A model generated the notes under the pieces. It did no database searches and was not told the origin of the DNA. It saw only the letters and a program-made list of their open reading frames with translations. Below are positions 1 to 64,000 of a DNA stretch of 64,000 nucleotides, one piece after another. The DNA is from Nodosilinea sp. FACHB-141 (GTDB taxonomy: Bacteria > Cyanobacteriota > Cyanobacteriia > Phormidesmidales > Phormidesmidaceae): positions 1 through 64,000 of the forward strand of contig NZ_JACJPP010000010.1 in NCBI RefSeq assembly GCF_014696135.1, in the 5' to 3' direction. Positions within the stretch are counted from its first letter, which is position 1; each line of letters starts with the position of its first letter. Both the position numbers and the translations under genes were made by a program.

Positions 1-175
1 CGACAGCTTTATAACGTCTTATGTTCTACCGCTAAGGCGCCGAAGGGGCACAACTTTATGTCGTGCCTTGGGGGTACAACCTTACGTCGGATGACACACT
101 GCAATGCCCCTACAACGCGGTTGTAACCAAATTAGGATGCGGTATAAACCCGTATTGGTTAGTCTTGGCTAAGCT

Positions 176-1768
176 CTACAGGCAGGCGATCGCTCCCTCG
201 CTACGACGATCGCAGCCTCCCAGCAGCCCGTCCGGGTTCAACTGAATGGCGTGGGCGTGGCCCATTTGCTCAGCCCAAGCAGGAGCCTCGGTGATCTGAT
301 GTCCTCGCTGCTCTAGGGCTTGGCGAACTTCAGCAGGAATCCGATTTTCCATTGCCAGTCGGGTAGAGGCCTCGCCCCAGGTACGACCCCACAGCCAGCG
401 GGGCAGATCGATTGCCGCTTGGGGAGCATAGCCAAAGTCCAACATTCTAGTCAGCAGCGCCAGCTGGGTCTGGGGCTGGCCCTCGCCGCCCATAGTGCCC
501 AGCACTAAATAGGGCCTGCTGTCGTTGAGCACCAGACCGGGCATGAGGGTGTGAAAGGGACGCTTACCGGGTTCTAGGGCGTTGGGGTGGTTGGGGGCAA
601 GGGAAAACAGCGAGCCTCGATTTTGTAGCGGAAAGCCCAGCTCAGGCGGCACTACCCCCGACCCAAAGTCGAAGTACAGGCTCTGAATCGTCGATACGGC
701 ATTGCCCTCGCCATCGACTACGGCGAGGTAAACAGTGTCGCCGCCGATCTCCGGAGTCGGGTAGCCTTGGGCCACGGCCATGCTCAGCCGGGCGCGACGG
801 CGATCGCCATAGGGTTTCGAGATCAGCTCTCCTAGCGGAATGTCGGTAAAGTCGGGGTCACTCAACCAGCGATCGCGATCGGCAAAGGCTAGCTTGGTAG
901 CCTCCACCAGCAGGTGGTAGTAGTCGGTGGTGCCGTGGCCGATGGTGTGCGGGTTAAACCCCTCCAGCACATTGAGCATTTGCAGCACCGTAAACCCCTG
1001 GGTATTGGGGGGCAGCTGGCATACTTGGTGGCCCCGGTAGGTGGTGCTGATCGGCTCTACCCAGGTGGCGCTGTGGTGGGCAAAGTCATCGCGGGTCAGC
1101 CAGCCGCCCAGAGCGCTCAGGTAGCCTACGATCTGCTCGGCGATCTCTCCCTGGTAGAAATCTTGGGAGCCAGCGACGGCCAAGCGGCGTAGGGTTTTTC
1201 CCAGCGGTAGGTTAGTCACTTGCGACCCAGCGGTAGGCACCTCACCCTCCGGCAAAAAGGGATTGTTCTCGCCGCCGTAGGCCCGCAGAAACTCAGCGTT
1301 GGCCCGCGTCCAGCGAGCCTGGGATTTCGAGCAGGGGTAACCCTGTTCGGCCAAGGCGATCGCGGGCTGAAGCAGGTCAGCCCAGGGCAGACGGCCAAAA
1401 CGCTGGTGCATTTCGCCCCAGGCTGAGACACCCCCCGGCACTGTGATTACTGCCTGGGGGCCGCGCTGAGGAATGGCAGTTAGACCTAAGGATGTGAAGC
1501 GATCGCGATCGCAGCTCGCTCCCGCCCTGCCCGAGCCATTGAGACCGTAGAGCTGGCCTGAGCTAGCCTGGTAGCCCAGCCAAAAGCCATCGCCGCCCAG
1601 CCCGGTCATGGCGGGGTAGACCACCGATAGGGCCGCTTGGGTGGCGATCGCCGCATCGACTGCGTTGCCGCCCTGGCTGAGCACGTTGAGGCCAGCGGTG
1701 GAGGCCAGGTAGTGGGGGCAGACCACCATCGCGGAGGGGGTGGCAGATGGGGCAGAGACTAGAGCCAT
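176..1768 (-). CDS. gamma-glutamyltransferase family protein
   Basis: A 530-residue Ntn-hydrolase of the gamma-glutamyltransferase family. Members are made as one chain that self-cleaves before a threonine nucleophile and then hydrolyse or transfer gamma-glutamyl groups, classically from glutathione. The putative nucleophile is Thr345 in the motif GGDTVYLAVVD. The N-terminal half has the typical GGNAVDAA and GLGGDGFW segments (residues 33-63), and the C-terminal part has the family's GTMGGEGQPQ segment. No signal peptide is visible, so it may be cytoplasmic, unlike periplasmic E. coli Ggt. It is the last gene of a minus-strand group, about 140 bases below the response-regulator gene. The substrate cannot be read from sequence; glutathione breakdown would fit the sulfur theme further along the window, but that is only inference. 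Confidence 0.85.
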   Translation of the reverse strand: MALVSAPSATPSAMVVCPHYLASTAGLNVLSQGGNAVDAAIATQAALSVVYPAMTGLGGDGFWLGYQASSGQLYGLNGSGRAGASCDRDRFTSLGLTAIPQRGPQAVITVPGGVSAWGEMHQRFGRLPWADLLQPAIALAEQGYPCSKSQARWTRANAEFLRAYGGENNPFLPEGEVPTAGSQVTNLPLGKTLRRLAVAGSQDFYQGEIAEQIVGYLSALGGWLTRDDFAHHSATWVEPISTTYRGHQVCQLPPNTQGFTVLQMLNVLEGFNPHTIGHGTTDYYHLLVEATKLAFADRDRWLSDPDFTDIPLGELISKPYGDRRRARLSMAVAQGYPTPEIGGDTVYLAVVDGEGNAVSTIQSLYFDFGSGVVPPELGFPLQNRGSLFSLAPNHPNALEPGKRPFHTLMPGLVLNDSRPYLVLGTMGGEGQPQTQLALLTRMLDFGYAPQAAIDLPRWLWGRTWGEASTRLAMENRIPAEVRQALEQRGHQITEAPAWAEQMGHAHAIQLNPDGLLGGCDRRSEGAIACL

Positions 1769-1820
1769 AGCTAACTCAGGACTACATCAGCGTTGGGCCT
1801 AGAAGATTAGCATTTTTGCG

Positions 1821-1940
1821 GTGCACGGGTTTTGGGCCTTTATCGTCGGCCCCATCGTGCTGTTGGTGGTGTCTACTGCGTTAAACAACTTTTTTGTCGG
1901 TCGAGCCCTCAAGCCTCGGGCCAAAGAGCTCGCAGGATAG
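1821..1940 (+). CDS. possible 39-aa single-TM peptide
   Basis: A GTG-started frame of 39 residues lies between two minus-strand genes. It encodes a hydrophobic stretch (FWAFIVGPIVLLVV) followed by a basic tail (RALKPRAKELAG), which looks like a one-helix membrane peptide. Its end overlaps the 3' end of the response-regulator gene on the other strand. There is no clear ribosome binding site, and it may be a chance frame or the remnant of a longer gene. Confidence 0.2.
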   Translation: MHGFWAFIVGPIVLLVVSTALNNFFVGRALKPRAKELAG

Positions 1941-2925
1941 GGGTAGTGCTAACAGCGCCTGGGTTAACCGATTGCCCAGGGCTAGGGGGCATCACGTAGA
2001 TGGCCTGATACTGGTTGCGGCCTTGGGCCTTGGCTTGGTAGAGGGCCTGATCGGCGGTAAACACCAAGTCAGAGGGCAAATAATCAGCCATGGGTAACAC
2101 GTTGGCAACACCGCAGCTAATTGTGACGATCGCGCTGGGGGCTGTGTTGTGGGGCAATCCCCGTTGCTGAACTGCTGTCACTAGCCGCTGGCTGATGACG
2201 GTTGCCCCCTCCAAAGTGGTGTTGGGCAAAATAATGGCAAATTCTTCACCGCCGTAGCGGGTAACAATGTCGGCTGGGCGGCTAATGCACTGGCTCAGGG
2301 TTTTGGCCACTTCTTGAAGACAGCGATCGCCCGCCTGATGCCCATAGTGGTCGTTGTAGTCTTTGAAATGGTCAATGTCGCAGATTACCAGCGACAGCGA
2401 CAGGTGTTCGCGCACACCCCGACCCCACTCCTGCAAGAGATATTCGTCGAAGCGGCGGCGGTTGGCTACCTGGGTGAGGCTGTCGATCATCGTCAGCTGC
2501 TGGAGCTGGTAGTTGGCCTCCCGCAGCTGAATCTCTAAGCGGTGCTGCAAGATGAGCCGCCGCACCCGCTGGCGCAGCACTGCCCAGTTAATCGGCTTGG
2601 TGACATAGTCGACCACCCCAATTTCAAACGCCTGATCTACCGATTTTTCGTCCTCTAGGCCAGTAATCATCAGCACCGGTGCCAGGTTGCCCTGGGTTAA
2701 ATCCTGTAGTCGTCGGCAGACCTCAAAGCCATCTACCACCGGCATCAGCGCGTCCAGCAGCACTAGATCGGGCACGTGATAAAAGTACAGGTTTAGGGCC
2801 GCTTCTCCATGGGCAGCTTCGATCACCTGGTAGCCCTCGCGCTCCAGATAGCGGGTCAGCATGTGGCGGATAAACGGGTCATCGTCGGCTACCAAAATCA
2901 CCGCTGAATCAGAATTGACTGGCAT
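1909..2925 (-). CDS. PleD-like response regulator, diguanylate cyclase
   Basis: A 338-residue two-domain protein. The receiver domain (residues about 8-125) has the acidic pocket DDD14-16, phosphoacceptor Asp58 (VLLDALMP) and conserved Lys110 (YVTKPIN). The GGDEF domain (about 145-310) carries an intact GGEEF active site at 225-229. An RPAD sequence ends five residues before it, which fits the RxxD product-inhibition (I) site. It should therefore make cyclic di-GMP when phosphorylated. Its start overlaps the end of the LOV hybrid kinase gene by 17 bases on the same strand, so the two are almost certainly co-transcribed and the kinase is the likely phosphodonor. A short, low-complexity C-terminal tail follows the catalytic domain. 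Confidence 0.9.
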   Translation of the reverse strand: MPVNSDSAVILVADDDPFIRHMLTRYLEREGYQVIEAAHGEAALNLYFYHVPDLVLLDALMPVVDGFEVCRRLQDLTQGNLAPVLMITGLEDEKSVDQAFEIGVVDYVTKPINWAVLRQRVRRLILQHRLEIQLREANYQLQQLTMIDSLTQVANRRRFDEYLLQEWGRGVREHLSLSLVICDIDHFKDYNDHYGHQAGDRCLQEVAKTLSQCISRPADIVTRYGGEEFAIILPNTTLEGATVISQRLVTAVQQRGLPHNTAPSAIVTISCGVANVLPMADYLPSDLVFTADQALYQAKAQGRNQYQAIYVMPPSPGQSVNPGAVSTTPILRALWPEA

Positions 2926-5806
2926 AGTTGGTGACCTCCTGGGAAACCAAGGCAGACTGTAGGGCCGTTTTGACCTCAGCTAGAGCGTAGCGAATTACTT
3001 CCACCTGGTTAGCGACGATCGGACTGGGGGCTTGACGTAGGGTCGCCTCTAGATCTCGGCAGAGGACCGCGAGGTGGTCGGCACTCACGGAGGCGCTGCT
3101 CGACTTGAGGGTGTGGGCAGCCCGTTGCAGGGTGAGCCAGTCGTGCTGAGCCAGGGCATTGAGCATGTCGGCCATGAGCTGGTCGGCACTCCCAAGGTAG
3201 CTGACAATCAGGTCAGCCATAAAGCTAGGGTCGCCGCCTACGGTGGTGGCAAAGGTGCGTAGCGCCATTAAATCGACCGCGAGGGCGGGGACGGGGGCAC
3301 CAGCCTCTAGCACCCGAATGAGCTCCTCCAGGCGAATGGGTTTGCTGATGTAGTCATCCATGCCAGCCTGGAGACACTGTTCGCGATCGCCCTGCATGGC
3401 ATTTGCGGTGACAGCCACTAGGCGGGGGCGGCGAGTGGGCCAGCGCTGCACGATCTGTCGGGCGGCGGCGAGGCCGTCCATCTCAGGCATTTGCACATCC
3501 ATCAGCACCAAATCGTAGGGCTGTTGGCCGAGGGCGTCCAGCACCTCGTAGCCGTTGGCGGCTACATCGGCCCGGTAGCCCAGGTGCCGCAAAATTTGCA
3601 GGGCCACCTTTTGGTTCACCACATTGTCTTCGGCTAGCAAAATTCGCTGGGGACACCGCCGTCCTAGGTCGACGTCCATCAGAGCCAGTCGGGGGCGCGG
3701 CGACACACGCACGGCCTCTGGCTGCTTGGCCAGGGCAGCGGCCAGAGCGGTCATCAGCTGGTTCTGCTTGACGGGCTTGGTCAGGTAGGCGGCAAACAAG
3801 CTCTGCTGGGCGATGCTGTGGTGCCAGCCCAGGGAGGTCAGCATCACCAGGGGCAGCGATCGCTCCATAGACCGCTGGTGCAGGGCCTCAGCCAGGGCCA
3901 GACCGTCCATGCCCGGCATCTGCATATCTAAAATGGCTAGGTCAAAGCGCTGGGTCTCCAGGGCCTTTAAGGCTGCTAAGCCCGAGTCTACAGTCACCAC
4001 AGCCATACCCCACCCCTGAAGCTGGAGCTGAAGAATTTTGCGGTTGGTAGCATTGTCATCGACCACCAGCAGACGACGGCCCTGGAGACTGTGGGCAGGG
4101 GGCGACCCGACCAGCCGCGGCGGTTGGGGGTCAAGGGTGGCTTGCAGGGTGAAGTAGAAAGTTGACCCCTGACCCTCAATGCTCTCCACCCAGAGCGTGC
4201 CCCCCATCAGTTCGCACAGGCGCTTGCTAATGGCCAGGCCTAGGCCAGTGCCGCCAAACTGCCGAGTGGTAGAGGCATCCACCTGGCTAAAGGGTTGGAA
4301 CAGGCGGTGCAGACGAGCCGCCGGAATGCCAATGCCGGTATCTTTGACCGCCACTTGCAGGGTGACTTGGTCGCTGGTAGTCTGCGGTTGAGCCTGGACT
4401 GAGACAATCACTTCCCCGTGGGAGGTGAACTTGATGGCGTTGTTGACCAAGTTGACCAGCACCTGACGCAGACGGCTGACATCGCCCATTAGGTGTTGGG
4501 GTACCTGGGGAGGCAGCAGGTAGGCTAGCTCTAAGCCTTTCCCAGAGGCCTTGGCGGCCAGCAAATCCATGGCTTCTTCTAGGCAGGTACGCAAGTTAAA
4601 GGGTTGGGTTTCTAGATCGAGCTTGCCCGACTCAATCTTTGAAAAGTCGAGGATGTCGTTAATGATGGTCAGCAGCGCATCGCTGGCGTTGCGAGTGGTT
4701 TCGACAAAGTCGCGCTGCTGGTCAGTGAGTGGGGTGTCAAGCAGCAGGCCGGTCATGCCGATCACGGCGTTCATGGGCGTGCGAATCTCGTGGCTCATCA
4801 TGGCTAGAAACTCGCTTTTGGCCTGGTTGGCCGCCTCGGCCGCGCAGCGGGCCTGGTCGAGGTCTTGCAGGTGCTGGTGTAGCTGGGCTTCGGCAAGCTT
4901 GCGATCGCTAATATCGGTCTGAATGCCCACAAAGTGAGTCAGCTGGCCCTGAGGGTCGTAAATCGGTGAAATACTGAGCTGGTTCCAGTATTGCTGGCCG
5001 TCCTTGCGGTAGTTGATTGCCTCTATGGTGCAACCTTGGCCGCTGGCCATGGCTTGACGCAGGGTTTCTAGGCCAGGTTGATCATGCTTGCCCCCCTGCA
5101 AAAAGCGGCAGTTGCGCCCCAGGGCCTCGGCGGCGGCGTAGCTAGTGATGCGCTCAAAGGCAGGGTTAACGTAAATTACTGGATTGTCGGGCTGGCGGGC
5201 ATCGGTAATCACGATGCCGTTGCTGCTGGCGGCGATCGCCCGCTCTTGCAGGCGCAGGGTTTCCCGCAGTCGCTGACGCTCTAGGTCAGCCTGCTGCATC
5301 TGTTCGATCTGGTGGTGCAGATCGAGCTGGGCCACCACCTGAGCAGCCAGTATTTCTAGGGCCTGCCGCTGCAAGGCGGTGAGGGTGCGAGGTACATGGT
5401 CAACCACGCAGAGAGTGCCGAGGGCATAGCCATCGGTGGTGATCAGCGGCATACCGGCGTAGAAGCGCAGATTCAGCTCCCCAGTGACTAGAGGGTTATC
5501 AAAGAAACGTTTGTCTTCTAGGGCATTGGGCACCTCCATCAACTTCGGCTGCAAAATGGCGTGGGCGCAAAAAGCCACGTCGCGGGTGGTTTCGGGTACA
5601 GCAACGCAACCCACGCGGGCTTTGAACCACTGGCGATGTTGGTCGATGAGGCTAACCAGGGCAATGGGCACATCGCACACCATTGCCGCCAGTCGAGTCA
5701 GATTGTCGAACCCCTCGGCGGGAGGCGTGTCAAGAATGTGGTAGTCGTGCAGCGCCTGCAAACGACAGGCTTCGTGGATGGGTAGGAGTGCGGGTTGCAT
5801 GGCCAT
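2909..5806 (-). CDS. LOV-domain hybrid sensor histidine kinase (GAF-LOV-HK-REC-REC-HPt)
   Basis: A 965-residue multidomain signalling protein. Domains in order: GAF (about 20-165), a PAS/LOV domain (about 190-302) with the flavin-adduct motif GRNCRFLQG (Cys233) and the matching [12 protein letters not shown] and FVGIQTD segments, a histidine kinase core with His339 ([11 protein letters not shown]) and ATP-binding boxes DTGIGI and GGTGLGL, two receiver domains (Asp627 in LAILDMQMP, Asp770 in LVLMDVQMP), and an HPt domain (His898 in AAHTLKSSS). All phosphorelay residues are present. By analogy with phototropin and bacterial LOV kinases it should sense blue light through FMN. GAAGG-type ribosome binding sequence precedes the first ATG. 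It is followed, with overlap, by a GGDEF response regulator, suggesting blue-light control of cyclic di-GMP and hence of motility or aggregation (inference). Confidence 0.93.
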
Positions 5807-6212
5807 GGCCCTTCAGGACAAAGACGCAGGGCGAGGCTGGTCTCGCAACCACACCCCACTTGAGGGAAGCGACATATCCTTCAGAGTACCCAGTTAGATG
5901 TATCGGGTTTTACAATTTCGGCGGTATTGGGGTCGGCAAAGATACTGACTTAGGCAGTTGTCTACGGTCAGTCCGAAGCTGAATTCGCCCAGGCCTAAGG
6001 GTTGAGGCTGGTACGGCACCATTACCAAGATATTCCTGACTGCTCTGAGGCTGTGAGAACGGGGGTGGATGGGGCGATCGCCCCTAATCTCGGCCAGTGG
6101 GAATCTTAAACTTAGGGATTTGCTGATGGAGCAATCGAACTGCGATCGCTGCGGTTAAGTCAGCCGTTAGATACCCAGGTGCGTCTGGAGTGTTTTTTCC
6201 TAAGGACTGGTG
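5807..6212. other. intergenic, 5' region of two divergent genes
   Basis: About 400 bases between the divergently transcribed LOV kinase and a small membrane protein. It must hold both promoters, but I see no clear consensus boxes, repeats or RNA gene in it. Confidence 0.5.
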
Positions 6213-6686
6213 ATGAAACTCAGCAATTCTGCCCCCGCTAGCAGCGACAATGTGCTGGCTCGCATGGCTCCCGAAATGGCTGTGACCTTTAGCCCTGCTC
6301 AGGTTCAGGCGCTGCAAGCAGCGCTAACGCCGCGCTGCCATCCAGTCAATATTCGTCTATCGCTGCCGCTGGGCATAACGCGGGTTTACCTAGTGCTGCT
6401 GGCCGGTACTGAAGGGCGATCGGAATCTCGCCGTCGTCAGGAGACCATTCAGCACCCTTTGTGGACACCGATAAATTTGCTGGTGATAGCCAGCACTATT
6501 GGCCTAGGCATTTTCGCGCTGTTGGCCATGTTGCAGATTACCAACGCCGATTTACCCGCAGTCTTAAACCCTAAAGCGGCCCCAGCGGGTGTTCCCTTTA
6601 AGGCAGACCGCACCAGTTGTGAAGAAAGTGGTCGTACCTGGCGAGAAGGCGACTGCCTTGATTTTGACCACGACCCCACCTTCTAA
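6213..6686 (+). CDS. hypothetical single-pass membrane protein
   Basis: A 157-residue protein that I do not recognise beyond a cyanobacterial hypothetical. The N-terminal 80 residues are soluble. One strong transmembrane segment (LLVIASTIGLGIFALLAML) lies around residues 88-107. The C-terminal tail is short and contains two cysteines (TSCEESGRTWREGDCLDFD) that could form a disulfide if the tail is periplasmic. I take the ATG at 6213 rather than the in-frame GTG at 6210 because AAGGA lies about seven bases upstream of it. It converges on the DUF4142 gene, with a shared hairpin between them. Confidence 0.65.
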   Translation: MKLSNSAPASSDNVLARMAPEMAVTFSPAQVQALQAALTPRCHPVNIRLSLPLGITRVYLVLLAGTEGRSESRRRQETIQHPLWTPINLLVIASTIGLGIFALLAMLQITNADLPAVLNPKAAPAGVPFKADRTSCEESGRTWREGDCLDFDHDPTF

Positions 6687-6721
6687 AGTGACGGTAGGTT
6701 AAAGATAAATTCTGTTTATGA

Positions 6722-6757
6722 TTGCTCTAGGGAGTGAGTCATCAGTCCCTAGAGCAA
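6722..6757. terminator. bidirectional hairpin terminator
   Basis: A perfect 12-bp stem (TTGCTCTAGGGA / TCCCTAGAGCAA) with a 12-base loop sits between two converging genes. A CTTTTTA tract follows on the plus side, so it probably ends both transcripts. Confidence 0.8.
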
Positions 6758-6774
6758 CCCCTACTTTTTAACGG

Positions 6775-7410
6775 CTACATGTCTGCCGGTGGCTGAGAAT
6801 TGTTTGTAGTGTAGTCAGGCAGCATAGCGTTGGCCATTTCGTAGTGCTCTTCAATGCTGGGCAACAGCTGTGACGCGTAAGCAATCAAGCTCGGCGACTC
6901 ACCTTGTGCCACTTCAGTGCGGTACAGCGCGATCGCCTTTAGATGAGCATTTGCCTGTACGCCAACATAAGCTTGATCAAACTCAGCACCAGAAAGCTGG
7001 GTCAGCTGTGCTGCGATCGCCTGATCAAGCGGATCAACGCGCTCGCTGGGCAGCTCAAAGCCTTGCTCAGAGGCCTGTTGAGTAAGAACTTCATTAGCGC
7101 GAGTGTGCTCATCAATCATGCGCTGAGCATACTGACGAATCGCTTGATCTTGGGATTTCTCTAGCGCCAGGCGGGAGGTGTCAATCTCAGCATTGTTGCC
7201 TTGGTAAGCGAGCTTGAAAAACTCCTGATCCACCGTTGTGACAGCTGCCCTTTGAGCGCCTTGAGAGGTCTGCTCGGCTGGAGTAGAGGTACCCGCTTGG
7301 CCGACGCGCGTGGTTTCAGCAAAACTCGGTAGCGCTACCAGAGATGCGATCGCGGCAGCACCAGCAGCGCCCATCAAACGCTGGGTCAAGTTGTAATTTA
7401 ATCGAGTCAT
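6775..7410 (-). CDS. DUF4142 exported ferritin-like protein
   Basis: A 211-residue protein with a signal peptide (hydrophobic core AAGAAAIASLVALPSFA, cleavage near residue 31) followed by a helical DUF4142 domain (about 57-195). Characteristic segments are EFFKLAYQGNNAEIDTSRLA, YAQRMIDEHTRANEVL and a later histidine pair (NAHLKAIALY, EEHYEMAN), consistent with the ferritin-like fold given to this family. The precise function is unknown; relatives are abundant envelope proteins linked to stress. AGGAGAT lies upstream of the ATG. Its neighbours are other small envelope or stress genes. Confidence 0.8.
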   Translation of the reverse strand: MTRLNYNLTQRLMGAAGAAAIASLVALPSFAETTRVGQAGTSTPAEQTSQGAQRAAVTTVDQEFFKLAYQGNNAEIDTSRLALEKSQDQAIRQYAQRMIDEHTRANEVLTQQASEQGFELPSERVDPLDQAIAAQLTQLSGAEFDQAYVGVQANAHLKAIALYRTEVAQGESPSLIAYASQLLPSIEEHYEMANAMLPDYTTNNSQPPADM

Positions 7411-7590
7411 GGTCTTAGATCTCCTGTTCCTGCTTAGTCTGCTCTGTGGTTAATTACTAACCATTGCTTCAGCGTAGAAGCCCACTTCAACAGAGCCGTC
7501 TGTCACAGGGTCAATTAACGCCGCCTAAAGAGTTGATCTAAACCCAGAGATGACTAAGCAGAAAAGAAACGGAAACCGCGATCGCAGAAA

Positions 7591-8010
7591 TTAGGCCGCC
7601 TGCCACATCTCAGAAATTTTGCCGGGCAGAAATTCAGCCACTTCCTGAACCCGCTCCTGGGACAACTCGTCCTTAGTGGCAGAAAAGACGGCAATGATAA
7701 TTGTTTCTGCATCGGCTCCTGGCAGGTTGCCTTCCTGCCGTAGGCGCACTAAAAAATTGTCGGGGCTAATATGCAAATTGGGACGAATATGGCTGAGAAA
7801 ACTCACCAGGGGATTGGTATCTTCCCAAAGATCTTCTACTTTGTCGGGAGCATTGTCGTCTAGCTCATCGGCAACGCGATCGATCGCTTCATTGCTCATC
7901 ACATCTCGCATGGTCCGATACACCACTTCCGTAGCGTTGCGTGCTTCCTATAAATCCTTCAGGTTGCCTTTTGTTCTAACTTTCTCTAAAAAGTCCTGGT
8001 ATGTTTCCAT
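7591..8010 (-). pseudogene. DUF2267 gene interrupted by an in-frame amber codon
   Basis: Reading from the ATG at 8010 (with GGAG six bases upstream) gives METYQDFLEKVRTKGNLKDL, then TAG at 7950-7948, then EARNATEVVYRTMRDVMSNE and on without another stop to 7591. The whole frame would be a 139-residue DUF2267 protein of normal length, and the stop falls where relatives have an aromatic or other residue before the EA..ATE helix. One base change (for example TAT or TAC to TAG) explains it. A shorter product could start at GTG 7926 (111 residues) but would lack the first helix and has no good ribosome binding site. It may be a young pseudogene, a suppressed stop or a sequencing error. Confidence 0.75.
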
Positions 8011-8414
8011 AAGAATCTCCATGAGTTTTTGTTTGAACGCCTCAGAGCTAATCCGTAGAAACTGCTATGGATCAGTAATGCGGCAAAGCATTTCCAGGCA
8101 GCCGAAAATTAGCCAAAATTATTAGCGACGCAATGACGCCCTCACCACTTCGAAGGTAGTGAATTGACGCTATAACTATAGAACAACCCTTGGCATATTA
8201 AAGGTTTGCTCAGTCAAAAGGGGTCTATCGCAAGGTAGAAGGCCAGCGAAAAAGTTGTGTGGTTGGCAGGTTTTGGCTCATCAATGGCAGCTATTCACCT
8301 CACACACGGGGAGAACTTTTGGTTCAAATACGTTGTCAAATTGGGCATTGCCCTAGTCGCTCTGGCGCTAGATTTTCCCCTCGGCGATCGCATATTAAAT
8401 GCTGCTCAGATATA
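8011..8414. other. intergenic, no gene recognised
   Basis: About 400 bases upstream of the broken DUF2267 gene and downstream of a small membrane protein gene. Possible AT-rich promoter elements lie near 8170-8185 (ctataactatag). I see no coding region or RNA gene. Confidence 0.4.
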
Positions 8415-8876
8415 TTAGTGAGCCGACTGCAATCGATGGCCATGACCGTGGGATTCTTTAATCCACTGATAGGCAACTAGGTTAAGCAATAACCCAATCA
8501 AAAACAGAAATGCCATTAGGGCTACCTGGTACCAAGCTACAGGAGGAATAGTCAAGTCAACCACTAAGTGAGCTAGGTTCAGCACCGAATAAATTACTGT
8601 TACCCAAAAGTGGCCTATCCGATACCATCGTGAATCAATCAGGCAGGTGCTGGTGATAGCTATCAGCGGCACCACAAAGAAGGCCAGCATCAGCCATAAA
8701 ATAGCAGAAATTTCGCCAATGTCGGTAGCCACGTGGCCGTGGGGTGCTAGCACGCTCAGGCCATGGAACAACGGCATGAGTGCTAGCTGAGTGTGAAAAA
8801 GTGTGCCCAGCAAAAACACCGTCCACAGGGCAACAATTTTGACGGCAAACGATGGTTGTTCCTTTGGTGCGAGCAT
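8415..8876 (-). CDS. hypothetical four-helix membrane protein
   Basis: A 153-residue integral membrane protein with four predicted transmembrane helices (roughly residues 12-32, 55-78, 90-110 and 118-140) and a histidine-rich C-terminus (KESHGHGHRLQSAH). A GGAGG sequence precedes the start; I prefer the ATG at 8876 to the GTG one codon earlier. The family is not recognised. The histidine tail and conserved-looking internal histidines (HTQLALMPLFHG, HLVVD) could bind metal or heme, which is speculation. The next gene on the same strand begins upstream at 9124, so the two could be co-transcribed. Confidence 0.65.
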   Translation of the reverse strand: MLAPKEQPSFAVKIVALWTVFLLGTLFHTQLALMPLFHGLSVLAPHGHVATDIGEISAILWLMLAFFVVPLIAITSTCLIDSRWYRIGHFWVTVIYSVLNLAHLVVDLTIPPVAWYQVALMAFLFLIGLLLNLVAYQWIKESHGHGHRLQSAH

Positions 8877-8896
8877 CACTTTGCCTCCGTTGCTAA

Positions 8897-9124
8897 TTAG
8901 GGCTCGTGCACCTCTTCTTCGCTGCGCTCTAGCAGGGTGTCTGCGGTGTGGTCTTGGTGGTGGCGTTGCTTGGCCATGGCCTGACGAGCTTTTTCCTCCA
9001 CCGATGCAGCGGGTGATTCGTGGAGTTCGCCATCGGTGCGGCTGAGCAAGTTGTCGTGGTTGTGGTCGACGTGCTGACGCTGTTGAGCCAGTCGTTCACG
9101 GGCCTGGTCGTCTGACTTATCCAT
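8897..9124 (-). CDS. small hydrophilic protein with internal duplication
   Basis: A 75-residue, very polar, histidine- and glutamine-rich protein made of two related halves: residues about 8-37 (RERLAQQRQHVDHNHDNLLS) and about 45-75 (KARQAMAKQRHHQDHTADTL), each ending in an E..HE motif. The duplication suggests a repeat-built helical or disordered stress protein. Function unknown. It lies 20 bases upstream of the membrane protein gene on the same strand. Confidence 0.55.
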   Translation of the reverse strand: MDKSDDQARERLAQQRQHVDHNHDNLLSRTDGELHESPAASVEEKARQAMAKQRHHQDHTADTLLERSEEEVHEP

Positions 9125-9395
9125 AAAAGCTGTTCTCTTCAGAAAGTATGCGCTGCGGAGATGGAGCGCGATCGCTAGCGACCATCACCCCTGTACTAAT
9201 TTTCCAAGTTATTGATGGACGAGCGATCGCCCCTGATACGATTGTTTAGCCTTCTCAATCGCCCGCAATCTGTCCCGAGAGTGTTCTTGCAACACCCAGA
9301 CAGAGTCCCCTTTAACTGGGGCATTGCTTGGGCGGGAATACCTTGCGCGATGAGCAATATCTAGCCGAAAGCCAACGCTGCCCCAAGGTTCAGGC

Positions 9396-9701
9396 TTATG
9401 GCACCGATGCTGTGGCAACAGCACTCTCAGACCCCACCGGACGAATTACCAACGTATTGAATAGGCTAATGTCGGTCCCCTCAGGAACCGATAGATCGAA
9501 GGCTCCGCTGGTCTGCGGCAGCGCCCCCAGAGCAATGGGGCGTTTGGCCATATTGCCGTTGATGGTCAAAAACGCCTCTAACGCTTCCCCTTCGGCAGTG
9601 GTGGTGAAATCCTTTAGCGATAGGGTGATGCTGCTGCCCACAATGGCAGCTCCTACATAACCGCTAGCGGTATGGCTGTCTGTCCCAACGACGCTGCCCA
9701 T
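9396..9701 (-). CDS. DM13-like beta-rich small protein
   Basis: A 101-residue protein with AAGGA about nine bases before the ATG. The order of segments, LKDFTTTAEGEALEAFLTIN, then ALGALPQTSGAFDLSVPEGT, then DISLFNTLVIRP, resembles the DM13 electron-transfer-like domain (or the C-terminal domain of anti-sigma factor RskA, which has a similar layout). No signal peptide is visible and the usual DM13 cysteine is absent. Function is unknown; assignment to either family would need a profile search. Confidence 0.5.
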   Translation of the reverse strand: MGSVVGTDSHTASGYVGAAIVGSSITLSLKDFTTTAEGEALEAFLTINGNMAKRPIALGALPQTSGAFDLSVPEGTDISLFNTLVIRPVGSESAVATASVP

Positions 9702-10207
9702 AGCCTATCTTCCTTGCTCTAAAACGCTCGGCCATCATTGTAGGAAGAATCGGCTCTAACTTTGCCGCTGACTCCGGCTATTTTGGGGCAAAACTGCAGT
9801 GGGTCAAACGGTGTTAGCTCTGGGACACTACTTGGAATAAACCGGTGCGATTTGTGGAGCATAAAGCCTACGGCATCGCAAAAACAGGACCCGACTCGGA
9901 ACAAGTAGCCTAGGGGCGATCGCTGTCGGCAAATGATGGGTTTTCCCCACTCATTCCAGCCCCAATGGCGGCTATCCTGGGAAAAGAACTCAGTAATCGA
10001 TCTCCCCCCTTTCACGGATGTGTCAGGGGGTTTTACAATAGTTCATATTAGGTGTTGTTGCCTCGGCCCCAGCTCAGACTCCCCGTCATGGTCTCGTGAT
10101 AGAGTTTTCTGTTGTCAAGGCTACCAAATCGACAACCCAGACCCCGTCTGAGTAACCCATGAAGATGGTCACCAGCGGTCCATCGCCCAGAATCCGGAGA
10201 AGCAGTT
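9702..10207. other. intergenic upstream of EF-G gene
   Basis: Five hundred bases between a divergent small gene and the EF-G paralogue. Minus-strand frames here have poor composition (many Cys, Trp, His) and no ribosome binding site, and I do not regard them as genes. The EF-G promoter is presumably in the last 150 bases; AGAAGCAG lies just upstream of its ATG. Confidence 0.4.
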
Positions 10208-12301
10208 ATGGCTAAAGACATCACCCGTTATCGCAATATTGGTATCTTCGCCCACGTAGACGCGGGCAAGACCACCACCACCGAGCGCATCCTCGCTCTC
10301 ACCGGCCGCATCCACAAAATCGGTGAGGTTCACGATGGTGCCGCCACCACCGACTTCATGGAGCAAGAGCAAGAACGGGGGATCACGATTCAGTCGGCGG
10401 CCACCACCTGCTTCTGGAAGGAGCACCAGCTCAACATCATCGACACTCCGGGCCACGTTGACTTCACCATTGAGGTGTATCGCTCCCTCAAAGTGCTTGA
10501 TGGCGGCATTGGTGTCTTCTGCGGCTCTGGCGGTGTAGAACCTCAGTCTGAAACCAACTGGCGCTACGCCAACGATTCCAAGGTGGCTCGGGTCATCTAC
10601 GTCAACAAGCTCGATCGCACCGGTGCTGACTTCTTCCGAGTAATCAAGCAAGTTGACGGCATTCTGGCGGCCAAGCCCCTGGTGATGGTGCTGCCCATCG
10701 GCACCGAAACCGAGTTTGTAGGCGTGGTTGACCTGCTCACCCGCAAGGCCTGGGTGTGGGATGAGTCGGGCAAGCCTGAGAACTACACCATCCAAGAAGT
10801 CCCCGAGGACATGAAAGATCAGGTCGAAGAATACCGCGAGGCACTGATCGAGCTAGCCGTTGAGCAGGACGACGACATTCTCAATAAGTACCTTGAGGGT
10901 GAAGAGATCTCCATTGACGAGATCAAGTCCTGCATTCGCAAGGGCACCCGCGAGCTGGCCTTCTTCCCCACCTACTGTGGCTCCTCTTTTAAAAACAAAG
11001 GGGTGCAGCTGGTGCTAGATGCGGTAGTTGACTATCTGCCCAACCCCCTCGAAGTGCCTGCCCAGCCCGAAGTCGACCTAGAGGGTAACCCCACCGGCAA
11101 GCTGGCTCACGCCGATGCCGAGAAGCCCCTGCGGGCACTGGCGTTCAAAATTATGGACGACCGCTTTGGTGCGCTCACCTTCACCCGCATCTACTCGGGT
11201 CACCTGAAGAAGGGCGACACCATTCTCGACACTGCCACCGGCAAAACCGAGCGCATCAGCCGCCTGGTCGAAATGCACGCTAACGATCGCGAAGAAGTGG
11301 AATCGGCCCAGGCCGGTGACATCGTGGCGCTAATCGGCATGAAGAACGTGCAGACCGGCCACACTCTCTGCGACCCCAAAGATCCCGCTACCCTGGAACC
11401 CATGGTCTTCCCTGACCCGGTGATCTCCATCGCGGTGTATCCCAAGAAAAAGGGCGACAACGAGAAAATGGGCATGGCGATCAGCAAGATGGTGGCCGAA
11501 GACCCCTCCTTCCAGGTGGAAACCGATGAAGAGAGCGGCGAAGTCATCCTCAAGGGCATGGGCGAACTGCACCTCGACATCAAAGTCGACATTCTCAAGC
11601 GCACCCACGGCGTCGAAGTGGAAGTGGGCAAGCCCCAGGTGGCTTACCGCGAGGCGATCACCAAGCGCTTGGCCGACAGCTACACCCACAAGAAGCAGTC
11701 GGGTGGTTCGGGTCAGTACGCCAAGATCGACTACGTCATCGAGCCGGGCGAAACCAGCACTGGCTTCCAGTTTGAGTCGGCAGTGACCGGTGGTAACGTA
11801 CCTCGGGAATTTTGGCCCGCGGTGCAAAAGGGCTTTGCCACCAGCGTTGACCGTGGCCCTCTGGCCGGTTACCCCGTGGTTGACCTCAAGGTCACCCTCA
11901 CCGATGGCGGCTTCCACGCGGTTGACTCGTCGGCGATCGCCTTCGAAATTGCCGCCAAAGCTGCCTACCGCCAGTCGCTACCCAAGGCTGGTCCCCAGCT
12001 GCTGGAGCCGATCATGAAGGTCGACGTGTTTACCCCCGACGACTACATGGGCGACGTCATTGGTGACCTCAACCGCCGTCGCGGCATGATCAAGTCTCAA
12101 GATCCCGCCGCTACCGGCGTGCGGGTGAAGGCCGATGTGCCCCTGAGCGAGATGTTTGGCTACATTGGCGACCTGCGCACCATGACCTCGGGTCGGGGCC
12201 AGTTCTCCATGGAGTTCTCTCACTACGCCCCCTGCCCCAGCAATGTGGCCGAGGAAGTGATCAAGGAAGCCAAGGAGCGCCAGGCAGCTGCCGCTAAGTA
12301 G
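10208..12301 (+). CDS. fusA: elongation factor G (paralogue type)
   Basis: A full-length 697-residue translational GTPase that drives ribosomal translocation. The G domain shows [10 protein letters not shown] (G1), DTPGHVDF (G3) and NKLDRTGAD (G4), and all later EF-G domains are present to the C-terminal [11 protein letters not shown] segment. Details such as [20 protein letters not shown] at the start, [19 protein letters not shown] and [20 protein letters not shown] differ from the canonical cyanobacterial factor and resemble the second EF-G class found in cyanobacteria such as Synechocystis. It stands alone, not in the str operon with rpsL, rpsG and tuf, which also fits a paralogue. Two hairpins follow the gene. 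It may be a stress or ribosome-recycling version; that is inference. Confidence 0.92.
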
Positions 12302-12304
12302 GCA

Positions 12305-12332
12305 GTAGGGGCACAGCATGCTGTGCCCCTAC
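12305..12332. repeat. 28-bp perfect palindrome after the EF-G gene
   Basis: GTAGGGGCACAGCA is followed directly by its reverse complement. It shares the outer GTAGGGGCA...TGCCCCTAC arms with the palindrome at 37697-37725, and a TGCCCCTAC half-arm also appears near position 104. This marks a dispersed palindromic repeat family. Confidence 0.75.
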
Positions 12333-12345
12333 CTCTTCGGATAGT

Positions 12346-12380
12346 AAAACGCCCCGGCCAGAGTTTGGCCGGGGCGTTTT
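12346..12380. terminator. strong bidirectional intrinsic terminator
   Basis: AAAACGCCCCGGCCA, five-base loop, TGGCCGGGGCGTTTT: a 15-bp GC-rich stem flanked by A and T runs. It lies between the converging EF-G and POR genes and should work in both directions. Confidence 0.9.
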
Positions 12381-12578
12381 GTGTTTGGGTATTGGTGTTG
12401 CTGAATCCTGGGATGACCCTGCCCGATCCGCCCTCTCCCTAGCCCTCTCCCAAAGGGCGAGGGAACAGGATTTTCGGCTCCCTTCTCCTTTGGGGGAATG
12501 GTTGGGGGACGTAGAGCTTGCTCTTTCACTTAGGGTGGGCAATTCATGTCTACATTCAGCAACGCCGGGGTATTTAGG

Positions 12579-12603
12579 TAGGTGCAAACGGCGTTTGCAC
12601 CTA
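12579..12603. repeat. 12-bp-arm inverted repeat near the POR stop
   Basis: TAGGTGCAAACG, one base, CGTTTGCACCTA. It lies 14 bases from the POR stop and may serve as a transcript-end hairpin. The stretch before it (12430-12510) holds C/T-rich repeated blocks (CCCTCTCCC.., CCCTTCTCC..) of the dispersed kind common in cyanobacterial spacers. Confidence 0.6.
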
Positions 12604-12616
12604 AGCGTTTGCCCTC

Positions 12617-13663
<1,047 letters not shown>

Positions 13664-13723
13664 TTAAGGATTGCACACGCATTGCAGCACTGTCTTAACG
13701 TTTTTTGAGGTGTTGTTACACGG

Positions 13724-13800
13724 AGTAAGGGAGAGGGGGTTAGGGGAGTGATGGAGTAGGGGAGTAAGGGAGTGATGGATTAGCACTTCAGCACCCCATC
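13724..13800. repeat. G-rich degenerate minisatellite
   Basis: Repeats of the type GGGGAGTGATGGAGTA and GGGAGTAAGGGAGTGATGG followed by a C/T-rich counterpart (CACCCCATCACTCCCTA). It belongs to the same sequence family as the spacers inside the sulfonate cluster. Confidence 0.7.
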
Positions 13801-13812
13801 ACTCCCTATAAC

Positions 13813-15288
13813 CTAGGTAAACGAACTCGCCCAGTCCTTCGCCCAGTGCAGATGCTTGTGCACCTCATCGAGGGTTTTAGCTTCGCTGTAGAGGCGCAGC
13901 ACGGGTTCGGTGCCGCTGAAACGAATTAGGAGCCAGCTGTCGTCGGCGAGGGTGAGCTTGTAGCCGTCGATATCGAGGATGTGGGTGACGGCTTTGCCTG
14001 CGACTTCGGCGGGGGGAGCGGTGGCGAGGGCGTCGAGCAGTTTGGCCTGCACTGCCATGCTGGCTAGGGGCAGGTCGATGCGATCGTATTCGGAGAAGTA
14101 GTTAGTTTTCTCTTGCAGGCTGCGGTAGTAGTCGCTGAGGTCGAGGGCGGAGGCGACTACGGCTTCTAATACATAGAGGGCCGACATCAGGGCGTCGCGC
14201 TCGGGGATGTGGTGGCCGTAGCCGATGCCGCCAGATTCTTCGCCGCCCAGCAGCACTTTGGCATCCTGCATGCGATCGGCGATGTATTTGTAGCCGACGG
14301 GGGTTTGGTATAGCTCTAGGCCGTTGAGCTTGGCCACGGCTGGGATGAGGTTGGAGCCGCTGATGGTTTTGACGATTTCGCCACTGTAGCCCCGCCGCGA
14401 CTTGAGGTGGTCGATCAGAATGGGGATCAGAATTTGAGAGCTGAGGAAGTTGCCTTGGCCATCGACGGCGGCGATGCGATCGCTATCTCCATCAAATACC
14501 AGGCCCACTTTTACGCTTTCTTTGGCGGGATACTCTTTGACGGTCTCCAGCATTTCGCCCAGGTATTTGGGCAGGGGCTCGGGTGGGTTGCCGCCAAACA
14601 GCGGGTCGGCCTCGCTGTGCAACTCGTGGATGCTGCCTTCGCCCAACAGTCGGGGCAGCCCGCCGCTGGCGGAGCCATACATAACATCAGCAAACACCGT
14701 CAGCTTGCCGCTGGAGATGGCGGTCTGAATGGCGGCGACATCGACCTCGGCCTGAAGGGCGGTGCAGTAGTCGGGCCAGGGGTCGAAGGTTTCGATCTGG
14801 CCAGGTTTGCCGAGGGGAGCGGGGGGATTGGGCAGCAGCGCCTCGACCTGTTTAGTCACCTCAGGGGAAACGGAGCCGCCAAAGGCTCCTTTAATTTTGA
14901 GCCCGGAGTAGGTGGGGGGGTTGTGGCTGGCGGTAATGACGATCGCCCCGAGCAGATTTTGATGTTTGGCGGCGTAGCTAAAGGCGGGGGTGGGAGCGAA
15001 GTCTTGGGAGAGCAGCACGTCGAAGCCCTGGGCGGCGATCGCCTCGGCGGCGGTGCGGGCAAATTCGGCGGCGAGAAAGCGGCGATCGAAGCCGACGGCG
15101 ATGGTGCGGCTGCCAGTTTCGACCCCAAAGCACTGGTGCAGCACGTGGGCAGACACCGCCGCTACCTGAGCTACGCGCTCAAAGGTGAAGTCGGCGGCGA
15201 TAATGCCGCGCCAGCCATCGGTGCCAAATTTGATGGGCTTCGGGGTAGCTGGAATGGGGCCTGAGGGTGCTGCCATAGCAGATTCCAA
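13813..15288 (-). CDS. phosphoglucomutase/phosphomannomutase family protein
   Basis: A 491-residue alpha-D-phosphohexomutase that interconverts hexose 1- and 6-phosphates. All four signatures are present: phosphoserine loop TASHNP (Ser121), metal loop DGDSDR (266-271), sugar-binding GGEESGG (348-354) and phosphate-binding RFSGTEP (456-462). The N-terminus KFGTDGWRGIIA is typical of the cyanobacterial members. Substrate (glucose or mannose, possibly glucosamine) cannot be fixed from motifs alone; GGEESGG favours the PGM/PMM class over GlmM. It stands alone, with about 350 bases of upstream spacer. Confidence 0.92.
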   Translation of the reverse strand: MESAMAAPSGPIPATPKPIKFGTDGWRGIIAADFTFERVAQVAAVSAHVLHQCFGVETGSRTIAVGFDRRFLAAEFARTAAEAIAAQGFDVLLSQDFAPTPAFSYAAKHQNLLGAIVITASHNPPTYSGLKIKGAFGGSVSPEVTKQVEALLPNPPAPLGKPGQIETFDPWPDYCTALQAEVDVAAIQTAISSGKLTVFADVMYGSASGGLPRLLGEGSIHELHSEADPLFGGNPPEPLPKYLGEMLETVKEYPAKESVKVGLVFDGDSDRIAAVDGQGNFLSSQILIPILIDHLKSRRGYSGEIVKTISGSNLIPAVAKLNGLELYQTPVGYKYIADRMQDAKVLLGGEESGGIGYGHHIPERDALMSALYVLEAVVASALDLSDYYRSLQEKTNYFSEYDRIDLPLASMAVQAKLLDALATAPPAEVAGKAVTHILDIDGYKLTLADDSWLLIRFSGTEPVLRLYSEAKTLDEVHKHLHWAKDWASSFT

Positions 15289-15638
15289 ATGTCGGGGGAT
15301 AAAGAGCGGATTTTCTTGAGTTTACCCGCTTAATTCGGCGGTGACACGGTCGTGGCAGCGGCACTACGGACAATTTACCCAACCGGCTGGTTTTGCCGAA
15401 AAGTCTGAAAAGATTGGCGAATTCTCCTGATGGGATCGCGGCTTTGGCGCAAATGCTAGGTGCGTTGTGGGGTAGCGCGGCTGCTTGAGGGAAATGATGG
15501 CCGCTCTGGAGGGGCTGCTTGGGCTGGGTTGGTTGGTGTTTGTGGGGGGCCTCAGGCTACAGGGCTTGCGAATCGTCGTTGCTGACCTAAAATTTGCCAA
15601 CGGTGGGGGGCTGTCGTGTTACCCTAGTTGAGTAAAAA
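15289..15638. other. intergenic between mutase gene and tRNA-Pro
   Basis: About 350 bases holding the promoter of the phosphohexomutase (minus strand) and of the tRNA (plus strand). No further gene or repeat was recognised. Confidence 0.4.
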
Positions 15639-15712
15639 CGGGATGTAGCGCAGCTTGGTAGCGCACTTCGTTCGGGACGAAGGGGCCGTGGGTTCGAATC
15701 CCGCCATCCCGA
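15639..15712 (+). tRNA. tRNA-Pro (anticodon CGG)
   Basis: A 74-base cloverleaf. The acceptor stem is CGGGATG / CATCCCG with discriminator A, the anticodon stem CTTCG / CGAAG encloses the loop TTCGGGA (anticodon CGG, reading CCG codons), and the T-arm has GGTTCGAATCC. No CCA is encoded. Downstream lies a toxin-antitoxin-like pair. Confidence 0.95.
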
Positions 15713-15829
15713 TTTGTCAAGTAACGGTTTAGCTGTCGTTGCTAACACTTGTACGTTCCGGAACTATTTGTCATCGTTCCGGAGTTAGTGTCGTTTTAAC
15801 TAGATTGTTACTAGACAACAATTAGCCTC

Positions 15830-16054
15830 TCAAGCGGCATAGCTACGAATCTCAACCTCGGCACCATTAGCGATCGCCGCTTCTGCTCGTTCCAATAACT
15901 TCCCAGTTACCTCATCGCCGAGGTAGTATTCGCCGCAGTTATCACAGACCTCCGCAGGCACCCGTTTAAACACGACAATTGCACCTTCTCGTTCCAGAGT
16001 GACCGTAACCAGGCCAGTTTGAGTCGTACCTTGTTTGCAAATTACACAGTTCAT
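15830..16054 (-). CDS. YgiT-type zinc-finger protein (MqsA-like antitoxin domain)
   Basis: A 74-residue protein with two CxxC pairs (Cys3/Cys6 and Cys37/Cys40) forming the YgiT/MqsA-type zinc finger, followed by a short region with the AEV..R..A tail. In the MqsRA system this domain belongs to the antitoxin, but the helix-turn-helix DNA-binding half of MqsA is absent here. Its start overlaps the stop of the DUF4258 gene by four bases (ATGA), so the two are translated together, a common layout for type II toxin-antitoxin pairs. Confidence 0.8.
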   Translation of the reverse strand: MNCVICKQGTTQTGLVTVTLEREGAIVVFKRVPAEVCDNCGEYYLGDEVTGKLLERAEAAIANGAEVEIRSYAA

Positions 16055-16371
16055 ACTTTTTTCCGAGTTTTGAAGTCAGCTTGCCATAGCTCTACATCTG
16101 GCTCATAGACAGTTACAACATATATTGTTTGCGTCTCTGCATCCTTCGCCACCACAGCATGAATCGGACGCTGGCTGACCATGTTCAGCATTAGATAACT
16201 AGGATAAGGGCGGTCTTCAGGATATTCAGCAATCACTTCCCCATAGTCTAGAACTGCTTTCACCTCGTCTCGGCTAATTTTGCGCTGAAACATTTGCTTA
16301 ACAGCATGACCTGAAAAAACGACTTTCTGGTAATCCACCCCGATTTGGCTCTTAGATAGAACTAGCTTCAC
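16051..16371 (-). CDS. DUF4258 protein (putative toxin partner)
   Basis: A 106-residue DUF4258 protein with the family features SGHAVKQMFQRKISRDEVKA, GEVIAEYPEDRPYPSYL and a beta strand IYVVTVYEP near the end. DUF4258 proteins share the RelE/BrnT-like fold and are often paired with YgiT-type zinc-finger or other antitoxins. It is the first gene of a two-gene operon with such a protein. Whether it cleaves RNA is not known from sequence. An imperfect inverted repeat (GATTCTTGGGTTC..GAACCCAAGAATC) lies just upstream at about 16385-16412 and could be an operator. Confidence 0.78.
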   Translation of the reverse strand: MKLVLSKSQIGVDYQKVVFSGHAVKQMFQRKISRDEVKAVLDYGEVIAEYPEDRPYPSYLMLNMVSQRPIHAVVAKDAETQTIYVVTVYEPDVELWQADFKTRKKV

Positions 16372-16384
16372 GATTGTCGAAAAG

Positions 16385-16412
16385 ATTCTTGGGTTCTATT
16401 GGAACCCAAGAA
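16385..16412. promoter_or_regulatory. inverted repeat upstream of the DUF4258/YgiT operon
   Basis: GATTCTTGGGTTC, two bases, then GAACCCAAGAATC: 13-bp arms starting about 14 bases upstream of the operon's first codon. The position suits an autoregulatory operator, or alternatively a terminator of the converging transcript. Confidence 0.6.
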
Positions 16413-16445
16413 TCTAGATTTACGTTAACTCACTTAGCGATGGTT

Positions 16446-16736
16446 CTAAAGAGTCGGTCTTTGACCATCGCGTCTCAGCAGACTAAACACCTCGCCTTGG
16501 GCCGGCGTAATCAAAATTCCCGACCGCGGTATTGCAATCAACTGGCTCCAGGTCATTTGGTCGGCGTAGTTCAGCACATGCAGCTGGTTGATGGTGGCGC
16601 GCACCCCTTCCGGTGAGCCAATCACCAGATGGCGCAATCGCTCGCGCCCCGGCTGCACTTCAGGATTCGCCAGCAGCAGCGGATTGGTCGCCTGCCGGTT
16701 CTGGGCAGACGACACCAAATATGGCAAACACAACAT
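16446..16736 (-). CDS. conserved hypothetical protein, 96 aa
   Basis: A 96-residue protein of a type seen in many cyanobacteria. It has a variable N-terminus, then RLRHLVIGSPEGVRATINQL, a segment HVLNYADQMTWSQLIAIP and a C-terminus GEVFSLLRR. No known catalytic motif and no membrane segment. Function unknown. Confidence 0.6.
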   Translation of the reverse strand: MLCLPYLVSSAQNRQATNPLLLANPEVQPGRERLRHLVIGSPEGVRATINQLHVLNYADQMTWSQLIAIPRSGILITPAQGEVFSLLRRDGQRPTL

Positions 16737-17109
16737 AATTCAGGGATTCCTTACTAACGATGGGTAGGAATCCCAAAAACTTGGCCGCCCCAGACATGTG
16801 CAGTTAAGGACGGCCAGGTAAAATCACCTTAGCCTCCGAGACAGCAGTACCTGTCGACGGGGTTAGCCGCTGGTTGGTGTTCGCAGCACCTTCCAGTGGC
16901 GTTAGACCAAATTTCTGGGACGTTCAGACTGCACGCACACAGCTTTAGCAGAGTAATTTAATCCAATCGCGCACCAGACGCAAGTAAGAATTGTTACCGT
17001 CTTCTAGAAACCTTAGATGCCATCGTTGGGCCTGCCCCCCGGCTTCCTTGAAATCTTGAGCCAGGGCTATTGTGGGGGTTGATTAGCGACAGCGCTCGTC
17101 TATATAAGG
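16737..17109. other. intergenic, no gene recognised
   Basis: About 370 bases between two minus-strand genes. Reading frames here are shadows extending into the aldo/keto reductase; no RNA gene, repeat or hairpin stands out. Confidence 0.4.
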
Positions 17110-17958
17110 TCATCGCATGGCCAGTGACGTTTTTCGACGGGGCGGTGGGAAGATGCGATCGAGCTCTGTCAGATCTGAGGTGGTAAGCGTCAGCTCTAGA
17201 GCCGCACGATTTTCTTGAATGTGGTCTGGATTGGTGGCTTTTGGAATGGCGATCATGCCCTCCTGATGGAGCAGCCATGCCAGAGCCACCTGGGTCGGCG
17301 TAGCCCTATGACGGTCGGCAATCGCCTTGAGCTGAGAATTTTGAAACAGGCCCTTTTGCTCAGCCGGGGAATGCCCAACGGGGGAATAGGCCATGGTTGG
17401 GATATTGCGATCGCGGCTCCAGGGCAGCAGATCCCACTCGATGCCACGGTTCATTAAGTTGTACAGCACTTGATTGGTGACGATCTCATCGCCGCCGGGC
17501 AACGCGATCGCCTCTTCCATGTCGTTGCGATCGAAGTTGCTGACCCCGTAGCTCTGAATCTTGCCGGCCTGCTTGAGGGATTGAAGCCCCGCCAGCGTCT
17601 CTGTCAGCGGTACTGCCCCCCGCCAGTGCAGCAGATAGAGGTCGAGGGAGTCGGTCTGAAGCCGCTTTAGGCTGCGATCGCAGGCCTCTACCACCCCCTG
17701 GCGAGTGGCATTGTGCGGATAGACTTTGCTGACCAAAAAGACTTCATCGCGCCGTCCGGCAATGGCTTCGCCCACCACCTTTTCCGCACCCCCCTCGCCG
17801 TACATCTCTGCAGTGTCAATCAGCGTCATCCCTAAATCGAGGCCAAGGCGCAGCGCTGCCACCTCTGCCTGGCGCTGGGCATGGTTTTCGCCCATTTTCC
17901 AGGTTCCCTGTCCCAATGCAGGTACCGATTGTCCTGAGGGTAAACTCACAAGTTTCAT
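17110..17958 (-). CDS. aldo/keto reductase
   Basis: A 282-residue TIM-barrel NADPH oxidoreductase. The catalytic tetrad is complete: Asp48, Tyr53, Lys78 and His111 (LIDTAEMYG, LVSK, LLHW). Family segments GVSNFDRNDM and IPKATNPDHIQENRAA (cofactor phosphate binding) are present. The substrate is unknown; such enzymes reduce aldehydes, ketones or methylglyoxal. It appears monocistronic. Confidence 0.9.
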   Translation of the reverse strand: MKLVSLPSGQSVPALGQGTWKMGENHAQRQAEVAALRLGLDLGMTLIDTAEMYGEGGAEKVVGEAIAGRRDEVFLVSKVYPHNATRQGVVEACDRSLKRLQTDSLDLYLLHWRGAVPLTETLAGLQSLKQAGKIQSYGVSNFDRNDMEEAIALPGGDEIVTNQVLYNLMNRGIEWDLLPWSRDRNIPTMAYSPVGHSPAEQKGLFQNSQLKAIADRHRATPTQVALAWLLHQEGMIAIPKATNPDHIQENRAALELTLTTSDLTELDRIFPPPRRKTSLAMR

Positions 17959-18684
17959 GATCTGGATGCTCTCAATATTGCTATCCCGCTTGGCTAAACC
18001 GTTCGATCATGGCCCAATCCTAGGTAAGTTTATGACCGGCGGTTCGGCCAAAACCCTTGTATATCTCGTGGGATAGCCATCTTGGCCATCCTGGACTTGG
18101 AGGACAGCCGAGACGGCTATCCGACTCAACCACAAGCAATCCCATCAAATTCCGAGAGCCCCAATTTTGGCAGCCGCTTGACCGGGCCTGAGCACTGTCT
18201 TGATATCGTTACTGTCTTTTCGACTTTGATGCCTTGGCTCACAATAGTTGCTTCCTATGAGTACTTTGGTCTTAACACCACGTTGACTCTGCCATGCGCA
18301 AGTAACTATTAGAAAAGTGAGAGCCAGTGCGCTGGGTTTTCAAACATGTTCAACGGATGTACCAAGCACCACCTCTCTCAATGGGCCTATCTTGATGGGC
18401 TTATCTTGGACCTTTGCCTAACCTAGGCATCAACCAGAAAGATCCCGCACCAGTTCTGTGATTGCCAGCTGATAAAAAAGCGCGTAAGGGTTGAAATCTA
18501 CGAAGTAAATTTACAAGCTTTTACTAAAGAAAACTAACTTTCTAATTCACCTATTCTGCTCGTTAGCTAAGGTTCACCAAATCAGCATTAGGGAGTAGGT
18601 GCCTTAAATTCTAAAACCAGTACTGACTAATGCTAGGCGCAACGGTTACCGGTAGTATTTGAGCAATGTTTTGGCAACTCCCCG
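17959..18684. other. 726-base spacer with one long hairpin
   Basis: This long gap holds the upstream region of two divergent genes. The one clear feature is an imperfect hairpin at 18071-18122, with GGATAGCC / GGCTATCC outer arms and partly paired inner arms (TCTTGGCCATCCT / AGGACAGCCGAGA), which looks like a small palindromic element or structured RNA. The rest shows no coding signal. Confidence 0.5.
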
Positions 18685-19314
18685 GTGAACGATCCATTAA
18701 ACTTTGCGGCCCTCTCCCCCACCGCCTACGCCGATGCCTTGGGGCGTGAGCACTGTATGGATAGGGGCATTCGAGAACTGTGGCCCCGCATTCCCCGGCT
18801 GGCTGGCCCCGCCTACACCGTTAGCTGCCCACCGGGCGATAACCTGATGCTGCACGCCGCCATTTACCGGGCCGCCCCTGGTGCGGTGATAGTGGTGCAG
18901 GCGGGTGACGCTGACTACGCCATGGCGGGAGGTAATGTTTGTGCGATCGCCCAAAATCGAGGCATTGCAGGCTTTGTGGTCGATGGCGTGATTCGCGACT
19001 TGGCTGAGGTGCGCGAGGCTCAGTTTCCGGTATTTGCGCGAGGGGTAATGCCAGTGCCGGGGAAAAAGCAGCAGTTGGGCACGCTGAACCAGGCGATCGT
19101 CTGTGGGGGAGTGTGGGTCAACCCCGGAGATATTGTCGTGGCCGACGAAGAGGGTATTGTTGTGATTCCAGCGGCTCAGCAGGCGGCGGTTTGGCAGATG
19201 GCTCAGCAGCGCACCGACCAGGATGCCGCCCAGTCGCTAGCGGATTGGGAAACCAACCACCGCGCCAAAGTCGAGCGGATGTTGCAGGACCTGGGTTTTG
19301 AGCCAGGGGGGTAA
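18685..19314 (+). CDS. RraA / HMG aldolase family protein
   Basis: A 209-residue member of the RraA-like family, which covers 4-hydroxy-4-methyl-2-oxoglutarate aldolases, oxaloacetate decarboxylases and regulators of RNase E. Typical segments are ALSPTAYADALG, AGPAYTV, GAVIVVQAGDADYAMAG, the active-site region GFVVDGVIRDLAEVRE, and VNPGDIVVADEEGIVVIP. The R..D pair (Arg/Asp of GVIRDL) expected for divalent-metal aldolase activity is present, so an aldolase or decarboxylase role is plausible. The start is the GTG at 18685; the ATG at 18666 is out of frame, and the ribosome binding site is weak. Confidence 0.82.
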   Translation: MNDPLNFAALSPTAYADALGREHCMDRGIRELWPRIPRLAGPAYTVSCPPGDNLMLHAAIYRAAPGAVIVVQAGDADYAMAGGNVCAIAQNRGIAGFVVDGVIRDLAEVREAQFPVFARGVMPVPGKKQQLGTLNQAIVCGGVWVNPGDIVVADEEGIVVIPAAQQAAVWQMAQQRTDQDAAQSLADWETNHRAKVERMLQDLGFEPGG

Positions 19315-19493
19315 ACCCTTTCCTCAAGCACCACCCATGCAAATCCCGCAATGGCTGACCTAACCCCATGAAAGTTGATGTTTTCAAAGTCGCCCAAGCG
19401 GCCCCAGATTTTACCCTGGTCAACCGCGTCGAAGTTAAGTGACCAACAGCCGTAGTCGCGTTGGTTAGCCCCTCACCCGGCTTGCCGCCCCTC

Positions 19494-19631
19494 CTACAGA
19501 GAAGCGGCTTGAAACAGAGTTAGCCCCAGCAGACCGACTAGCCCCAGCACACTGGGCAGAGTGACCCACAAGAGGTTACGGGCGTCGTTGTGCGATCGCG
19601 GTGAATCCTGAAGCAGCCTGGCATCGTTCAT
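19494..19631 (-). CDS. 45-aa single-TM small protein
   Basis: An ATG at 19631 opens a 45-codon frame: a polar N-terminus (MNDARLLQDSPRSHNDARN) followed by one hydrophobic helix (LLWVTLPSVLGLVGLLGLTL) and a short tail. Small one-helix membrane proteins are common in cyanobacterial thylakoids, but I do not recognise this one. No clear ribosome binding site. Confidence 0.35.
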   Translation of the reverse strand: MNDARLLQDSPRSHNDARNLLWVTLPSVLGLVGLLGLTLFQAASL

Positions 19632-19714
19632 GGCTATAAACACCGATGGGTAAACAGTACAGCGGAGAAACGGAATGCTCTCGGTCTTGCCCCAAACCTG
19701 GGGTGCAATCAGCC

Positions 19715-20470
19715 CTACTTCTTCAGAATCCGGTGGAGAATCTCTTGCTTGAGCCGAATCAACTCTGGGTTAGCCAGGTCGCGGGGGCGAGGCAAATTGA
19801 CCGCCACATCTAGCTCAATGCGACCGTTTTGAATCACCACGACGCGATCGGCCAGCACCACTGCCTCTTCGACATCGTGGGTCACCAGCAGGGCGGTAAA
19901 CCTTTGCTCTTGCCACAGGGTTTCAATCAGCCGCTGCATGTCTATGCGGGTGAGGGCATCGAGGGCACCCAGGGGTTCGTCCAGCAGCAAGAGATGGGGC
20001 TGCGTCACCAAGGCCCGCGCCAGGGCCACCCGCTGCTTTTGCCCCCCCGACAGCACCGTCGTCCAGTCTTTGGCGCGGTTGTCGAGGCCCACCTGCTGCA
20101 AGGCCCAGTGGCTGCGAGGGCGCGCCTGCGAACTCAGACCCAGAGAAACGTTCTCTAAAACATTGCGCCAGGGCAGCAGACGCGCGTCTTGAAACATGAC
20201 CCGCGCCTTGGCGTTCAGCCCGGCCAACCGCTGGCCATCGAGCTTGATCTCGCCGTGGGAAGGGTCTTCTAACCCAGCCAGCAACCGCAGCAGCGTGCTC
20301 TTGCCGCAGCCGCTCTTGCCGACAATGGCCACAAATTCCCCCGGCGAAATTTCCAGGGAAAAGCGATCGAGCACCGTCAGGTCGCCAAAGGCTTTGGTCA
20401 AGTTGTTGATCCAAATGTGGCTGCCGTAGGTGGTTTGGGAGTGGGTTGAGGGGGTTTGGGTGTAGGTCAT
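19715..20470 (-). CDS. ssuB: sulfonate ABC transporter ATPase SsuB (set 1)
   Basis: The 251-residue ATP-binding subunit of an SsuABC-type importer. Walker [10 protein letters not shown] (51-59), signature LSGGQ (140-144), Walker B LLLLDEP and the H-loop THDVEE are all present. The open frame continues upstream to 20587, but that extension is a proline/serine-rich translation of the spacer minisatellite, so I start at the ATG at 20470 (MTYTQTP). It is the last gene of the 17-gene organosulfur run and follows the set-1 permease after a 178-base repeat-filled spacer. Only two internal Met and one Cys (in Walker A) occur. Confidence 0.93.
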
Positions 20471-20645
20471 GGGAGTGGGGAGTGGGAGGGTAGGGGGTAG
20501 CGGGTAGGCGGGTAGGGAGTGGATGGGTGGATGAGTGGATGGGTAGGGAGTGGGGGAGTAGGGGAGTGCAGGAGTAGGGGAGTGCACTTGGGCGATAAAT
20601 CAGTTCATCCACCCATCCACCCTCCTACCCATCCACTCTCCCACC
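20462..20645. repeat. G-rich minisatellite in ssuC-ssuB spacer
   Basis: Tandem degenerate copies of GGATGGGTAGGGAGTGGGGGAGTA-like units on the plus strand, then a C-rich inverted counterpart (CATCCACCCATCCACCC) at 20600-20640. On the minus strand the reading frame through it yields [11 protein letters not shown]-like peptide, which explains an apparent N-terminal extension of SsuB. Confidence 0.85.
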
Positions 20646-20648
20646 CCT

Positions 20649-21458
20649 CTACTTCAAGTTCTGACTGGGGTGCCAGGCGATGGTGATCTTCTCTAGCCAG
20701 CGCACGGAGGAGTCGGCGAGTTTGCCTAGCAGGGCGTAGAGCAAAATGGCGACTACCACCACATCGGTCTGCATAAATTCGCGGGCGTTCATGGCCATAT
20801 AGCCAATGCCGGAGCTGGCGGCAATCGTCTCGGCCACAATCAGGGTGAGCCACATGTTGCCGAGGGCGTAGCGCAGGCCCACCAGCATGCTGGGCAGGGC
20901 ACCGGGCAAAATAATTTGCGAGAATAGCTGGCGGCGGCTGAGGCCATAGACGCGGCCCATTTCAATCAGCCCGGGGTCGATGGCGCGAATGCCGTAGAAG
21001 GTATTGACGTAGATGGGAAACAGTACCCCCAGGGCCACCAAAAAAATGCGGGCTTCGTCGCCGATGCCAAACCACAAAATCACCAGGGGAATCATCGCCA
21101 GGTGGGGGATGTTGCGAATCATTTGAATGGAGCTATCAGCAAGCAACTCGGCGGGGCGAGAGACGCCGTTCAAAACGCCAAAAAAGAGGCCAATGCTGCC
21201 GCCGATCAAGAACCCCACCACGGCCCGCCAGGCGCTAATGGTCACATGCTTAAACAGTTCGCCGCTGAGGGTGAGGCGAATGGCCGCCTGCACCACCTCG
21301 GTCGGGGCGGGCAAAATGCGGCTGTTGATCAACCCGATCTGGGCCAAGACTTGCCACAGCAGAATTAGGGCGATGGGCACCACCCAGGGAATGATGTTAT
21401 CCCAGGGAACCCGGGCGAGCAGATCAGAAGGTGTATCTCTACGGTGGATGGTTTGCAT
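20649..21458 (-). CDS. ssuC: sulfonate ABC transporter permease SsuC (set 1)
   Basis: A 269-residue inner-membrane permease with about six transmembrane helices. The cytoplasmic EAA loop is ALPSMLVGLRYALGNMWLT, followed by AETIAASSGIGYMAMNARE, typical of the SsuC/TauC/NrtB family. It lies 62 bases below the set-1 SsuA and forms its channel, driven by SsuB. N-terminal region MQTIHRRDTPSDLL is cytoplasmic. Confidence 0.92.
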   Translation of the reverse strand: MQTIHRRDTPSDLLARVPWDNIIPWVVPIALILLWQVLAQIGLINSRILPAPTEVVQAAIRLTLSGELFKHVTISAWRAVVGFLIGGSIGLFFGVLNGVSRPAELLADSSIQMIRNIPHLAMIPLVILWFGIGDEARIFLVALGVLFPIYVNTFYGIRAIDPGLIEMGRVYGLSRRQLFSQIILPGALPSMLVGLRYALGNMWLTLIVAETIAASSGIGYMAMNAREFMQTDVVVVAILLYALLGKLADSSVRWLEKITIAWHPSQNLK

Positions 21459-21520
21459 GGTTCAAGCGTTGTCAGAGTATGAGTAACAACCGGGGCCGGA
21501 AAATGCGGTGTTTATACCCA

Positions 21521-22585
21521 CTAGCGTTGGGTATAGGTTTCTAACCCTGCTGTGGCGGGGCAGAGAACTTCACTGACCTCTAGTTCTTTAGGGATGGCTT
21601 TTTGGGAGTACATCCAGTCGGCACGGTCCTGTAGGTCGGTTAGCACTTGGTCAGTAAGGGGATGGATCGTTTCAACCTGCTTGCGAGTGCCGAGCTGATT
21701 GACGACGGGAAGTGCGAGGTCTGTCGATGCGCCAAAGGCCTTGGCAGCTTCTTCGGGGTTGTTGGCGGCCCAGTCGGCCTCTTTGACAATTTCGGCAAAC
21801 GTGGCCTCAACTACCGCAGGCTTTTGGGCTAGGGTGTTTTGGTGTACCACGTAGAGGCCGTAGTGGGAGGCGGCTTCGCCGGAGGCGATGGAGCGCAGCT
21901 CATGCTCTACTTCGGCGATCGCCACATTGGGCTCCCACACTGACCAGGCATCGACATGGCCCTGGGTGACGGCGGGTAGGGCATCGGTGGGGCCAAGGTA
22001 AACCCGCTCAACCTGTTCCACAGGAACGTTGGCATCGGTTAGAACTCGCAGCAAAAGGTGCTCGCCCCAGCCACCGCGATTAACCGCAACTTTTTTGCCC
22101 ACAAGGTCCTGGAGCGACTGAATGGGCGAGTCGGCAGCGACCAGGATGGCTTCAGCTTCAGGAATGGGAGCCTGGTAGGCCAGCACACAGACGGGGGTAC
22201 CCCCTACCAATCCTGAAATGCCGGGGATATCGCCTCCGGCGCTGATGTCTACAGAGTTGGCATTGAAGGCTTCTAACACCGGGGCAAAGGCGGGAAATGG
22301 CCCCACCCATTCCACCTGAATGTTTTGCTTGGCGAGTTCTGCCTCTAGCACGCCCCGTTGGCGAATGATGGGTAACAGCCCCCAGCGCACGTAGCCAATG
22401 CGAATGGTCTCAGGGGCAGCGTTGGTCGGGGCGGCGGCAGATTCGGCAGTGGAGGCTGAGGGCTGGGTGGCGTTGTCGGTCGAGGCCGCACATCCCCCGA
22501 TCGCCAGTCCTGCTACGACGACAGCGGCCAGGGTTTTGAAGGTCGACTGTTGTAGCCAAACGGTCGGTCGGTGATAGCGGGTCAT
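21521..22585 (-). CDS. ssuA: SsuA-family substrate-binding lipoprotein (set 1)
   Basis: A 354-residue periplasmic binding lipoprotein for sulfonate-type substrates. The true start is the ATG at 22585 (MTRYHRPTVW); the frame's longer upstream part is an out-of-context translation of the neighbouring monooxygenase gene. The signal peptide ends in the lipobox AIGGC (Cys32). The binding fold contains IRIGYVRWGLLPI, NSVDISAGGDIPG and LVGKKVAVNRGGWGEHLLL. Its ATG overlaps the stop of the upstream DszA-like gene (ATGA), so the two are translationally coupled, which hints that the transporter carries that enzyme's substrate. The mature part has a single Met. Confidence 0.9.
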   Translation of the reverse strand: MTRYHRPTVWLQQSTFKTLAAVVVAGLAIGGCAASTDNATQPSASTAESAAAPTNAAPETIRIGYVRWGLLPIIRQRGVLEAELAKQNIQVEWVGPFPAFAPVLEAFNANSVDISAGGDIPGISGLVGGTPVCVLAYQAPIPEAEAILVAADSPIQSLQDLVGKKVAVNRGGWGEHLLLRVLTDANVPVEQVERVYLGPTDALPAVTQGHVDAWSVWEPNVAIAEVEHELRSIASGEAASHYGLYVVHQNTLAQKPAVVEATFAEIVKEADWAANNPEEAAKAFGASTDLALPVVNQLGTRKQVETIHPLTDQVLTDLQDRADWMYSQKAIPKELEVSEVLCPATAGLETYTQR

Positions 22586-23961
22586 ACGGAAACTCCTGGG
22601 GTATAAAACTCTGGAGCAAATAATTTTGGAGCAGACAACTCCGCACCCGGTGCCCTGGGCAATGCCAGGTGATCGCGCAGGGTATTGCCGCTGTAGCTCT
22701 GGCGAAATAGCCCCCGCCGCTGCAGCTCGGGCACGACCGTTTCTACAAAGTCGATGAAGGCACCGGGCAAGTAGGCGGGGGAGATCATAAACCCGTCGCA
22801 GGCATCGGCTTGGAAGAAGGCTTCGAGCTGATCGGCGATCTGGGTGGGGGTGCCTACGATTTGGGGGATGAGTACGCTGGCCCCGTAGCGCTGGCCAATC
22901 TCGGCCAGGGTGGTGCCTTCGGCGCTGAGGTGCTGTACCAAATCCCAAATGCCGCGCATGCCCTGGATATCTAACTCTTTTAAGGGCTGGTCGAGGGGAT
23001 GCTGGGAAAAGTCGTAGTTGAGATGGTTAGAGAGGGTCGAGAGACCTACCAGGGGGTTGACCAGGTTGTTGTGTTCAGCTTGCTTTTGACGGGCGATCGC
23101 CTCGGTTTCGCCCACAAAGGGCATCGCCCCCAGCAAGATTTTGCACTGCTCGGGCGATCGCCCCTGGGCCTGCACGCGCCCCTTGAGATCGCTGTAGAAC
23201 TGCTGCGCCTGGGCCAGGGTGGGCTGAATGGCAAACACCACCTCGGCCCAGCGGGCGGCAAACTCGCGCCCCCGACCCGACGCTCCCGCCTGGATTAGCA
23301 CCGGCTTTCCCTGGGGGCCAGGCGGCACATTCAGCGGCCCCCGCGACTGAAACCAGTCGCCCTGGTGGTGGATGTAGCTCACCTTGTCGGGGTCGGCGAA
23401 GATGCCCCGCTCCCGGTCAAGCACCAGGGCATCGGTCTGCCAGCTTTCCCACAGTTGGCAGGCCACCTCTAGAAACTCATCGGCGCGATCGTAGCGCTGG
23501 TCGTGCTCTAGGTGGGTTTTGACGCCAAAGTTTTGGGCCTCGCCATCGTTCACTGAGGTGACGATATTCCAGGCGACGCGGCCATAGGTGAGGTGGTCGA
23601 GGGTGGCAAAGCTGCGGGCCACGCTGTAGGGGTGAGCATAGGTGGTGGAGACGGTGGCCCCCAGTCCCAGGTTCTGGGTAGTAGGGGCGATCGCTGCCAG
23701 CAGCGGTAGGGGATCTAGCCGCACAGCATCTTGATCGCCGTAGCGCACCCCCACATCAAAGCTGTGGCCGTAGCTCTCAGATACCGCCAGCCGATCGGCA
23801 AAAAACAGCAGATCAAACTTGCCCCGCTCCAACACCTGGGCGATTTGCTGATACGCCTCGGGCCGCAAAAAGTCGAAGCGCGACCGAGGGTGCCGCCATA
23901 GCGCGTGGCTGTGGGCCACAGGCCCCGCAATCATAAATGCCGCTAGATGGAGTTGGCGCAT
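22582..23961 (-). CDS. FMN-dependent monooxygenase, NtaA/SnaA/DszA family
   Basis: A 459-residue luciferase-like flavin monooxygenase of the NtaA/SnaA/DszA(SoxA) group, which includes DszA (dibenzothiophene sulfone cleavage) and related enzymes. Typical segments: HLAAFMIAGPVAHSHALWRH, KFDLLFFADRLAV, LDHLTYGRVAWNIVTSVND, DRYDRADEFLEV-like QRYDRADEFLEV, and VLIQAGASGRGREFAARWAE. It uses reduced FMN supplied by a reductase such as the SsuE encoded three genes upstream. Lying between an SfnB/DszC-like gene and an SsuA gene, it likely opens a C-S bond in an organosulfur compound such as a sulfone or sulfonate. The exact substrate is unknown. Confidence 0.88.
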   Translation of the reverse strand: MRQLHLAAFMIAGPVAHSHALWRHPRSRFDFLRPEAYQQIAQVLERGKFDLLFFADRLAVSESYGHSFDVGVRYGDQDAVRLDPLPLLAAIAPTTQNLGLGATVSTTYAHPYSVARSFATLDHLTYGRVAWNIVTSVNDGEAQNFGVKTHLEHDQRYDRADEFLEVACQLWESWQTDALVLDRERGIFADPDKVSYIHHQGDWFQSRGPLNVPPGPQGKPVLIQAGASGRGREFAARWAEVVFAIQPTLAQAQQFYSDLKGRVQAQGRSPEQCKILLGAMPFVGETEAIARQKQAEHNNLVNPLVGLSTLSNHLNYDFSQHPLDQPLKELDIQGMRGIWDLVQHLSAEGTTLAEIGQRYGASVLIPQIVGTPTQIADQLEAFFQADACDGFMISPAYLPGAFIDFVETVVPELQRRGLFRQSYSGNTLRDHLALPRAPGAELSAPKLFAPEFYTPGVSV

Positions 23962-24026
23962 GGGCTTTGGCCTGCTAAATCCTGCTGAGTCTTATAAACC
24001 TAAGGTCTGGCGAAATCTGCGCAGCT

Positions 24027-25232
24027 CTAGCCGTAAAAATCGGGGGTGGGTAGCTCTCGGTTGAGCGCCCAGTTGCCCACCGCGCGAATTTTGTAGTCGA
24101 CTGGGTCGTGCAGGGTGAAGGTGCGGAGGTTGCGCCAGTAGCGGTCAAAGCCGTAGTCGGCAGAGGTGGCGCGGGTGCCCATGACATCAAAAATTTTGTT
24201 GACCAGGGCCAGGCCGTTTTGAGTGACAAAGGCTTTGGCGGTGGCAATGGCCACGGCGCATTCGCCCCGCTCTTCGGCGGTGAGGGCATAGCCCTTTTCC
24301 CAGGCGGCCTGCACTAACGCGGTGGCGCGATCGGTAAGCAGGGTGGCGGCTTCGAGGGCGATCGCCATTTCGCCGTAGTGTTGCAGAATGTAGGGATCTT
24401 CGGTGGCCGATTCGACCTTAGACCCCGGCCAGGCCCGCGTCTGGCTGCGGGTATAGGATCGCGCCGCCTCAAAGGCCCCCTGGGCCACCCCCAGATAGAT
24501 GTTGGTGAAGGTGATTTGGGTGAGGCAGGAGCGAAAGGTGCGAAACACCTCATTGCCTGCGGGAGGAGCCAAGATTTCATCGGCGGCCACCCACACATTG
24601 CTAAAGCGAATGTTGCCGCTGTCGGTTTGCCGCTGGCCCATGTTGTTCCAGTCGCCCTGCACCTCAACGCCCTCGCGCTGGGTGGGCACGATCGCAATCC
24701 GAAAGCCCTCTACACCCTCCTGCACCGTGCTGAGCGGAATCACATCGGAATCGACGGAGCCGGAGCAAAAGCTCTTGGTGCCGTTGATGCGAAAGCCCGC
24801 TCCATCGGGAGTGAGAATGACTCGGCGATCGAGCGGGTTGAAGCCGTTGCACCAAAACCAGTTGTGCTGGGCGGTTTGGCTATAGTAGTGAGCCGCCTGC
24901 TCGGGGTTGCCAAACACCTGGGGTGCTACTACCCCCAAATGCTGGTATGAAAACAGGTGGGCAATAGAGCTATCCACCTGGGCAAAGCGGCGGGTAATAC
25001 GCATAGCTGTTTCCCAATCTGCCCCGAGGCCGCCATACTGGGCTGGGATCACCAGCTTCAGCAGATTGCTCTGGCGCAGGCGATCGCGCTCTGCCTGGGC
25101 CGTGCCCCCCTGGCGATCGCGCTCCACCGCCGTGGCGGCAAATTCATCGACCAGGGTATCAACCCAGGCATCGATAGCTTGCGCGTTAGCGTGAACTTGG
25201 GACTGAAGCGGAGGCGAGGTGAGCAGCGGCAT
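24027..25232 (-). CDS. SfnB/DszC-like flavin monooxygenase (copy 1)
   Basis: A 401-residue protein of the acyl-CoA dehydrogenase fold in the SfnB/DszC branch, in which flavin is used for monooxygenation rather than acyl-CoA oxidation. Diagnostic segments are VIPAQYGGLGADWETAMR, the flavin-binding GFRINGTKSFCSGS, WNNMGQRQTDSGNIRFSNVWV, and the C-terminal FDRYWRNLRTFTLHDPVDYK. It lies directly between SsuE (FMN reductase) and the DszA-like enzyme, the same trio of functions as a two-component desulfurisation pathway. Unlike copy 2 it keeps several Met and Cys residues. The substrate is unknown. Confidence 0.88.
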   Translation of the reverse strand: MPLLTSPPLQSQVHANAQAIDAWVDTLVDEFAATAVERDRQGGTAQAERDRLRQSNLLKLVIPAQYGGLGADWETAMRITRRFAQVDSSIAHLFSYQHLGVVAPQVFGNPEQAAHYYSQTAQHNWFWCNGFNPLDRRVILTPDGAGFRINGTKSFCSGSVDSDVIPLSTVQEGVEGFRIAIVPTQREGVEVQGDWNNMGQRQTDSGNIRFSNVWVAADEILAPPAGNEVFRTFRSCLTQITFTNIYLGVAQGAFEAARSYTRSQTRAWPGSKVESATEDPYILQHYGEMAIALEAATLLTDRATALVQAAWEKGYALTAEERGECAVAIATAKAFVTQNGLALVNKIFDVMGTRATSADYGFDRYWRNLRTFTLHDPVDYKIRAVGNWALNRELPTPDFYG

Positions 25233-25275
25233 AGGTAAAGATGTTGAACAATAAACTTAATGTATGGCCATTGGC

Positions 25276-25824
25276 CTAGACGGCCGTGAGCACGGCGGGG
25301 AGCGATCGCACCAATCCCTCTAGCGAACTCCGCAGGCGCGCTTCCAAATCGGGGTCGTGAAACTCAATGCCGCCCGTCTCTAGCCGCTGAAATTGCGTAT
25401 CGACTAGATACACGCCCTGGAGAATGTGGGTAGCGCCGAGCACCCCCAGCACCGGGTTGAGGGCGTAGTCGATCGCCAGCAAATGCGCCAAAGTTCCTCC
25501 AGTGGCGATCGGCAAAACCGGCTTGCCCACCAGCACCTTTTGAGGCAGCAGGTCGAGAAAGGCTTTGAGAATGCCGGTGTAAGCCGCTTTGTAAACGGGG
25601 GTAGAAATAATCACCGCATCGGCGGCAGCAACCTGGGCCGATGCCGCACTGATCGCCGTACTGTCAAACCTGGCGTGGAGCAAATCTTCGGCGGGCAGAT
25701 CGCGCACCAGCAGAATCTCTAGCTCAACCCCCTGGGTTTTCAAAATTTTCTGCGCCTCTTCCAGCACCGCGTAGGAGCGGGAGGGATGGGAGGGGCTACC
25801 GGCGATCGCAACAACTTTTGTCAT
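25276..25824 (-). CDS. ssuE: NADPH-dependent FMN reductase SsuE
   Basis: A 182-residue flavodoxin-fold FMN reductase that supplies FMNH2 to SsuD-type monooxygenases. It matches E. coli SsuE closely along its length: AGSPSHPSRS phosphate loop, PAEDLLHARFDS, ADAVIISTPVYKAAYTGILK, LDLLPQKVLVGKPVLP and ATGGTLAHLLAIDYAL. It has no methionine apart from the initiator and no cysteine at all. It lies 43 bases upstream of the SfnB-like gene, in the middle of the monooxygenase block; the other FMNH2 users in the run (SsuD and the DszA-like enzyme) are presumably also its clients. Confidence 0.95.
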   Translation of the reverse strand: MTKVVAIAGSPSHPSRSYAVLEEAQKILKTQGVELEILLVRDLPAEDLLHARFDSTAISAASAQVAAADAVIISTPVYKAAYTGILKAFLDLLPQKVLVGKPVLPIATGGTLAHLLAIDYALNPVLGVLGATHILQGVYLVDTQFQRLETGGIEFHDPDLEARLRSSLEGLVRSLPAVLTAV

Positions 25825-25906
25825 ACCTAAACCTCAAAAAAATTTGGACAATGAACGCTAACTTTCGGCTGTTTCCATCCCCCCACCCCCTACCCCTCTA
25901 CCAACT

Positions 25907-26656
25907 TCACAGCTCCACCAAATCCAGCTCTGGCGTCAGATCGAGATCACCAATCAGCTGCTCCTTTAACCGCTGAAACTCGAGACTGGTGCGGCGACGG
26001 GGGCGGGGCAAATCCACCACCAGCTCGCGGTGAATGCGGCCTGGGTGCGGCCGCAGCACGATGATGCGATCGCTCAGCACCAGCGCCTCCTCAACATCGT
26101 GGGTGACCAGCAGCAGAGTGGGATGGTCTTCAGCCCAAATATCCAGCAGGTGGTCTTGCAGCTGGGTGCGGGTAAAGGCATCGAGGGCGCTGAAGGGCTC
26201 ATCGAGCAGCAGCAGGTTGGGCTGGGTGACCAGGGCGCGGGCGATCGCCACCCGCTGCGCCATCCCTCCCGAAAGCTGTCGCGGCAGGGCCTCGGCAAAA
26301 TTGGTTAGATGTACTTTCTGCAACACCTGCGCGGTGCGCCACTGTTGCTCTAGCCGGGGCAAATCTTTGAGGCCAAACTGAATATTCTCGGCCACCGTCA
26401 GCCAGGGCATCAGCCGAGCCTCTTGAAAAATCAGCCCCACCTTTGGGTGCGGAGCGGTAATGACCTCCCCGTCGATCAACGCCGCCCCCAGGGTGGGAAA
26501 ATCTAGCCCCGCAACAATACGCAGCAGCGTGCTCTTGCCGCACCCACTGGTGCCCACCAGGCTGACCACTTCCCCCGGTTTGATCGCCAGATCAATGCCC
26601 TCTAGGGCCAGTAGGCCGTTGTCGAATTGCTTGTGGACGTTCTCGATGTAAAGCAT
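25907..26656 (-). CDS. ssuB: sulfonate ABC transporter ATPase (set 2)
   Basis: A 249-residue ATPase with Walker A GTSGCGKST (35-43), signature LSGGM (128-132), Walker B LLLLDEPFSALDAFT and H-loop THDVEEALVLSDR. It follows the set-2 permease and has no binding-protein gene next to it, so it probably works with one of the distant SsuA-type lipoproteins of the run. The start ATG at 26656 lies just below a repeat-filled spacer. Confidence 0.92.
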   Translation of the reverse strand: MLYIENVHKQFDNGLLALEGIDLAIKPGEVVSLVGTSGCGKSTLLRIVAGLDFPTLGAALIDGEVITAPHPKVGLIFQEARLMPWLTVAENIQFGLKDLPRLEQQWRTAQVLQKVHLTNFAEALPRQLSGGMAQRVAIARALVTQPNLLLLDEPFSALDAFTRTQLQDHLLDIWAEDHPTLLLVTHDVEEALVLSDRIIVLRPHPGRIHRELVVDLPRPRRRTSLEFQRLKEQLIGDLDLTPELDLVEL

Positions 26657-26733
26657 GGGCGAGGGTGGAGAGGGTGGATGGGTAGGGGGTGGATGGGTGG
26701 GAGGGTGATGGGGTAAGGCTGTAGGGGTTTAAG
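26655..26733. repeat. G-rich minisatellite in the set-2 spacer
   Basis: GGAGAGGGTGGATGGGTAGGGGGTGGATGGGTGGGAGGGTGATGG-type degenerate repetition, continuous with the 21-bp AT-rich tandem repeat that follows. Confidence 0.8.
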
Positions 26734-26796
26734 TTTTGAATTAGGAACTTTGAGTTTTGAGTTAGGAACTTTGAGTTTTGAGTTAGGAACTAAAAA
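26734..26796. repeat. 21-bp tandem repeat, three copies
   Basis: Three consecutive 21-base units beginning TTTTGAATTAGGAAC, TTTTGAGTTAGGAAC and TTTTGAGTTAGGAAC. The first two end ACTTTGAG; the third diverges at its end. The unit is followed by a further AT-rich run (ACTTAAAATTCAAAACTT) up to the stop codon of the permease gene. Confidence 0.9.
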
Positions 26797-26816
26797 CTTA
26801 AAATTCAAAACTTTTG

Positions 26817-27623
26817 TCATCCTCTTGCTCCATAGGAGTCCTGCCAGTACAGCAGGCGCTGACTGATCGCCGACAGTCCTGAATCGGTGAGTTTTCCTAG
26901 CAGCGCAAACAGCACAATGCTGGCGATGATCACGGCGGGACGGCCGGTGGTTTGGCCGTCGATCAGCAGGTAGCCCAGTCCCTGGCTGGCTCCCATGAGT
27001 TCGGCGGCGACCACAAACATCCAGCCCAGCCCTAAACCATTGCGGAGCCCGACTAAGTAAGCTGGCAGCGTAGCGGGGAGGAATACCCGGCGCACGAGCT
27101 GGAGCTGGCTGAGGCGATAGATTTTGCCGACCTCTACCAACTTGCGATCGACTCCCTGAATGCCGCTCATCAGGTTGAGGTAAACCGGGAAGAACACCCC
27201 CACCGCAATCAGCGTCACCTTCGAGCTTTCATAAATGCCCAGCCAGAGAATAAACAGCGGCACCCAGGCGATCGAGGGGATGTTGCGCAGGGCCTGCAAC
27301 AGCGGGTCTAAATAGGCATGGGCCGTGCGGGAGTAGCCCGTCAGTGCCCCCAGCACCGTCGCCACCAGGGTGCCAATGCCAAACCCGAGCACGACTCGGT
27401 AAAGGGTAATGCCCACGTGACGCAACAGCTCGCCGCTGCGGGCCATCGTCAAAATGGTCTGCAACACCGTCGTGGGGGCAGGCAGCAGATTGGGGGCTAC
27501 TAGCCCGAGCCGAGAGAGCAGTTCCCAAGCGACTACCAGTGCGATCGGCAGTAGCCAGCCCTGGAGAGAGCGAGGAATGGCGAGGCGCTGTTTGGTCGGG
27601 CGACGGAGGGAGAGGGAGGACAT
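26817..27623 (-). CDS. ssuC: sulfonate ABC transporter permease (set 2)
   Basis: A 268-residue permease with six or so transmembrane helices. EAA loop: ATLPAYLVGLRNGLGLGWMF, followed by VVAAELMGASQGLGYLLIDG, characteristic of SsuC-type importers. It pairs with the ATPase gene 160 bases downstream. The N-terminal LRRPTKQRLAIPRSL is cytoplasmic and basic. Confidence 0.92.
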   Translation of the reverse strand: MSSLSLRRPTKQRLAIPRSLQGWLLPIALVVAWELLSRLGLVAPNLLPAPTTVLQTILTMARSGELLRHVGITLYRVVLGFGIGTLVATVLGALTGYSRTAHAYLDPLLQALRNIPSIAWVPLFILWLGIYESSKVTLIAVGVFFPVYLNLMSGIQGVDRKLVEVGKIYRLSQLQLVRRVFLPATLPAYLVGLRNGLGLGWMFVVAAELMGASQGLGYLLIDGQTTGRPAVIIASIVLFALLGKLTDSGLSAISQRLLYWQDSYGARG

Positions 27624-27624
27624 T

Positions 27625-27752
27625 GGAGTGGATAGTGGAGGGTGAGGGGTGGATGGGTAGGGGGTAAGGGGTGGATGGTAGGGGGGTGAGGGTAGAGGGT
27701 GAAGCAGATTTCACTACTCATCCACTCCCTGCTCATCTACTCATCTACCCCC
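27625..27752. repeat. G-rich minisatellite between set-2 permease and tauB-like gene
   Basis: GGTGGATGGGTAGGGGGTAAGGGG-type units on the plus strand up to about 27705, then CATCCACTCCCTGCTCATCTACTCATCTACC, a C-rich counterpart. The two halves can pair. Confidence 0.8.
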
Positions 27753-28588
27753 TACCCTCCTTCCACCGAGTGAATCGCCGACACGAGTCGCTGCCGTAGG
27801 CGGATAAACTCCGGCATGGTGCGCAAGTCGCTAATGCTCATGGATTTGAGCACGTCGCGGAAGGGGTTGGAAATTTGCTGGACGATACGGCCGGGGTGAG
27901 CATGCATTACGACGATGCGGGTGGCCAAAATCATGGCTTCTTCGACATCGTGGGTGATGAAAAAGATGGTTTTTTGAGTCTGCTGCCAGATTTTGTGCAG
28001 GTGCATCTGCATCAATTCGCGGGTGAGGGCGTCGAGGGCACCGAAGGGCTCATCCATAAGCACAACTCGGGGAGTAGCGGCTAGGGTGCGGGCGATCGCG
28101 GCTCGCTGCTGCATACCTCCAGAGAGCTGATGGGGCAGACGCTGGCTGGCCTCGGTGAGTCCCACCAAGTCAAGATAGTATGCAACTCGCTGTCTGAGAG
28201 TGAAGTCGGGTTCGCCCTGCATTTTAGGGCCAAAGCCCACGTTGTCGGCAATGGAGAGCCAGGGCAGCAGGTTGGGTCGCTGAAACACAACTCCCACTTC
28301 GGCAGTGGGGGCGCTGTGAGATTTGCCGCCAATATAAACCGCCCCGGCAGTGGGGGGCTGATAGCCCGCCAGCACCCGCAGCAGCGAAGTTTTGCCGCAG
28401 CCCGATGACCCCAGCACGCAGACAAAATCCCCGGCAATGAGGTCGAGGTTAATGTTTTGCAGGGCCTCGACCCGCTGAGCCCCATGACCAAAATGCAGGT
28501 TAATATCCCGTAGGGCCACGACGACATCTTGAGACAAAGACGGGCTTTGAGTAGTAACTGGGCTGGTGGTGCGGCTAGAAAACGCCAT
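27752..28588 (-). CDS. tauB: taurine-type ABC transporter ATPase TauB-like
   Basis: A 278-residue ATPase with Walker A GSSGCGKTS (60-68), signature LSGGM (155-159), DEPFGALDALT Walker B region and FITHDVEEAM H-loop. The stretch GVVFQRPNLLPWLSIADNVGFG and the [13 protein letters not shown] region resemble TauB. It starts 11 bases after the TauA-like gene, so the two are one transcriptional unit. The N-terminus carries about 22 extra polar residues before the nucleotide-binding fold. Confidence 0.9.
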   Translation of the reverse strand: MAFSSRTTSPVTTQSPSLSQDVVVALRDINLHFGHGAQRVEALQNINLDLIAGDFVCVLGSSGCGKTSLLRVLAGYQPPTAGAVYIGGKSHSAPTAEVGVVFQRPNLLPWLSIADNVGFGPKMQGEPDFTLRQRVAYYLDLVGLTEASQRLPHQLSGGMQQRAAIARTLAATPRVVLMDEPFGALDALTRELMQMHLHKIWQQTQKTIFFITHDVEEAMILATRIVVMHAHPGRIVQQISNPFRDVLKSMSISDLRTMPEFIRLRQRLVSAIHSVEGG

Positions 28589-28599
28589 GGTTGGTTGCC

Positions 28600-29664
28600 T
28601 TAAGACTTGAGGGTGTCGTTGCGCAGGTGTTGCTGAAAGGTAGTGATATCGGCGGCCCGATCAATCGCTTTTTGCTTCACCAAAAATTCGGCAGAATCTT
28701 TCAGCACATCGGCAAAGTCACCAGGCTGGTCGGGAGTGCCCAAAAACTTCGCGTCAGCCTGCTCTGCGGAAGTGAGCCAGATGATGCCCTTAGAGCTGGC
28801 CAGCGATTCTTCTGGCGTCAAACCCAACTCTTTGGCTAGGGCCTCAGCCGCTTCATCAGGGTTGGCGCGATAAAACTCCACCGCTTCATCCAGCACGGCG
28901 ATGTACTGGCGCAGCGCATCGGTATGGTTTTGGGCAAAGTCTTTGTGCACTAGGCCCACGTCGGCGGTGAGTACGCCGCGATCGGCCAAATCTGCAGAGG
29001 TCGTAAGAATCTGGCCGCCATCGCTGACCAGTCGGGTGAGGTGAGGCTCCCACACGTAGGCGGCATCAATATCGCCCCGCTGCCAAGCAGCCACCAAATC
29101 CTGGGGCTGCAGGTCGAGCAGCGTGAGACTGGCTGAGTCAACGCCGTCTTGCCCCAGCAGAGCCAGCAGGCTGAAGTGGGTGGTAGAGCCAAAGGGTACC
29201 GCCACCTTCTTGCCCGCCAAATCCTTTGTGCTGGCGATGCCGTCGCGCACCGCTAGCGCCTCGGCATCGCCGATCACGTCGTGAATGAAATACACCTCAT
29301 AGGGCAACCCCTGGGAAATGCCGACGGCCACAGGCACCGACCCCGCCAGCCCAAAATCAATGCCGTTAGCGGCAAAGGCGGTGTTGACATCCCGCCCCGA
29401 GTCAAAGCTGGAGTACTGAACCTTGCTGTTGGGAAAGGCTTTTTCGGTCAAGCCCAGGGCCTTGGCTAACAGCTCAGCGTTGGGAATTACCTGGTAACCG
29501 ATGCGAATTGTTGCCGGAGCCGCGACGCCGGAGCTACCCTCAGCATTCGCCGAATCAGCGGCGCTATCAGTCGGAGTGGTAGTGGTGGGCGCGCAGCTTG
29601 CCGCAATCAGCGGCAGGCTGACACCGGCTAAGCCGTAGAGAAAATGGCGTCGTCTGAGGGGCAT
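28600..29664 (-). CDS. tauA: TauA-like taurine-binding lipoprotein
   Basis: A 354-residue periplasmic binding lipoprotein. Signal peptide with twin-arginine-like RRRHFLYG and lipobox LIAASC (Cys24). The mature part shows strong TauA features: IRIGYQVIPNAELLAKALG, GIDFGLAGSVPVAVG, KKVAVPFGSTTHFSLLALL and LVAAWQRGDIDAAYVWEPHL. There is no methionine after the initiator and no cysteine other than the lipobox one, in 354 residues. A TauC-like permease lies upstream and a TauB-like ATPase 11 bases downstream, so this is a complete taurine-type importer in C-A-B order. Confidence 0.93.
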   Translation of the reverse strand: MPLRRRHFLYGLAGVSLPLIAASCAPTTTTPTDSAADSANAEGSSGVAAPATIRIGYQVIPNAELLAKALGLTEKAFPNSKVQYSSFDSGRDVNTAFAANGIDFGLAGSVPVAVGISQGLPYEVYFIHDVIGDAEALAVRDGIASTKDLAGKKVAVPFGSTTHFSLLALLGQDGVDSASLTLLDLQPQDLVAAWQRGDIDAAYVWEPHLTRLVSDGGQILTTSADLADRGVLTADVGLVHKDFAQNHTDALRQYIAVLDEAVEFYRANPDEAAEALAKELGLTPEESLASSKGIIWLTSAEQADAKFLGTPDQPGDFADVLKDSAEFLVKQKAIDRAADITTFQQHLRNDTLKS

Positions 29665-29681
29665 GGCGTGTGTCCTTTTTG

Positions 29682-29812
29682 AGGGGTAGGGGGTGGATGG
29701 GTGGGAGAGTGAATGGGTGGGTGGATGGGTGAGGGGTAGGGGAGTAAATTCAAAACTTAAAATTCAAAATTCAAAACTTACTCCCTACCCATCTACCCCC
29801 ACTCCCCACCCC
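29682..29812. repeat. G-rich and AT-rich repeats in tauC-tauA spacer
   Basis: GGATGGGTGGGAGAGTGAATGGGTGGGTGGATGG-type minisatellite, then TTCAAAACTTAAAATTCAAAATTCAAAACTT, then a C-rich arm CCCTACCCATCTACCCCCAC. The arrangement G-rich, AT-rich, C-rich can fold into a long stem with an AT loop. Confidence 0.85.
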
Positions 29813-30637
29813 CTACTCCCTACCCACCCAGGTCAGGTGCGATCGCATCACCCAGCGCAGCAGCCAGTCCAACGCCACGGCGATGCCGCCCATGATGAAA
29901 ATGCCGACAAAGATGACATCGCTGCGCAGGAATTTGCTGGCGTCGAGCACCATCCAGCCGATGCCGGAGACGGCGGCGACCATTTCGGCGGCGACCAGGG
30001 TGGTGTAGGCAAAGCCGATCGCGGTGCGTAGCCCAGTGAATAGATCTGGCAGCACCGAGGGAAAGATCACATAGCGAAAGATTTGCCAGCGGTTGGCCCC
30101 CAAAGATTGGGAGCCGAGAATGCGATCGCGGGGCACCCGCTGCACCCCCGCCACCGCCGCAATAAATAGTGGTGCAAAGGCCGCTAAAAAGAGCAGAGCA
30201 ATCTTCGAGGCATTCTCAATGCCCAGCCAGATTACCAGCAGGGTGTAGTAGGCCAGGGGCGGCAGGGGGCGATAGAACTCGATCAGCGGCTCAACTACGG
30301 CTCGCAGTTTGTCAAAGGCTCCGCAGGCCATACCCAACGGCACCGCAATCAGCACCGCCAAAACCAGCGCTACCCCCAACCGATAGAGGCTTTCCCAAAT
30401 GTGAAAGAGCAGCGGCACGCCTTTGTAGCCATTCACCACAATGTCCACAAAGGCTTTCAACACTGCCTCTGGGGTCGGCAAAAATAACGGACTCACCCAG
30501 CCTGCGTGGCTCGCCACCCACCACAACCCCAGCACCGTTGCCACCGAGGCCAGAGAAATCCAGCCGTCACCAGCCAACCACCGCCGCCGAATGGGGCGGG
30601 CTGAGGTGATTGAGGTTGGGGAGGCGGGAGAAATCAT
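29813..30637 (-). CDS. tauC: taurine-type ABC transporter permease TauC-like
   Basis: A 274-residue permease with about six transmembrane helices. EAA loop VLPDLFTGLRTAIGFAYTT followed by LVAAEMVAAVSGIGWMVLDA and SDVIFVGIFIMGGIAVALDWLL resembles TauC more than SsuC. It is placed between two binding proteins: an SsuA-family lipoprotein upstream and the TauA-like one downstream. The C-terminal helix is followed by a short basic end. Confidence 0.9.
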   Translation of the reverse strand: MISPASPTSITSARPIRRRWLAGDGWISLASVATVLGLWWVASHAGWVSPLFLPTPEAVLKAFVDIVVNGYKGVPLLFHIWESLYRLGVALVLAVLIAVPLGMACGAFDKLRAVVEPLIEFYRPLPPLAYYTLLVIWLGIENASKIALLFLAAFAPLFIAAVAGVQRVPRDRILGSQSLGANRWQIFRYVIFPSVLPDLFTGLRTAIGFAYTTLVAAEMVAAVSGIGWMVLDASKFLRSDVIFVGIFIMGGIAVALDWLLRWVMRSHLTWVGRE

Positions 30638-30639
30638 TG

Positions 30640-30755
30640 GGGTGGGGGGTGGATGGGTCAGGGGGTGGGGGAGAGAAGTGTTGAGTGTTTAGTTTTGAGT
30701 GCTTAATTCAAGGCATAAACTCAAAACTCAAAATCCAAAACTTAAAACTTTCTTC
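30640..30755. repeat. G-rich and AT-rich repeats upstream of tauC-like gene
   Basis: A short G-rich block (GGGGTGGATGGGTCAGGGGG) followed by TTGAGTGTTTAGTTTTGAG and AAACTCAAAACTCAAAATCC-like AT-rich repeats that run to the stop codon of the next gene. Confidence 0.75.
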
Positions 30756-31838
30756 CTACCGGGCTGCGACTTTTTCGATAAATTGCGGATCGACTAGAGA
30801 ATCTACGACGGCGTTCACGTCGGTGTTAGCGGGCACTACACCGCTCTTTTTCAGCACGTCTCCGGCGGCGGCGATAGTGTCTTTGTGGACGGTGCCAATC
30901 ACGCTATTTGACAGGTCGGTGCGCTCAAGCTGTTTGGCGGCCACATTTTTCTCGAGCCCTGCTGCTTCGGCCAGAATCAATTCGAGTTCTGCCGGGTTTT
31001 CGAGGGACCACTGCCGGGCTTTTTCGTAGGCGGCTAGCACGCGCTCTACGTAGGCGGGGTGGGTGTTGGCAAACTCTTCTCGCACGTTGAGAAAGCCGTA
31101 GGTGTTGAGGTCGGGGTTGCGGAAGAAGAGTTTAGACCCCTGCTCTAGCTCGGTTTTGGCCATGTGGGGGTCAAGGCCAGCCCAGGCATCGACATCGCCG
31201 CGCTCTAGGGCTGTTCTGCCATCGGCGTGCTGCAGCTGCACGACTTCGAGATCGCTTTCAGAGAGCCCGACTTGGTCGAGGGCGCGCAGCAAGAAAATGT
31301 GGGGGTCGGTGCCCTTGGTGGCGGCGACCTTTTTGCCTTTCAGGTCTTCGACTTTGCTGATGCCGGTGTCGGGGCGGGTGACCAGGGCCGTCCACTCAGG
31401 TTTGGAGTAGATGTAGACCGACTTGATCGGGTTGCCGTTGGCTTTGCCCAGCAGAGCAGCGGCCCCGGCGGTAGAGCCAAAGTCAATGCTGCGGCTGTTG
31501 AGCAGTTCTAGGGCTTTGTTGCTGCCCTGGCTTTGCACCCATTCCACGTTGACGTTGTCTTTGGCCAGGTCTTCTTCTAGCCAGCCTTTGGCTTTGAGCA
31601 CTAGGCTAACGGGGTTGTAGTAGGCAAAATCGATTCGCACCGCGCTGGGCGCTGCGGCAGCGGTAGCCCCTGAACTAGTGGCGTTGCTGCTGGGAGAGGG
31701 TTGGGCGCAACCGTTCAGCACCGCTATGCAAAAGGCGGTAGTGATGGCTAACATGCCTCGCAGCCACTGCCGCCTACCCACCCGGCTGAGGGGACGAATC
31801 TGTAGGGGCGAAAATCGAAGACTACGGAAACGGAGCAT
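30756..31838 (-). CDS. sulfonate-family substrate-binding lipoprotein
   Basis: A 360-residue SsuA/TauA-superfamily lipoprotein. Long basic N-region, hydrophobic core and lipobox VLNGC (Cys44). Mature fold segments: VRIDFAYYNPVSLVLKAKG, SIDFGSTAGAAALLGKANG, EDLKGKKVAATKGTDPHIFL and DVDAWAGLDPHMAKTE. It has one Met and no Cys in the mature part apart from the lipid-carrying residue. It precedes the TauC-like permease by 118 bases and may be an alternative receptor for that importer. Ligand unknown (aliphatic sulfonate or sulfate ester). Confidence 0.87.
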   Translation of the reverse strand: MLRFRSLRFSPLQIRPLSRVGRRQWLRGMLAITTAFCIAVLNGCAQPSPSSNATSSGATAAAAPSAVRIDFAYYNPVSLVLKAKGWLEEDLAKDNVNVEWVQSQGSNKALELLNSRSIDFGSTAGAAALLGKANGNPIKSVYIYSKPEWTALVTRPDTGISKVEDLKGKKVAATKGTDPHIFLLRALDQVGLSESDLEVVQLQHADGRTALERGDVDAWAGLDPHMAKTELEQGSKLFFRNPDLNTYGFLNVREEFANTHPAYVERVLAAYEKARQWSLENPAELELILAEAAGLEKNVAAKQLERTDLSNSVIGTVHKDTIAAAGDVLKKSGVVPANTDVNAVVDSLVDPQFIEKVAAR

Positions 31839-31928
31839 TGCTATACCTACGCTGAGTCAAAAAGGAAAACGAATTAGAAAATGCCGAGGCTGAGAAATGA
31901 ATTCTCGGCAGTAGAGCTAGCGCTACCC

Positions 31929-32534
31929 CTAGCGGAAGAGTTGGTCGTACTCGGGGCCGACTTGCCAACCGAAGGCTTTGGTGAGTCGGTTAGAAAGGCC
32001 AAACTGGGCGGCAATTTCAGCGGCTTCGAGGATGGCGCGATCGCTCAATCCGACCGCCCTTAATGGCTCTAGCTCTGATGGATCTAGGTCGCGGGCGAGC
32101 TGACTGATTAGCACCGCAAAGTCAGCCAGGGCTTGCTCGCGCGGGGTCAGCTCCAGATTTTCGCGATTGGTCACCAGGTCATCGGCAAAGGCGGCATCGC
32201 CGGTCACTTCTCGCAGCGCCGCTTTGTGGGTGGTGACGCAAGATTGACAGTGGTTGGTGGCGGAAGAAACGACGGCAATAATTTCGCGCTCTTTGGCAGA
32301 GAGTTCGCCTTCGCCATACATCAGCTCGCGGTAGTAGTTGAACCACAGCCGCAGGTGCTCAGGAATCAGCGAAAACCCTTTGAAGTAGGGATGCACCAGG
32401 CCAAGCTTTTTCCGCTGATCGGCGAAGATGGCCTGAATATCGGCGGGCAAGCTGGCCTCATCAGGCACGTTCAGCCAGGAGGTGGGGTTAGCTGAGGACA
32501 GGGTTGGGGCGGGTGGAGTGAGGGATTGAGTCAT
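31929..32534 (-). CDS. AhpD-like (carboxymuconolactone decarboxylase family) protein
   Basis: A 201-residue all-helical protein of the CMD/AhpD superfamily. The redox motif is CQSCVTTH (Cys pair with the nearby His), preceded by LSAKEREIIAVVSSATNH as in peroxidase-related proteins. These two cysteines are the only ones. Such proteins recur in bacterial sulfonate and sulfur-starvation operons, presumably to deal with peroxide or sulfenate by-products of flavin monooxygenases (inference). It lies 24 bases below the second SfnB-like gene. Confidence 0.85.
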   Translation of the reverse strand: MTQSLTPPAPTLSSANPTSWLNVPDEASLPADIQAIFADQRKKLGLVHPYFKGFSLIPEHLRLWFNYYRELMYGEGELSAKEREIIAVVSSATNHCQSCVTTHKAALREVTGDAAFADDLVTNRENLELTPREQALADFAVLISQLARDLDPSELEPLRAVGLSDRAILEAAEIAAQFGLSNRLTKAFGWQVGPEYDQLFR

Positions 32535-32558
32535 GGGAAGTTTCCTGAATGGGTAGGG

Positions 32559-33743
32559 TTAGGAATATTGGGTGGGGGTGGGGTAGACGCCGTTGAGGAA
32601 CCAGTTGCCGGTGTCGCGCAGCTTGTAGTCGGCGGGGTCGTGGAGGGTGAAGGTGCGCAGGTCGCGCCAGTAGCGATCGAACCCGTATGCGGTGGCGGTG
32701 GCGCGGCTGCCGGTGACTTCAAAAATGCGATTGGCAATTTCTAGCCCTACTTTGCTGGCGAAGGCTTTGGCGGCTCCGACCCGCACCGCCACTTCTCCCC
32801 GCTCCTCGTGGGTGAGGGCATCGCCTTTGTCCCAGGCGGCCTGGACCAGTGGGGCCACGCTAGCGGCCAGTTGGTTGGCGGCCTCTAGTTGCACCCACAG
32901 ATCGCCGTAGTGGTGTAGCACGTAGGGGTCGAGGGTGATGCCGCTGACCCCAGAGGTGATCCAGGGTCGGCTTTTGGCTTGGGTATATTGGCGGGCGGCC
33001 TGGAGCGCGGCTTCGGCAATGCCCAGGTAGACGTGGGTTTTGCCAAGCTGGGCCACGGGGCCGGGCAGGGTGGCAAAGGCCCCTTCAGGATCGGGGGCGG
33101 GGCCATAGATTTCGTCGGGTGCCACCCACACGTTATTGAAGCTGAGGCTGTTGCTGGCGGTGCGGCGCTGGCCAACATTGTCCCAGTCGTCCTGGATGGT
33201 GACGCCCTCGCGATCGCTCGGAATTGCCAAAAACAAGGGCAGCTCAACGCCGTCTTGCACCGCCGAAAACACCCAGCGATCGGCGGCAGGAATGCCGGTA
33301 CCAAACCCCTTTTCGCCATTCAGCCGAAAGCCCTCGCCGTCGGGGGTAAGCTTGAGCCGCTCGTCGCGGGTGTTGATGGCGTTGCCCCAAAACCACTGGT
33401 GCTGGGCGGTGCCGCGATAGTCGCGCTCTTTTTGCGCCACGGTGCCGAGGGAATGGGCCAGGGTGACGAGGCCGATGTGGTTGACGTAGAGCTGGCCAAT
33501 GGAGCCATCGGCTTTAGCAAGTTCTTTGACCACCTGATATAGGGTGACTAAATCGGCTCCGGCCCCGCCGTATTCCTGGGGCACAACGAGGGACAACAGG
33601 CCGAGGTCTCGCAGGCGAGACACTTCTAACGTAGGGATGCCGGCGGTGCGATCGCGCTCCACCGCACTAGCCGCTAGCTCCTGAGCCAGGGTCGCAGCGG
33701 TGGCGAGAATGCTGGATTGGTCGAGACGTTCGAGGACGGGCAT
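32559..33743 (-). CDS. SfnB/DszC-like flavin monooxygenase (copy 2), sulfur-amino-acid free
   Basis: A 394-residue acyl-CoA-dehydrogenase-fold flavoprotein of the SfnB/DszC type, with VVPQEYGGAGADLVTLYQVV, the flavin loop EGFRLNGEKGFGTG, DDWDNVGQRRTASNSLSFNN and FDRYWRDLRTFTLHDPADYK. After the initiator it contains no methionine and no cysteine, in contrast to copy 1, which has eight. The frame continues upstream to 33860, but that part translates the 15-bp spacer repeat (PYPST repeats), so I start at the ATG at 33743. It lies between SsuD and the AhpD-like gene. Substrate unknown. Confidence 0.9.
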   Translation of the reverse strand: MPVLERLDQSSILATAATLAQELAASAVERDRTAGIPTLEVSRLRDLGLLSLVVPQEYGGAGADLVTLYQVVKELAKADGSIGQLYVNHIGLVTLAHSLGTVAQKERDYRGTAQHQWFWGNAINTRDERLKLTPDGEGFRLNGEKGFGTGIPAADRWVFSAVQDGVELPLFLAIPSDREGVTIQDDWDNVGQRRTASNSLSFNNVWVAPDEIYGPAPDPEGAFATLPGPVAQLGKTHVYLGIAEAALQAARQYTQAKSRPWITSGVSGITLDPYVLHHYGDLWVQLEAANQLAASVAPLVQAAWDKGDALTHEERGEVAVRVGAAKAFASKVGLEIANRIFEVTGSRATATAYGFDRYWRDLRTFTLHDPADYKLRDTGNWFLNGVYPTPTQYS

Positions 33744-33763
33744 GGGGGTGAGGGGGTAGGGGG

Positions 33764-33823
33764 TGGATGGGTAGGGAGTGGATGGGTAGGGAGTGGATGG
33801 GTAGGGGGTAGATGGGTAGGCGG
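33764..33823. repeat. 15-bp minisatellite, four copies
   Basis: Four tandem 15-base units: TGGATGGGTAGGGAG twice, TGGATGGGTAGGGGG, then TAGATGGGTAGGCGG. A C-rich counterpart (CATCCACCCGTCCACTCATC) follows at 33841-33860. Because 15 is a multiple of three it translates as repeated PYPST on the minus strand. Confidence 0.92.
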
Positions 33824-33871
33824 GTGCGCAAGCAACTAACTCATCCACCCGTCCACTCATCTACTCCCCAC

Positions 33872-35014
33872 CTAACTCGCTGGAGCAGGTACCTTATCGT
33901 TGGCCATAATCTCGCCAAGGGGGCTGACGTAGCGGCTGGGGGCTGCCGTGGGCAGGTTCTCCAGGGGCAGTTTGGGAAATACGAGTTCGGCGAAGCGGTA
34001 GGCTTCTTCGAGGTGGGGGTAGCCGGAGAAGATAAAGGTGTCGATGCCGAGGTTGATGTATTCCTGCATGCGTTGGGCGACGGTGTCGGGGTCGCCGACT
34101 AGGGCGGTGCCGGCGCCGCCGCGCACCAGGCCGACGCCGGCCCAGAGATTTGGGCTAATCTCGAGGCTGTCGCGGCGGCCGCCGTGGAGGGCGACCATGC
34201 GGCGCTGGCCTTCGGAGTCGGCGTGGGCTAGGGCCTTTTGAGCGGCGGCGATGGTGTCGTCATCTAGATAGCGAATCAGGTCGTTGGCGGCATCCCAGGC
34301 TTGGGAAGTGGTTTCGCGTACGATGACGTGAAGGCGAATGCCGAAGCGCAGGGTGCGCCCGTGGGCTTCAGCCAGCTGGCGCACTTCGGCAATCTTTTCG
34401 GCGACTTGGGCGGGGGGTTCGCCCCAGGTGAGGTACAGGTCTACGTGCTTGGCGGCAATTTCTTTTGCGATCGGCGAAGAACCGCCAAAATACAGTGGTG
34501 GGTAGGGGTCTTGCACGGGGGGAAACAGCAGCTTTGCGCCTTTCACTGTCAGGTGCTGGCCCTCAAAATCCACGACTTCCTGCTGCATGACGCCGCGCCA
34601 GACTTCGAGAAACTCGTCGGTGAGTTCGTAGCGCTGTTGCTTGTCGAGGTGCAAGCCGTCGCCTGCCAGCTCGTAGGGGTCGCCGCCAGTGACAACGTTG
34701 ACCAACAGTCGGCCATTGGAGATGCGATCGAAGGTCGCTGCCATGCGGGCCGCCATGCCGGGAGAAGAAATGCCGGGACGAATCGCCACTAGGAACTTCA
34801 TGCGCTTGGTGGCTGCGATCAATGAGGCGGCGGTGATCCAGGCGTCTTCGCAGGATTTGCCGGTGGGCAGCAGCGCCCCAGCGTAGCCCAGCTGATCGAT
34901 CGCACCCGCCAGCTGCCGTAGATAGTCGGCGGTGATGGCGCGCCCCCCTACAGCGGTGCCCAGATAGCGGCCGTCGCCGTGGGTCGGTATAAACCAGTGA
35001 ATGTCGAGGCTCAT
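33872..35014 (-). CDS. ssuD: FMNH2-dependent alkanesulfonate monooxygenase SsuD
   Basis: A 380-residue enzyme nearly collinear with E. coli SsuD (381 residues). It splits C1 and longer alkanesulfonates into aldehyde and sulfite using FMNH2 and O2. Conserved features: [14 protein letters not shown] at the start, TGKSCEDAW with the active-site-region Cys55 (Cys54 in the literature numbering), RLHVIVRE with the catalytic His and Arg, and the mobile loop [24 protein letters not shown]2 should come from the SsuE encoded downstream. It follows the two SsuA-type binding proteins in the run. Confidence 0.97.
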
Positions 35015-35136
35015 AGCAATGAAAAACGCAGAGAGAACAACGAAGAGAAAAGACGTAGGAGAGAGTCAGAAGCGCATGCGCAGCGTTAGAGCTGTATCGG
35101 CCCTACGTCAAGCTTGAGTGCCCTAGTGAGCATCAC

Positions 35137-36249
35137 CTAGCCGTTCCAAATGACGGTGGAGACATCAATTTCTTTGGGAATCAGCTGTAGCTCGTAGAAG
35201 GTGTCGGCAATATCTTGCTGGTAGGTCACCACCTCGTCGGTGATGGGCTGAATGCCGTAGCCGCGCCGACTTTCCACCAGATCCAGCACGTCGGTAGGAA
35301 TGCCCAGCTCGTTGGACAAAAATTTGGAGACCTCGGCCGGGTTTTCTTTGGCAAAGGTGCTGATGGTTTCAGCCTCTTCTAAAACCGCTTTAAGCACGTC
35401 GGGCTGGCTATCGGCAAAAGATTTGGTGGCGAGATAGAAGCCTCGGTTGCGGGCGATACCTTTGCCGTCGCGCAGCGTTCTGGCTCCCAGCTGCTTTTCT
35501 GCTGCTCCCTGGAAGGGATCCCAGATCACCCAGGCATCGACGCTATTTTGCTCGAAAGCCGAGCGGGCATCGCCGGGGGGCAGGTAGGCAGTCTCGACGT
35601 CGCTGTACTGCAAACCCGCTTCTTCTAGGGCTTTGACCAGCAGATAGTGGACGTTGGAACCCTTGTTGAGGGCAACTTTTTTACCCTTTAGCTCGGCGAC
35701 GCTCTTAATGGGCGAATCTTTCTGCACAAGGATGGCTTCGGCAAGCGAACCAACGTCTTCCCAGGCGACGTAGACCAGGGGAGCATCGGCGGCTTGGGCA
35801 AAGATCGGCGGGGTTTCGCCCGTGTAGGCAACGTCGATGCTGCCCACGTTGAGGGCTTCGAGCATTTGAGGACCAGCGGCAAACTCATTCCAGGTGATGG
35901 GGAAAGCCTCGGCCTCAAAGCGCTTTTCGAGGAGTTTTTGGTTCTTGAGCAGATTCAGCACGGTGGATGACTTTTGGTAGCCCACCCGCAACTGCTTAGT
36001 GGCAGCGGGGGCGGCACCACCTGCACTGGCCTGGGTCGCGCCGGTCTCGGCTAGAGGCGCAGACTCGCTGCTGCAGGCCCCTACGGCCCCGGCCAAGGCC
36101 ATGCCCCCCAAGAACATGCCACCTCGGCGCAGAAACCGGCGGCGAGAGGTTGACCCCCACAACGCTGAGGTTTGGGCCTGGCTATGGGAGTGGTTATAGC
36201 GAGGCGCAATCTGCAAAGACTTTTCAAACTCCGTCTTTTCAAAATTCAT
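35137..36249 (-). CDS. ssuA: SsuA aliphatic-sulfonate-binding lipoprotein
   Basis: A 370-residue binding protein with a twin-arginine-like signal (SRRRFLRRGG) and lipobox GAVGAC (Cys59). The mature part follows E. coli SsuA closely: LRVGYQKSSTVLNLLKNQ, FAAGPQMLEALNVGSIDVAY, TGETPPIFAQAADAPLVYV, PGDARSAFEQNSVDAWVIWD. One Met and no Cys remain in the mature protein apart from the lipid-carrying Cys. I use the ATG at 36249; a TTG four codons upstream also opens the frame. It lies 35 bases below a second SsuA and 122 bases above ssuD. Confidence 0.93.
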   Translation of the reverse strand: MNFEKTEFEKSLQIAPRYNHSHSQAQTSALWGSTSRRRFLRRGGMFLGGMALAGAVGACSSESAPLAETGATQASAGGAAPAATKQLRVGYQKSSTVLNLLKNQKLLEKRFEAEAFPITWNEFAAGPQMLEALNVGSIDVAYTGETPPIFAQAADAPLVYVAWEDVGSLAEAILVQKDSPIKSVAELKGKKVALNKGSNVHYLLVKALEEAGLQYSDVETAYLPPGDARSAFEQNSVDAWVIWDPFQGAAEKQLGARTLRDGKGIARNRGFYLATKSFADSQPDVLKAVLEEAETISTFAKENPAEVSKFLSNELGIPTDVLDLVESRRGYGIQPITDEVVTYQQDIADTFYELQLIPKEIDVSTVIWNG

Positions 36250-36284
36250 GGGTGGGCTCAACTTTGGTGAATGGCAATGGGGAG

Positions 36285-37361
36285 TTAGGCGAGGAGGTTG
36301 GCAGCAGGCCGCTTCAGCCGGGCCGAGGCAGCTGAGCTGGGGGTCCAGATCACGTCTTGCACACGCACCGCTTTGGGAATCAGCTCTAGCTCATAGAAGG
36401 CGTCGGCAATGCGCTGCTGCTCTGCGATCGCATCGGCCTGTACCGGGTCAAAAATCCAGCTGCGGCGGCGGGTCACCACATCTAAAATCTCTGGCTCCAG
36501 GCCGGTGATGGGGGCCAGCACCTCCACCACCTCGGCGGGGCTGTTGTCGGCCCACTGGGCAACTTCAGCGGTATCTTCGAGCAGGGCCACCAGTAGCGCT
36601 TCGTTGTCGGCTACAAAGGCTTTGGAGGCCAAGAAAAACTCGCGGTTGGGGGCTAGCTCTTCCCCGGTAGTTAGGGTGCGCGCCCCCACCTGTTTTTCTG
36701 AGGCCGCATAGAAGGGGTCCCAAATGCCCCAGGCATCGATGTTGTTTTGCTCAAAGGCGGAGCGGGCGTCGGCGGGGGTGAGGTTCACCGGCTCAATATC
36801 TGACCAGGCCAACCCGGCTTTTTTGAGCGCCTGCACCACCAAAAAGTGAGCGCTGGAGCCGCGCTGAAAGCCCACTTTTTTGCCCTTGAGATCGGCCAGG
36901 GTTTGCACCGGTGAATCGGCCTGCACCACAACGGCCGAACTCTTGGGTCGGGGTGCGCCGCTACCGACATAAAAAAAGGGCGTATCCGCCGCCTGGGCGA
37001 AAATCGGTGGGGCATCGCCGGTGCGGCCAATGTCGATGCTGCCGACGTTCAAAGCCTCCAGCAGGGGCGGCCCCGACTGAAACTCAATCCACTCGACGCG
37101 GGTGCCGAAGGTTTTTAGCCGCTCCTCTAGCCCGCCCCGCGCTTTGATCAAAATGAACGGGTCGAACTTTTGGTGGCCAATGCGTAGCACCTTAGCCTTG
37201 GCTTCAGTGGCGGCGGGCTGAGGTTCGGTGCTGGTGGTAGAGTCGCTACTACAGGCGGTGACCGCTGCGCTCAACCCCATGCCGCTGGCAAATAGATAGG
37301 CAAACGACTTTAGCGACTGTCGTCGGGTAAGCCCCCAAGCTCTAGGGCGATGCTGTGCCAT
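36285..37361 (-). CDS. ssuA: SsuA-type lipoprotein, first gene of the run
   Basis: A 358-residue SsuA paralogue with twin-arginine-like TRRQSLKSF, lipobox AAVTAC (Cys37), then VLRIGHQKFDPFILIKARG, LLEALNVGSIDIGRTGDAPP, KKVGFQRGSSAHFLVVQALK and ADARSAFEQNNIDAWGIWDP. The mature part has no methionine, and cysteine only at the lipid site. It is the most upstream gene of the 17-gene minus-strand run, so the main promoter of the cluster is expected just above it (37362-37560). Confidence 0.92.
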   Translation of the reverse strand: MAQHRPRAWGLTRRQSLKSFAYLFASGMGLSAAVTACSSDSTTSTEPQPAATEAKAKVLRIGHQKFDPFILIKARGGLEERLKTFGTRVEWIEFQSGPPLLEALNVGSIDIGRTGDAPPIFAQAADTPFFYVGSGAPRPKSSAVVVQADSPVQTLADLKGKKVGFQRGSSAHFLVVQALKKAGLAWSDIEPVNLTPADARSAFEQNNIDAWGIWDPFYAASEKQVGARTLTTGEELAPNREFFLASKAFVADNEALLVALLEDTAEVAQWADNSPAEVVEVLAPITGLEPEILDVVTRRRSWIFDPVQADAIAEQQRIADAFYELELIPKAVRVQDVIWTPSSAASARLKRPAANLLA

Positions 37362-37527
37362 GGCTGTGCCTCCACAAATGATCTGTTCCTGGCGCGGACC
37401 TGACCTTGCAGCAATTGCACAAAGCCGAAGCCAACCCAGGAAACTACGGTAAGTCGGTAGAAATACCGCTGTTTGCTGGCGCAGTATGGCATGGGGGCTG
37501 AGTGAAGTTCAAGTAAACTCAGTTACA

Positions 37528-37546
37528 AATGAAATTAAATTTCATT
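37528..37546. promoter_or_regulatory. 19-bp AT palindrome upstream of the sulfonate run
   Basis: AATGAAATTAAATTTCATT is a perfect palindrome 167 bases above the first SsuA gene, within an AT-rich patch in an otherwise GC-rich region. Its ATG-N11-CAT form fits the T-N11-A sites of LysR-type regulators, the class of known sulfur regulators such as CysB and Cbl. The preceding TTACAAATG resembles TTACAATTG in the tauD promoter. Confidence 0.55.
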
Positions 37547-37696
37547 CAATATTTTGATCGAGTTGAAACGTTGGGTATAAAGCTTTGGGTGCAAGGCATG
37601 GTTGGCAAAAGACTTACCGGTGTCTGAGCTCTGCCAAATCTGGATGTATTGCCGCAGTTGATTTAGTTAGGACACTTTGACAGGCGAAATCCTCTG

Positions 37697-37725
37697 GTAG
37701 GGGCATTGCACTGCAATGCCCCTAC
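37697..37725. repeat. 29-bp palindromic repeat
   Basis: GTAGGGGCATTGCA, one base, TGCAATGCCCCTAC. It has the same outer arms as the palindrome after the EF-G gene. It lies in the 450-base spacer between the sulfonate run and the amidotransferase gene, which otherwise shows no gene. Confidence 0.8.
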
Positions 37726-37811
37726 GTCGAACCTGTCCTAAATGTGGGTGTTTGTAATGGTGAAGTTAGGCTAGGACCGTTCAATAGATAAAGGGAAAAG
37801 GGCATTCCTGC

Positions 37812-38588
37812 TTAAGGAGTGAGATGGAGCGGTAAGCCGTCCTGGAAGACCAACAGTTCACCGGGCTGAATGGGGGTCCAGGCCTCGTTGTCGGTCAAAG
37901 AAGTGGTGGCGATGACGGCAACGCGATCGCTCGGGGTGGTCAGCTCTTGAAAATCCACCGTAATGTCTTCGTCGATCAGGTGGGCGGCGGCGAAGGGAGC
38001 TTGGCGCACGATGTAGCAGAGCTTGGTGGAGCAGTGGGCAAAGCAGTGTTCACCATCCGACAGCAGATAGTTGAAGATGCCGTGGGGGGCGATCGCTGCC
38101 GTGATTTCTCGCAGAGCCAGGTACAGGTCTTGAATGGGGGGTTTGCGATCGGGGAACCGCTGCCGAATGTGGTTGAGCATGAGGCAAAAGGCCTGCTCGC
38201 TGTCAGTTTGCCCCACCGCGCGGTAGATGCCCTGGTGGTCAAAGGGCAGCGTCGGCAGGTCGCCGTTGTGAGCAAACACCCAGTAGCGCCCCCACAGTTC
38301 TCGCTTGAAGGGGTGGCAGTTTTCTAGCTTGACTGGCCCGATGGTGGCCTTGCGAATGTGGGCAATCACATTCATCGATTTGATCGGGTACTGCCGAATG
38401 AAGGCGGCCACGGGCGATGAGCTAGACGGGTTGTCGTCGAGAAACACCCGACAGCCTAGGCCTTCAAAAAAGGCAATGCCCCAGCCGTCTTTGTGGTCGT
38501 CGGTTTTGCCCCCGCGCGCGCAAAACCCCTCAAAGGAGAAGCAGATATCCGTGGGCACATTGCAGTTCATCCCCAACAGCTGGCACAT
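37812..38588 (-). CDS. class II glutamine amidotransferase (YafJ-like)
   Basis: A 258-residue Ntn-type amidotransferase. The chain begins MCQLLGMNCN, so Cys2 becomes the N-terminal nucleophile after initiator removal. Other conserved parts are DGWGIAFFEG, IAHIRKATIG, WVFAHNGDL and TDSEQAFCLML. The protein is a stand-alone glutaminase domain like E. coli YafJ or EgtC; EgtC acts in ergothioneine biosynthesis. No other ergothioneine gene is visible nearby, so I leave the role open. Single gene, apparently separate from the sulfonate run. Confidence 0.88.
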   Translation of the reverse strand: MCQLLGMNCNVPTDICFSFEGFCARGGKTDDHKDGWGIAFFEGLGCRVFLDDNPSSSSPVAAFIRQYPIKSMNVIAHIRKATIGPVKLENCHPFKRELWGRYWVFAHNGDLPTLPFDHQGIYRAVGQTDSEQAFCLMLNHIRQRFPDRKPPIQDLYLALREITAAIAPHGIFNYLLSDGEHCFAHCSTKLCYIVRQAPFAAAHLIDEDITVDFQELTTPSDRVAVIATTSLTDNEAWTPIQPGELLVFQDGLPLHLTP

Positions 38589-38738
38589 AATGACGTATCT
38601 TCACGAATCTTTCAGTAGCTCTAAGGCTACCTCCGTTACCTCTGCGATCGATACGTCACCAATAAACAACGCCTTGGGGTGGCATTAATCTTCATATGTA
38701 ATTGCAGTCGCCATAAAATGGCGGGCTGGGGTTAGTGG

Positions 38739-40382
38739 CTAATCGACCTGATCCAGCAATCGGTACTCTCTGATCAACTGCCTAGCCAGGGTTTTGTAGC
38801 CCATCTGATCAAACAAAATCACGATCTTGTCGCCCTCATAGCGCATCACCGTGCCCTCGCCCCATGTTCGGTGAACCACGCGGCTGTTCAACGCAAAGGG
38901 CTGCCAGGTATCTTCGTCTTCGACCACAATGCCTGCCTGACAGTTATCGCAAAAGCCACAGGGCTGGTCGCGGGTTTCACCAAAGTAGTTGAGCAAATAT
39001 CCGCGGCGGCAGTCGCGCAGTTCGGCATAGCCTCGCATCATTTCTAGGCGCGATCGCACGTGGTTTTGATGCCGTTCTTGGGCCTCAACGGCGGCCTGAG
39101 AAGCTTCCTCCACATCTGCCAAGTCACGGGCAACCACTTCGCCTGTGGGTAAGGTCTCGACGACATCTACCGCCTCCAAATGGCTGAGGGCGGTAGCCAC
39201 CTTGGTTCGGGAAAGCTCGGTTTTGGCCTGCAAATCCTGCCGCTTGATCGGGTCATCCTGCTCTTGAAGCACAGTGGCCACCTGGGTCACCTGCTCCACA
39301 TCCACCTGGCCGCCACTGGCCAGAAAGCGTCGAATATTCAGGTCGTCGAGGCAGTAGAACAGCAGCGCAAAGGCTTTTTCGCCATCGCGCCCCGCCCGCC
39401 CAATCTCTTGGTAGTAAGAATCGACGGAATCGCTGATGTTGTGGTGAATCACAAAGCGAACATTGGGCTTGTCGATGCCCATGCCGAAGGCGGTAGTGGC
39501 GACCATCACCTCGGCTTCGTCGTCCATAAAGGCGGCCTGGGCGGCCTCGCGATCGGCAGCTTTCATGCCAGCGTGGTAGGCGATCGCAGCGACACCGGCT
39601 TCCTCTAGCGCCTCAGCTAGCGCCTCGGTATTTTTGCGAGTGGCCGCATAGACAATACCCGGTTTTTTAGCGCGCACTACCTGGTCGATCAGAGCCTCGG
39701 TCTTCTCGGCTTCGGTCTCAAAGCGCCGCACCTCTAGCCAAATGTTGGGTCGGTCAAACCCTTGCACCAGCACCTGAGCATCTTGCATGGCCAGGTGTTT
39801 GACAATTTCTTCTCGCACCGCCGGGGCGGCTGTGGCCGTTAGGGCCAACACCCTGGGATGGCCGAGGGCATCGATTACCGCGCCCAGCCTGAGGTAGTCG
39901 GGCCGAAAGTCATGACCCCACTCGCTGATGCAGTGGGCTTCGTCAACCACAAACAGCGAGGGTTTAGCCGCGCGCAATCGGTCTAGGGTCTCGGGGTTGT
40001 TGAACTGTTCGGGTGCCAAAAAGATGAACTCTAGTTCGTCATCGGCCAGCGACTCAAAAGCCGCCTCTCGCCGCGATGCACTCAGGGTAGAGTTGACCGC
40101 TGCGGCTTCGCCCACTTCCTGCTCGGCGATCGAGTCTACCTGGTCGCGCTGGAGCGCTATGAGGGGAGAGATCACAACGGTGCAGCCAGAAATCATGGCC
40201 CCCGCCAGCTGGTAGATAGCTGATTTTCCTGACCCGGTGGGCATGACGGCTAAGACATCGTGCCCCTCAATCAGGGCGGCGATCGCCTCCTCTTGCCCCT
40301 CCCGCAGGTCTGCATAACCGAGCTTTGCCTGCGCCGTCTGACGAATTTTTTCCTTAGACACCGATTTGGGTGGTTGAGCCAT
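38739..40382 (-). CDS. recQ: RecQ-family ATP-dependent DNA helicase
   Basis: A 547-residue superfamily 2 helicase. Walker A is MPTGSGKS (47-54), the DEAH box 147-150 is followed by the RecQ aromatic loop [14 protein letters not shown], and motif VI is [10 protein letters not shown]. The RecQ-C-terminal zinc site ([18 protein letters not shown]) is present. There is no HRDC domain; instead the last 60 residues ([20 protein letters not shown]) resemble the small Tudor-like tail known from UvrD/PcrA helicases. It repairs stalled forks or recombination intermediates. Single gene. Confidence 0.92.
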
Positions 40383-40544
40383 GCGGCTTGAAACCTGTTG
40401 ATAAAAACAATTGAGCCGCTATCTGGCTTGCCATTGCCACTTCAAGTCTGCTGTTTTTAGCTTCTCTTGGCTGAAGTGACAACAGCGATAAAAGGTTCTT
40501 GGCGCTTGTGCAATGCGATCGCGCTAGGTCTAGGCCATAGTGCT

Positions 40545-40739
40545 TTAATCAACCTCACCAATGGCCTTGCTGACATCAGCCGAGGTTTCGAACTCTTCGT
40601 CAGGCATTTGCTCTAGGGTGGCGCAAACGTTCTCATTGGCCCCCTGTTGCTTGGCATGGTCGACCACGTCTTGCTTGCTGGCGGGATAGTCCATCCCCTT
40701 CAAAAACTTCTGTACCTGGATCGGGTTAACTTTAGCCAT
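40545..40739 (-). CDS. DUF2795 small protein
   Basis: A 64-residue DUF2795 protein (NPIQVQKFLKGMDYPASKQD, DHAKQQGANENVCATLEQMP). The family is small, helical and of unknown function, often near stress genes. AGGAGGG stands upstream of the start. It lies in the spacer between recQ and tauD on the same strand but with gaps on both sides. Confidence 0.8.
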   Translation of the reverse strand: MAKVNPIQVQKFLKGMDYPASKQDVVDHAKQQGANENVCATLEQMPDEEFETSADVSKAIGEVD

Positions 40740-40878
40740 TTTCCCTCCTTGAGTAGCAGCGTTGGGTTGTTGGCTGTCCTCAAGCTAATGCCCCCTGCGC
40801 TAGAGTTTCCTCTGCCCCAGGTACAACCTCCCATCCGTCCACGGCATCGCTCGGCATAGATGGCAAAAGCAGGAAGCG

Positions 40879-40931
40879 TCAAGGCGCGCCAGTGTTACCC
40901 AGGCGAAGCTGGGCATGTCTGGCGCGCTTGA
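40879..40931 (-). terminator. hairpin downstream of tauD
   Basis: TCAAG-G-CGCGCCAG pairs with CTGGCGCG-CTTGA, with an inner CCCAG / CTGGG stem. It begins 23 bases beyond the tauD stop and is the likely end of that transcript. Confidence 0.6.
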
Positions 40932-40953
40932 ATCCTGTCGTTTTTCCCTTCAA

Positions 40954-41871
40954 TTAAAAAGCGACGGCCACCAGTCCGTTGTAGGCCGCAGAATCACCTT
41001 TGAGGGCGGTGCTATGGGCTCCGCTGGGGCTAACGGGCAGATCGCCAACGACGGTCACCCGCTGCACGCGGCGGGGGTAGTCACCGTAGTCTGCGATCGC
41101 ATAGTGCTGGGTGGCCCGGTTATCCCAAAAGGCCACGTCGCCCAGTCGCCATTGCCAGCGCACGGTGTTTTCAGGGCGAGTGACATAGCTTTGCAGGGTG
41201 CGTAGCAGATCCTCCGACTCGGTTTGGGAAAGCCCTTGAAAACGGCGCACAAAGCCACCGAGCACCAGGGCTCGCTCTCCCGATTCGGGGTGAATGCGCA
41301 CGACCGGGTGGCGAGTTTCAAACACCGTCGATTCAAACACCGCGCGGTTGTGCTTAAAAAAGTCAGACAGATTCACGGCCCCGGTGCTGTAGTCGTAGGC
41401 GTTGCTGTGGATCGCCCAGAGCTGGTCGGCCAGGGTCCGCAGCGGGGCAGGCAAATCTTGATAGGCGGTGACCGTATTGGCCCAAATGGTATCACCGCCC
41501 ACAGGCGGCAGCTCTACCGCCCGTAAAATTGAACCTAGGGGTGGGCGATCGACGAAGGTGACATCGGTGTGCCAGTAGTTGGCATAGAGATGGTTTTGAC
41601 CGTAGTGCAGGTCGAGCACCTCGGGGCGCTGCTCTAAGGGTGGCAGGGTCGGGTGGGCGGCGGTGAGGGGGCCAAACCGGCGGGCAAAGGCGATTTGACC
41701 CTCTGAGTCAAGCCGCTGCTGGTCGCGGAAGAAAATTACCTTGTGCTCTACGAGGGCCCGTCGCAGGGCTTGAATGGTGTCGTCACTGAGGGCATCGCTG
41801 AGGTCTAGGCCAAAAATTTCAGCGCCAATACGCCCGGCAACAGGACGCAGGTTGAGAGATACAAAGCTCAT
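40954..41871 (-). CDS. tauD: TauD/AtsK-family Fe(II)/2-oxoglutarate dioxygenase
   Basis: A 305-residue dioxygenase. The iron facial triad is His101, Asp103 (WHTDVTF) and His256 (QHYAIADYG), and Arg residues at 267-271 bind 2-oxoglutarate. The family hydroxylates carbon next to sulfonate (TauD, taurine to sulfite plus aminoacetaldehyde) or sulfate ester (AtsK). The segment LPAPLRTLADQLWAIHSNAY is closer to my memory of AtsK than of TauD, so alkyl sulfates are an alternative substrate. The protein contains no methionine except the initiator and no cysteine. It is divergent from the flavoprotein-persulfide dioxygenase fusion across a 162-base AT-rich promoter region. Confidence 0.92.
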   Translation of the reverse strand: MSFVSLNLRPVAGRIGAEIFGLDLSDALSDDTIQALRRALVEHKVIFFRDQQRLDSEGQIAFARRFGPLTAAHPTLPPLEQRPEVLDLHYGQNHLYANYWHTDVTFVDRPPLGSILRAVELPPVGGDTIWANTVTAYQDLPAPLRTLADQLWAIHSNAYDYSTGAVNLSDFFKHNRAVFESTVFETRHPVVRIHPESGERALVLGGFVRRFQGLSQTESEDLLRTLQSYVTRPENTVRWQWRLGDVAFWDNRATQHYAIADYGDYPRRVQRVTVVGDLPVSPSGAHSTALKGDSAAYNGLVAVAF

Positions 41872-42033
41872 GGCAAGGGAATTGTGAACAACTCGCCGCT
41901 AGCACCCACAAATTCGATCGGCCTAATTGGCCCGATCGGCGGTTACGGCGGGCCAAGTATGCCACAGGCTACAGAGAACATAAATTAACTGAATTACAAT
42001 TGCAAACAAATTACATTTTAATTTGACTGCTCT
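41872..42033. promoter_or_regulatory. divergent promoter region tauD / fusion oxygenase
   Basis: A 162-base spacer whose right half (41980-42022) is strikingly AT-rich against a GC-rich background. It contains AATTACA twice (41992 and 42009, 17 bases apart) and TTACAATTG, close to the TTACAAATG above the sulfonate run. Shared control of the two divergent genes is likely. Confidence 0.55.
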
Positions 42034-44343
42034 ATGTCATTCTTCAATTCTCCCCCCGCGATCGCCATCATTGGGGCTGGCTTTAGCGGGTCTCTGGTAG
42101 CGACTCACCTACTCAAAACAGCCAACCGCCCCCTCGTTGTCAAACTGGTGGAGCGTCGTTCGGAGGTGGGCAAAGGGGTGGCCTACAGCACCACAACCAA
42201 CGGCCACCTGTTGAATGTTTCGGCAGGGAAGATAAGTGCTTTTCCCGATGAACCAGGCCATCTGCTGCGCTGGCTCAACTACAACCGCAGCGCCCTAACC
42301 GGCTTTTTGCCCAAAGATTTTGATGCCAGCACCTTTATTCCTCGACAGGTTTTTGGCCTCTATATCCAATCCATTTTAGAGGAGGCCGAGGCGTCGGCCC
42401 CCAGCACTGTGCGGCTAGAGCGGGTAGAAGACGAGGCGGTGGCGATCGCGCCCCAGGGCCAGGGGGCGGTGGTGTCGTTAGCCAGCGGGCAGAGTTTTGC
42501 CGCTGACCGGCTGGTGCTGGCGCTGGGAAATGCCCCGGCGGGGGTCGAAACCGACAGCGATCGCCCCTACCTCCGCCACGCCTGGGCAGCGAATGCCCTC
42601 GATGACCTGGCCCCCGATGCGCCGGTGCTGCTGGTGGGCACCGGGCTAACCATGGTGGATATGGTGGTGTCGCTGCACAGCCGCCGCCACCGTGGCCCCA
42701 TCTATGCGCTGTCTCGGCGCGGGCTAGCCCCGTTGCCGCACCAATCGACTTTGCCCTACCCAGCCTTTTTGACCCCAGACATCGCTCCGACTACCCTGCG
42801 CGGCCTGACCCAGCGGCTGCGGCGCGAGGTTGAAACAGCCAAGGCTTACGGCTACGACTGGCGAGCAGTGATCGACTCGCTGCGCCCCATCACTCAGGAG
42901 CTTTGGCAGCGACTCCCCCGCCCTGAGCAGCGACGTTTTTTGCGCCACCTTAACCCCTACTGGGATGTGCACCGCCACCGGATTGCGCCAACGATTGGCG
43001 AGATGCTCAAAGCCTTGCAGCAATCTGGGCAGTTGACGATCGCCGCTGGGCGCATTCTGGGTTACCAAGCCATCCCTGACGGCGTGGCCGTTACCTTTCG
43101 TTGTCGTGGATCTCAATTGGAGGAGACGCTCCAGGTGAGCCGCGTGGTCAACTGCACAGGGGTGCAGGCCGACTACCGGCGATCGCTCCAGCCCCTAATC
43201 ACCAGTCTGCGTCAGCAGCAGCTCATTCGCCCCTGCGATCTGGGCCAGGGCATTGATACCGCCGCTGACGGGGCCGTGCTCGATGCCCAGGGTCGCCGTT
43301 CTGCCCTGCTCTATACGTTGGGCACCCCTCGCAAGGGCCAGCTTTGGGAATCTATCGCCGTGCCAGAGCTGCGGGAGCAGGCCCAACGGCTCGCTTCGAC
43401 GGTGCTGCAATCGCTGCCGGTGCGGGTGCGCCCGCTGCCCACTCGGGTCTACGCCACTTCCCAGCGCGTGGCCTTTGCCCAAGACTGCGGCGAACCTGCC
43501 CCTGTACTGCCTCAGTCCACCCTGGTGTTTCGCCAGTTGTTTGACCCGGAGTCAAGCACCTACACCTATCTAATCGCTGATAGCCAAACCCAGGAGGCTG
43601 CCCTGGTCGATGCTGTGCTTGAGCGGAGCGATCGCGACCTGCAACTTCTGCAAGACCTGGGTCTGACCCTGCGCTACTGCCTCGAAACTCACATTCACGC
43701 CGACCATATCACTGGCGCGGGCAAGCTCAGGCAGCAGACCGGTTGCCAAGTGTTAGTACCCCAAAACGCTGCCCGCTCCGCCGACCACAATCTGGCCGAT
43801 GGTGAAATACTCACTTTGGGGACAGTGCGACTGGAGGCGATCGCCACCCCAGGGCACACCAGTAGTCATATGGCCTACCTAATCAATAACACCCACTTAC
43901 TCACAGGCGATGCCCTGCTGATTCGCGGCTGTGGCCGCACTGACCTGCAATCTGGCGATGCCGGCACCCTGTATGACACTGTAACTCAGCGGTTTTTTAC
44001 CCTGCCTGACACCACCCTGGTCTACCCCGCCCACGATTACCAGGGCCGCACAGTTTCTACCATTGGCGAAGAGAGGCGGCTGAATCCTCGGTTTACCGAT
44101 GGTCAAGGGCCGGGTTCGGGCTATCGCACCCGCGACCAATTCATCACCTTGATGGCCCACCTGGGTCTGAGTTATCCCAAAAAGATCAATCAGGCTGTGC
44201 CTGCCAACGAACACTGCGGCGATTTCATTCCTCCCAGCGATCTAGACGCTAACCCAAATAGTCAGGCAGAGCGCGACCAGACGGAGCAAAACCTGACCAC
44301 CAATGCCGAAATTTTTGAGGGTTACTTCGCTATGTATATTTGA
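42034..44343 (+). CDS. FAD/NAD(P)-binding protein fused to persulfide-dioxygenase-like metallo-hydrolase
   Basis: A 769-residue fusion. Residues about 1-480 are an FAD-NAD(P)-binding domain (GAGFSG at 14-19, KGVAYSTTTNGHLLNVSAG, second nucleotide motif GTGLTMVD at 202-209, VVNCTGVQADYRR). Residues about 495-740 are a metallo-beta-lactamase fold of the ETHE1/persulfide dioxygenase type: HIHADH (553-558), PGHTSSH (606-612), GDALLIRGCGRTDLQSGDAG with Asp626, and YPAHDYQGRTVSTIGEERRL with His667. Such dioxygenases oxidise glutathione persulfide to sulfite. The flavin half is not a rhodanese or SQR that I recognise; it may generate or reduce a sulfur substrate. It is divergent from tauD and upstream of the sulfur-poor cpcBA pair. 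Confidence 0.9.
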   Translation: MSFFNSPPAIAIIGAGFSGSLVATHLLKTANRPLVVKLVERRSEVGKGVAYSTTTNGHLLNVSAGKISAFPDEPGHLLRWLNYNRSALTGFLPKDFDASTFIPRQVFGLYIQSILEEAEASAPSTVRLERVEDEAVAIAPQGQGAVVSLASGQSFAADRLVLALGNAPAGVETDSDRPYLRHAWAANALDDLAPDAPVLLVGTGLTMVDMVVSLHSRRHRGPIYALSRRGLAPLPHQSTLPYPAFLTPDIAPTTLRGLTQRLRREVETAKAYGYDWRAVIDSLRPITQELWQRLPRPEQRRFLRHLNPYWDVHRHRIAPTIGEMLKALQQSGQLTIAAGRILGYQAIPDGVAVTFRCRGSQLEETLQVSRVVNCTGVQADYRRSLQPLITSLRQQQLIRPCDLGQGIDTAADGAVLDAQGRRSALLYTLGTPRKGQLWESIAVPELREQAQRLASTVLQSLPVRVRPLPTRVYATSQRVAFAQDCGEPAPVLPQSTLVFRQLFDPESSTYTYLIADSQTQEAALVDAVLERSDRDLQLLQDLGLTLRYCLETHIHADHITGAGKLRQQTGCQVLVPQNAARSADHNLADGEILTLGTVRLEAIATPGHTSSHMAYLINNTHLLTGDALLIRGCGRTDLQSGDAGTLYDTVTQRFFTLPDTTLVYPAHDYQGRTVSTIGEERRLNPRFTDGQGPGSGYRTRDQFITLMAHLGLSYPKKINQAVPANEHCGDFIPPSDLDANPNSQAERDQTEQNLTTNAEIFEGYFAMYI

Positions 44344-44813
44344 GGGTTGAGGTAAAGCATTTAGACACCACATTGAGGCTGTAGCTCAAACAACAATTGT
44401 TACTAAGCCTTACAAGGCGCTCCATAGCTAATAGCTAAAAGGTGAATTGATTGTAGTTGCAGAAACAAATAAATAGCGATTTAGAGAATTTTTTGTAGTT
44501 GCAGAAACAACGGCAATCGCTAAATTTTTTGTAACAAAATAGCCTTCGGTTTTGCTATATAAATAATTCAGGTTGGTTTTGTAAGCAGTCTTTGTCAACT
44601 AGAGCTGACGAGGATTCGCTAGGTTCAGCCCATAGGTTTTGTCTAACAATTAATACAAGTGCAGGCAACAGTCTGCACGCCTAGGCTTTGCTTGGACATT
44701 TAACTATGCCTGGTTTTTGCGGAGCTTGGGCAAAGTAGTTTAGCCGTAACCTTTGGGTATCAAAACTAACCAATTTACGTATTGATGAAATCAGTCTTTA
44801 GGAGATCCGTGTT
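44344..44813 (+). promoter_or_regulatory. cpcB upstream region with 18-bp direct repeat
   Basis: This 470-base leader contains TTGTAGTTGCAGAAACAA twice, at 44451-44468 and 44493-44510, exactly 42 bases apart (four helical turns). Just below lie TTGTAACAAAAT and a TATATAAAT box (44556-44564), possibly the -10 element. The remaining 250 bases would be a long untranslated leader. AGGAG lies nine bases before the cpcB ATG. The repeat has the look of a tandem activator site. Confidence 0.65.
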
Positions 44814-45335
44814 ATGGCCTTTGATGTCTTTTCTAAGGTAGTTTCCCAAGCCGATAGCCGAGGTTCTTACCTTAGTGACGATCAGGTTGATGCGTTGATT
44901 AACCTGGTCAAAGACGGCAATAAGCGCGTCGATGCTGTTAACCGCATTACCAGCAATTCGTCAGCCATTGTCGCCAGTGCCGCTCGCGAATTATTTGCTG
45001 AGCAGCCTCAGCTCACTGCTCCCGGCGGCAACGCCTATACAAACCGACGGGCAGCAGCCTGCCTGCGCGATTTAGAAATTATTTTGCGCTACGTGACCTA
45101 CGCTACTTTTGCCGGTGATGCTAGCGTTCTAGAAGATCGCGCCCTCAATGGTCTGCGTGAAACCTACGTGGCTTTAGGTACCCCTGGCGCTTCGGTAGCA
45201 GCCGGCATCGAAAAACTCAAAGAAGCTTCCATTCGCATTGTTAACGACCCTGCTAACATCACCCAAGGCGATTGCAGCTCGCTTGTTTCTGAATTGTCGG
45301 GATATTTTGATCGGGCGGCGGCGGCGGTAGTCTAG
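44814..45335 (+). CDS. cpcB: phycocyanin beta subunit, Met/Cys-depleted (Cpc3-type)
   Basis: A 173-residue phycocyanin beta chain, part of phycobilisome rods. The chromophore cysteines are Cys83 ([10 protein letters not shown]) and Cys154 (GDCSSL), and the methyl-asparagine site GGNAYT is present. Apart from the initiator there is no methionine, and no cysteine besides the two chromophore ones. Positions that carry sulfur in ordinary CpcB are replaced: RRMAACLRDMEI reads [19 protein letters not shown] reads EDRALNG, and FDRACAAV reads FDRAAAAV. This is the known property of the sulfur-limitation phycocyanin of Calothrix PCC 7601. It is followed by cpcA after 170 bases. Confidence 0.97.
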
Positions 45336-45505
45336 TGCTTTACCCAGCAAAAGTGACAGGTTACGGGCCAGGTTTAGGTACAAAGCGTGAGGCATGCCAT
45401 GAGCCTTAATCTTTTACACCTTTTGCTCCAGGGGCTCAAATCTAGCTTGCCACGATCAAATTCTGTTTTACCCCTTCACTTATTTACGTTTGAGGTAATT
45501 TTTCC

Positions 45506-45997
45506 ATGACAAAAACACCCTTAACCGAGGCGATCAACACTGCCGACTCCCAGGGGCGGTTCTTGAGCAGTGCCGAGTTTCAGGTGGCCTTTGGCCGTTT
45601 TCGCCAGGCCGAAAACACCCTAACGGCAGCTAAAACCTTAGCCAGCAAAGCTGACAGCCTAGCCCAGGCCGCCGCTAATGCGGTGTACCAAAAATTTCCC
45701 TACACCAACCAATTGCAGGGGCCGAACTACGCCGCTGACGATCGCGGCAAAGCCAAATGTGTACGCGACATCGGCTACTATCTGCGCATTATTAGCTATG
45801 GCCTGATCGTAGGTGGCACTGGCCCCATCGATGATTATCTGGTGGCTGGGCTAGCTGAAATCAACAGCACCTTTGAGCTATCGCCCAGTTGGTACATTGA
45901 GGCTTTGAAACATATCAAAGCCAACCATGGGCTCAGCGGCGATCCTGCCGTAGAGGTCAATACTTACATTGACTACGTTATTAATGCCCTTAGCTAG
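45506..45997 (+). CDS. cpcA: phycocyanin alpha subunit, Met/Cys-depleted (Cpc3-type)
   Basis: A 163-residue phycocyanin alpha chain with the single phycocyanobilin site Cys85 ([13 protein letters not shown]). No other cysteine and no methionine beyond the initiator. The segment that normally reads YLRMVTYCLVVGGTGP is [16 protein letters not shown] here. Family landmarks [22 protein letters not shown] and [20 protein letters not shown] are intact. GAGG lies before the start. No rod-linker (cpcC/D) or lyase gene follows; the next gene is an antiporter, so this pair must use linkers and lyases encoded elsewhere. Confidence 0.97.
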
Positions 45998-46005
45998 GGC
46001 ATTAA
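45981..46005 (+). terminator. hairpin overlapping the cpcA stop
   Basis: TTAATGCCCT / AGGGCATTAA forms a 10-bp stem around the cpcA stop codon, with a five-base loop. There is no T tract after it, so it may stabilise the mRNA end rather than terminate. Confidence 0.5.
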
Positions 46006-46370
46006 TCTAGGCGGCGGGCTCTCCTACCCAAATGCCTGTTTAACAACCAATCTAAATGCGTCAAACAATCATTTGTGTAGCATTCTGACCTGGCCCTGCT
46101 CTTTATGGGTCTGCGGTCAAAGTCAGGTGCTACACAGGTGATTTTTTTGTTGGGTGGGGAATAGCAGATGCCCATGATCAACTCGAAGCTTCCTGGCCTG
46201 CTATAAACAATAAAGACGGCGGTGGAGCTCGCCAAAACCGCCCTAGGCTGTCGATGCTGAAAGGGCTGATGGCTCCTACTTATTCCGGCTTGGGGCGGAA
46301 GGGTAGGGGCTGTGGAGTCTTTTAACCAATGCCCCAGGCCACGTAACCGATTCAACCTGGGCGTGGCGAC
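46006..46370. other. spacer with long imperfect hairpin at 46074-46136
   Basis: No credible gene lies here. The notable element is TGTGTAGCA (46074) paired with TGCTACACA (46128) and, inside, CTGAC (46085) paired with GTCAG (46122), giving a 63-base foldable unit with a TGACC..GGTCA core. It may be a transcript-end structure for cpcBA or a dispersed palindromic repeat. Confidence 0.5.
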
Positions 46371-48008
46371 ATGTTAGAAAGCGTGATTTGGATTTTGCTG
46401 ATGGGCTTTTTCGTCGGGCAAATGGCTCGACGGCTAAAGCTCCCCGCCCTGGTGGGCATGGTGCTGGTGGGTATTTTGCTTGGCCCCCAAATGGGCAATG
46501 TAATTAGCCCAGGGGTGTTGGCCGCGGCAGACGAGCTGCGCACCATTGCCGTCATGGTGATTTTGATGAAGGCGGGGCTGGGCCTCGATCGCGACAAGCT
46601 GGCCCAGCAGGGGTCGGTGGCGCTGCGGCTGGGGTTTTTGCCCGCCGCCTGTGAGGCGATCGCCATTGCCATTGCCGCTGTGTGGCTATTTCAGTTTGAT
46701 TTTGCTACTGGGCTACTGCTGGGCTGTGTGCTGGGGGCTGAGTCACCGGCGGTGATTGTGCCTGCTATGCTACGGCTCAAAAGCTTGGGCTGGGGCGTTA
46801 AAAAAGGCATTCCCGACGCGATTTTGACGGGCAGCGCCCTCTCGGATGTGCTGCTGCTGCTGGTGTTTAGCCTGCTGCTGGCGTTTTTGACCCAGAATGC
46901 GATCGCGGTTACTCTACCCGGCGGTGTCACTCTGAGCCCGCTTCAGCTACTGCCGATTCAAATTATTGCCCAGATTGCCTTGGGGGTATTGCTGGGGTGG
47001 CTGACCGCTCATTTGCTGGTGTCGCTGCTGGCCCGGCAAAACTGGACCCAAAACGCAGTGCAGGATGCTCTGGTGACAGCGGGTTTCGCCCTGTTGCTGG
47101 TGGTGTTGGCAGAAGATTTTCCGATGTTTTCCGGCTATTTAGCGGTGATGACCGCTGGTTTTTTTCTAGTCGAGCTAGATGCTCCGCTGGCGCGACGGTT
47201 GCGAGGTGGCTTCGACAGCCTGTGGACGATTGCCCAGATCATTCTGTTTGTGCTGCTGGGGGCGAGCATTGAGCTCAGCGTGCTGAGTGATACGCTGCTG
47301 GTCGGCCTGCTGGTGCTGGCTATTGGCACCCTGGTGGGGCGATCGCTGGGCTGGTATCTGTCTACCCTGGGCAGCAACTGGACCGGTCAGGAACGGTTGT
47401 TTTTGCTGCCGGGAAATTCGGCCAAGGCTACGGTGCAGGCGGCGATCGGCGCAATTCCGCTGACCCAGGGGGTCGAGGGTGGCGAGATTATTTTGGCGCT
47501 GTCGGCCCTCTCAATTTTGGTGACGGCTCCCCTGGGGGCCTGGGCGATTCCTACCTTTGCCCCGAAATTGCTAGAGCGCGGCGAGGTAGACCCGACCAAG
47601 GTTTCGGTGGCCCGCGAGCTTACCCTGCTGGCAGCGGTGGATACGTCATCGCTGGCGACAGGCGTGCTGGCTAAAGCCGCCGAACTCGCCCGCCGCAGCG
47701 ATGCCAACGTAGTGGTGTTGCACGTGGTGCGAGTTGACGATCCGGCGGTAGTGGAGGAGCTGCGCCAGCGGGTGAGGCAGTGTTTAGCCGACATTCGCCA
47801 TCGGTTTATCACTACTTCAGGCTCGGTGCCGGAGGAGATTGTGCGGGCTGCCCAAGAGTGTGGCGCGGCTGAGATTGTAGTGGGCAAGCGCGGCGATCGC
47901 ACCTCAGATAGGGTGCTGGTAGGTTCAGTGTGTCAGGCGGTGTTGGAAACCAGTCTGTTACCAGTTGTTGTGGTTGAAGACAGCGCCTTAGTGCTAGAAG
48001 ATCGCTGA
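46371..48008 (+). CDS. cation:proton antiporter fused to universal stress domain
   Basis: A 545-residue fusion. Residues 1 to about 385 form a CPA-type Na+(K+)/H+ antiporter core with about 12 transmembrane helices (starts MLESVIWILLMGFFVGQMAR; ALVGMVLVGILLGPQMG; GAESPAVIVPAMLRL, where conserved acidic residues of the ion site fall). Residues about 405-540 are a Usp domain (LLAAVDTSSLATGVLAKAAE; VVLHVV; EIVVGKRGDRTS; GSVCQAVLETSLLPVVVVED), which may bind ATP and regulate transport. Likely plasma-membrane ion and pH homeostasis. Located after cpcBA on the same strand but separated by 370 bases. Confidence 0.85.
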   Translation: MLESVIWILLMGFFVGQMARRLKLPALVGMVLVGILLGPQMGNVISPGVLAAADELRTIAVMVILMKAGLGLDRDKLAQQGSVALRLGFLPAACEAIAIAIAAVWLFQFDFATGLLLGCVLGAESPAVIVPAMLRLKSLGWGVKKGIPDAILTGSALSDVLLLLVFSLLLAFLTQNAIAVTLPGGVTLSPLQLLPIQIIAQIALGVLLGWLTAHLLVSLLARQNWTQNAVQDALVTAGFALLLVVLAEDFPMFSGYLAVMTAGFFLVELDAPLARRLRGGFDSLWTIAQIILFVLLGASIELSVLSDTLLVGLLVLAIGTLVGRSLGWYLSTLGSNWTGQERLFLLPGNSAKATVQAAIGAIPLTQGVEGGEIILALSALSILVTAPLGAWAIPTFAPKLLERGEVDPTKVSVARELTLLAAVDTSSLATGVLAKAAELARRSDANVVVLHVVRVDDPAVVEELRQRVRQCLADIRHRFITTSGSVPEEIVRAAQECGAAEIVVGKRGDRTSDRVLVGSVCQAVLETSLLPVVVVEDSALVLEDR

Positions 48009-48447
48009 GTTAGGTACAGAAGGCATTTTAAGGCCGCAAAGTTACGCCAGATCTCGATTCAAATAGCCTCCAAACGTCTGGCGCTGGCAGTAGAGTTCTC
48101 CTCCAAACTGGGTTCACCCCATAGAAAGATAACCCTACCGATCTCGGTCGTTACAGTAGGGCCAGACTCTCAATAAGGCGGATATTTCGCTTAGATATTT
48201 TCCATGAAGAGTCTGTGCGTTGCAGTGCCAGGATGAGACCCCCTCAAATTGCTTTTTTAAGTGAGAAGGTGACCCTGATTTTTTCCTTTTTACGGCGCTT
48301 GCAGATTTTTGTAGAGCAAAAACAAGGGAATCTCTTCCAAGTCGCTCTCCAGGTTTAAGCCAGACCGGCGGCTAGTTTTGTGTATTAGAAACTCGGTTTA
48401 GCACAACGGTACGCTGCATTCGTAATTAGTTAAAAGGAGCAGAATCC
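48009..48447. other. intergenic, no gene recognised
   Basis: About 440 bases between two plus-strand genes. It contains AT-rich patches near 48230-48310 that may hold the promoter of the dehydrogenase. No hairpin, RNA gene or coding frame stands out. Confidence 0.4.
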
Positions 48448-49308
48448 ATGACTATCACCCCTGACCAAATTCCTGCCCAGCACCAAGAGCGCACCCCTGC
48501 CCTAGAGTCAGAAATGGTGCCCCGGCCGCAGTATGACGACCCCAATTACAAGGGCAGCGGTAAACTGCAAGACAAAGTTGCCCTAATCACGGGTGGCGAC
48601 AGTGGTATTGGCCGTTCCGTAGCGGTTTATTACGCCAAAGAAGGGGCCGATGTCGCCATTGTCTATCTCGATGAGCACGACGACGCTAAAGAAACTCAGC
48701 AGGCCGTGCAAGACTACGGCCGCCGCTGTTTGCTGCTTCCGGGCGATATTCGCGGTGAGGATTTTTGTCGTGAAGCCGTGCAAAAAACGATTGAGGAGTT
48801 TGGCAAGCTTGATATTTTGGTCAACAATGCGGCGGTGCAGTACCAAGAGCCTAGCCTCGATGACATTGATGCGGCCCGACTGGGGGATGTTTTTGCCACC
48901 AACATCTTCTCCATGTTTTACTTTGCTAAAGCGGCCACTCCTCACATGAAGCCGGGCAGCTCGATCATCAACACCACCTCGGTTAATGCCTACAAAGGCA
49001 ACCCCAGCCTGCTGAGCTATTCCACCACCAAAGGGGCGATTTTGGCCTTTACCCGCTCCCTGGCTACCCCCATGTTAGAAAAGGGCATTCGCGTCAACGG
49101 CGTCGCCCCCGGCCCGATCTGGACGCCGTTTATCCCCGACGCCTTTTCGGACGATGATGTCGCCAACTTTGGCAAACAGGTACCGATGCAGCGGCCGGGC
49201 CAACCCAAGGAAGTCGCGCCTAGCTTTGTCTTTTTGGCCTCTGAAGATGCGTCTTACATGGCGGGTCAGGTGCTGCACCCCAATGGCGGCGTTGTGGTCA
49301 ACGGATAG
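48448..49308 (+). CDS. SDR oxidoreductase, general-stress (YghA/GS39) type
   Basis: A 286-residue short-chain dehydrogenase with TGGDSGIG (48-55), NNAA (126-129) and catalytic Tyr191/Lys195 (YSTTK). The N-terminal extension with MVPRPQYDDPNYKGSGKLQD is characteristic of the long SDRs typified by Bacillus general stress protein 39 and E. coli YghA. Substrate unknown. AAAGGAG lies eight bases before the ATG. The next gene on the strand, a P450, begins 114 bases later. Confidence 0.9.
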   Translation: MTITPDQIPAQHQERTPALESEMVPRPQYDDPNYKGSGKLQDKVALITGGDSGIGRSVAVYYAKEGADVAIVYLDEHDDAKETQQAVQDYGRRCLLLPGDIRGEDFCREAVQKTIEEFGKLDILVNNAAVQYQEPSLDDIDAARLGDVFATNIFSMFYFAKAATPHMKPGSSIINTTSVNAYKGNPSLLSYSTTKGAILAFTRSLATPMLEKGIRVNGVAPGPIWTPFIPDAFSDDDVANFGKQVPMQRPGQPKEVAPSFVFLASEDASYMAGQVLHPNGGVVVNG

Positions 49309-49422
49309 GGCAAAGCTAGTGGTAGATCGGATATAAACCCAAGGGAGATGTTGCGATCGCAGCCTCTCCCTTTATAGTGCTCTGGTTAACCCTGGGTTGG
49401 GCCAGCAATTGAGGCAAAGGCT

Positions 49423-50673
49423 ATGGCTAATATTCCTGTCGAACCGAGTATTGACAGTACGCTGTGGCTGCTGCGCGACGGCTACAAGTTCATTGGCAAC
49501 CGGTGCGATCGCATGGGGACCAATATTTTTCAAACCCGGCTGCGGCTTCAAAAAACCATTTGCATGCGAGGCGCGGCCGCGGCTGAAGTGTTCTATGACA
49601 ACGCCAAATTTTCTCGCAAAAATGCGGCTCCGCCGCGGGCCAAAAAGACCCTGCTGGGCGAAGGCGGCGTGCAAGGGCTAGACGGAGCTAGCCACCGCCA
49701 GCGCAAGCAAATTTTCATGGGGTTGATGACCCCTGAGCGGCTACAGCAGCTCAGCGATCTCACCCTGCACCACTGTCGCCAGTATGCGCAACGGTGGCAG
49801 CAGCAGGATCAGGTGGTGCTGTTTGAGCAAATCAACGAAATTCTTTGTCGGTCTGTTTGCGAATGGTCGGGGGTGCCTCTACCTGAAACTGATGTTGCCC
49901 GGCGCACCCTAGAACTGGGCGCCATGATTGACGGTGTGGGTGGCCTGGGACTGAGATATTTGCGGGGTGTTCAGGCCCGCCAGCGAGTCGAGGCCTGGAT
50001 TGCAGAGGTGATTGAGCAAGTGCGGTCACAGCAGATTCAGGTGCCTGAGCAGACGGCGTTGGCCGCGTTTGCCCTTCACCGCGACGCCAACGGCAACCGA
50101 CTAGACACCGCCGTTGCGGCGGTGGATTTGATCAACGTGCTGCGCCCTACTGTGGCCATTGGTCGCTACGTGGTTTTTGCCGCCCTAGCCCTGCATCAGC
50201 ACCCCCACTGTGCCTCAAAACTTGCAGGTGATGACCCTGACTACACCACTCTATTCACTCAAGAAGTGCGGCGGTTTTACCCGTTCTTTCCCTTCGCTGC
50301 GGCGCGCACTTGTCAAGGGTTTGATTGGCAAGAGTATCACTTTCCCAAAGATACGTTGGTATTGCTGGACCTCTACGGCACCAACCACGATGACAACCAT
50401 TGGCAAGAGCCCGATCGCTTTTGGCCAGAACGATTTAGCCAGTGGCAAGAAAGTGCCTTTGACTTTATTCCTCAGGGAGGCGGCAACTACAACGAAAACC
50501 ACCGCTGTGCGGGAGAATGGCTGACGATTAAGCTGATGGAGCAGATCCTAAATTTTTTAGTCGATGAGCTTGAGTACGACGTACCGCCGCAAAACCTAGA
50601 GGTCAAACTGTCGCGCTTTCCGACGCTGCCGGAAAGCGGTTTTGTGATGGAGAACGTCCGGTTTAAGAACTAG
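49423..50673 (+). CDS. CYP152-like cytochrome P450 (fatty acid peroxygenase type)
   Basis: A 416-residue P450 resembling Bacillus P450-BSbeta (CYP152A1) along its whole length: STLWLLRDGYKFIGNRCDRM, LFEQINEILCRSVCEWSGVP, VLRPTVAIGRYVVFAALALH, VLLDLYGTNHDDNHWQEPDR, and the heme ligand Cys362 in ENHRCAGEW. The Arg-Pro pair of the I-helix (LRPTVAI) is the CYP152 mark: it replaces the usual acid-alcohol pair and binds the fatty-acid carboxylate so that H2O2 can drive alpha/beta hydroxylation without a redox partner. A product is therefore likely to be hydroxy-fatty acid or terminal alkene. Upstream neighbour: a stress SDR. Confidence 0.92.
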   Translation: MANIPVEPSIDSTLWLLRDGYKFIGNRCDRMGTNIFQTRLRLQKTICMRGAAAAEVFYDNAKFSRKNAAPPRAKKTLLGEGGVQGLDGASHRQRKQIFMGLMTPERLQQLSDLTLHHCRQYAQRWQQQDQVVLFEQINEILCRSVCEWSGVPLPETDVARRTLELGAMIDGVGGLGLRYLRGVQARQRVEAWIAEVIEQVRSQQIQVPEQTALAAFALHRDANGNRLDTAVAAVDLINVLRPTVAIGRYVVFAALALHQHPHCASKLAGDDPDYTTLFTQEVRRFYPFFPFAAARTCQGFDWQEYHFPKDTLVLLDLYGTNHDDNHWQEPDRFWPERFSQWQESAFDFIPQGGGNYNENHRCAGEWLTIKLMEQILNFLVDELEYDVPPQNLEVKLSRFPTLPESGFVMENVRFKN

Positions 50674-50894
50674 GGACAATTACAGAGGGTAGGGGGCGAT
50701 CGCTCCGTCCGAGCCCATAGCCTAAACTACCGCTTTCGTGGTTCTAGGCTTATTTATCTCTCTTCAGAATGTTTCCAGCTCCACCAGAAGAGTGATTTTT
50801 TCCTGCGTAGCAAGAAATTATCATTGATGATGTGATGGGCTTTGGTTATCTGTCTAAAGGACCATCTTGAGTTTTTCTTTTCAAAGGGATCGCT

Positions 50895-52178
50895 ATGCAA
50901 GGCAATTGCTTAACAGCAATTCCCAGTTTTGTCGCTGAGCAACTGGATTATGATGCGCTTCAGCCCCGCTTTTCACTAATTGCTAAACCGCCGCTGCCCC
51001 AGATGCAAGTTTCTGTGATTGTGCCGGTTCGCAATGAAGCAGAAATGCTGCCCAAGACGCTGCAAGCCCTGGCAGATCAGATCGATTTTGAGGGCAATTG
51101 CCTGGATGCTAAAAGCTACGAAGTGATCGTCTTGGCCAACAACTGCACTGACGCTTCAGCGGCGATCGCCCGCCAGTTTGCCCAACAGCATCCCCAGTTT
51201 CAGCTGCATGTGGTGGAACAGACTCTGCCACCAGAGACAGCTCACATTGGGCGAGTGCGCCGCATGCTGATGGATGAAGCTCATCGACGGCTCCAAGGGC
51301 TAGGGCAGCGCCACGGCATCATCGCCTCTACCGATGGCGATAGCCAGGTCGATCGCCAATGGATTGCGGCCATGCGGCACGAGATCGCTCAAGGCGCTGA
51401 TGCCGTGGGCGGGCGCACAGTGACTCACCGAGCCGAGCGAGCGGCCTTAGATCGGGCGACTAAAACTTCTTACCTGCGTTTTGTAGGGTATCGATACCTG
51501 ATCAAGCAGCTGGAAGACTATCTCGATCCTGACCCCTTTGATCGGGCGCCGCGGCACTACCAGTTTTTTGGCGCTAACTTTGCAGTCACCCACGAGATAT
51601 ATGCCCTAGCGGGGGGCATGCCCCTGCTGCCCACCTCCGAGGATGTGGCCTTTCACCGGGCAATTATCAAAGTGGGAGCCAAGGTGCGCCACAGCACGCT
51701 GATGCGGGTGACCACCTCGGCGCGCCGCCAGGGGCGAGCGACCCAGGGCCTAGCCGATCGCCTCAGCCAGTTTCAAACCCTAGGGCAGCGGCAGCAGTCT
51801 TTTTTGGTGGCATCGGCGGCCGAGGTTAGGGCAAAACTGCTGGTGCGTCGCGATCTGCGCCGCTGCTGGGTGCAGGCCACCAGCAACCAGCAGCACGCTG
51901 GGCTGGCACCCCAGCGCTTGACCCAGCTGGCGAAACGGCTGACAGTGCCCCTAGCCGAGCTACACGAGGCGATCGAGCAGTCAGCAACCTTTGGGGAGCT
52001 GGTGCAGCGGGTTGAGCACCGTCAGCAGGCGATGGGTCTCTGGCAACAGCAGTGGACAGCGGTACCGATCGAAATGGCGATCGCCGATCTGCGCCTCTGT
52101 CTGCACCAGCAGCGCCAGCAGGCTCTAGCTACGGACGCTCGTAGAGGTCTAGGCGGTAGTCGGCCGTGCGCTGACTGA
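50895..52178 (+). CDS. family 2 glycosyltransferase
   Basis: A 427-residue GT-A-fold glycosyltransferase. The nucleotide-sugar region opens with VSVIVPVRNEAEMLPKTLQA, continues with VLANNCTDASAAIARQFA and contains the DGD metal motif (147-149, ASTDGDSQVD). A C-terminal half from about 260 is glutamine- and arginine-rich and helical. No transmembrane helix is evident. Its 3' end overlaps that of the methyltransferase gene on the opposite strand by 50 bases. The four-gene group suggests work on one glycolipid or glycan, but the product is unknown. Confidence 0.85.
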   Translation: MQGNCLTAIPSFVAEQLDYDALQPRFSLIAKPPLPQMQVSVIVPVRNEAEMLPKTLQALADQIDFEGNCLDAKSYEVIVLANNCTDASAAIARQFAQQHPQFQLHVVEQTLPPETAHIGRVRRMLMDEAHRRLQGLGQRHGIIASTDGDSQVDRQWIAAMRHEIAQGADAVGGRTVTHRAERAALDRATKTSYLRFVGYRYLIKQLEDYLDPDPFDRAPRHYQFFGANFAVTHEIYALAGGMPLLPTSEDVAFHRAIIKVGAKVRHSTLMRVTTSARRQGRATQGLADRLSQFQTLGQRQQSFLVASAAEVRAKLLVRRDLRRCWVQATSNQQHAGLAPQRLTQLAKRLTVPLAELHEAIEQSATFGELVQRVEHRQQAMGLWQQQWTAVPIEMAIADLRLCLHQQRQQALATDARRGLGGSRPCAD

Positions 52179-52713
52179 ACACAGCGTTGAGCGGTGCGAT
52201 CGCCGCAAAGTCTTGAAAAGCATTGTGCACATCGTCACCCCGCAGGGGATAGCTGGGAGCGTCATGCAGCCAGTGCACCAGCAGCAAATGTCCGCCGGGC
52301 TCCAGCGACTCGTAAATGCGCCGTTGAGCCTTGAGCAGATCGGCTTGGCACCAGTAGTAGCCCACCTCTGACAGCAAGACTAAATCAAAGCTGTTGTCAG
52401 GATACTCGTGGGGCACATTCATCAGCTGAAAGCGCACCTGGGGGAGGTGCTGACAACGCTCTATGGCCCGCTCCTGAGCCAGGGCAGAAATCTCTACTGA
52501 CAGCAGCGCGTCGCAGCAGGGGGCCAGCTGCTCGGTGAGCACCCCAATGGAGCCGCCAATTTCAAAGGCCGAGCGGTAGCGCGATTTGGTCAGAGCCGCC
52601 AAGGTGGCAGCGTATTTGGCCGCTTCATACTCGCTGGTTTCAAACCGCCAGGGGTCGGGGTCAGCTTGGTAGAGGGTGTCAAAAAAGTCGGCGGCGAGGG
52701 ATTGCTCGGTCAT
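52129..52713 (-). CDS. SAM-dependent methyltransferase, NodS-like
   Basis: A 194-residue class I methyltransferase of the nodulation protein S type. FDTLYQADPDPWRFETSEYE at the start and ALTKSRYRSAFEIGGSIGVLT (SAM motif I) are characteristic; LLSVEISALAQERAIERC and DLVLLSEVGYYW are motifs II and III-IV. NodS N-methylates a deacetylated amino sugar during Nod-factor synthesis; here it immediately follows a PIG-L deacetylase gene with an overlapping ATGA, so methylation of the freed amine is an attractive guess. Confidence 0.87.
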   Translation of the reverse strand: MTEQSLAADFFDTLYQADPDPWRFETSEYEAAKYAATLAALTKSRYRSAFEIGGSIGVLTEQLAPCCDALLSVEISALAQERAIERCQHLPQVRFQLMNVPHEYPDNSFDLVLLSEVGYYWCQADLLKAQRRIYESLEPGGHLLLVHWLHDAPSYPLRGDDVHNAFQDFAAIAPLNAVFSQRTADYRLDLYERP

Positions 52714-53471
52714 GGAGTTTGCTCTAGATAAATTTCCCAGGGGTGGAGAAAGTTGGCGATCATCTCGGGCAATAGGCGAAACCCGGTGGGGTCATCCGCA
52801 ATCAGATCGGTGGTTTGGGAGCGGTAGCAGTGGATGGCTTGCCGCTTGAGCTCAACCTGGGCCGCCACATCGAGCCGCCAGGCCCGGTAGCCCTCGGCCA
52901 GGGGCTGACGCTGGCGAGGGTCCCAGTCCCAAATTGGGTATTCGAGCCGTCGAGGCGGCTGGGGAAGGTTAGCAATCGCTCCTTGCACTAGCTGCCAACT
53001 CGCCCGATGGTCGCGGTGAGGGTCAAACTGGTAAGGCACAAAAATCGTTTGGGGAGCTGTTTGCCGCAGGTAGGTCTGACACAGCTCTAGGGCTGCCTGA
53101 GCGACAGGGTGATCGCCGGGGCGCGATAAATGGGGTACCTCCCCGTCAGGCAGGCCTAAAAACGTGACGCAGTCGGCGTCTACTTGGAGCAACGCCAGGG
53201 CTGCCAGAGTTTCGGCCTGGCGCACCTGCCGTAGCCTTGGAGGCGGATACTGCTGCGATCGCGGGTGGGAACGGGTGCCGTCGCTGATCACCAGCACATA
53301 CACCGGGCAACCTATGGCTCGCAGTTGGGCAATAGCACCACCACAGCCCAGGGTTTCGTCGTCGGGGTGGGGGGCTACCACCAGTACCGGCGCTTTGAGA
53401 CTAAACAATTGCAGAGGTAGCGCCGCCGCCGCAAAAGGCGACGAGGCCGGTGAAACATCCAGACTCACCAT
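52710..53471 (-). CDS. PIG-L family (LmbE-like) N-deacetylase
   Basis: A 253-residue zinc-dependent deacetylase. Metal and catalytic residues lie in VVAPHPDDETLGCGG (His35, Asp37, Asp38, Glu39) and DPHRDH (151-155). The family removes acetyl from GlcNAc-type sugars in GPI, mycothiol, bacillithiol and other pathways. Its start overlaps the end of the upstream acyl-CoA-dehydrogenase-like gene by seven bases and its end overlaps the methyltransferase gene by four. Bacillithiol or mycothiol production is possible in principle, but the partners here do not match either pathway. Confidence 0.9.
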   Translation of the reverse strand: MVSLDVSPASSPFAAAALPLQLFSLKAPVLVVAPHPDDETLGCGGAIAQLRAIGCPVYVLVISDGTRSHPRSQQYPPPRLRQVRQAETLAALALLQVDADCVTFLGLPDGEVPHLSRPGDHPVAQAALELCQTYLRQTAPQTIFVPYQFDPHRDHRASWQLVQGAIANLPQPPRRLEYPIWDWDPRQRQPLAEGYRAWRLDVAAQVELKRQAIHCYRSQTTDLIADDPTGFRLLPEMIANFLHPWEIYLEQTP

Positions 53472-54679
53472 AGACGACTGGCCGGAGTCGTTTCAGCTAG
53501 GGCATAGCTTCCTACCCCCGCCAGGGCGGCGTCAAAAGCGGGTTGCCGCAGGTAAAGGGTCAAGTCGCGAATCACCCGCTCCATAGCGTGGGGCGACAGT
53601 AGTCCTCGGGTGCCTACCGAACGCTGGCACAGCTGCATGGTGTCTATGCAAATTTGCTCAATGGCGGTGCGCATCATGTTGGCATAAGCCACCAGCCGCG
53701 CCTGGTGAGGATGCACTACCTGGGGGGTGCCACCAAACTGCACGTCGTAATCAGCTAAGCGATCGGCGGCTCCGCGCAGCCAGAGATTGCCGCTTTCCAA
53801 GGCGATCGCCATCTGGCCCAGCCGCTCTTGCTGGTAGGGATGCTCGGTGCGTTGCTGACCCTGCAAATACTGCCGCGTCAGGTCAAATAGCGCCTCGGCA
53901 CCGCCCAGCTGCACCGCAGCAAAGCGCACTACCCCGGCGGTCAGCCAGGGTTGTCGCAGGTAGTCGCCCGGCTGGCCAATCAACGCCTCGGCCCCTAGCT
54001 CTACGCCGGTAAAGTCAATCTTGTAGCTGGCAGTGGCCTGCATACCCATGGGCTGCCACCAGGTGCGATCGCAGGCCGTTCTCACCTCATCCATAGGCAC
54101 AATGCACATTTGCCACGACCCATCGGGCAGCTTGCCATTCACAAAGGGGCGCTCCACGTAGCCGCCCCCCGAGCAAAAGGTCTTAGCTCCCTCCATCCGG
54201 TAGCGGTTTGGGCCAATAGGCACCAAATGCAGGCCCTCGGCATCTTCCGCATTCCAAACGCCAAACAGCTTGTGCTGATCTCGCGCCTCTCGGCCGTAGC
54301 GCTCAATTTGCTCCGCCGTGCCAAAGGTTTGAATCAGCTGCAGTGCATTCACATGCCCCTCATACACCCGCCCGATCGCCAAATTGCCTCGGCCAATGTG
54401 TTTGAGCAGCCTCAGCAGATCGTGGATCGAAGCGGCCTCAATGCCAAGGCCATAGCCGCCTAGGGTAACGCGCAGGGGAGCAGCTAAAAACCCTGCCTTG
54501 GCCAACTGCTCAAACTCATTCGCTGGAAATGCCCCCGGCTCGTCGACTGCCGCCGCCTGAGCTGCAAAGTCATCGGCCATCTGTACAGCCAGTTGAAGTA
54601 GCTCTGCGATCGCAGGTTTAGGCGTTAGCGGCAGGGTTAAAAGTTCAGCAGTGATAGGGACACCTCCTGGGAAAGGCAC
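53465..54679 (-). CDS. acyl-CoA dehydrogenase-fold protein (GT2/PIG-L cluster type)
   Basis: A 404-residue flavoprotein of the acyl-CoA dehydrogenase fold. It has AAPLRVTLGGYGLGIEAASI, GNLAIGRVYEGHVNALQLIQ, the flavin-region MEGAKTFCSGGGYVER, and WWQPMGMQATASYKIDFTGV. The usual catalytic glutamate cannot be placed by eye, so dehydrogenation of an acyl-CoA is not assured; it may oxidise an amine or act as a monooxygenase. It is the first gene of a three-gene minus-strand operon with the PIG-L deacetylase and NodS-like methyltransferase. It is not a close relative of the SfnB-like pair in the sulfonate run. Confidence 0.83.
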   Translation of the reverse strand: MPFPGGVPITAELLTLPLTPKPAIAELLQLAVQMADDFAAQAAAVDEPGAFPANEFEQLAKAGFLAAPLRVTLGGYGLGIEAASIHDLLRLLKHIGRGNLAIGRVYEGHVNALQLIQTFGTAEQIERYGREARDQHKLFGVWNAEDAEGLHLVPIGPNRYRMEGAKTFCSGGGYVERPFVNGKLPDGSWQMCIVPMDEVRTACDRTWWQPMGMQATASYKIDFTGVELGAEALIGQPGDYLRQPWLTAGVVRFAAVQLGGAEALFDLTRQYLQGQQRTEHPYQQERLGQMAIALESGNLWLRGAADRLADYDVQFGGTPQVVHPHQARLVAYANMMRTAIEQICIDTMQLCQRSVGTRGLLSPHAMERVIRDLTLYLRQPAFDAALAGVGSYALAETTPASRLW

Positions 54680-54980
54680 TGTAAGCAGCTACGACGCTGG
54701 TAATGCTCCTAAGAATGGCAGATGGCCTGACTTGTGCCCCTCTACCCTTTGAGATATTTGTAAAGATTGATGTCTAAATCCTTCAAAGGCCAACTTGAAC
54801 AGACAAGAGGCCGTCAAAAAGCTGCCAATAGTGCGAAGACAAGACAGCAAATTCTTGCAACCAACTTTGTAGAACAGGGTAATTGAACTTCTAAGACTGA
54901 CTAAACTGTGCAGCAAAGCACCTCGAACTGCTTCTTAGAAGAGTTTGAGGTGCTTTAGGCGAGCTTGAATGCAGATAGCG
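54680..54980. other. spacer before the minus-strand pair, with terminator
   Basis: About 300 bases. A 75-residue minus frame here has poor composition and I do not count it. The clear element is the hairpin at 54915-54956 that ends the methyltransferase transcript from the right. AGGTG.. precedes the acyl-CoA-dehydrogenase-like gene. Confidence 0.4.
54915..54956 (-). terminator. hairpin downstream of the small methyltransferase gene
   Basis: AAAGCACCTCGAACT pairs with AGTTTGAGGTGCTTT (15 bp, one mismatch) around a 12-base loop, 25 bases beyond the stop at 54981. Confidence 0.75.
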
Positions 54981-55724
54981 CTACAGCGCGGTCATTACCT
55001 TCAAGAATTCCTCTGACAGGCACGAGGTCAATGCACTCTTCTGACGGAAGAGTACCCCGGCTAAGAAGTAAATTCTTTCTGAGAAAAATGCTTGGCGACG
55101 GCGCTGAAGCTCCGTGATGGTATTCCTGACCTTAGGTTCTGAGCTGTAGTAGCCAAACTTGAGGGGAGTGACCATAAAGTCGACCACATCATAACCAAGT
55201 TGTTTAGCGTGGTTAATAGTGTCAACGGGGTTTGAATAGGCTGAAATCATCAACATCACCTGCTCACAACCTAACGTCAAGAGCTGATTAGTAATACCTG
55301 CCCCATCGGCACCACCGTGCAGAGACGGCATATACAAATTGTTGTCTGGAGCTGGCAGGTAAGGAGGATTTGCGATCAGATAACGCGCTTTTTCTGGGGA
55401 GCTGTTAAAGAAGCAGTTGTTATGAACTTGATAATAAGGTGTTAGACCATACTGCTCAATTCTAAGCTTCGCCAGCTTATAGGAGTCTGCATTTAGCTCA
55501 TATCCTTGAATTGTTCCATCAAAGGCACTTCTGAGCAGGGCTTGAATTACAGGGCTACCATCGCCGGAACCAAATTCAATGATGGTGTCCGCTGAAGTGC
55601 TTTGCGATAGCACCATCTTCTCTAAACACTGGGCATAAAATTGAGACTCTTCAGGGCAGAAAAACACCTGATTAGGAGACTTAACCTCGATCGCAGCATC
55701 AGAGGCTAACACAGTTTTGTTCAT
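54981..55724 (-). CDS. SAM-dependent methyltransferase with NPPY motif
   Basis: A 247-residue class I methyltransferase. Motif I is EFGSGDG (50-56), acidic loop GYELNAD, and motif IV is NPPY (119-122), the active-site signature of enzymes that methylate planar nitrogen (protein Gln or Asn, or nucleobases; MTS/PrmC-like). It lacks the PrmC N-terminal domain. It follows, after 45 bases, an iron-dependent oxygenase-like gene, so its target may be a small molecule rather than a release factor. Lower local GC than the preceding genes is apparent. Confidence 0.8.
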   Translation of the reverse strand: MNKTVLASDAAIEVKSPNQVFFCPEESQFYAQCLEKMVLSQSTSADTIIEFGSGDGSPVIQALLRSAFDGTIQGYELNADSYKLAKLRIEQYGLTPYYQVHNNCFFNSSPEKARYLIANPPYLPAPDNNLYMPSLHGGADGAGITNQLLTLGCEQVMLMISAYSNPVDTINHAKQLGYDVVDFMVTPLKFGYYSSEPKVRNTITELQRRRQAFFSERIYFLAGVLFRQKSALTSCLSEEFLKVMTAL

Positions 55725-55769
55725 AGCAAGAAAAGGATAAGTAGGTGAGGAGTAGATTGAAGCGTCAGG

Positions 55770-56891
55770 CTAGAGAAATTTGGGCAAAGGAGCAGTTGCC
55801 TGTTTGATGCACTGAATAATCGCATCGCCAGCCCGGTCTCCAATGAATTTTTCCTGGGCATAACCCAGCAAAATTTCCCAGGCATTGTCGGCGTACTGCT
55901 CTGCTAGGGGGAGCGCTACATCTTGCAGCATCCACAGACCGTGACGCTCATCTTCGCGAATATGCAATTCCCAGTATCCCGATGACTCTTCACTGAGGCT
56001 CAACCGTTGAGCCGCTATCAGATAGTCAGTGTAAATTGAAGGGCCAACAATTTCAAAGTAGGTGAGCCCGCCGTTGTAACGCAGAAAATAGCGCTTACAT
56101 TCGGTTAGCAAAAAATTGTGGTTAATGCTGGCTAAGAGCTGCCAAGGGGCAAGGTCAAAATACCCTTCCGCCTTGGTGTTTAGGTCCATTTCGGCCATCA
56201 TTTTAGCAAAAAAGGTCGAGTGCTTTCGGGCCAGGCGACCGTTGCCGTACTCCTCCATCAAAACACGGATCAGCATGGCCTGAACTTCGTTACTCGCCCC
56301 GCCTAAAATGCGAGACATGCGGCTAGCTTCCACTAAGCCATCTAAAGAAGCGATCGCCAGCAAACGTCGATAGCCCTCTCGGTCTAGATCTTCTCGCAGG
56401 AAGCGTCTGTTTTCGGTAACGGGTGGATTTAAGTCTGCCTCATACCAATCTCGCAGGGTCTGCTCTACATTCTGTTGCTGAAGAGATTTGACATCTATTT
56501 GCCCTAACTCCCAAGCTTGCCAGATCGACTCAATGCGATCGCGCACCCACTGCAAATATAGAGAGCGCTCGTTTTTGTAGTGAGATAAATCGTCGTACCA
56601 AAAAAGATTGAGGCGATTAATTCGGTACAAAACGCGCTGTAAAAACAGATGGGCGGAGTCATCACCAGGTTCAGAAGGATCCCCATAGGCTAGGGGAAGC
56701 GCCGCCGAAATAGCAGCTTCTAGCTCTTGGGTACAGTTGGGAACTTGGGTGACCTGCTGATCAAGATTTTCCAGGTTTAGCAGCTTGATTAGCTGTTCTT
56801 CAGCGGCGACAAAGTTAAAATCTTTGACTGTTGAGGAGCCATGTACTTCGTTTTCTGTCCTCAAGTCGCGATTGTTTATAACGGAAAACAT
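55770..56891 (-). CDS. heme-oxygenase-like diiron oxidase (HDO) family protein
   Basis: A 373-residue iron-containing redox enzyme of the heme-oxygenase-like fold. The ligand pattern expected of this superfamily is visible: Glu214 (MEEYGNG), His224 (LARKHSTFF), and the later cluster His310, Asp314, His317 (YWELHIREDERHGLW). Related proteins include UndA (fatty acid decarboxylase), SznF and CADD, which oxidise fatty acids, amines or their own side chains. The first 150 residues are a helical extension. AAGGAGAT precedes the ATG. Together with the following methyltransferase it looks like a two-gene natural-product operon. Confidence 0.82.
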   Translation of the reverse strand: MFSVINNRDLRTENEVHGSSTVKDFNFVAAEEQLIKLLNLENLDQQVTQVPNCTQELEAAISAALPLAYGDPSEPGDDSAHLFLQRVLYRINRLNLFWYDDLSHYKNERSLYLQWVRDRIESIWQAWELGQIDVKSLQQQNVEQTLRDWYEADLNPPVTENRRFLREDLDREGYRRLLAIASLDGLVEASRMSRILGGASNEVQAMLIRVLMEEYGNGRLARKHSTFFAKMMAEMDLNTKAEGYFDLAPWQLLASINHNFLLTECKRYFLRYNGGLTYFEIVGPSIYTDYLIAAQRLSLSEESSGYWELHIREDERHGLWMLQDVALPLAEQYADNAWEILLGYAQEKFIGDRAGDAIIQCIKQATAPLPKFL

Positions 56892-57028
56892 GGATCTCCT
56901 TAAGAATCTCTATCTTATACATAAACTTTAACGATCAAGTGAAAATAACCTATCCGTCTCTGGGCAGAATCTTGTTCTGTCTGTTTCATCTGTCCTTGAC
57001 GCGGTACAAAGGCATTTTTTCAGCATAA

Positions 57029-57057
57029 AGTCTTTCCCTTTTTTTAAGGGAAAGACT
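57029..57057. terminator. 12-bp hairpin with T5 loop
   Basis: AGTCTTTCCCTT, TTTTT, AAGGGAAAGACT. It lies between two minus-strand genes and may be a second terminator or an attenuator-like element for the diiron-oxidase operon. Confidence 0.6.
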
Positions 57058-57158
57058 ACTTGTCTTCTAAGGTATGGCTTTAGAGGTTGAGATATTCTCA
57101 ATCTCTAAAGCTCAATCTAACCTAAAGACATTTCTATAAATCCAATTTTTGCCGAAAA

Positions 57159-57199
57159 CGTTCTGCTATCTTTCTTCAGTGATGAAAGATAGCAGAACG
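57159..57199 (-). terminator. intrinsic terminator of the DUF3891 gene
   Basis: A perfect 16-bp stem (CGTTCTGCTATCTTTC / GAAAGATAGCAGAACG) with a nine-base loop. On the minus strand it is followed by TTTTCGG, 31 bases below the DUF3891 stop. Confidence 0.85.
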
Positions 57200-57229
57200 C
57201 TACAAAGTTATTTTAAGACCTTGCCTTTA

Positions 57230-57964
57230 TCAATCGTCAGATTTCCTTAGAGTCCAGGCTAAGGTTTTGCGTGGAGCCTCCATTAAAGCTTTAGTTAATT
57301 CTTCATTAGATTTGAACTGAAGCTGTGATAGGTAGGAGGCATCAACCATAACCGTAAACTTGTCGCAGGAAAATGGCCACGGCGTAACGCACAAATCGCC
57401 AGAGTCTAGCTCATGAACGTTGTATTGCTTGCCATCAGGGCCCTTGGTGATCTCAAGCTGACGGCCGGCTGCGGGTATCTGGCGCTGAGACAAAATCAGC
57501 GACATACGATCGCACCACCGCATGAAGGTATAAGCTTTTTCAGCGTCTTCTTGGGTAACGCCAAGTTCAGCCTGCCACTGGGCCTGACGCTGGCGCTGCT
57601 CCTTCAAAAAATTCGCCATTTCTGGGTCTTCTTCTCCCTTGGCCTGATTTAAAAAACACAGGTGCATAGAAATCAGCATCGCTACCCAGCGGCCCTGGTA
57701 CAGCGCTTCGTCAGCGTGCTGTTTGAGTTTGTCGATGGGCGATTCTTTGTCGAGGGTGAAGTCTAGCGGTGCTCCTGCTTCGGTTAGCTCATTGCCTTCC
57801 CACTCTTTTTCGAGGTGGTCGTGATGGGCGATCGCGGCAATAGTTTCGTAGAGTCGGTAGGTTTTTTTGCTAAAGTCCCAATAGCCGGCAATTTGAGCCG
57901 CTAAAAGTGCGTGAGCACGGTGGTAAATAATTTCCCAGCCATCAGTTTGAAGATTGACGATCAT
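57230..57964 (-). CDS. DUF3891 protein
   Basis: A 244-residue DUF3891 protein: HRAHALLAAQIAGYW, ETIAAIAHHDHLEKEWEGNE, and MHLCFLNQAKG early, with MRWCDRMSLILSQRQIPAAG in the middle. The conserved His pair (AHHDH) and the distribution of acidic residues suggest a metal-dependent HD-like fold, but the family has no assigned function. No signal peptide. Confidence 0.8.
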   Translation of the reverse strand: MIVNLQTDGWEIIYHRAHALLAAQIAGYWDFSKKTYRLYETIAAIAHHDHLEKEWEGNELTEAGAPLDFTLDKESPIDKLKQHADEALYQGRWVAMLISMHLCFLNQAKGEEDPEMANFLKEQRQRQAQWQAELGVTQEDAEKAYTFMRWCDRMSLILSQRQIPAAGRQLEITKGPDGKQYNVHELDSGDLCVTPWPFSCDKFTVMVDASYLSQLQFKSNEELTKALMEAPRKTLAWTLRKSDD

Positions 57965-58133
57965 AGACCTTGGTTTCGAAAAATAAAGTGGGTATGGCTA
58001 GTGGCGGTGTGAGTGCTGACGCAAAAAATAGCTAGAGCTAAGGTTTACCCATTCAGCAGATATCCAGACGGACCGTTGCAGGTTAACTCCGTCTGGATAC
58101 TGGTTTTAATGGCTTACTTTGCTAAAGCTAAAA

Positions 58134-58595
58134 CTAGCTGTTGGGCTGGGATCCATTTACCACGCCTCGAGCGTTTTCAGCGGCATTGTCAGCAGCGCGC
58201 TGGGTCGACTTACCAATATTTTTGACGGCTTCCTTAGCTGACTGACCCACGTCTTGGGCGGTTTCCTTAGCCGACTGACCGACGTCTTTGGCGGCGTCGC
58301 CGTACCGCTGAGGAATGGGCCTATCAATGTTTTCCTGAATCCGCTGCTCAGCCTGACGAATCATGCGATCGGCTTTGGCATCGGCCCCACTGGTATCCAT
58401 GTCGGTATCTTTATGGGGATACATGCCCTCGCTGTCGGCGGTGGCTGGGTTGTTGCTGCCAGAGCTGTTGCCGGTCGGCAAAGCGGCTTGGGCGGTGCCA
58501 CAAGCGGTTGTCGTCAGCACAACTAGGCCGGCTAAAAAGACAACTATCCACTGTCGTAAGGCGTTAGGGTTGAAAATGCGTTTTAGGGTTTGCAT
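58134..58595 (-). CDS. LEA-like repeat lipoprotein
   Basis: A 153-residue exported protein with a signal peptide and lipobox LTTTAC (Cys32). The mature part is hydrophilic, with helical repeats GDAAKDVGQSAKETAQDVGQ and SAKEAVKNIGKSTQRAADNA of 11-mer character like LEA and CsbD-type stress proteins. Probably anchored in a membrane and protective under drying or salt. Function not proven. Confidence 0.7.
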   Translation of the reverse strand: MQTLKRIFNPNALRQWIVVFLAGLVVLTTTACGTAQAALPTGNSSGSNNPATADSEGMYPHKDTDMDTSGADAKADRMIRQAEQRIQENIDRPIPQRYGDAAKDVGQSAKETAQDVGQSAKEAVKNIGKSTQRAADNAAENARGVVNGSQPNS

Positions 58596-58837
58596 AAGTA
58601 ATGCTCCTTTGAAGAACTAAATTTGAACAGTTTGCGATTTTTCCAAGGGAAAAGGCCGTCAATGAAATCTTCCTTGACCTTTGAGCAGTGAGCCATAAGG
58701 TAGTCCCTGCTGAGAGGCTGGTTCAAGAGCTTTGCCTGTGTAGCGAAAGATTGAAAGCTACAATAGACGCCCCTTGAAATAGCCTCTCAAATAAAGGAAG
58801 ATTGGCCTGTCCACAAATTTCAGCGAATCAAGCGGCC

Positions 58838-59863
58838 CTACATTTGGCTCTGTAGCGACTGCTTGGTCTCCTTAAAGCGCATACCCAGTTGCTGCTGCTC
58901 TTCGCTCGACATGTTCTTGCGAATGGTGGCAAACATGGTGCTTTCTTCTTGGCGGGTGTGGTCGCCAATCATGGCCTTGAGCTCCTTGAGCTTAGCCATA
59001 AACTGGTCACCTGCCGAGGGCATGGCTTTAAGCTCATTGAGAATGCCTTCTATTTCAGCCGTTTCGTCAAACAGCTCTTGGGTGTCGTCACCATAGAACG
59101 GTTGTACCGCAGGGTAGACTACGGCTTCTTCAGCCTTGGCGTGCACCACGAGGTCTTTGTACAGTTGGCCAAACAGCGCTTTAACTTGGTCGTCGTTCTC
59201 TGCGTTTCTGATTTCGCTGATTAGGGTCCTGGCCTTCTGGTGATCCATAAAGATCAGGTCCATAACGTCGGCAGACTCTTTGTCAGAGGTTTGAGTAACA
59301 GCGCTGCCCACAACGCCAGTGGCGGCGGCAACAGCATCCTGCACCCGAGCCCACAGGCCCTGCTTGGGTTCTTGACCAGTGAGCTCTAGGGTTCCTAAGT
59401 ACTCAAGCATGCCCTTGAGTTGCTCCTGGTGGGCACGGTTCTCGAAGTTGACGGTGTTGAGGGGAGCGATCGCTGCCTCGATATCTTGACCAACGACCTG
59501 AGCCGCTTTGTGAACTACCAGACCCGACATCACCTGGCCATGCTTCAGCAACTCGTGCTGAGCAATTTTCTCGTACATGCTCAGTCGAGAACTTGCGAGA
59601 GTTTCTTTTGCCTGGCTGACAAACTCCTGCACTGTAGGTTTAGGCTCAGCCTGGATCCCATATTGGGTAATGGCTGTTTCAACGATATCTAAATTCTTTT
59701 GGTCATCCTCAAGCATGTCTTCCAGACGATGGCGCAGGTGGTTATCGCTGCACTCGCTGAGAAACTGCTGCTCGTTATCAATAATCAAATTCTGAATAGC
59801 CTTGATGTCGGCTAGCTTCTCTGCGATCGCAGAACGCTTTTGATCGTCAAGCGTGGCAGGCAT
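58838..59863 (-). CDS. hemerythrin HHE-domain protein
   Basis: A 341-residue protein. Residues about 1-175 form a helical N-terminal domain (DNHLRHRLEDMLEDDQKNLD, ELLKHGQVMSGLVVHKAAQV). Residues about 195-320 are a hemerythrin-like HHE domain: MDLIFMDHQKARTLISE, LVVHAKAEEAVVYPAV, and IGDHTRQEESTMFATI carry the expected His and Glu ligands for a diiron site. Likely oxygen, nitric oxide or iron sensing or storage under stress. The His-rich N-terminal domain may be a second ferritin-like unit. Confidence 0.85.
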   Translation of the reverse strand: MPATLDDQKRSAIAEKLADIKAIQNLIIDNEQQFLSECSDNHLRHRLEDMLEDDQKNLDIVETAITQYGIQAEPKPTVQEFVSQAKETLASSRLSMYEKIAQHELLKHGQVMSGLVVHKAAQVVGQDIEAAIAPLNTVNFENRAHQEQLKGMLEYLGTLELTGQEPKQGLWARVQDAVAAATGVVGSAVTQTSDKESADVMDLIFMDHQKARTLISEIRNAENDDQVKALFGQLYKDLVVHAKAEEAVVYPAVQPFYGDDTQELFDETAEIEGILNELKAMPSAGDQFMAKLKELKAMIGDHTRQEESTMFATIRKNMSSEEQQQLGMRFKETKQSLQSQM

Positions 59864-60077
59864 AGTGGAGGGGCTCCATCTTAGAATTCGCTCACAGTCT
59901 AAGGTTTCTAACCCAAGGTGATATCTGCCGATAGAGCTGATTACGTCTGAATTTTACTGGCGCAATCTATTCCCATAGGCACAGCTCTAAAGCTTCTCCA
60001 GACAGAATGGAAGCAATACTAGATTTAGCCAGAATAGAGTACCCAATTGCTTTTTCCTGGCGGCCACATTCACAGCA

Positions 60078-60121
60078 AAAGCTGCTCTCACCCCTGTTGA
60101 GCAGAGGTTAAGAGCAGCTTT
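60078..60121 (-). terminator. intrinsic terminator of the BON-like gene
   Basis: AAAGCTGCTCT / AGAGCAGCTTT, 11-bp stem with a 22-base loop; on the minus strand it ends TTTTGC. It starts about 20 bases below the stop at 60142. Confidence 0.75.
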
Positions 60122-60141
60122 GAGTGCAGTGCAACTACGAG

Positions 60142-60534
60142 CTAGTGATTTACCGCCACCTGGCTGACATCAACCTCGCGGGTGCCGTCAAGGTGACTGG
60201 CAATATCCACAATGCGGTCTAAAGCCGCACCGTCTACCGAGCCAGCTAAGCAGAGTGCGCTGCCATGTTGGGTCAGAGTTAGCGTGTCAATAGACGCTAG
60301 ATCGGGCTGTTGGTCAAGGGTTTGAGCCAGCCGCCGCACCAACCCAAAAGAGTCGTATTCCCCTTCTAGGCCCATGCACTCAGGCGGCGGCGGTGGCGTG
60401 TGCATACCCGCTTTCTCTCGCAGTTCATCGTCGTAGGTGTTGGTAAGACCTGGAGTCATGGGGCTGTGCGATGAGGCCCCGTGGGCAGGGCCGTCATCGC
60501 AGTGATCAAAATCGATTTTGTTGTGCCAAGTCAT
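60142..60534 (-). CDS. BON-like domain small protein
   Basis: A 130-residue protein with a disordered, proline-rich N-terminus (HTPPPPPECMG) and a C-terminal domain resembling BON: SIDTLTLTQHGSALCLAGSV then DRIVDIASHLDGTREVDVSQ. BON domains bind lipid or stabilise membranes under osmotic stress. No signal peptide. Single gene. Confidence 0.6.
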   Translation of the reverse strand: MTWHNKIDFDHCDDGPAHGASSHSPMTPGLTNTYDDELREKAGMHTPPPPPECMGLEGEYDSFGLVRRLAQTLDQQPDLASIDTLTLTQHGSALCLAGSVDGAALDRIVDIASHLDGTREVDVSQVAVNH

Positions 60535-60686
60535 GGTTCAAAAACAGGTTACTAAAGAATGTTTAAGGAACTGTAATTGATCTACCTGGCCTAATAATCG
60601 TTTGTGTCTGTAGCCCTATCCTCAACTTGTTTACTAATCAACACCAAACTCCTTTAACTCCTTTAATTGGAGTAATTGGGAATGCC

Positions 60687-62402
60687 CTAACTGCCTAAAC
60701 CAGCCACAGACTTAAACCGATCTTTCAACCAGTTGCCGGCTTCTTTTAAATTATAAGCCAGGGGTTCTTGCACACTGAGAAATACCCGAGCACAGTTGCG
60801 CCCCGGCATGCCCGAAATCGAGCCGCCTGGGTGAGTGCCTGCCCCGGTCAAAAACAGCCCTTCAATTGGGGTTTGGTAGTTGGCCAGTTCGGGCAGCGGG
60901 CGAAAGAATACCATCTGGTCGAGGGTCATATCGATATGGTAGTGGTTGCCCTTGCGCACCCCAATCCGCTGGGTCAGCTCAGCAGGGCTTTCAACCCGTC
61001 GAGCCATAATCGACTGCTTGAGGTTGGGGGTGTAGTCGGCCAGCTTATCGATCACACGATCGGCGACCTTATTCTTCAGCTCATCCGTCCAGCCGGTGCC
61101 GAACAGCCCAGTGCCCTCAGCGTCTTTAACTTGATAGGGGGCAAAAAACTCAATCCATAGGGTGTGCTGACCCGGAGGGGCCATCGACGGATCCATCACC
61201 GTGGGAACCACCACATACAGCGAGGGATCGTGGTCGGGAATCAACCCCTGCATAGGCATGGTGTGGGCTGTTTCCACCTGATCCACCGTGTCGGCAATCA
61301 AGACAGAGCCAATCAGATACTCGTCTTGGTGATTGTAGGCCTCAAAGCGGGGCATTTCTGACAGGGCGCAGTCAATTTTTAGAATGCCTTCGTTGTTGTT
61401 GACGATGCGGCGATCGAGCCGTTCGCTCAGTTCAGGAGCAAAGGATTGGGCATCGGCGGCGGGCACCAAGTCTTGAAAGACTCGCTGGGCATCAATATTT
61501 GAGATCACCCCTTTGGTGGCACGGTACTCTTGCCCATCGGCCACGCGCACTCCCTCAACCCGCCCTTCGGCGTTAATCAAAAGTCGCTCTACCGCTTGGT
61601 CGCAGAGAATAGTGCCCCCGTGGTCTTCAACCATCCGTACCAGGGCCGAGACTAGGGCTCCTGTGCCACCACGGGGGCGAGCTACCCCAGGGTTATGACG
61701 CAGCCCCATCATCATTGAGCCAATGGCCAGGGTTTTCTCAGAGGGTGGGCCTCCTAGTTCTGACGACAGTCGCGCCAGGGGAGCTTTAACCACTTCCGTA
61801 TCAAACCACTCGTTGAGGATGTTTTCGGGGCTAGTGAGCATGGTGCGCACCAGATCCAGCGTTTTATCTACACCACCCAAAACCGACAGTAGATCTTTAA
61901 TGTTGTGCAGACCGTAGTTGCCTAGAATGTCGACGATAGATTTTGGCGGGGCGTTAAATATAGGAGTAATTCCCTGGGTGAGCTTGTCCCAGAAGGTCAT
62001 GTATTCTTTGTATTTCACCGCGTCTCTTTCGCTGTAGCGAGCGATTTCGGCGCAGGTTTTGTCAACCGAGCGGTGGGCCAAAAACGCCCTGCCGTCGGCT
62101 TGGGGACAATAGGTAATTGGGTCGCAAAAGAGATACTCTAACCCGTACTTCTCTAGCTCTAGCTCCTCAACGACCGGCCCCAAATGAATGAACTCGTGGT
62201 CGATGGCGCAGAGGTTAAAATGAAAACCGGGGGCTTCCTCTGGCATAGCCTCTTCGGTAGTAGCAGCTCCGCCGGGGATTGACCGTCGCTCTAGCAACAG
62301 AACACTGTAGCCCGCTTTCAATAGATAACCGGCACAAACCAAGCCGTTGTGGCCTGCACCAATAAGAATGACATCAAACGTTTGCATAGGACGATCGCTC
62401 AC
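60687..62402 (-). CDS. crtO: CrtO-type beta-carotene ketolase
   Basis: A 571-residue FAD-dependent carotenoid oxygenase that adds keto groups to beta-carotene to give echinenone. It is nearly collinear with Synechocystis CrtO: GAGHNGLVCAGYLLKAGYSV, PGGAATTEEAMPEEAPGFHF, CAIDHEFIHLGPVVEELELE, RPRGGTGALVSALVRMVEDH, and GTHPGGSISGMPGRNCARVF at the FAD-contacting end. It is distinct from the diiron ketolase CrtW. Echinenone derivatives serve the orange carotenoid protein. Single gene with a long upstream spacer. Confidence 0.96.
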   Translation of the reverse strand: MSDRPMQTFDVILIGAGHNGLVCAGYLLKAGYSVLLLERRSIPGGAATTEEAMPEEAPGFHFNLCAIDHEFIHLGPVVEELELEKYGLEYLFCDPITYCPQADGRAFLAHRSVDKTCAEIARYSERDAVKYKEYMTFWDKLTQGITPIFNAPPKSIVDILGNYGLHNIKDLLSVLGGVDKTLDLVRTMLTSPENILNEWFDTEVVKAPLARLSSELGGPPSEKTLAIGSMMMGLRHNPGVARPRGGTGALVSALVRMVEDHGGTILCDQAVERLLINAEGRVEGVRVADGQEYRATKGVISNIDAQRVFQDLVPAADAQSFAPELSERLDRRIVNNNEGILKIDCALSEMPRFEAYNHQDEYLIGSVLIADTVDQVETAHTMPMQGLIPDHDPSLYVVVPTVMDPSMAPPGQHTLWIEFFAPYQVKDAEGTGLFGTGWTDELKNKVADRVIDKLADYTPNLKQSIMARRVESPAELTQRIGVRKGNHYHIDMTLDQMVFFRPLPELANYQTPIEGLFLTGAGTHPGGSISGMPGRNCARVFLSVQEPLAYNLKEAGNWLKDRFKSVAGLGS

Positions 62403-62806
62403 AATGATGTCCCAATCGTAAATAATCTGTTATCTAGAGGCGACCTGTCGCGAGGTATAGATTCGCCTAAATAGCTCCCTTAGGTCTGCTTTAACGGAGC
62501 TGTTGTTTATCATTAAGATAAGTTTTGAATTATATTATCTGGCAGAAGTATTACGTTACTGTACTCCTTTAATTACCTTGAGATTGGTAGGTAATTCTGC
62601 CTTCCTAACCAGATCTTTACTTGCCAAAAACAAATAATTGCGTTAATTAAAAGTTATTTGCTGCTAGTAGAGATGCGATCGCCCCAGCTCAAGATCAAAA
62701 ACTGAGTCCCTTCACGACAGTATTAACGTAATAAACCCCCTTCTTCTATTTAGGTAGAGAAGGGGGATAAGGCAGTTAACTGATTTGAAGTAAATGGCGC
62801 AGCTCC
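62403..62806. other. AT-rich spacer upstream of crtO
   Basis: About 400 AT-rich bases. The left part should contain the crtO promoter. The right part holds the hairpin at 62736-62766 that ends the next transcript. No gene or RNA was recognised. Confidence 0.5.
62736..62766 (-). terminator. hairpin after the 76-aa gene
   Basis: CCCCCTTCTTCTA pairs with TAGAGAAGGGGG (one bulged base) around a six-base loop, about 40 bases below the stop at 62807. Confidence 0.7.
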
Positions 62807-63037
62807 TTAGCTAGCTGACATCGTTTTTGTGAGGTGCTGGCGAATTTCTTGGATTTGCTCTGCCTCGGTCTGCTTAAGCCGATTAAACAGCTCAACGCAT
62901 TCCTCAGAGTTGGCTTCGCGAGCGTCTTGAATGTACTTGTCGTAGGCGTTTAGAGCCTCGGCTTTGCTTTGCATAACGGTCAGCCAGTCATATTCCAGGT
63001 TGCTTACGACTTGCTGAGATTGGGTTCCGGTAGTCAT
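62807..63037 (-). CDS. small helical hypothetical protein, 76 aa
   Basis: A 76-residue, mostly helical protein (DWLTVMQSKAEALNAYDKYI, ECVELFNRLKQTEAEQIQEI). I place the start at the ATG at 63037, with GGAGG eight bases upstream, and not at the TTG five codons earlier. Not recognised. Neighbours are other small stress-type genes. Confidence 0.65.
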   Translation of the reverse strand: MTTGTQSQQVVSNLEYDWLTVMQSKAEALNAYDKYIQDAREANSEECVELFNRLKQTEAEQIQEIRQHLTKTMSAS

Positions 63038-63126
63038 GGCAATTGCCTCCAAGTTCTGTATTTACTGTGACTCTATTTTGGGCTTGCTCCCTCTCTCAAA
63101 GGAGAGTTTATGACTGAGTCGATAGA

Positions 63127-63420
63127 TTAGCCCCGACGGGGAGAGTTGGCGGTCGGCAAATCGGTTGCTTCTGGATCAGAGCTGCTGGGCACATAGTCTT
63201 CGGCTGAGGACGAGGCACCAGACCCACCAGAACCATTTGGTCCCTCGCCAGCAGCAGCGTTGCGGGCTTCTTGCTGCATCAGTTCTGGATTCTGATGAAT
63301 AGCAGCGGTTCTAGCGCCTGGATTGTCGGCAACTTCCTCTAGCAGTCTGTTTTGCTCGCTTTCTTTATCGTCAACGTTCGCCATCAATTCGTTTTCTTCG
63401 CTTTCGTTACCGTTTGCCAT
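63127..63420 (-). CDS. disordered acidic protein, 97 aa
   Basis: A 97-residue protein dominated by Asn, Glu, Gly and Ser, with an N-terminal imperfect duplication (MANGNESEENEL, MANVDDKESEQNRL) and a GSGGSGASSS linker. It appears intrinsically disordered. Function unknown; possibly a desiccation or osmotic-stress protectant. Confidence 0.55.
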   Translation of the reverse strand: MANGNESEENELMANVDDKESEQNRLLEEVADNPGARTAAIHQNPELMQQEARNAAAGEGPNGSGGSGASSSAEDYVPSSSDPEATDLPTANSPRRG

Positions 63421-63522
63421 GGGCTTTGTTCCTCGGGTGATTGACAGTGTAGAGCCGTGACCAGGCCAACTGGACCCTGTCTAATTGACCTGGTGCTGGC
63501 TTACGTAAGTTTCCTCGTCTAC

Positions 63523-64000
63523 CTATGCAGTGGTAGCAAAAGGTTTGAGGACGACCTTGATACAGTTGTCTTCTTTGTCACGAAAGATTTTGTAGGCGCG
63601 GGGAGCCTCATCGAGGGGTAGCCGGTGGGTAATTACAAAAGAGGGATCGATTTCTCCCTTTTGCACCCGCTCTAGCAGCGGCTTGAGGTATTTGTGAACG
63701 TGGGTTTGGCCCGATCGCATCGTTAGCCCTTTGTTGACAAAGGCACCCATTGGCACTTTGTCGATAAACCCACCGTAGACACCGGGGACGGAAACCTTGC
63801 CCCCCTTACGACAGGCGGCGATCGCCTGCCGCAGCACCTGAGGGCGATCGCTTTCCAGACGCACCGCCTGTTTCACGGTGTCGTAGAGCGCCATGGGGCC
63901 AGTGCCATGGGCCTCCATGCCGACGGAGTCGATGCAACTGTCGGGTCCCCGACCGCCGGTCATCTCTTTTAGGGCTTCCCCAGGGTCAAGCTCTTCGTAA
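63523..64000 (-). CDS. zinc-dependent alcohol dehydrogenase family protein (5' end cut by the window)
   Basis: The C-terminal part of a medium-chain dehydrogenase. The frame runs unbroken to the window edge ([20 protein letters not shown]) and continues beyond. Visible features are [33 protein letters not shown], and the C-terminal [20 protein letters not shown], as in glutathione-independent formaldehyde dehydrogenase-like proteins. The zinc ligands and most of the cofactor fold lie outside the window. Confidence 0.85.

Follow-up and report, generated by a model that had tools for sequence, protein, structure and literature searches.

Type I persulfide dioxygenases, such as human ETHE1 (4CHL), the Myxococcus enzyme MxPDO (4YSB; PMC6060420) and AcPDO of Acidithiobacillus caldus, stand alone or are joined to a rhodanese domain as far as they have been described (passages of PMC6060420). 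Human ETHE1 binds iron through His79, His135 and Asp154 (passages of PMC4383860), and roles have been assigned to its THxHADH motif and to R163, Y197 and R214, whose equivalents belong to the glutathione site (passages of PMC6060420 and PMC4383860). In the persulfide dioxygenase (PDO)-rhodanese fusions, BpPRF (5VE3) and the type III protein CstB, the dioxygenase is likewise joined to a second, sulfur-handling domain, and BpPRF is assigned to sulfur assimilation in the title of a paper that PMC6060420 cites. FzmM, for which the structures 8CP2 and 8CP5 are available, is a class B flavin monooxygenase acting as an L-aspartate N-hydroxylase (passages of PMC10404684).

The window analysed here, a 64,000-nucleotide stretch of Nodosilinea sp. 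FACHB-141, encodes a type I persulfide dioxygenase that is instead preceded by a flavin module, so that the partner is an N-terminal flavoprotein, whereas that of BpPRF and CstB is a C-terminal rhodanese. Pfam detected no rhodanese family in the window protein at E 0.001, and the one NCBIfam model of relevance, Blh, matches best inside the PDO half. No description of this fusion was found in the open-access literature searched, and in the 30 papers listed by one such search PF13454 and COG4529 are absent and NAD_binding_9 appears in a single paper.

A flavin module and a persulfide dioxygenase in one frame

The original prediction, that a single 769-residue frame joins a flavoprotein to an ETHE1-type domain, is borne out by the open reading frame (42034..44343, forward strand, ATG start, no internal stop), by Pfam (NAD_binding_9 at residues 11-166, 2.6e-40; Lactamase_B at 507-667, 3.2e-16) and by a single-sequence PDB search, in which all 26 matches fall within the C half, the best being 4ysb (1.5e-70) and human ETHE1 4chl (1.4e-65). 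By Pfam, profile and alignment comparisons, the protein consists of an FAD/NAD(P) monooxygenase-like flavin module (PF13454; residues 1-470, 42034..43443), a linker whose length differs among relatives (471-495, 43444..43518), the ETHE1-type persulfide dioxygenase (496-735, 43519..44238) and a C-terminal tail ending in YFAMYI (736-769, 44239..44340), all on the forward strand. The tail is present in all eight aligned type A rows and in none of the six type B rows. The fused frame is not a chance product, since a near relative (L003) keeps the same frame with dN/dS of 0.15 in the flavin half and 0.07 in the dioxygenase half, and purifying selection acts on both halves. A full-length predicted structure, built from eight alignment rows, has confidence values (pLDDT 53.4, pTM 0.34) too low for locating the active sites or judging whether they face each other.

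With slightly better than even confidence, we read this protein as a bifunctional enzyme that scavenges sulfur with the help of O2. Its iron dioxygenase and a predicted NAD(P)H-dependent flavin monooxygenase would serve the same sulfur pathway.

Partners and neighbourhoods of the flavin module

The fusion recurs across several cyanobacterial families, and the flavin module is found in four arrangements: with ETHE1 it forms either the fusion or a pair of neighbouring genes, and it lies either behind a fused cupin resembling cysteine dioxygenase (CDO) or directly after a separate CDO gene. The module is paired with two unrelated thiol/persulfide dioxygenases: cysteine dioxygenase (CDO_I, PF05995), its partner elsewhere in the phylum, fused or directly upstream, has a cupin fold unrelated to ETHE1 and is without a counterpart in the window protein. 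Separate FAD and ETHE1 genes are adjacent, on the same strand and in the same order, at five loci (L160-L164), which supports the functional link between the halves that had been proposed; in L162 and L164, however, the two reading frames of the pair share tens of bases, and a fusion broken by a frameshift may be present there. CDO_I is fused N-terminally to the module in four genomes (39.3, 39.0, 36.2 and 37.8 bits; cut-off 23), and a CDO gene lies directly upstream at three of 13 lone-module loci (Pfam 60 bits for one). At the other ten of the 13, neither CDO nor ETHE1 lies within about 1.5 kb, and neither turned up at 16 non-cyanobacterial loci of the lone module, of which 15 come from plasmid records and one from a viral contig.

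The flavin tree joins types A and B (support 99/97); the ETHE1 tree does not, with type A forming a clade and type B interspersed with three domains from stand-alone proteins and one from a gene pair. For both trees, types A and B were sampled at random, as were the non-cyanobacterial rows of the flavin tree, once duplicate rows and those containing more than three X had been removed. Of 1269 matching plasmid records, two match over 80% of the query, and these are from Nostoc; no fusion outside cyanobacteria was found in the plasmid records or in a narrow pattern scan, the two sets that this absence covers.

In the window, the fused gene is divergent, as originally predicted, from a gene for a TauD/TfdA dioxygenase (40954..41871, minus strand; Pfam TauD 1.1e-63). 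The minus strand also encodes an SsuD-like alkanesulfonate monooxygenase (33872..35014; 71% to the annotated ssuD of L008), two proteins resembling SsuA sulfonate-binding proteins (35137..37361, at 35137-36261 and 36285-37361) and the rest of a sulfonate/organosulfur cluster (19715..33860). The latter includes SsuB/SsuC/SsuA sets, a luciferase-type monooxygenase (22582-23961), two SfnB-like proteins of acyl-CoA-dehydrogenase fold (24027-25232 and 32559-33860), an SsuE-like protein (25276-25824) and a CMD/AhpD-like protein (31929-32534), several of these names being presumptive and given by resemblance. Within the sequence stretches covered, 10 of 35 loci with the fusion have an SsuA-type gene, against 0.72 expected; the loci are related, and the ten come from five genera. 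Part of the module's loci, proteobacteria included, are sulfonate or sulfur-assimilation clusters, and sulfur genes occur at 8 of 14 annotated lone-module loci outside cyanobacteria; no sulfonate gene was found in the stretch at 20 of the 27 loci of type A or at 18 of the 28 of type B. Among 12 stand-alone ETHE1 loci taken as a control, none had a sulfonate gene, a weak comparison because three of the six counted host genomes have no SsuA match and only 0.03 was expected.

One could also suppose that the halves were joined for co-expression only, the dioxygenase releasing sulfite and the flavin half catalysing an unrelated reaction under the same sulfur-starvation control with no shared substrate. 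The variable linker, the occurrence of each half alone in many genomes, and the one relative (L051) without the PDO half would all fit such an arrangement, but co-expression alone hardly explains why two unrelated reduced-sulfur oxygenases appear both as fusions and as gene pairs, and we consider this explanation unlikely.

Relationship of the flavin half to monooxygenases

The two nucleotide-binding motifs noted earlier are present in the window protein as G14xG16xxG19, within GxGxxG at 14-19, and G202xG204, within a second Rossmann motif GTGLT at 202-206, and these glycines are kept in 84-87 of 87 modules. The half also contains S227-R228 and an Arg/His-rich stretch at about 230-330, with H236, W276, R277, R284, W291, R301, R304, H305, R314 and R316.

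By profile and by predicted fold, the nearest solved relative of the flavin half is the oxygen-activating monooxygenase FzmM. In the profile search FzmM scored 1.3e-20 and the next best match 3.6e-07. Foldseek, run with a weak model of the N half (pLDDT 59.4, pTM 0.55), placed FzmM at ranks 1-3 (5.5e-19), followed by 14 rows of N-hydroxylases, with SsDesB counted among them. In the VIA fold comparison with this weak model, which bears on the class B fold and its helical domain between the nucleotide-binding domains, FzmM reached Z 24.0 (rmsd 6.0, 339 aligned), the next family 20.1. The homology to FzmM/CreE extends over residues 8-442 (hhalign, two Streptomyces FzmM relatives), with the middle part uncertain, and includes the catalytic Asn and the stacking aromatic: N61 is equivalent to FzmM Asn62, over the flavin C4a, in HMMER, hhalign and three MAFFT runs alike and is Asn in 87 of 87 modules, and Y51 is equivalent to W51. 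Similarity to the YdhS/COG4529-type FAD-NAD(P)-binding proteins is weak and limited to residues 10-214; the flavin half scores 29.9 bits against NCBIfam PRK09897, which we take to represent that type and which has a cut-off of 783.

Since its best homology is to an L-aspartate N-hydroxylase, the flavin half could be an FzmM/CreE-like N-hydroxylase of a non-sulfur amino acid and the fusion biosynthetic, which strikes us as improbable. A CreE-like gene does adjoin a pcaB-like lyase gene in Streptomyces, and two of five alignments, the global one by hhalign and one by MAFFT, pair the aspartate-contacting Arg577 of FzmM with R447 (an Arg in 80 of 87 modules); the local hhalign alignment does not reach it, and two MAFFT runs set it opposite a gap. 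However, Arg13, another aspartate contact, is replaced by Ser18 (79 Ser, 6 Thr and 1 Ala among 87 modules), and the sulfur contexts and thiol dioxygenase partners of the module speak against a non-sulfur N-hydroxylase. Between its nucleotide domains the flavin half has fewer residues than FzmM/CreE. MAFFT places Arg409 on R314 and Arg412/Asn413/Arg416 on a gap, the hhalign runs disagreeing on helical-domain residues, and R266, a sulfate contact, falls on H236 in all three MAFFT runs (His in 84 of 87). A plain aspartate N-hydroxylase identity was rejected on the replacement of Arg13, the other substrate-site residues being ambiguous in the alignments.

As one hypothesis, the original prediction had the flavin half producing a persulfide or handing it over. 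This part found no support, although the fusion, the metal site, the tauD neighbour and the link between the halves did. As a reductase or sulfide-oxidase-like enzyme, the flavin half would supply the dioxygenase half as SQR feeds PDO, a cooperation that is established (passages of PMC9774590). Its fold is broadly common to flavin disulfide reductases (YpdA and thioredoxin reductase reach Z of about 17-19 against the N-half model), and in type B relatives C374 is followed five residues later by another cysteine (column 379, Cys in 28 of 87). Against this, the flavin half of the window protein has only C374 (Cys in 77 of 87 in its column), with no redox-active pair and no Cys at column 57 (33 of 87) or 379 of the 87-module alignment. 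With no conserved cysteine pair, nothing suggests a persulfide-making or disulfide-reducing enzyme, and the SQR/disulfide-reductase reading was rejected on this ground. The closest relatives are moreover monooxygenases with a catalytic Asn, not sulfide:quinone or disulfide reductases, and the second Rossmann motif is invariant in the module; to our knowledge SQR has no NAD(P) site, which we also count against an SQR-like flavin half. Taken as a whole, persulfide supply by this half seems to us doubtful.

The dioxygenase half and a proposed sulfur relay

The ETHE1-type metal site, anticipated to be complete, consists of H553, H608 and D626, the equivalents of human H79, H135 and D154, conserved in 84 of 84 aligned domains. 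THIHADH at 552-558 matches the THxHADH motif, further residues being H555, D557, H558 and H667, and R635, Y669 and R686, equivalent to R163, Y197 and R214, are each present in all 84 domains, so that the C half carries the same set as 4CHL, 4YSB and AcPDO. C728 is the equivalent of human C247, reported essential, and is Cys in 67 of 84 rows and 41 of 57 fused rows; nearly all the remaining rows are aligned as Gly, some of which cut-off alignment ends may explain. That this metallo-beta-lactamase domain is a glyoxalase II-like hydrolase, to which its best partial NCBIfam score belongs (GSH_gloB, 114.3 bits, cut-off 200.8), is highly improbable and was rejected, given the far weaker PDB sequence match (glyoxalase II 1qh3 4.4e-17 vs 4ysb 1.5e-70) and the retained R163, Y197 and R214 equivalents.

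For the bifunctional enzyme we infer a monooxygenase activity, its substrate and an order of steps. The C half would convert a low-molecular-weight persulfide, most likely glutathione persulfide, to thiol and sulfite. The N half would act as a single-component class B flavin monooxygenase, its FAD being reduced by NAD(P)H and then reacting with O2. The Arg/His-rich insert would hold the substrate, a small sulfur-containing anion, which would receive one oxygen atom. The sulfite would enter assimilation together with that from the neighbouring SsuD and TauD. The chemistry we prefer is a relay, in which the iron dioxygenase would add two oxygens to the terminal sulfur (R-SO2-) and the flavin module would then add the next oxygen, or oxidise the carrier amino acid so that the sulfur leaves as sulfite.

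The pairing of the module with two sulfur-oxidising enzymes points to an uncharacterised two-step sulfur extraction under scarce sulfate. Tentatively, one could go further and regard the module as a family of class B monooxygenases, so far undescribed, that would oxygenate sulfur in relay with an iron thiol dioxygenase, where an ETHE1- or CDO-type enzyme would yield a sulfinate-level product and the flavin module would add the next oxygen or expel sulfite by carrier oxidation. Fusion of such a module to unrelated dioxygenases would have occurred two or more times, at opposite ends of the chain. The outcome might be a dedicated cyanobacterial route for sulfur starvation, and in proteobacteria the lone module might act similarly.

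A large family that databases name only 'FAD/NAD(P)-binding protein' thus receives a function that can be tested, and the reading suggests a way for cyanobacteria and soil bacteria under sulfate limitation to gain sulfur from thiols and persulfides besides sulfonates. If true, the combination of flavin and non-haem iron oxygenases within a single chain and on a single sulfur pathway would be catalytically unusual.

Architecture and distribution of the fused gene

The fused gene (window 42034-44343, plus strand) is one uninterrupted frame of 769 residues, in which Pfam places NAD_binding_9 (PF13454) at residues 11-166 (2.6e-40) and Lactamase_B at residues 507-667, bearing out the original prediction of a flavoprotein joined in a single frame to an ETHE1-type domain. 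When the single fused protein was compared with PDB sequences, 26 of 26 matches fell in the C-terminal half, with persulfide dioxygenase (PDO) relatives on top. The closest named relative, Nodosilinea sp. FACHB-131 (L003), carries the fused gene at 93%, and dN/dS between the two is 0.15 in the flavin half, 0.07 in the dioxygenase half and 0.31 in the C-terminal tail. Downstream lie what we take, by resemblance, to be two phycobiliprotein-like genes (window 44814-45997).

As proposed, we searched for this architecture in other genomes and found that it recurs. Both halves were matched in 11 of 386 genomes drawn from the phylum (the window's own counted, and one match containing a stop), and 14 of the 27 loci retrieved with a lone flavin module from 388 genomes of the class turned out to be fused, in six families (f1, f5, f7, f13, f15, f26). 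The family of genome G125 has the flavin half in 88 of 217 genomes, 75 of these matches lying in an open frame of at least 700 residues by a hand count of rows. Within the genus of the window, the gene is whole in 4 of 26 genomes, with its halves 4.1 kb apart in one further genome and a partial copy in another. The split copy, in a Nodosilinea relative (G388, L168:5402-12047), has both halves on one strand with about 4.1 kb between them and looks like an interrupted gene; in a Nodosilinea MAG (L004:7140-9449) the gene is split into separate frames with stops in all three, through decay or assembly error.

Two forms can be distinguished: type A, with ORFs of 757-781 residues and a C-terminal tail, which includes the window protein, and type B, with ORFs of 709-768 residues and no tail. 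The tail (window 44239-44340, ending YFAMYI) is common to type A fusions and absent from the aligned type B. The halves share one frame at 26 of 27 type A loci (L168 is split) and at 26 of 28 type B loci (L056 is split, L052 frame-broken). In a tree of flavin modules the two types form one clade (99/97), within which falls a lone module, L051, for which losing the dioxygenase half is the best explanation. This module (L051:11995-13383) is nearest to type A and sits in a large ssu cluster, adjoining ssuA and ssuE relatives. Since three genomes (G671, G675, G680) contain a fused module in addition to a lone one, the two are probably non-redundant.

Each half is a member of a known enzyme class. 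The PDO fusions described in parts of two papers (PMC6060420, PMC9774590) have rhodanese; our searches of an open-access library turned up no description of PDO with a flavin-monooxygenase partner, or of a function for this PF13454 branch.

Conserved oxygenase residues in both halves of the chain

By its sequence, the C-terminal half is a type I PDO. The iron ligands of human ETHE1, given in part of PMC4383860 as His79, His135 and Asp154, align by HMMER with H553, H608 and D626, which are conserved in 84 of 84 aligned domains, in agreement with the complete metal motifs first noticed. The equivalents of R163, Y197 and R214 are likewise present in 84 of 84 domains each, the first two being glutathione-site residues found in all three PDO types, according to a portion of PMC6060420. 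C247, reportedly essential in human ETHE1, corresponds to C728 in the window protein and is conserved in just 67 of 84 rows.

Stand-alone cyanobacterial relatives of this half are common among the 386 genomes. In larger stretches, 5 of 12 stand-alone PDO loci have a TauE/SafE sulfite-exporter-type gene, at four of them immediately after the PDO gene (L149, L150, L151, L154, all from one family), and TauE also occurs near the PDO gene in L038, L072, L073 and L075. Sulfite fits this pattern as the product of the stand-alone enzymes. TauE gave no match in the window, nor at the fused loci examined.

Turning to the flavin half, we compared a profile built from 11 diverse modules with solved structures; it retrieved the L-aspartate N-hydroxylase FzmM (8cp2/8cp5) at 1.3e-20, the runner-up standing at 3.6e-07. 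A predicted model of residues 1-480, of low per-residue and middling overall confidence (pLDDT 59.4, pTM 0.55), would place the module similarly: FzmM fills Foldseek ranks 1-3, followed by 14 rows of N-hydroxylases that act on ornithine, lysine or diamines, among which we count SsDesB. The model's VIA Z scores are 24.0 for FzmM, 20.1 for PvdA, about 19.3-19.5 for other N-hydroxylases and 18.9 for bacillithiol disulfide reductase. FzmM is described in part of PMC10404684 as a class B enzyme acting via a C4a-hydroperoxyflavin. Its catalytic Asn62 corresponds to N61, which every module retains (87 of 87), and its Trp51, which stacks on the flavin, to Tyr51 (Tyr in 84 of 87). The aspartate-contacting Arg13 of FzmM is matched by Ser18 in all alignments. 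Two of the five alignments place a second aspartate contact, Arg577, on R447 (Arg in 80 of 87), and alignment gave no reliable placement of the FzmM helical-domain arginines on the flavin half. Given this kinship, the conserved N61 and the change from Arg13 to Ser18, the module resembles an oxygen-activating monooxygenase; its substrate may be similar to an amino acid but is probably other than aspartate. At the frequent cysteine columns the window protein has C374 alone; type B has a second cysteine five residues further on (28 of 87 rows). A Streptomyces protein of 893 residues (L064:9962-12643) has the module at its N terminus, and its long C-terminal part has no Pfam match at E 0.001.

Sulfur oxygenases and sulfur genes around the flavin module

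The flavin module is repeatedly linked to oxygenases of reduced sulfur. At 5 of 15 loci initially classed as lone (L160-L164, with L161 and L162 from one genus), a separate ETHE1 gene adjoins it on the same strand in the order flavin gene, ETHE1 gene; in L162 and L164 the paired frames share some tens of bases, and these two could be frame-broken fusions. Four genomes from a different class of the phylum have a cysteine dioxygenase (CDO)-like cupin fused N-terminal to the module (L054:9023-10969, L059:9411-11321, L028:997-2901, L031:1355-3223); the CDO_I scores in these genomes are 36.2 (G096), 37.8 (G106), 39.3 (G321) and 39.0 (G367) bits against a cut-off of 23, and H-x-H and a third His are seen in the sequences. 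A CDO gene also lies immediately upstream of the lone module at 3 of 13 lone loci from the 388-genome search (L183, L189, L190). In the larger stretch around L183 (L055:14160-16225) a gap of 2 bases separates the two genes, the CDO scores 60 bits, and relatives of ssuB, ssuC and ssuD stand beside the pair on the opposite strand. Neither CDO nor ETHE1 was found in the short flanks of the remaining 10 of these 13 loci, or at 16 lone-module loci outside cyanobacteria (0/16).

Sulfur-assimilation genes are in excess around the module. The window has a sulfonate/organosulfur cluster on the minus strand (19715-37361). Between it and tauD (40954-41871, minus strand), the gene divergent from the fusion, stand two genes named by resemblance, one for a glutamine amidotransferase of class II and one for RecQ. 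On a Nostoc plasmid (L008) the fused gene directly follows ssuA, ssuD, ssuC and an ATP-binding gene. Any sulfonate-type gene occurs in the fetched stretch at 7 of 27 type A and 10 of 28 type B loci, at 4 of 15 lone-classed flavin loci (the five gene pairs included) and at 0 of 12 stand-alone ETHE1 loci, a weak control in that 3 of 6 counted host genomes have no SsuA match at all; the window itself, the frame-broken L004, duplicates L126 and L128, and L053 stand outside this count. At L053 the fusion is truncated, and tauD-like and luciferase-type genes lie close by. SsuA is found at 10 of the 35 fused loci, which come from 33 genomes, where per-genome gene counts would predict 0.72. Because the loci are related, the ten positives coming from five genera, the tail probability of this excess is not to be read at face value. 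Outside cyanobacteria, 8 of 14 annotated lone-module loci, hand-picked from search matches, have sulfur genes (present in L010, L011, L171-L175 and L178; absent from L009, L062-L064, L176 and L177; the unannotated L061 was set aside).

A possible oxygenase relay

We infer, on three grounds, that the flavin module adds oxygen to a small, anionic compound of sulfur. A human FMO reportedly converts hypotaurine, a sulfinate, to taurine. The CDO product is cysteine sulfinate (part of PMC13194613), an aspartate look-alike, and sulfate occupies the FzmM arginine site and inhibits the enzyme (part of PMC10404684). In a possible relay, the dioxygenase would act first and the monooxygenase second, yielding sulfite either directly or via a sulfonate for TauD/SsuD, and the two steps might also run in the reverse order. 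A relay of this kind would explain both partners of the flavin module, ETHE1 and CDO.
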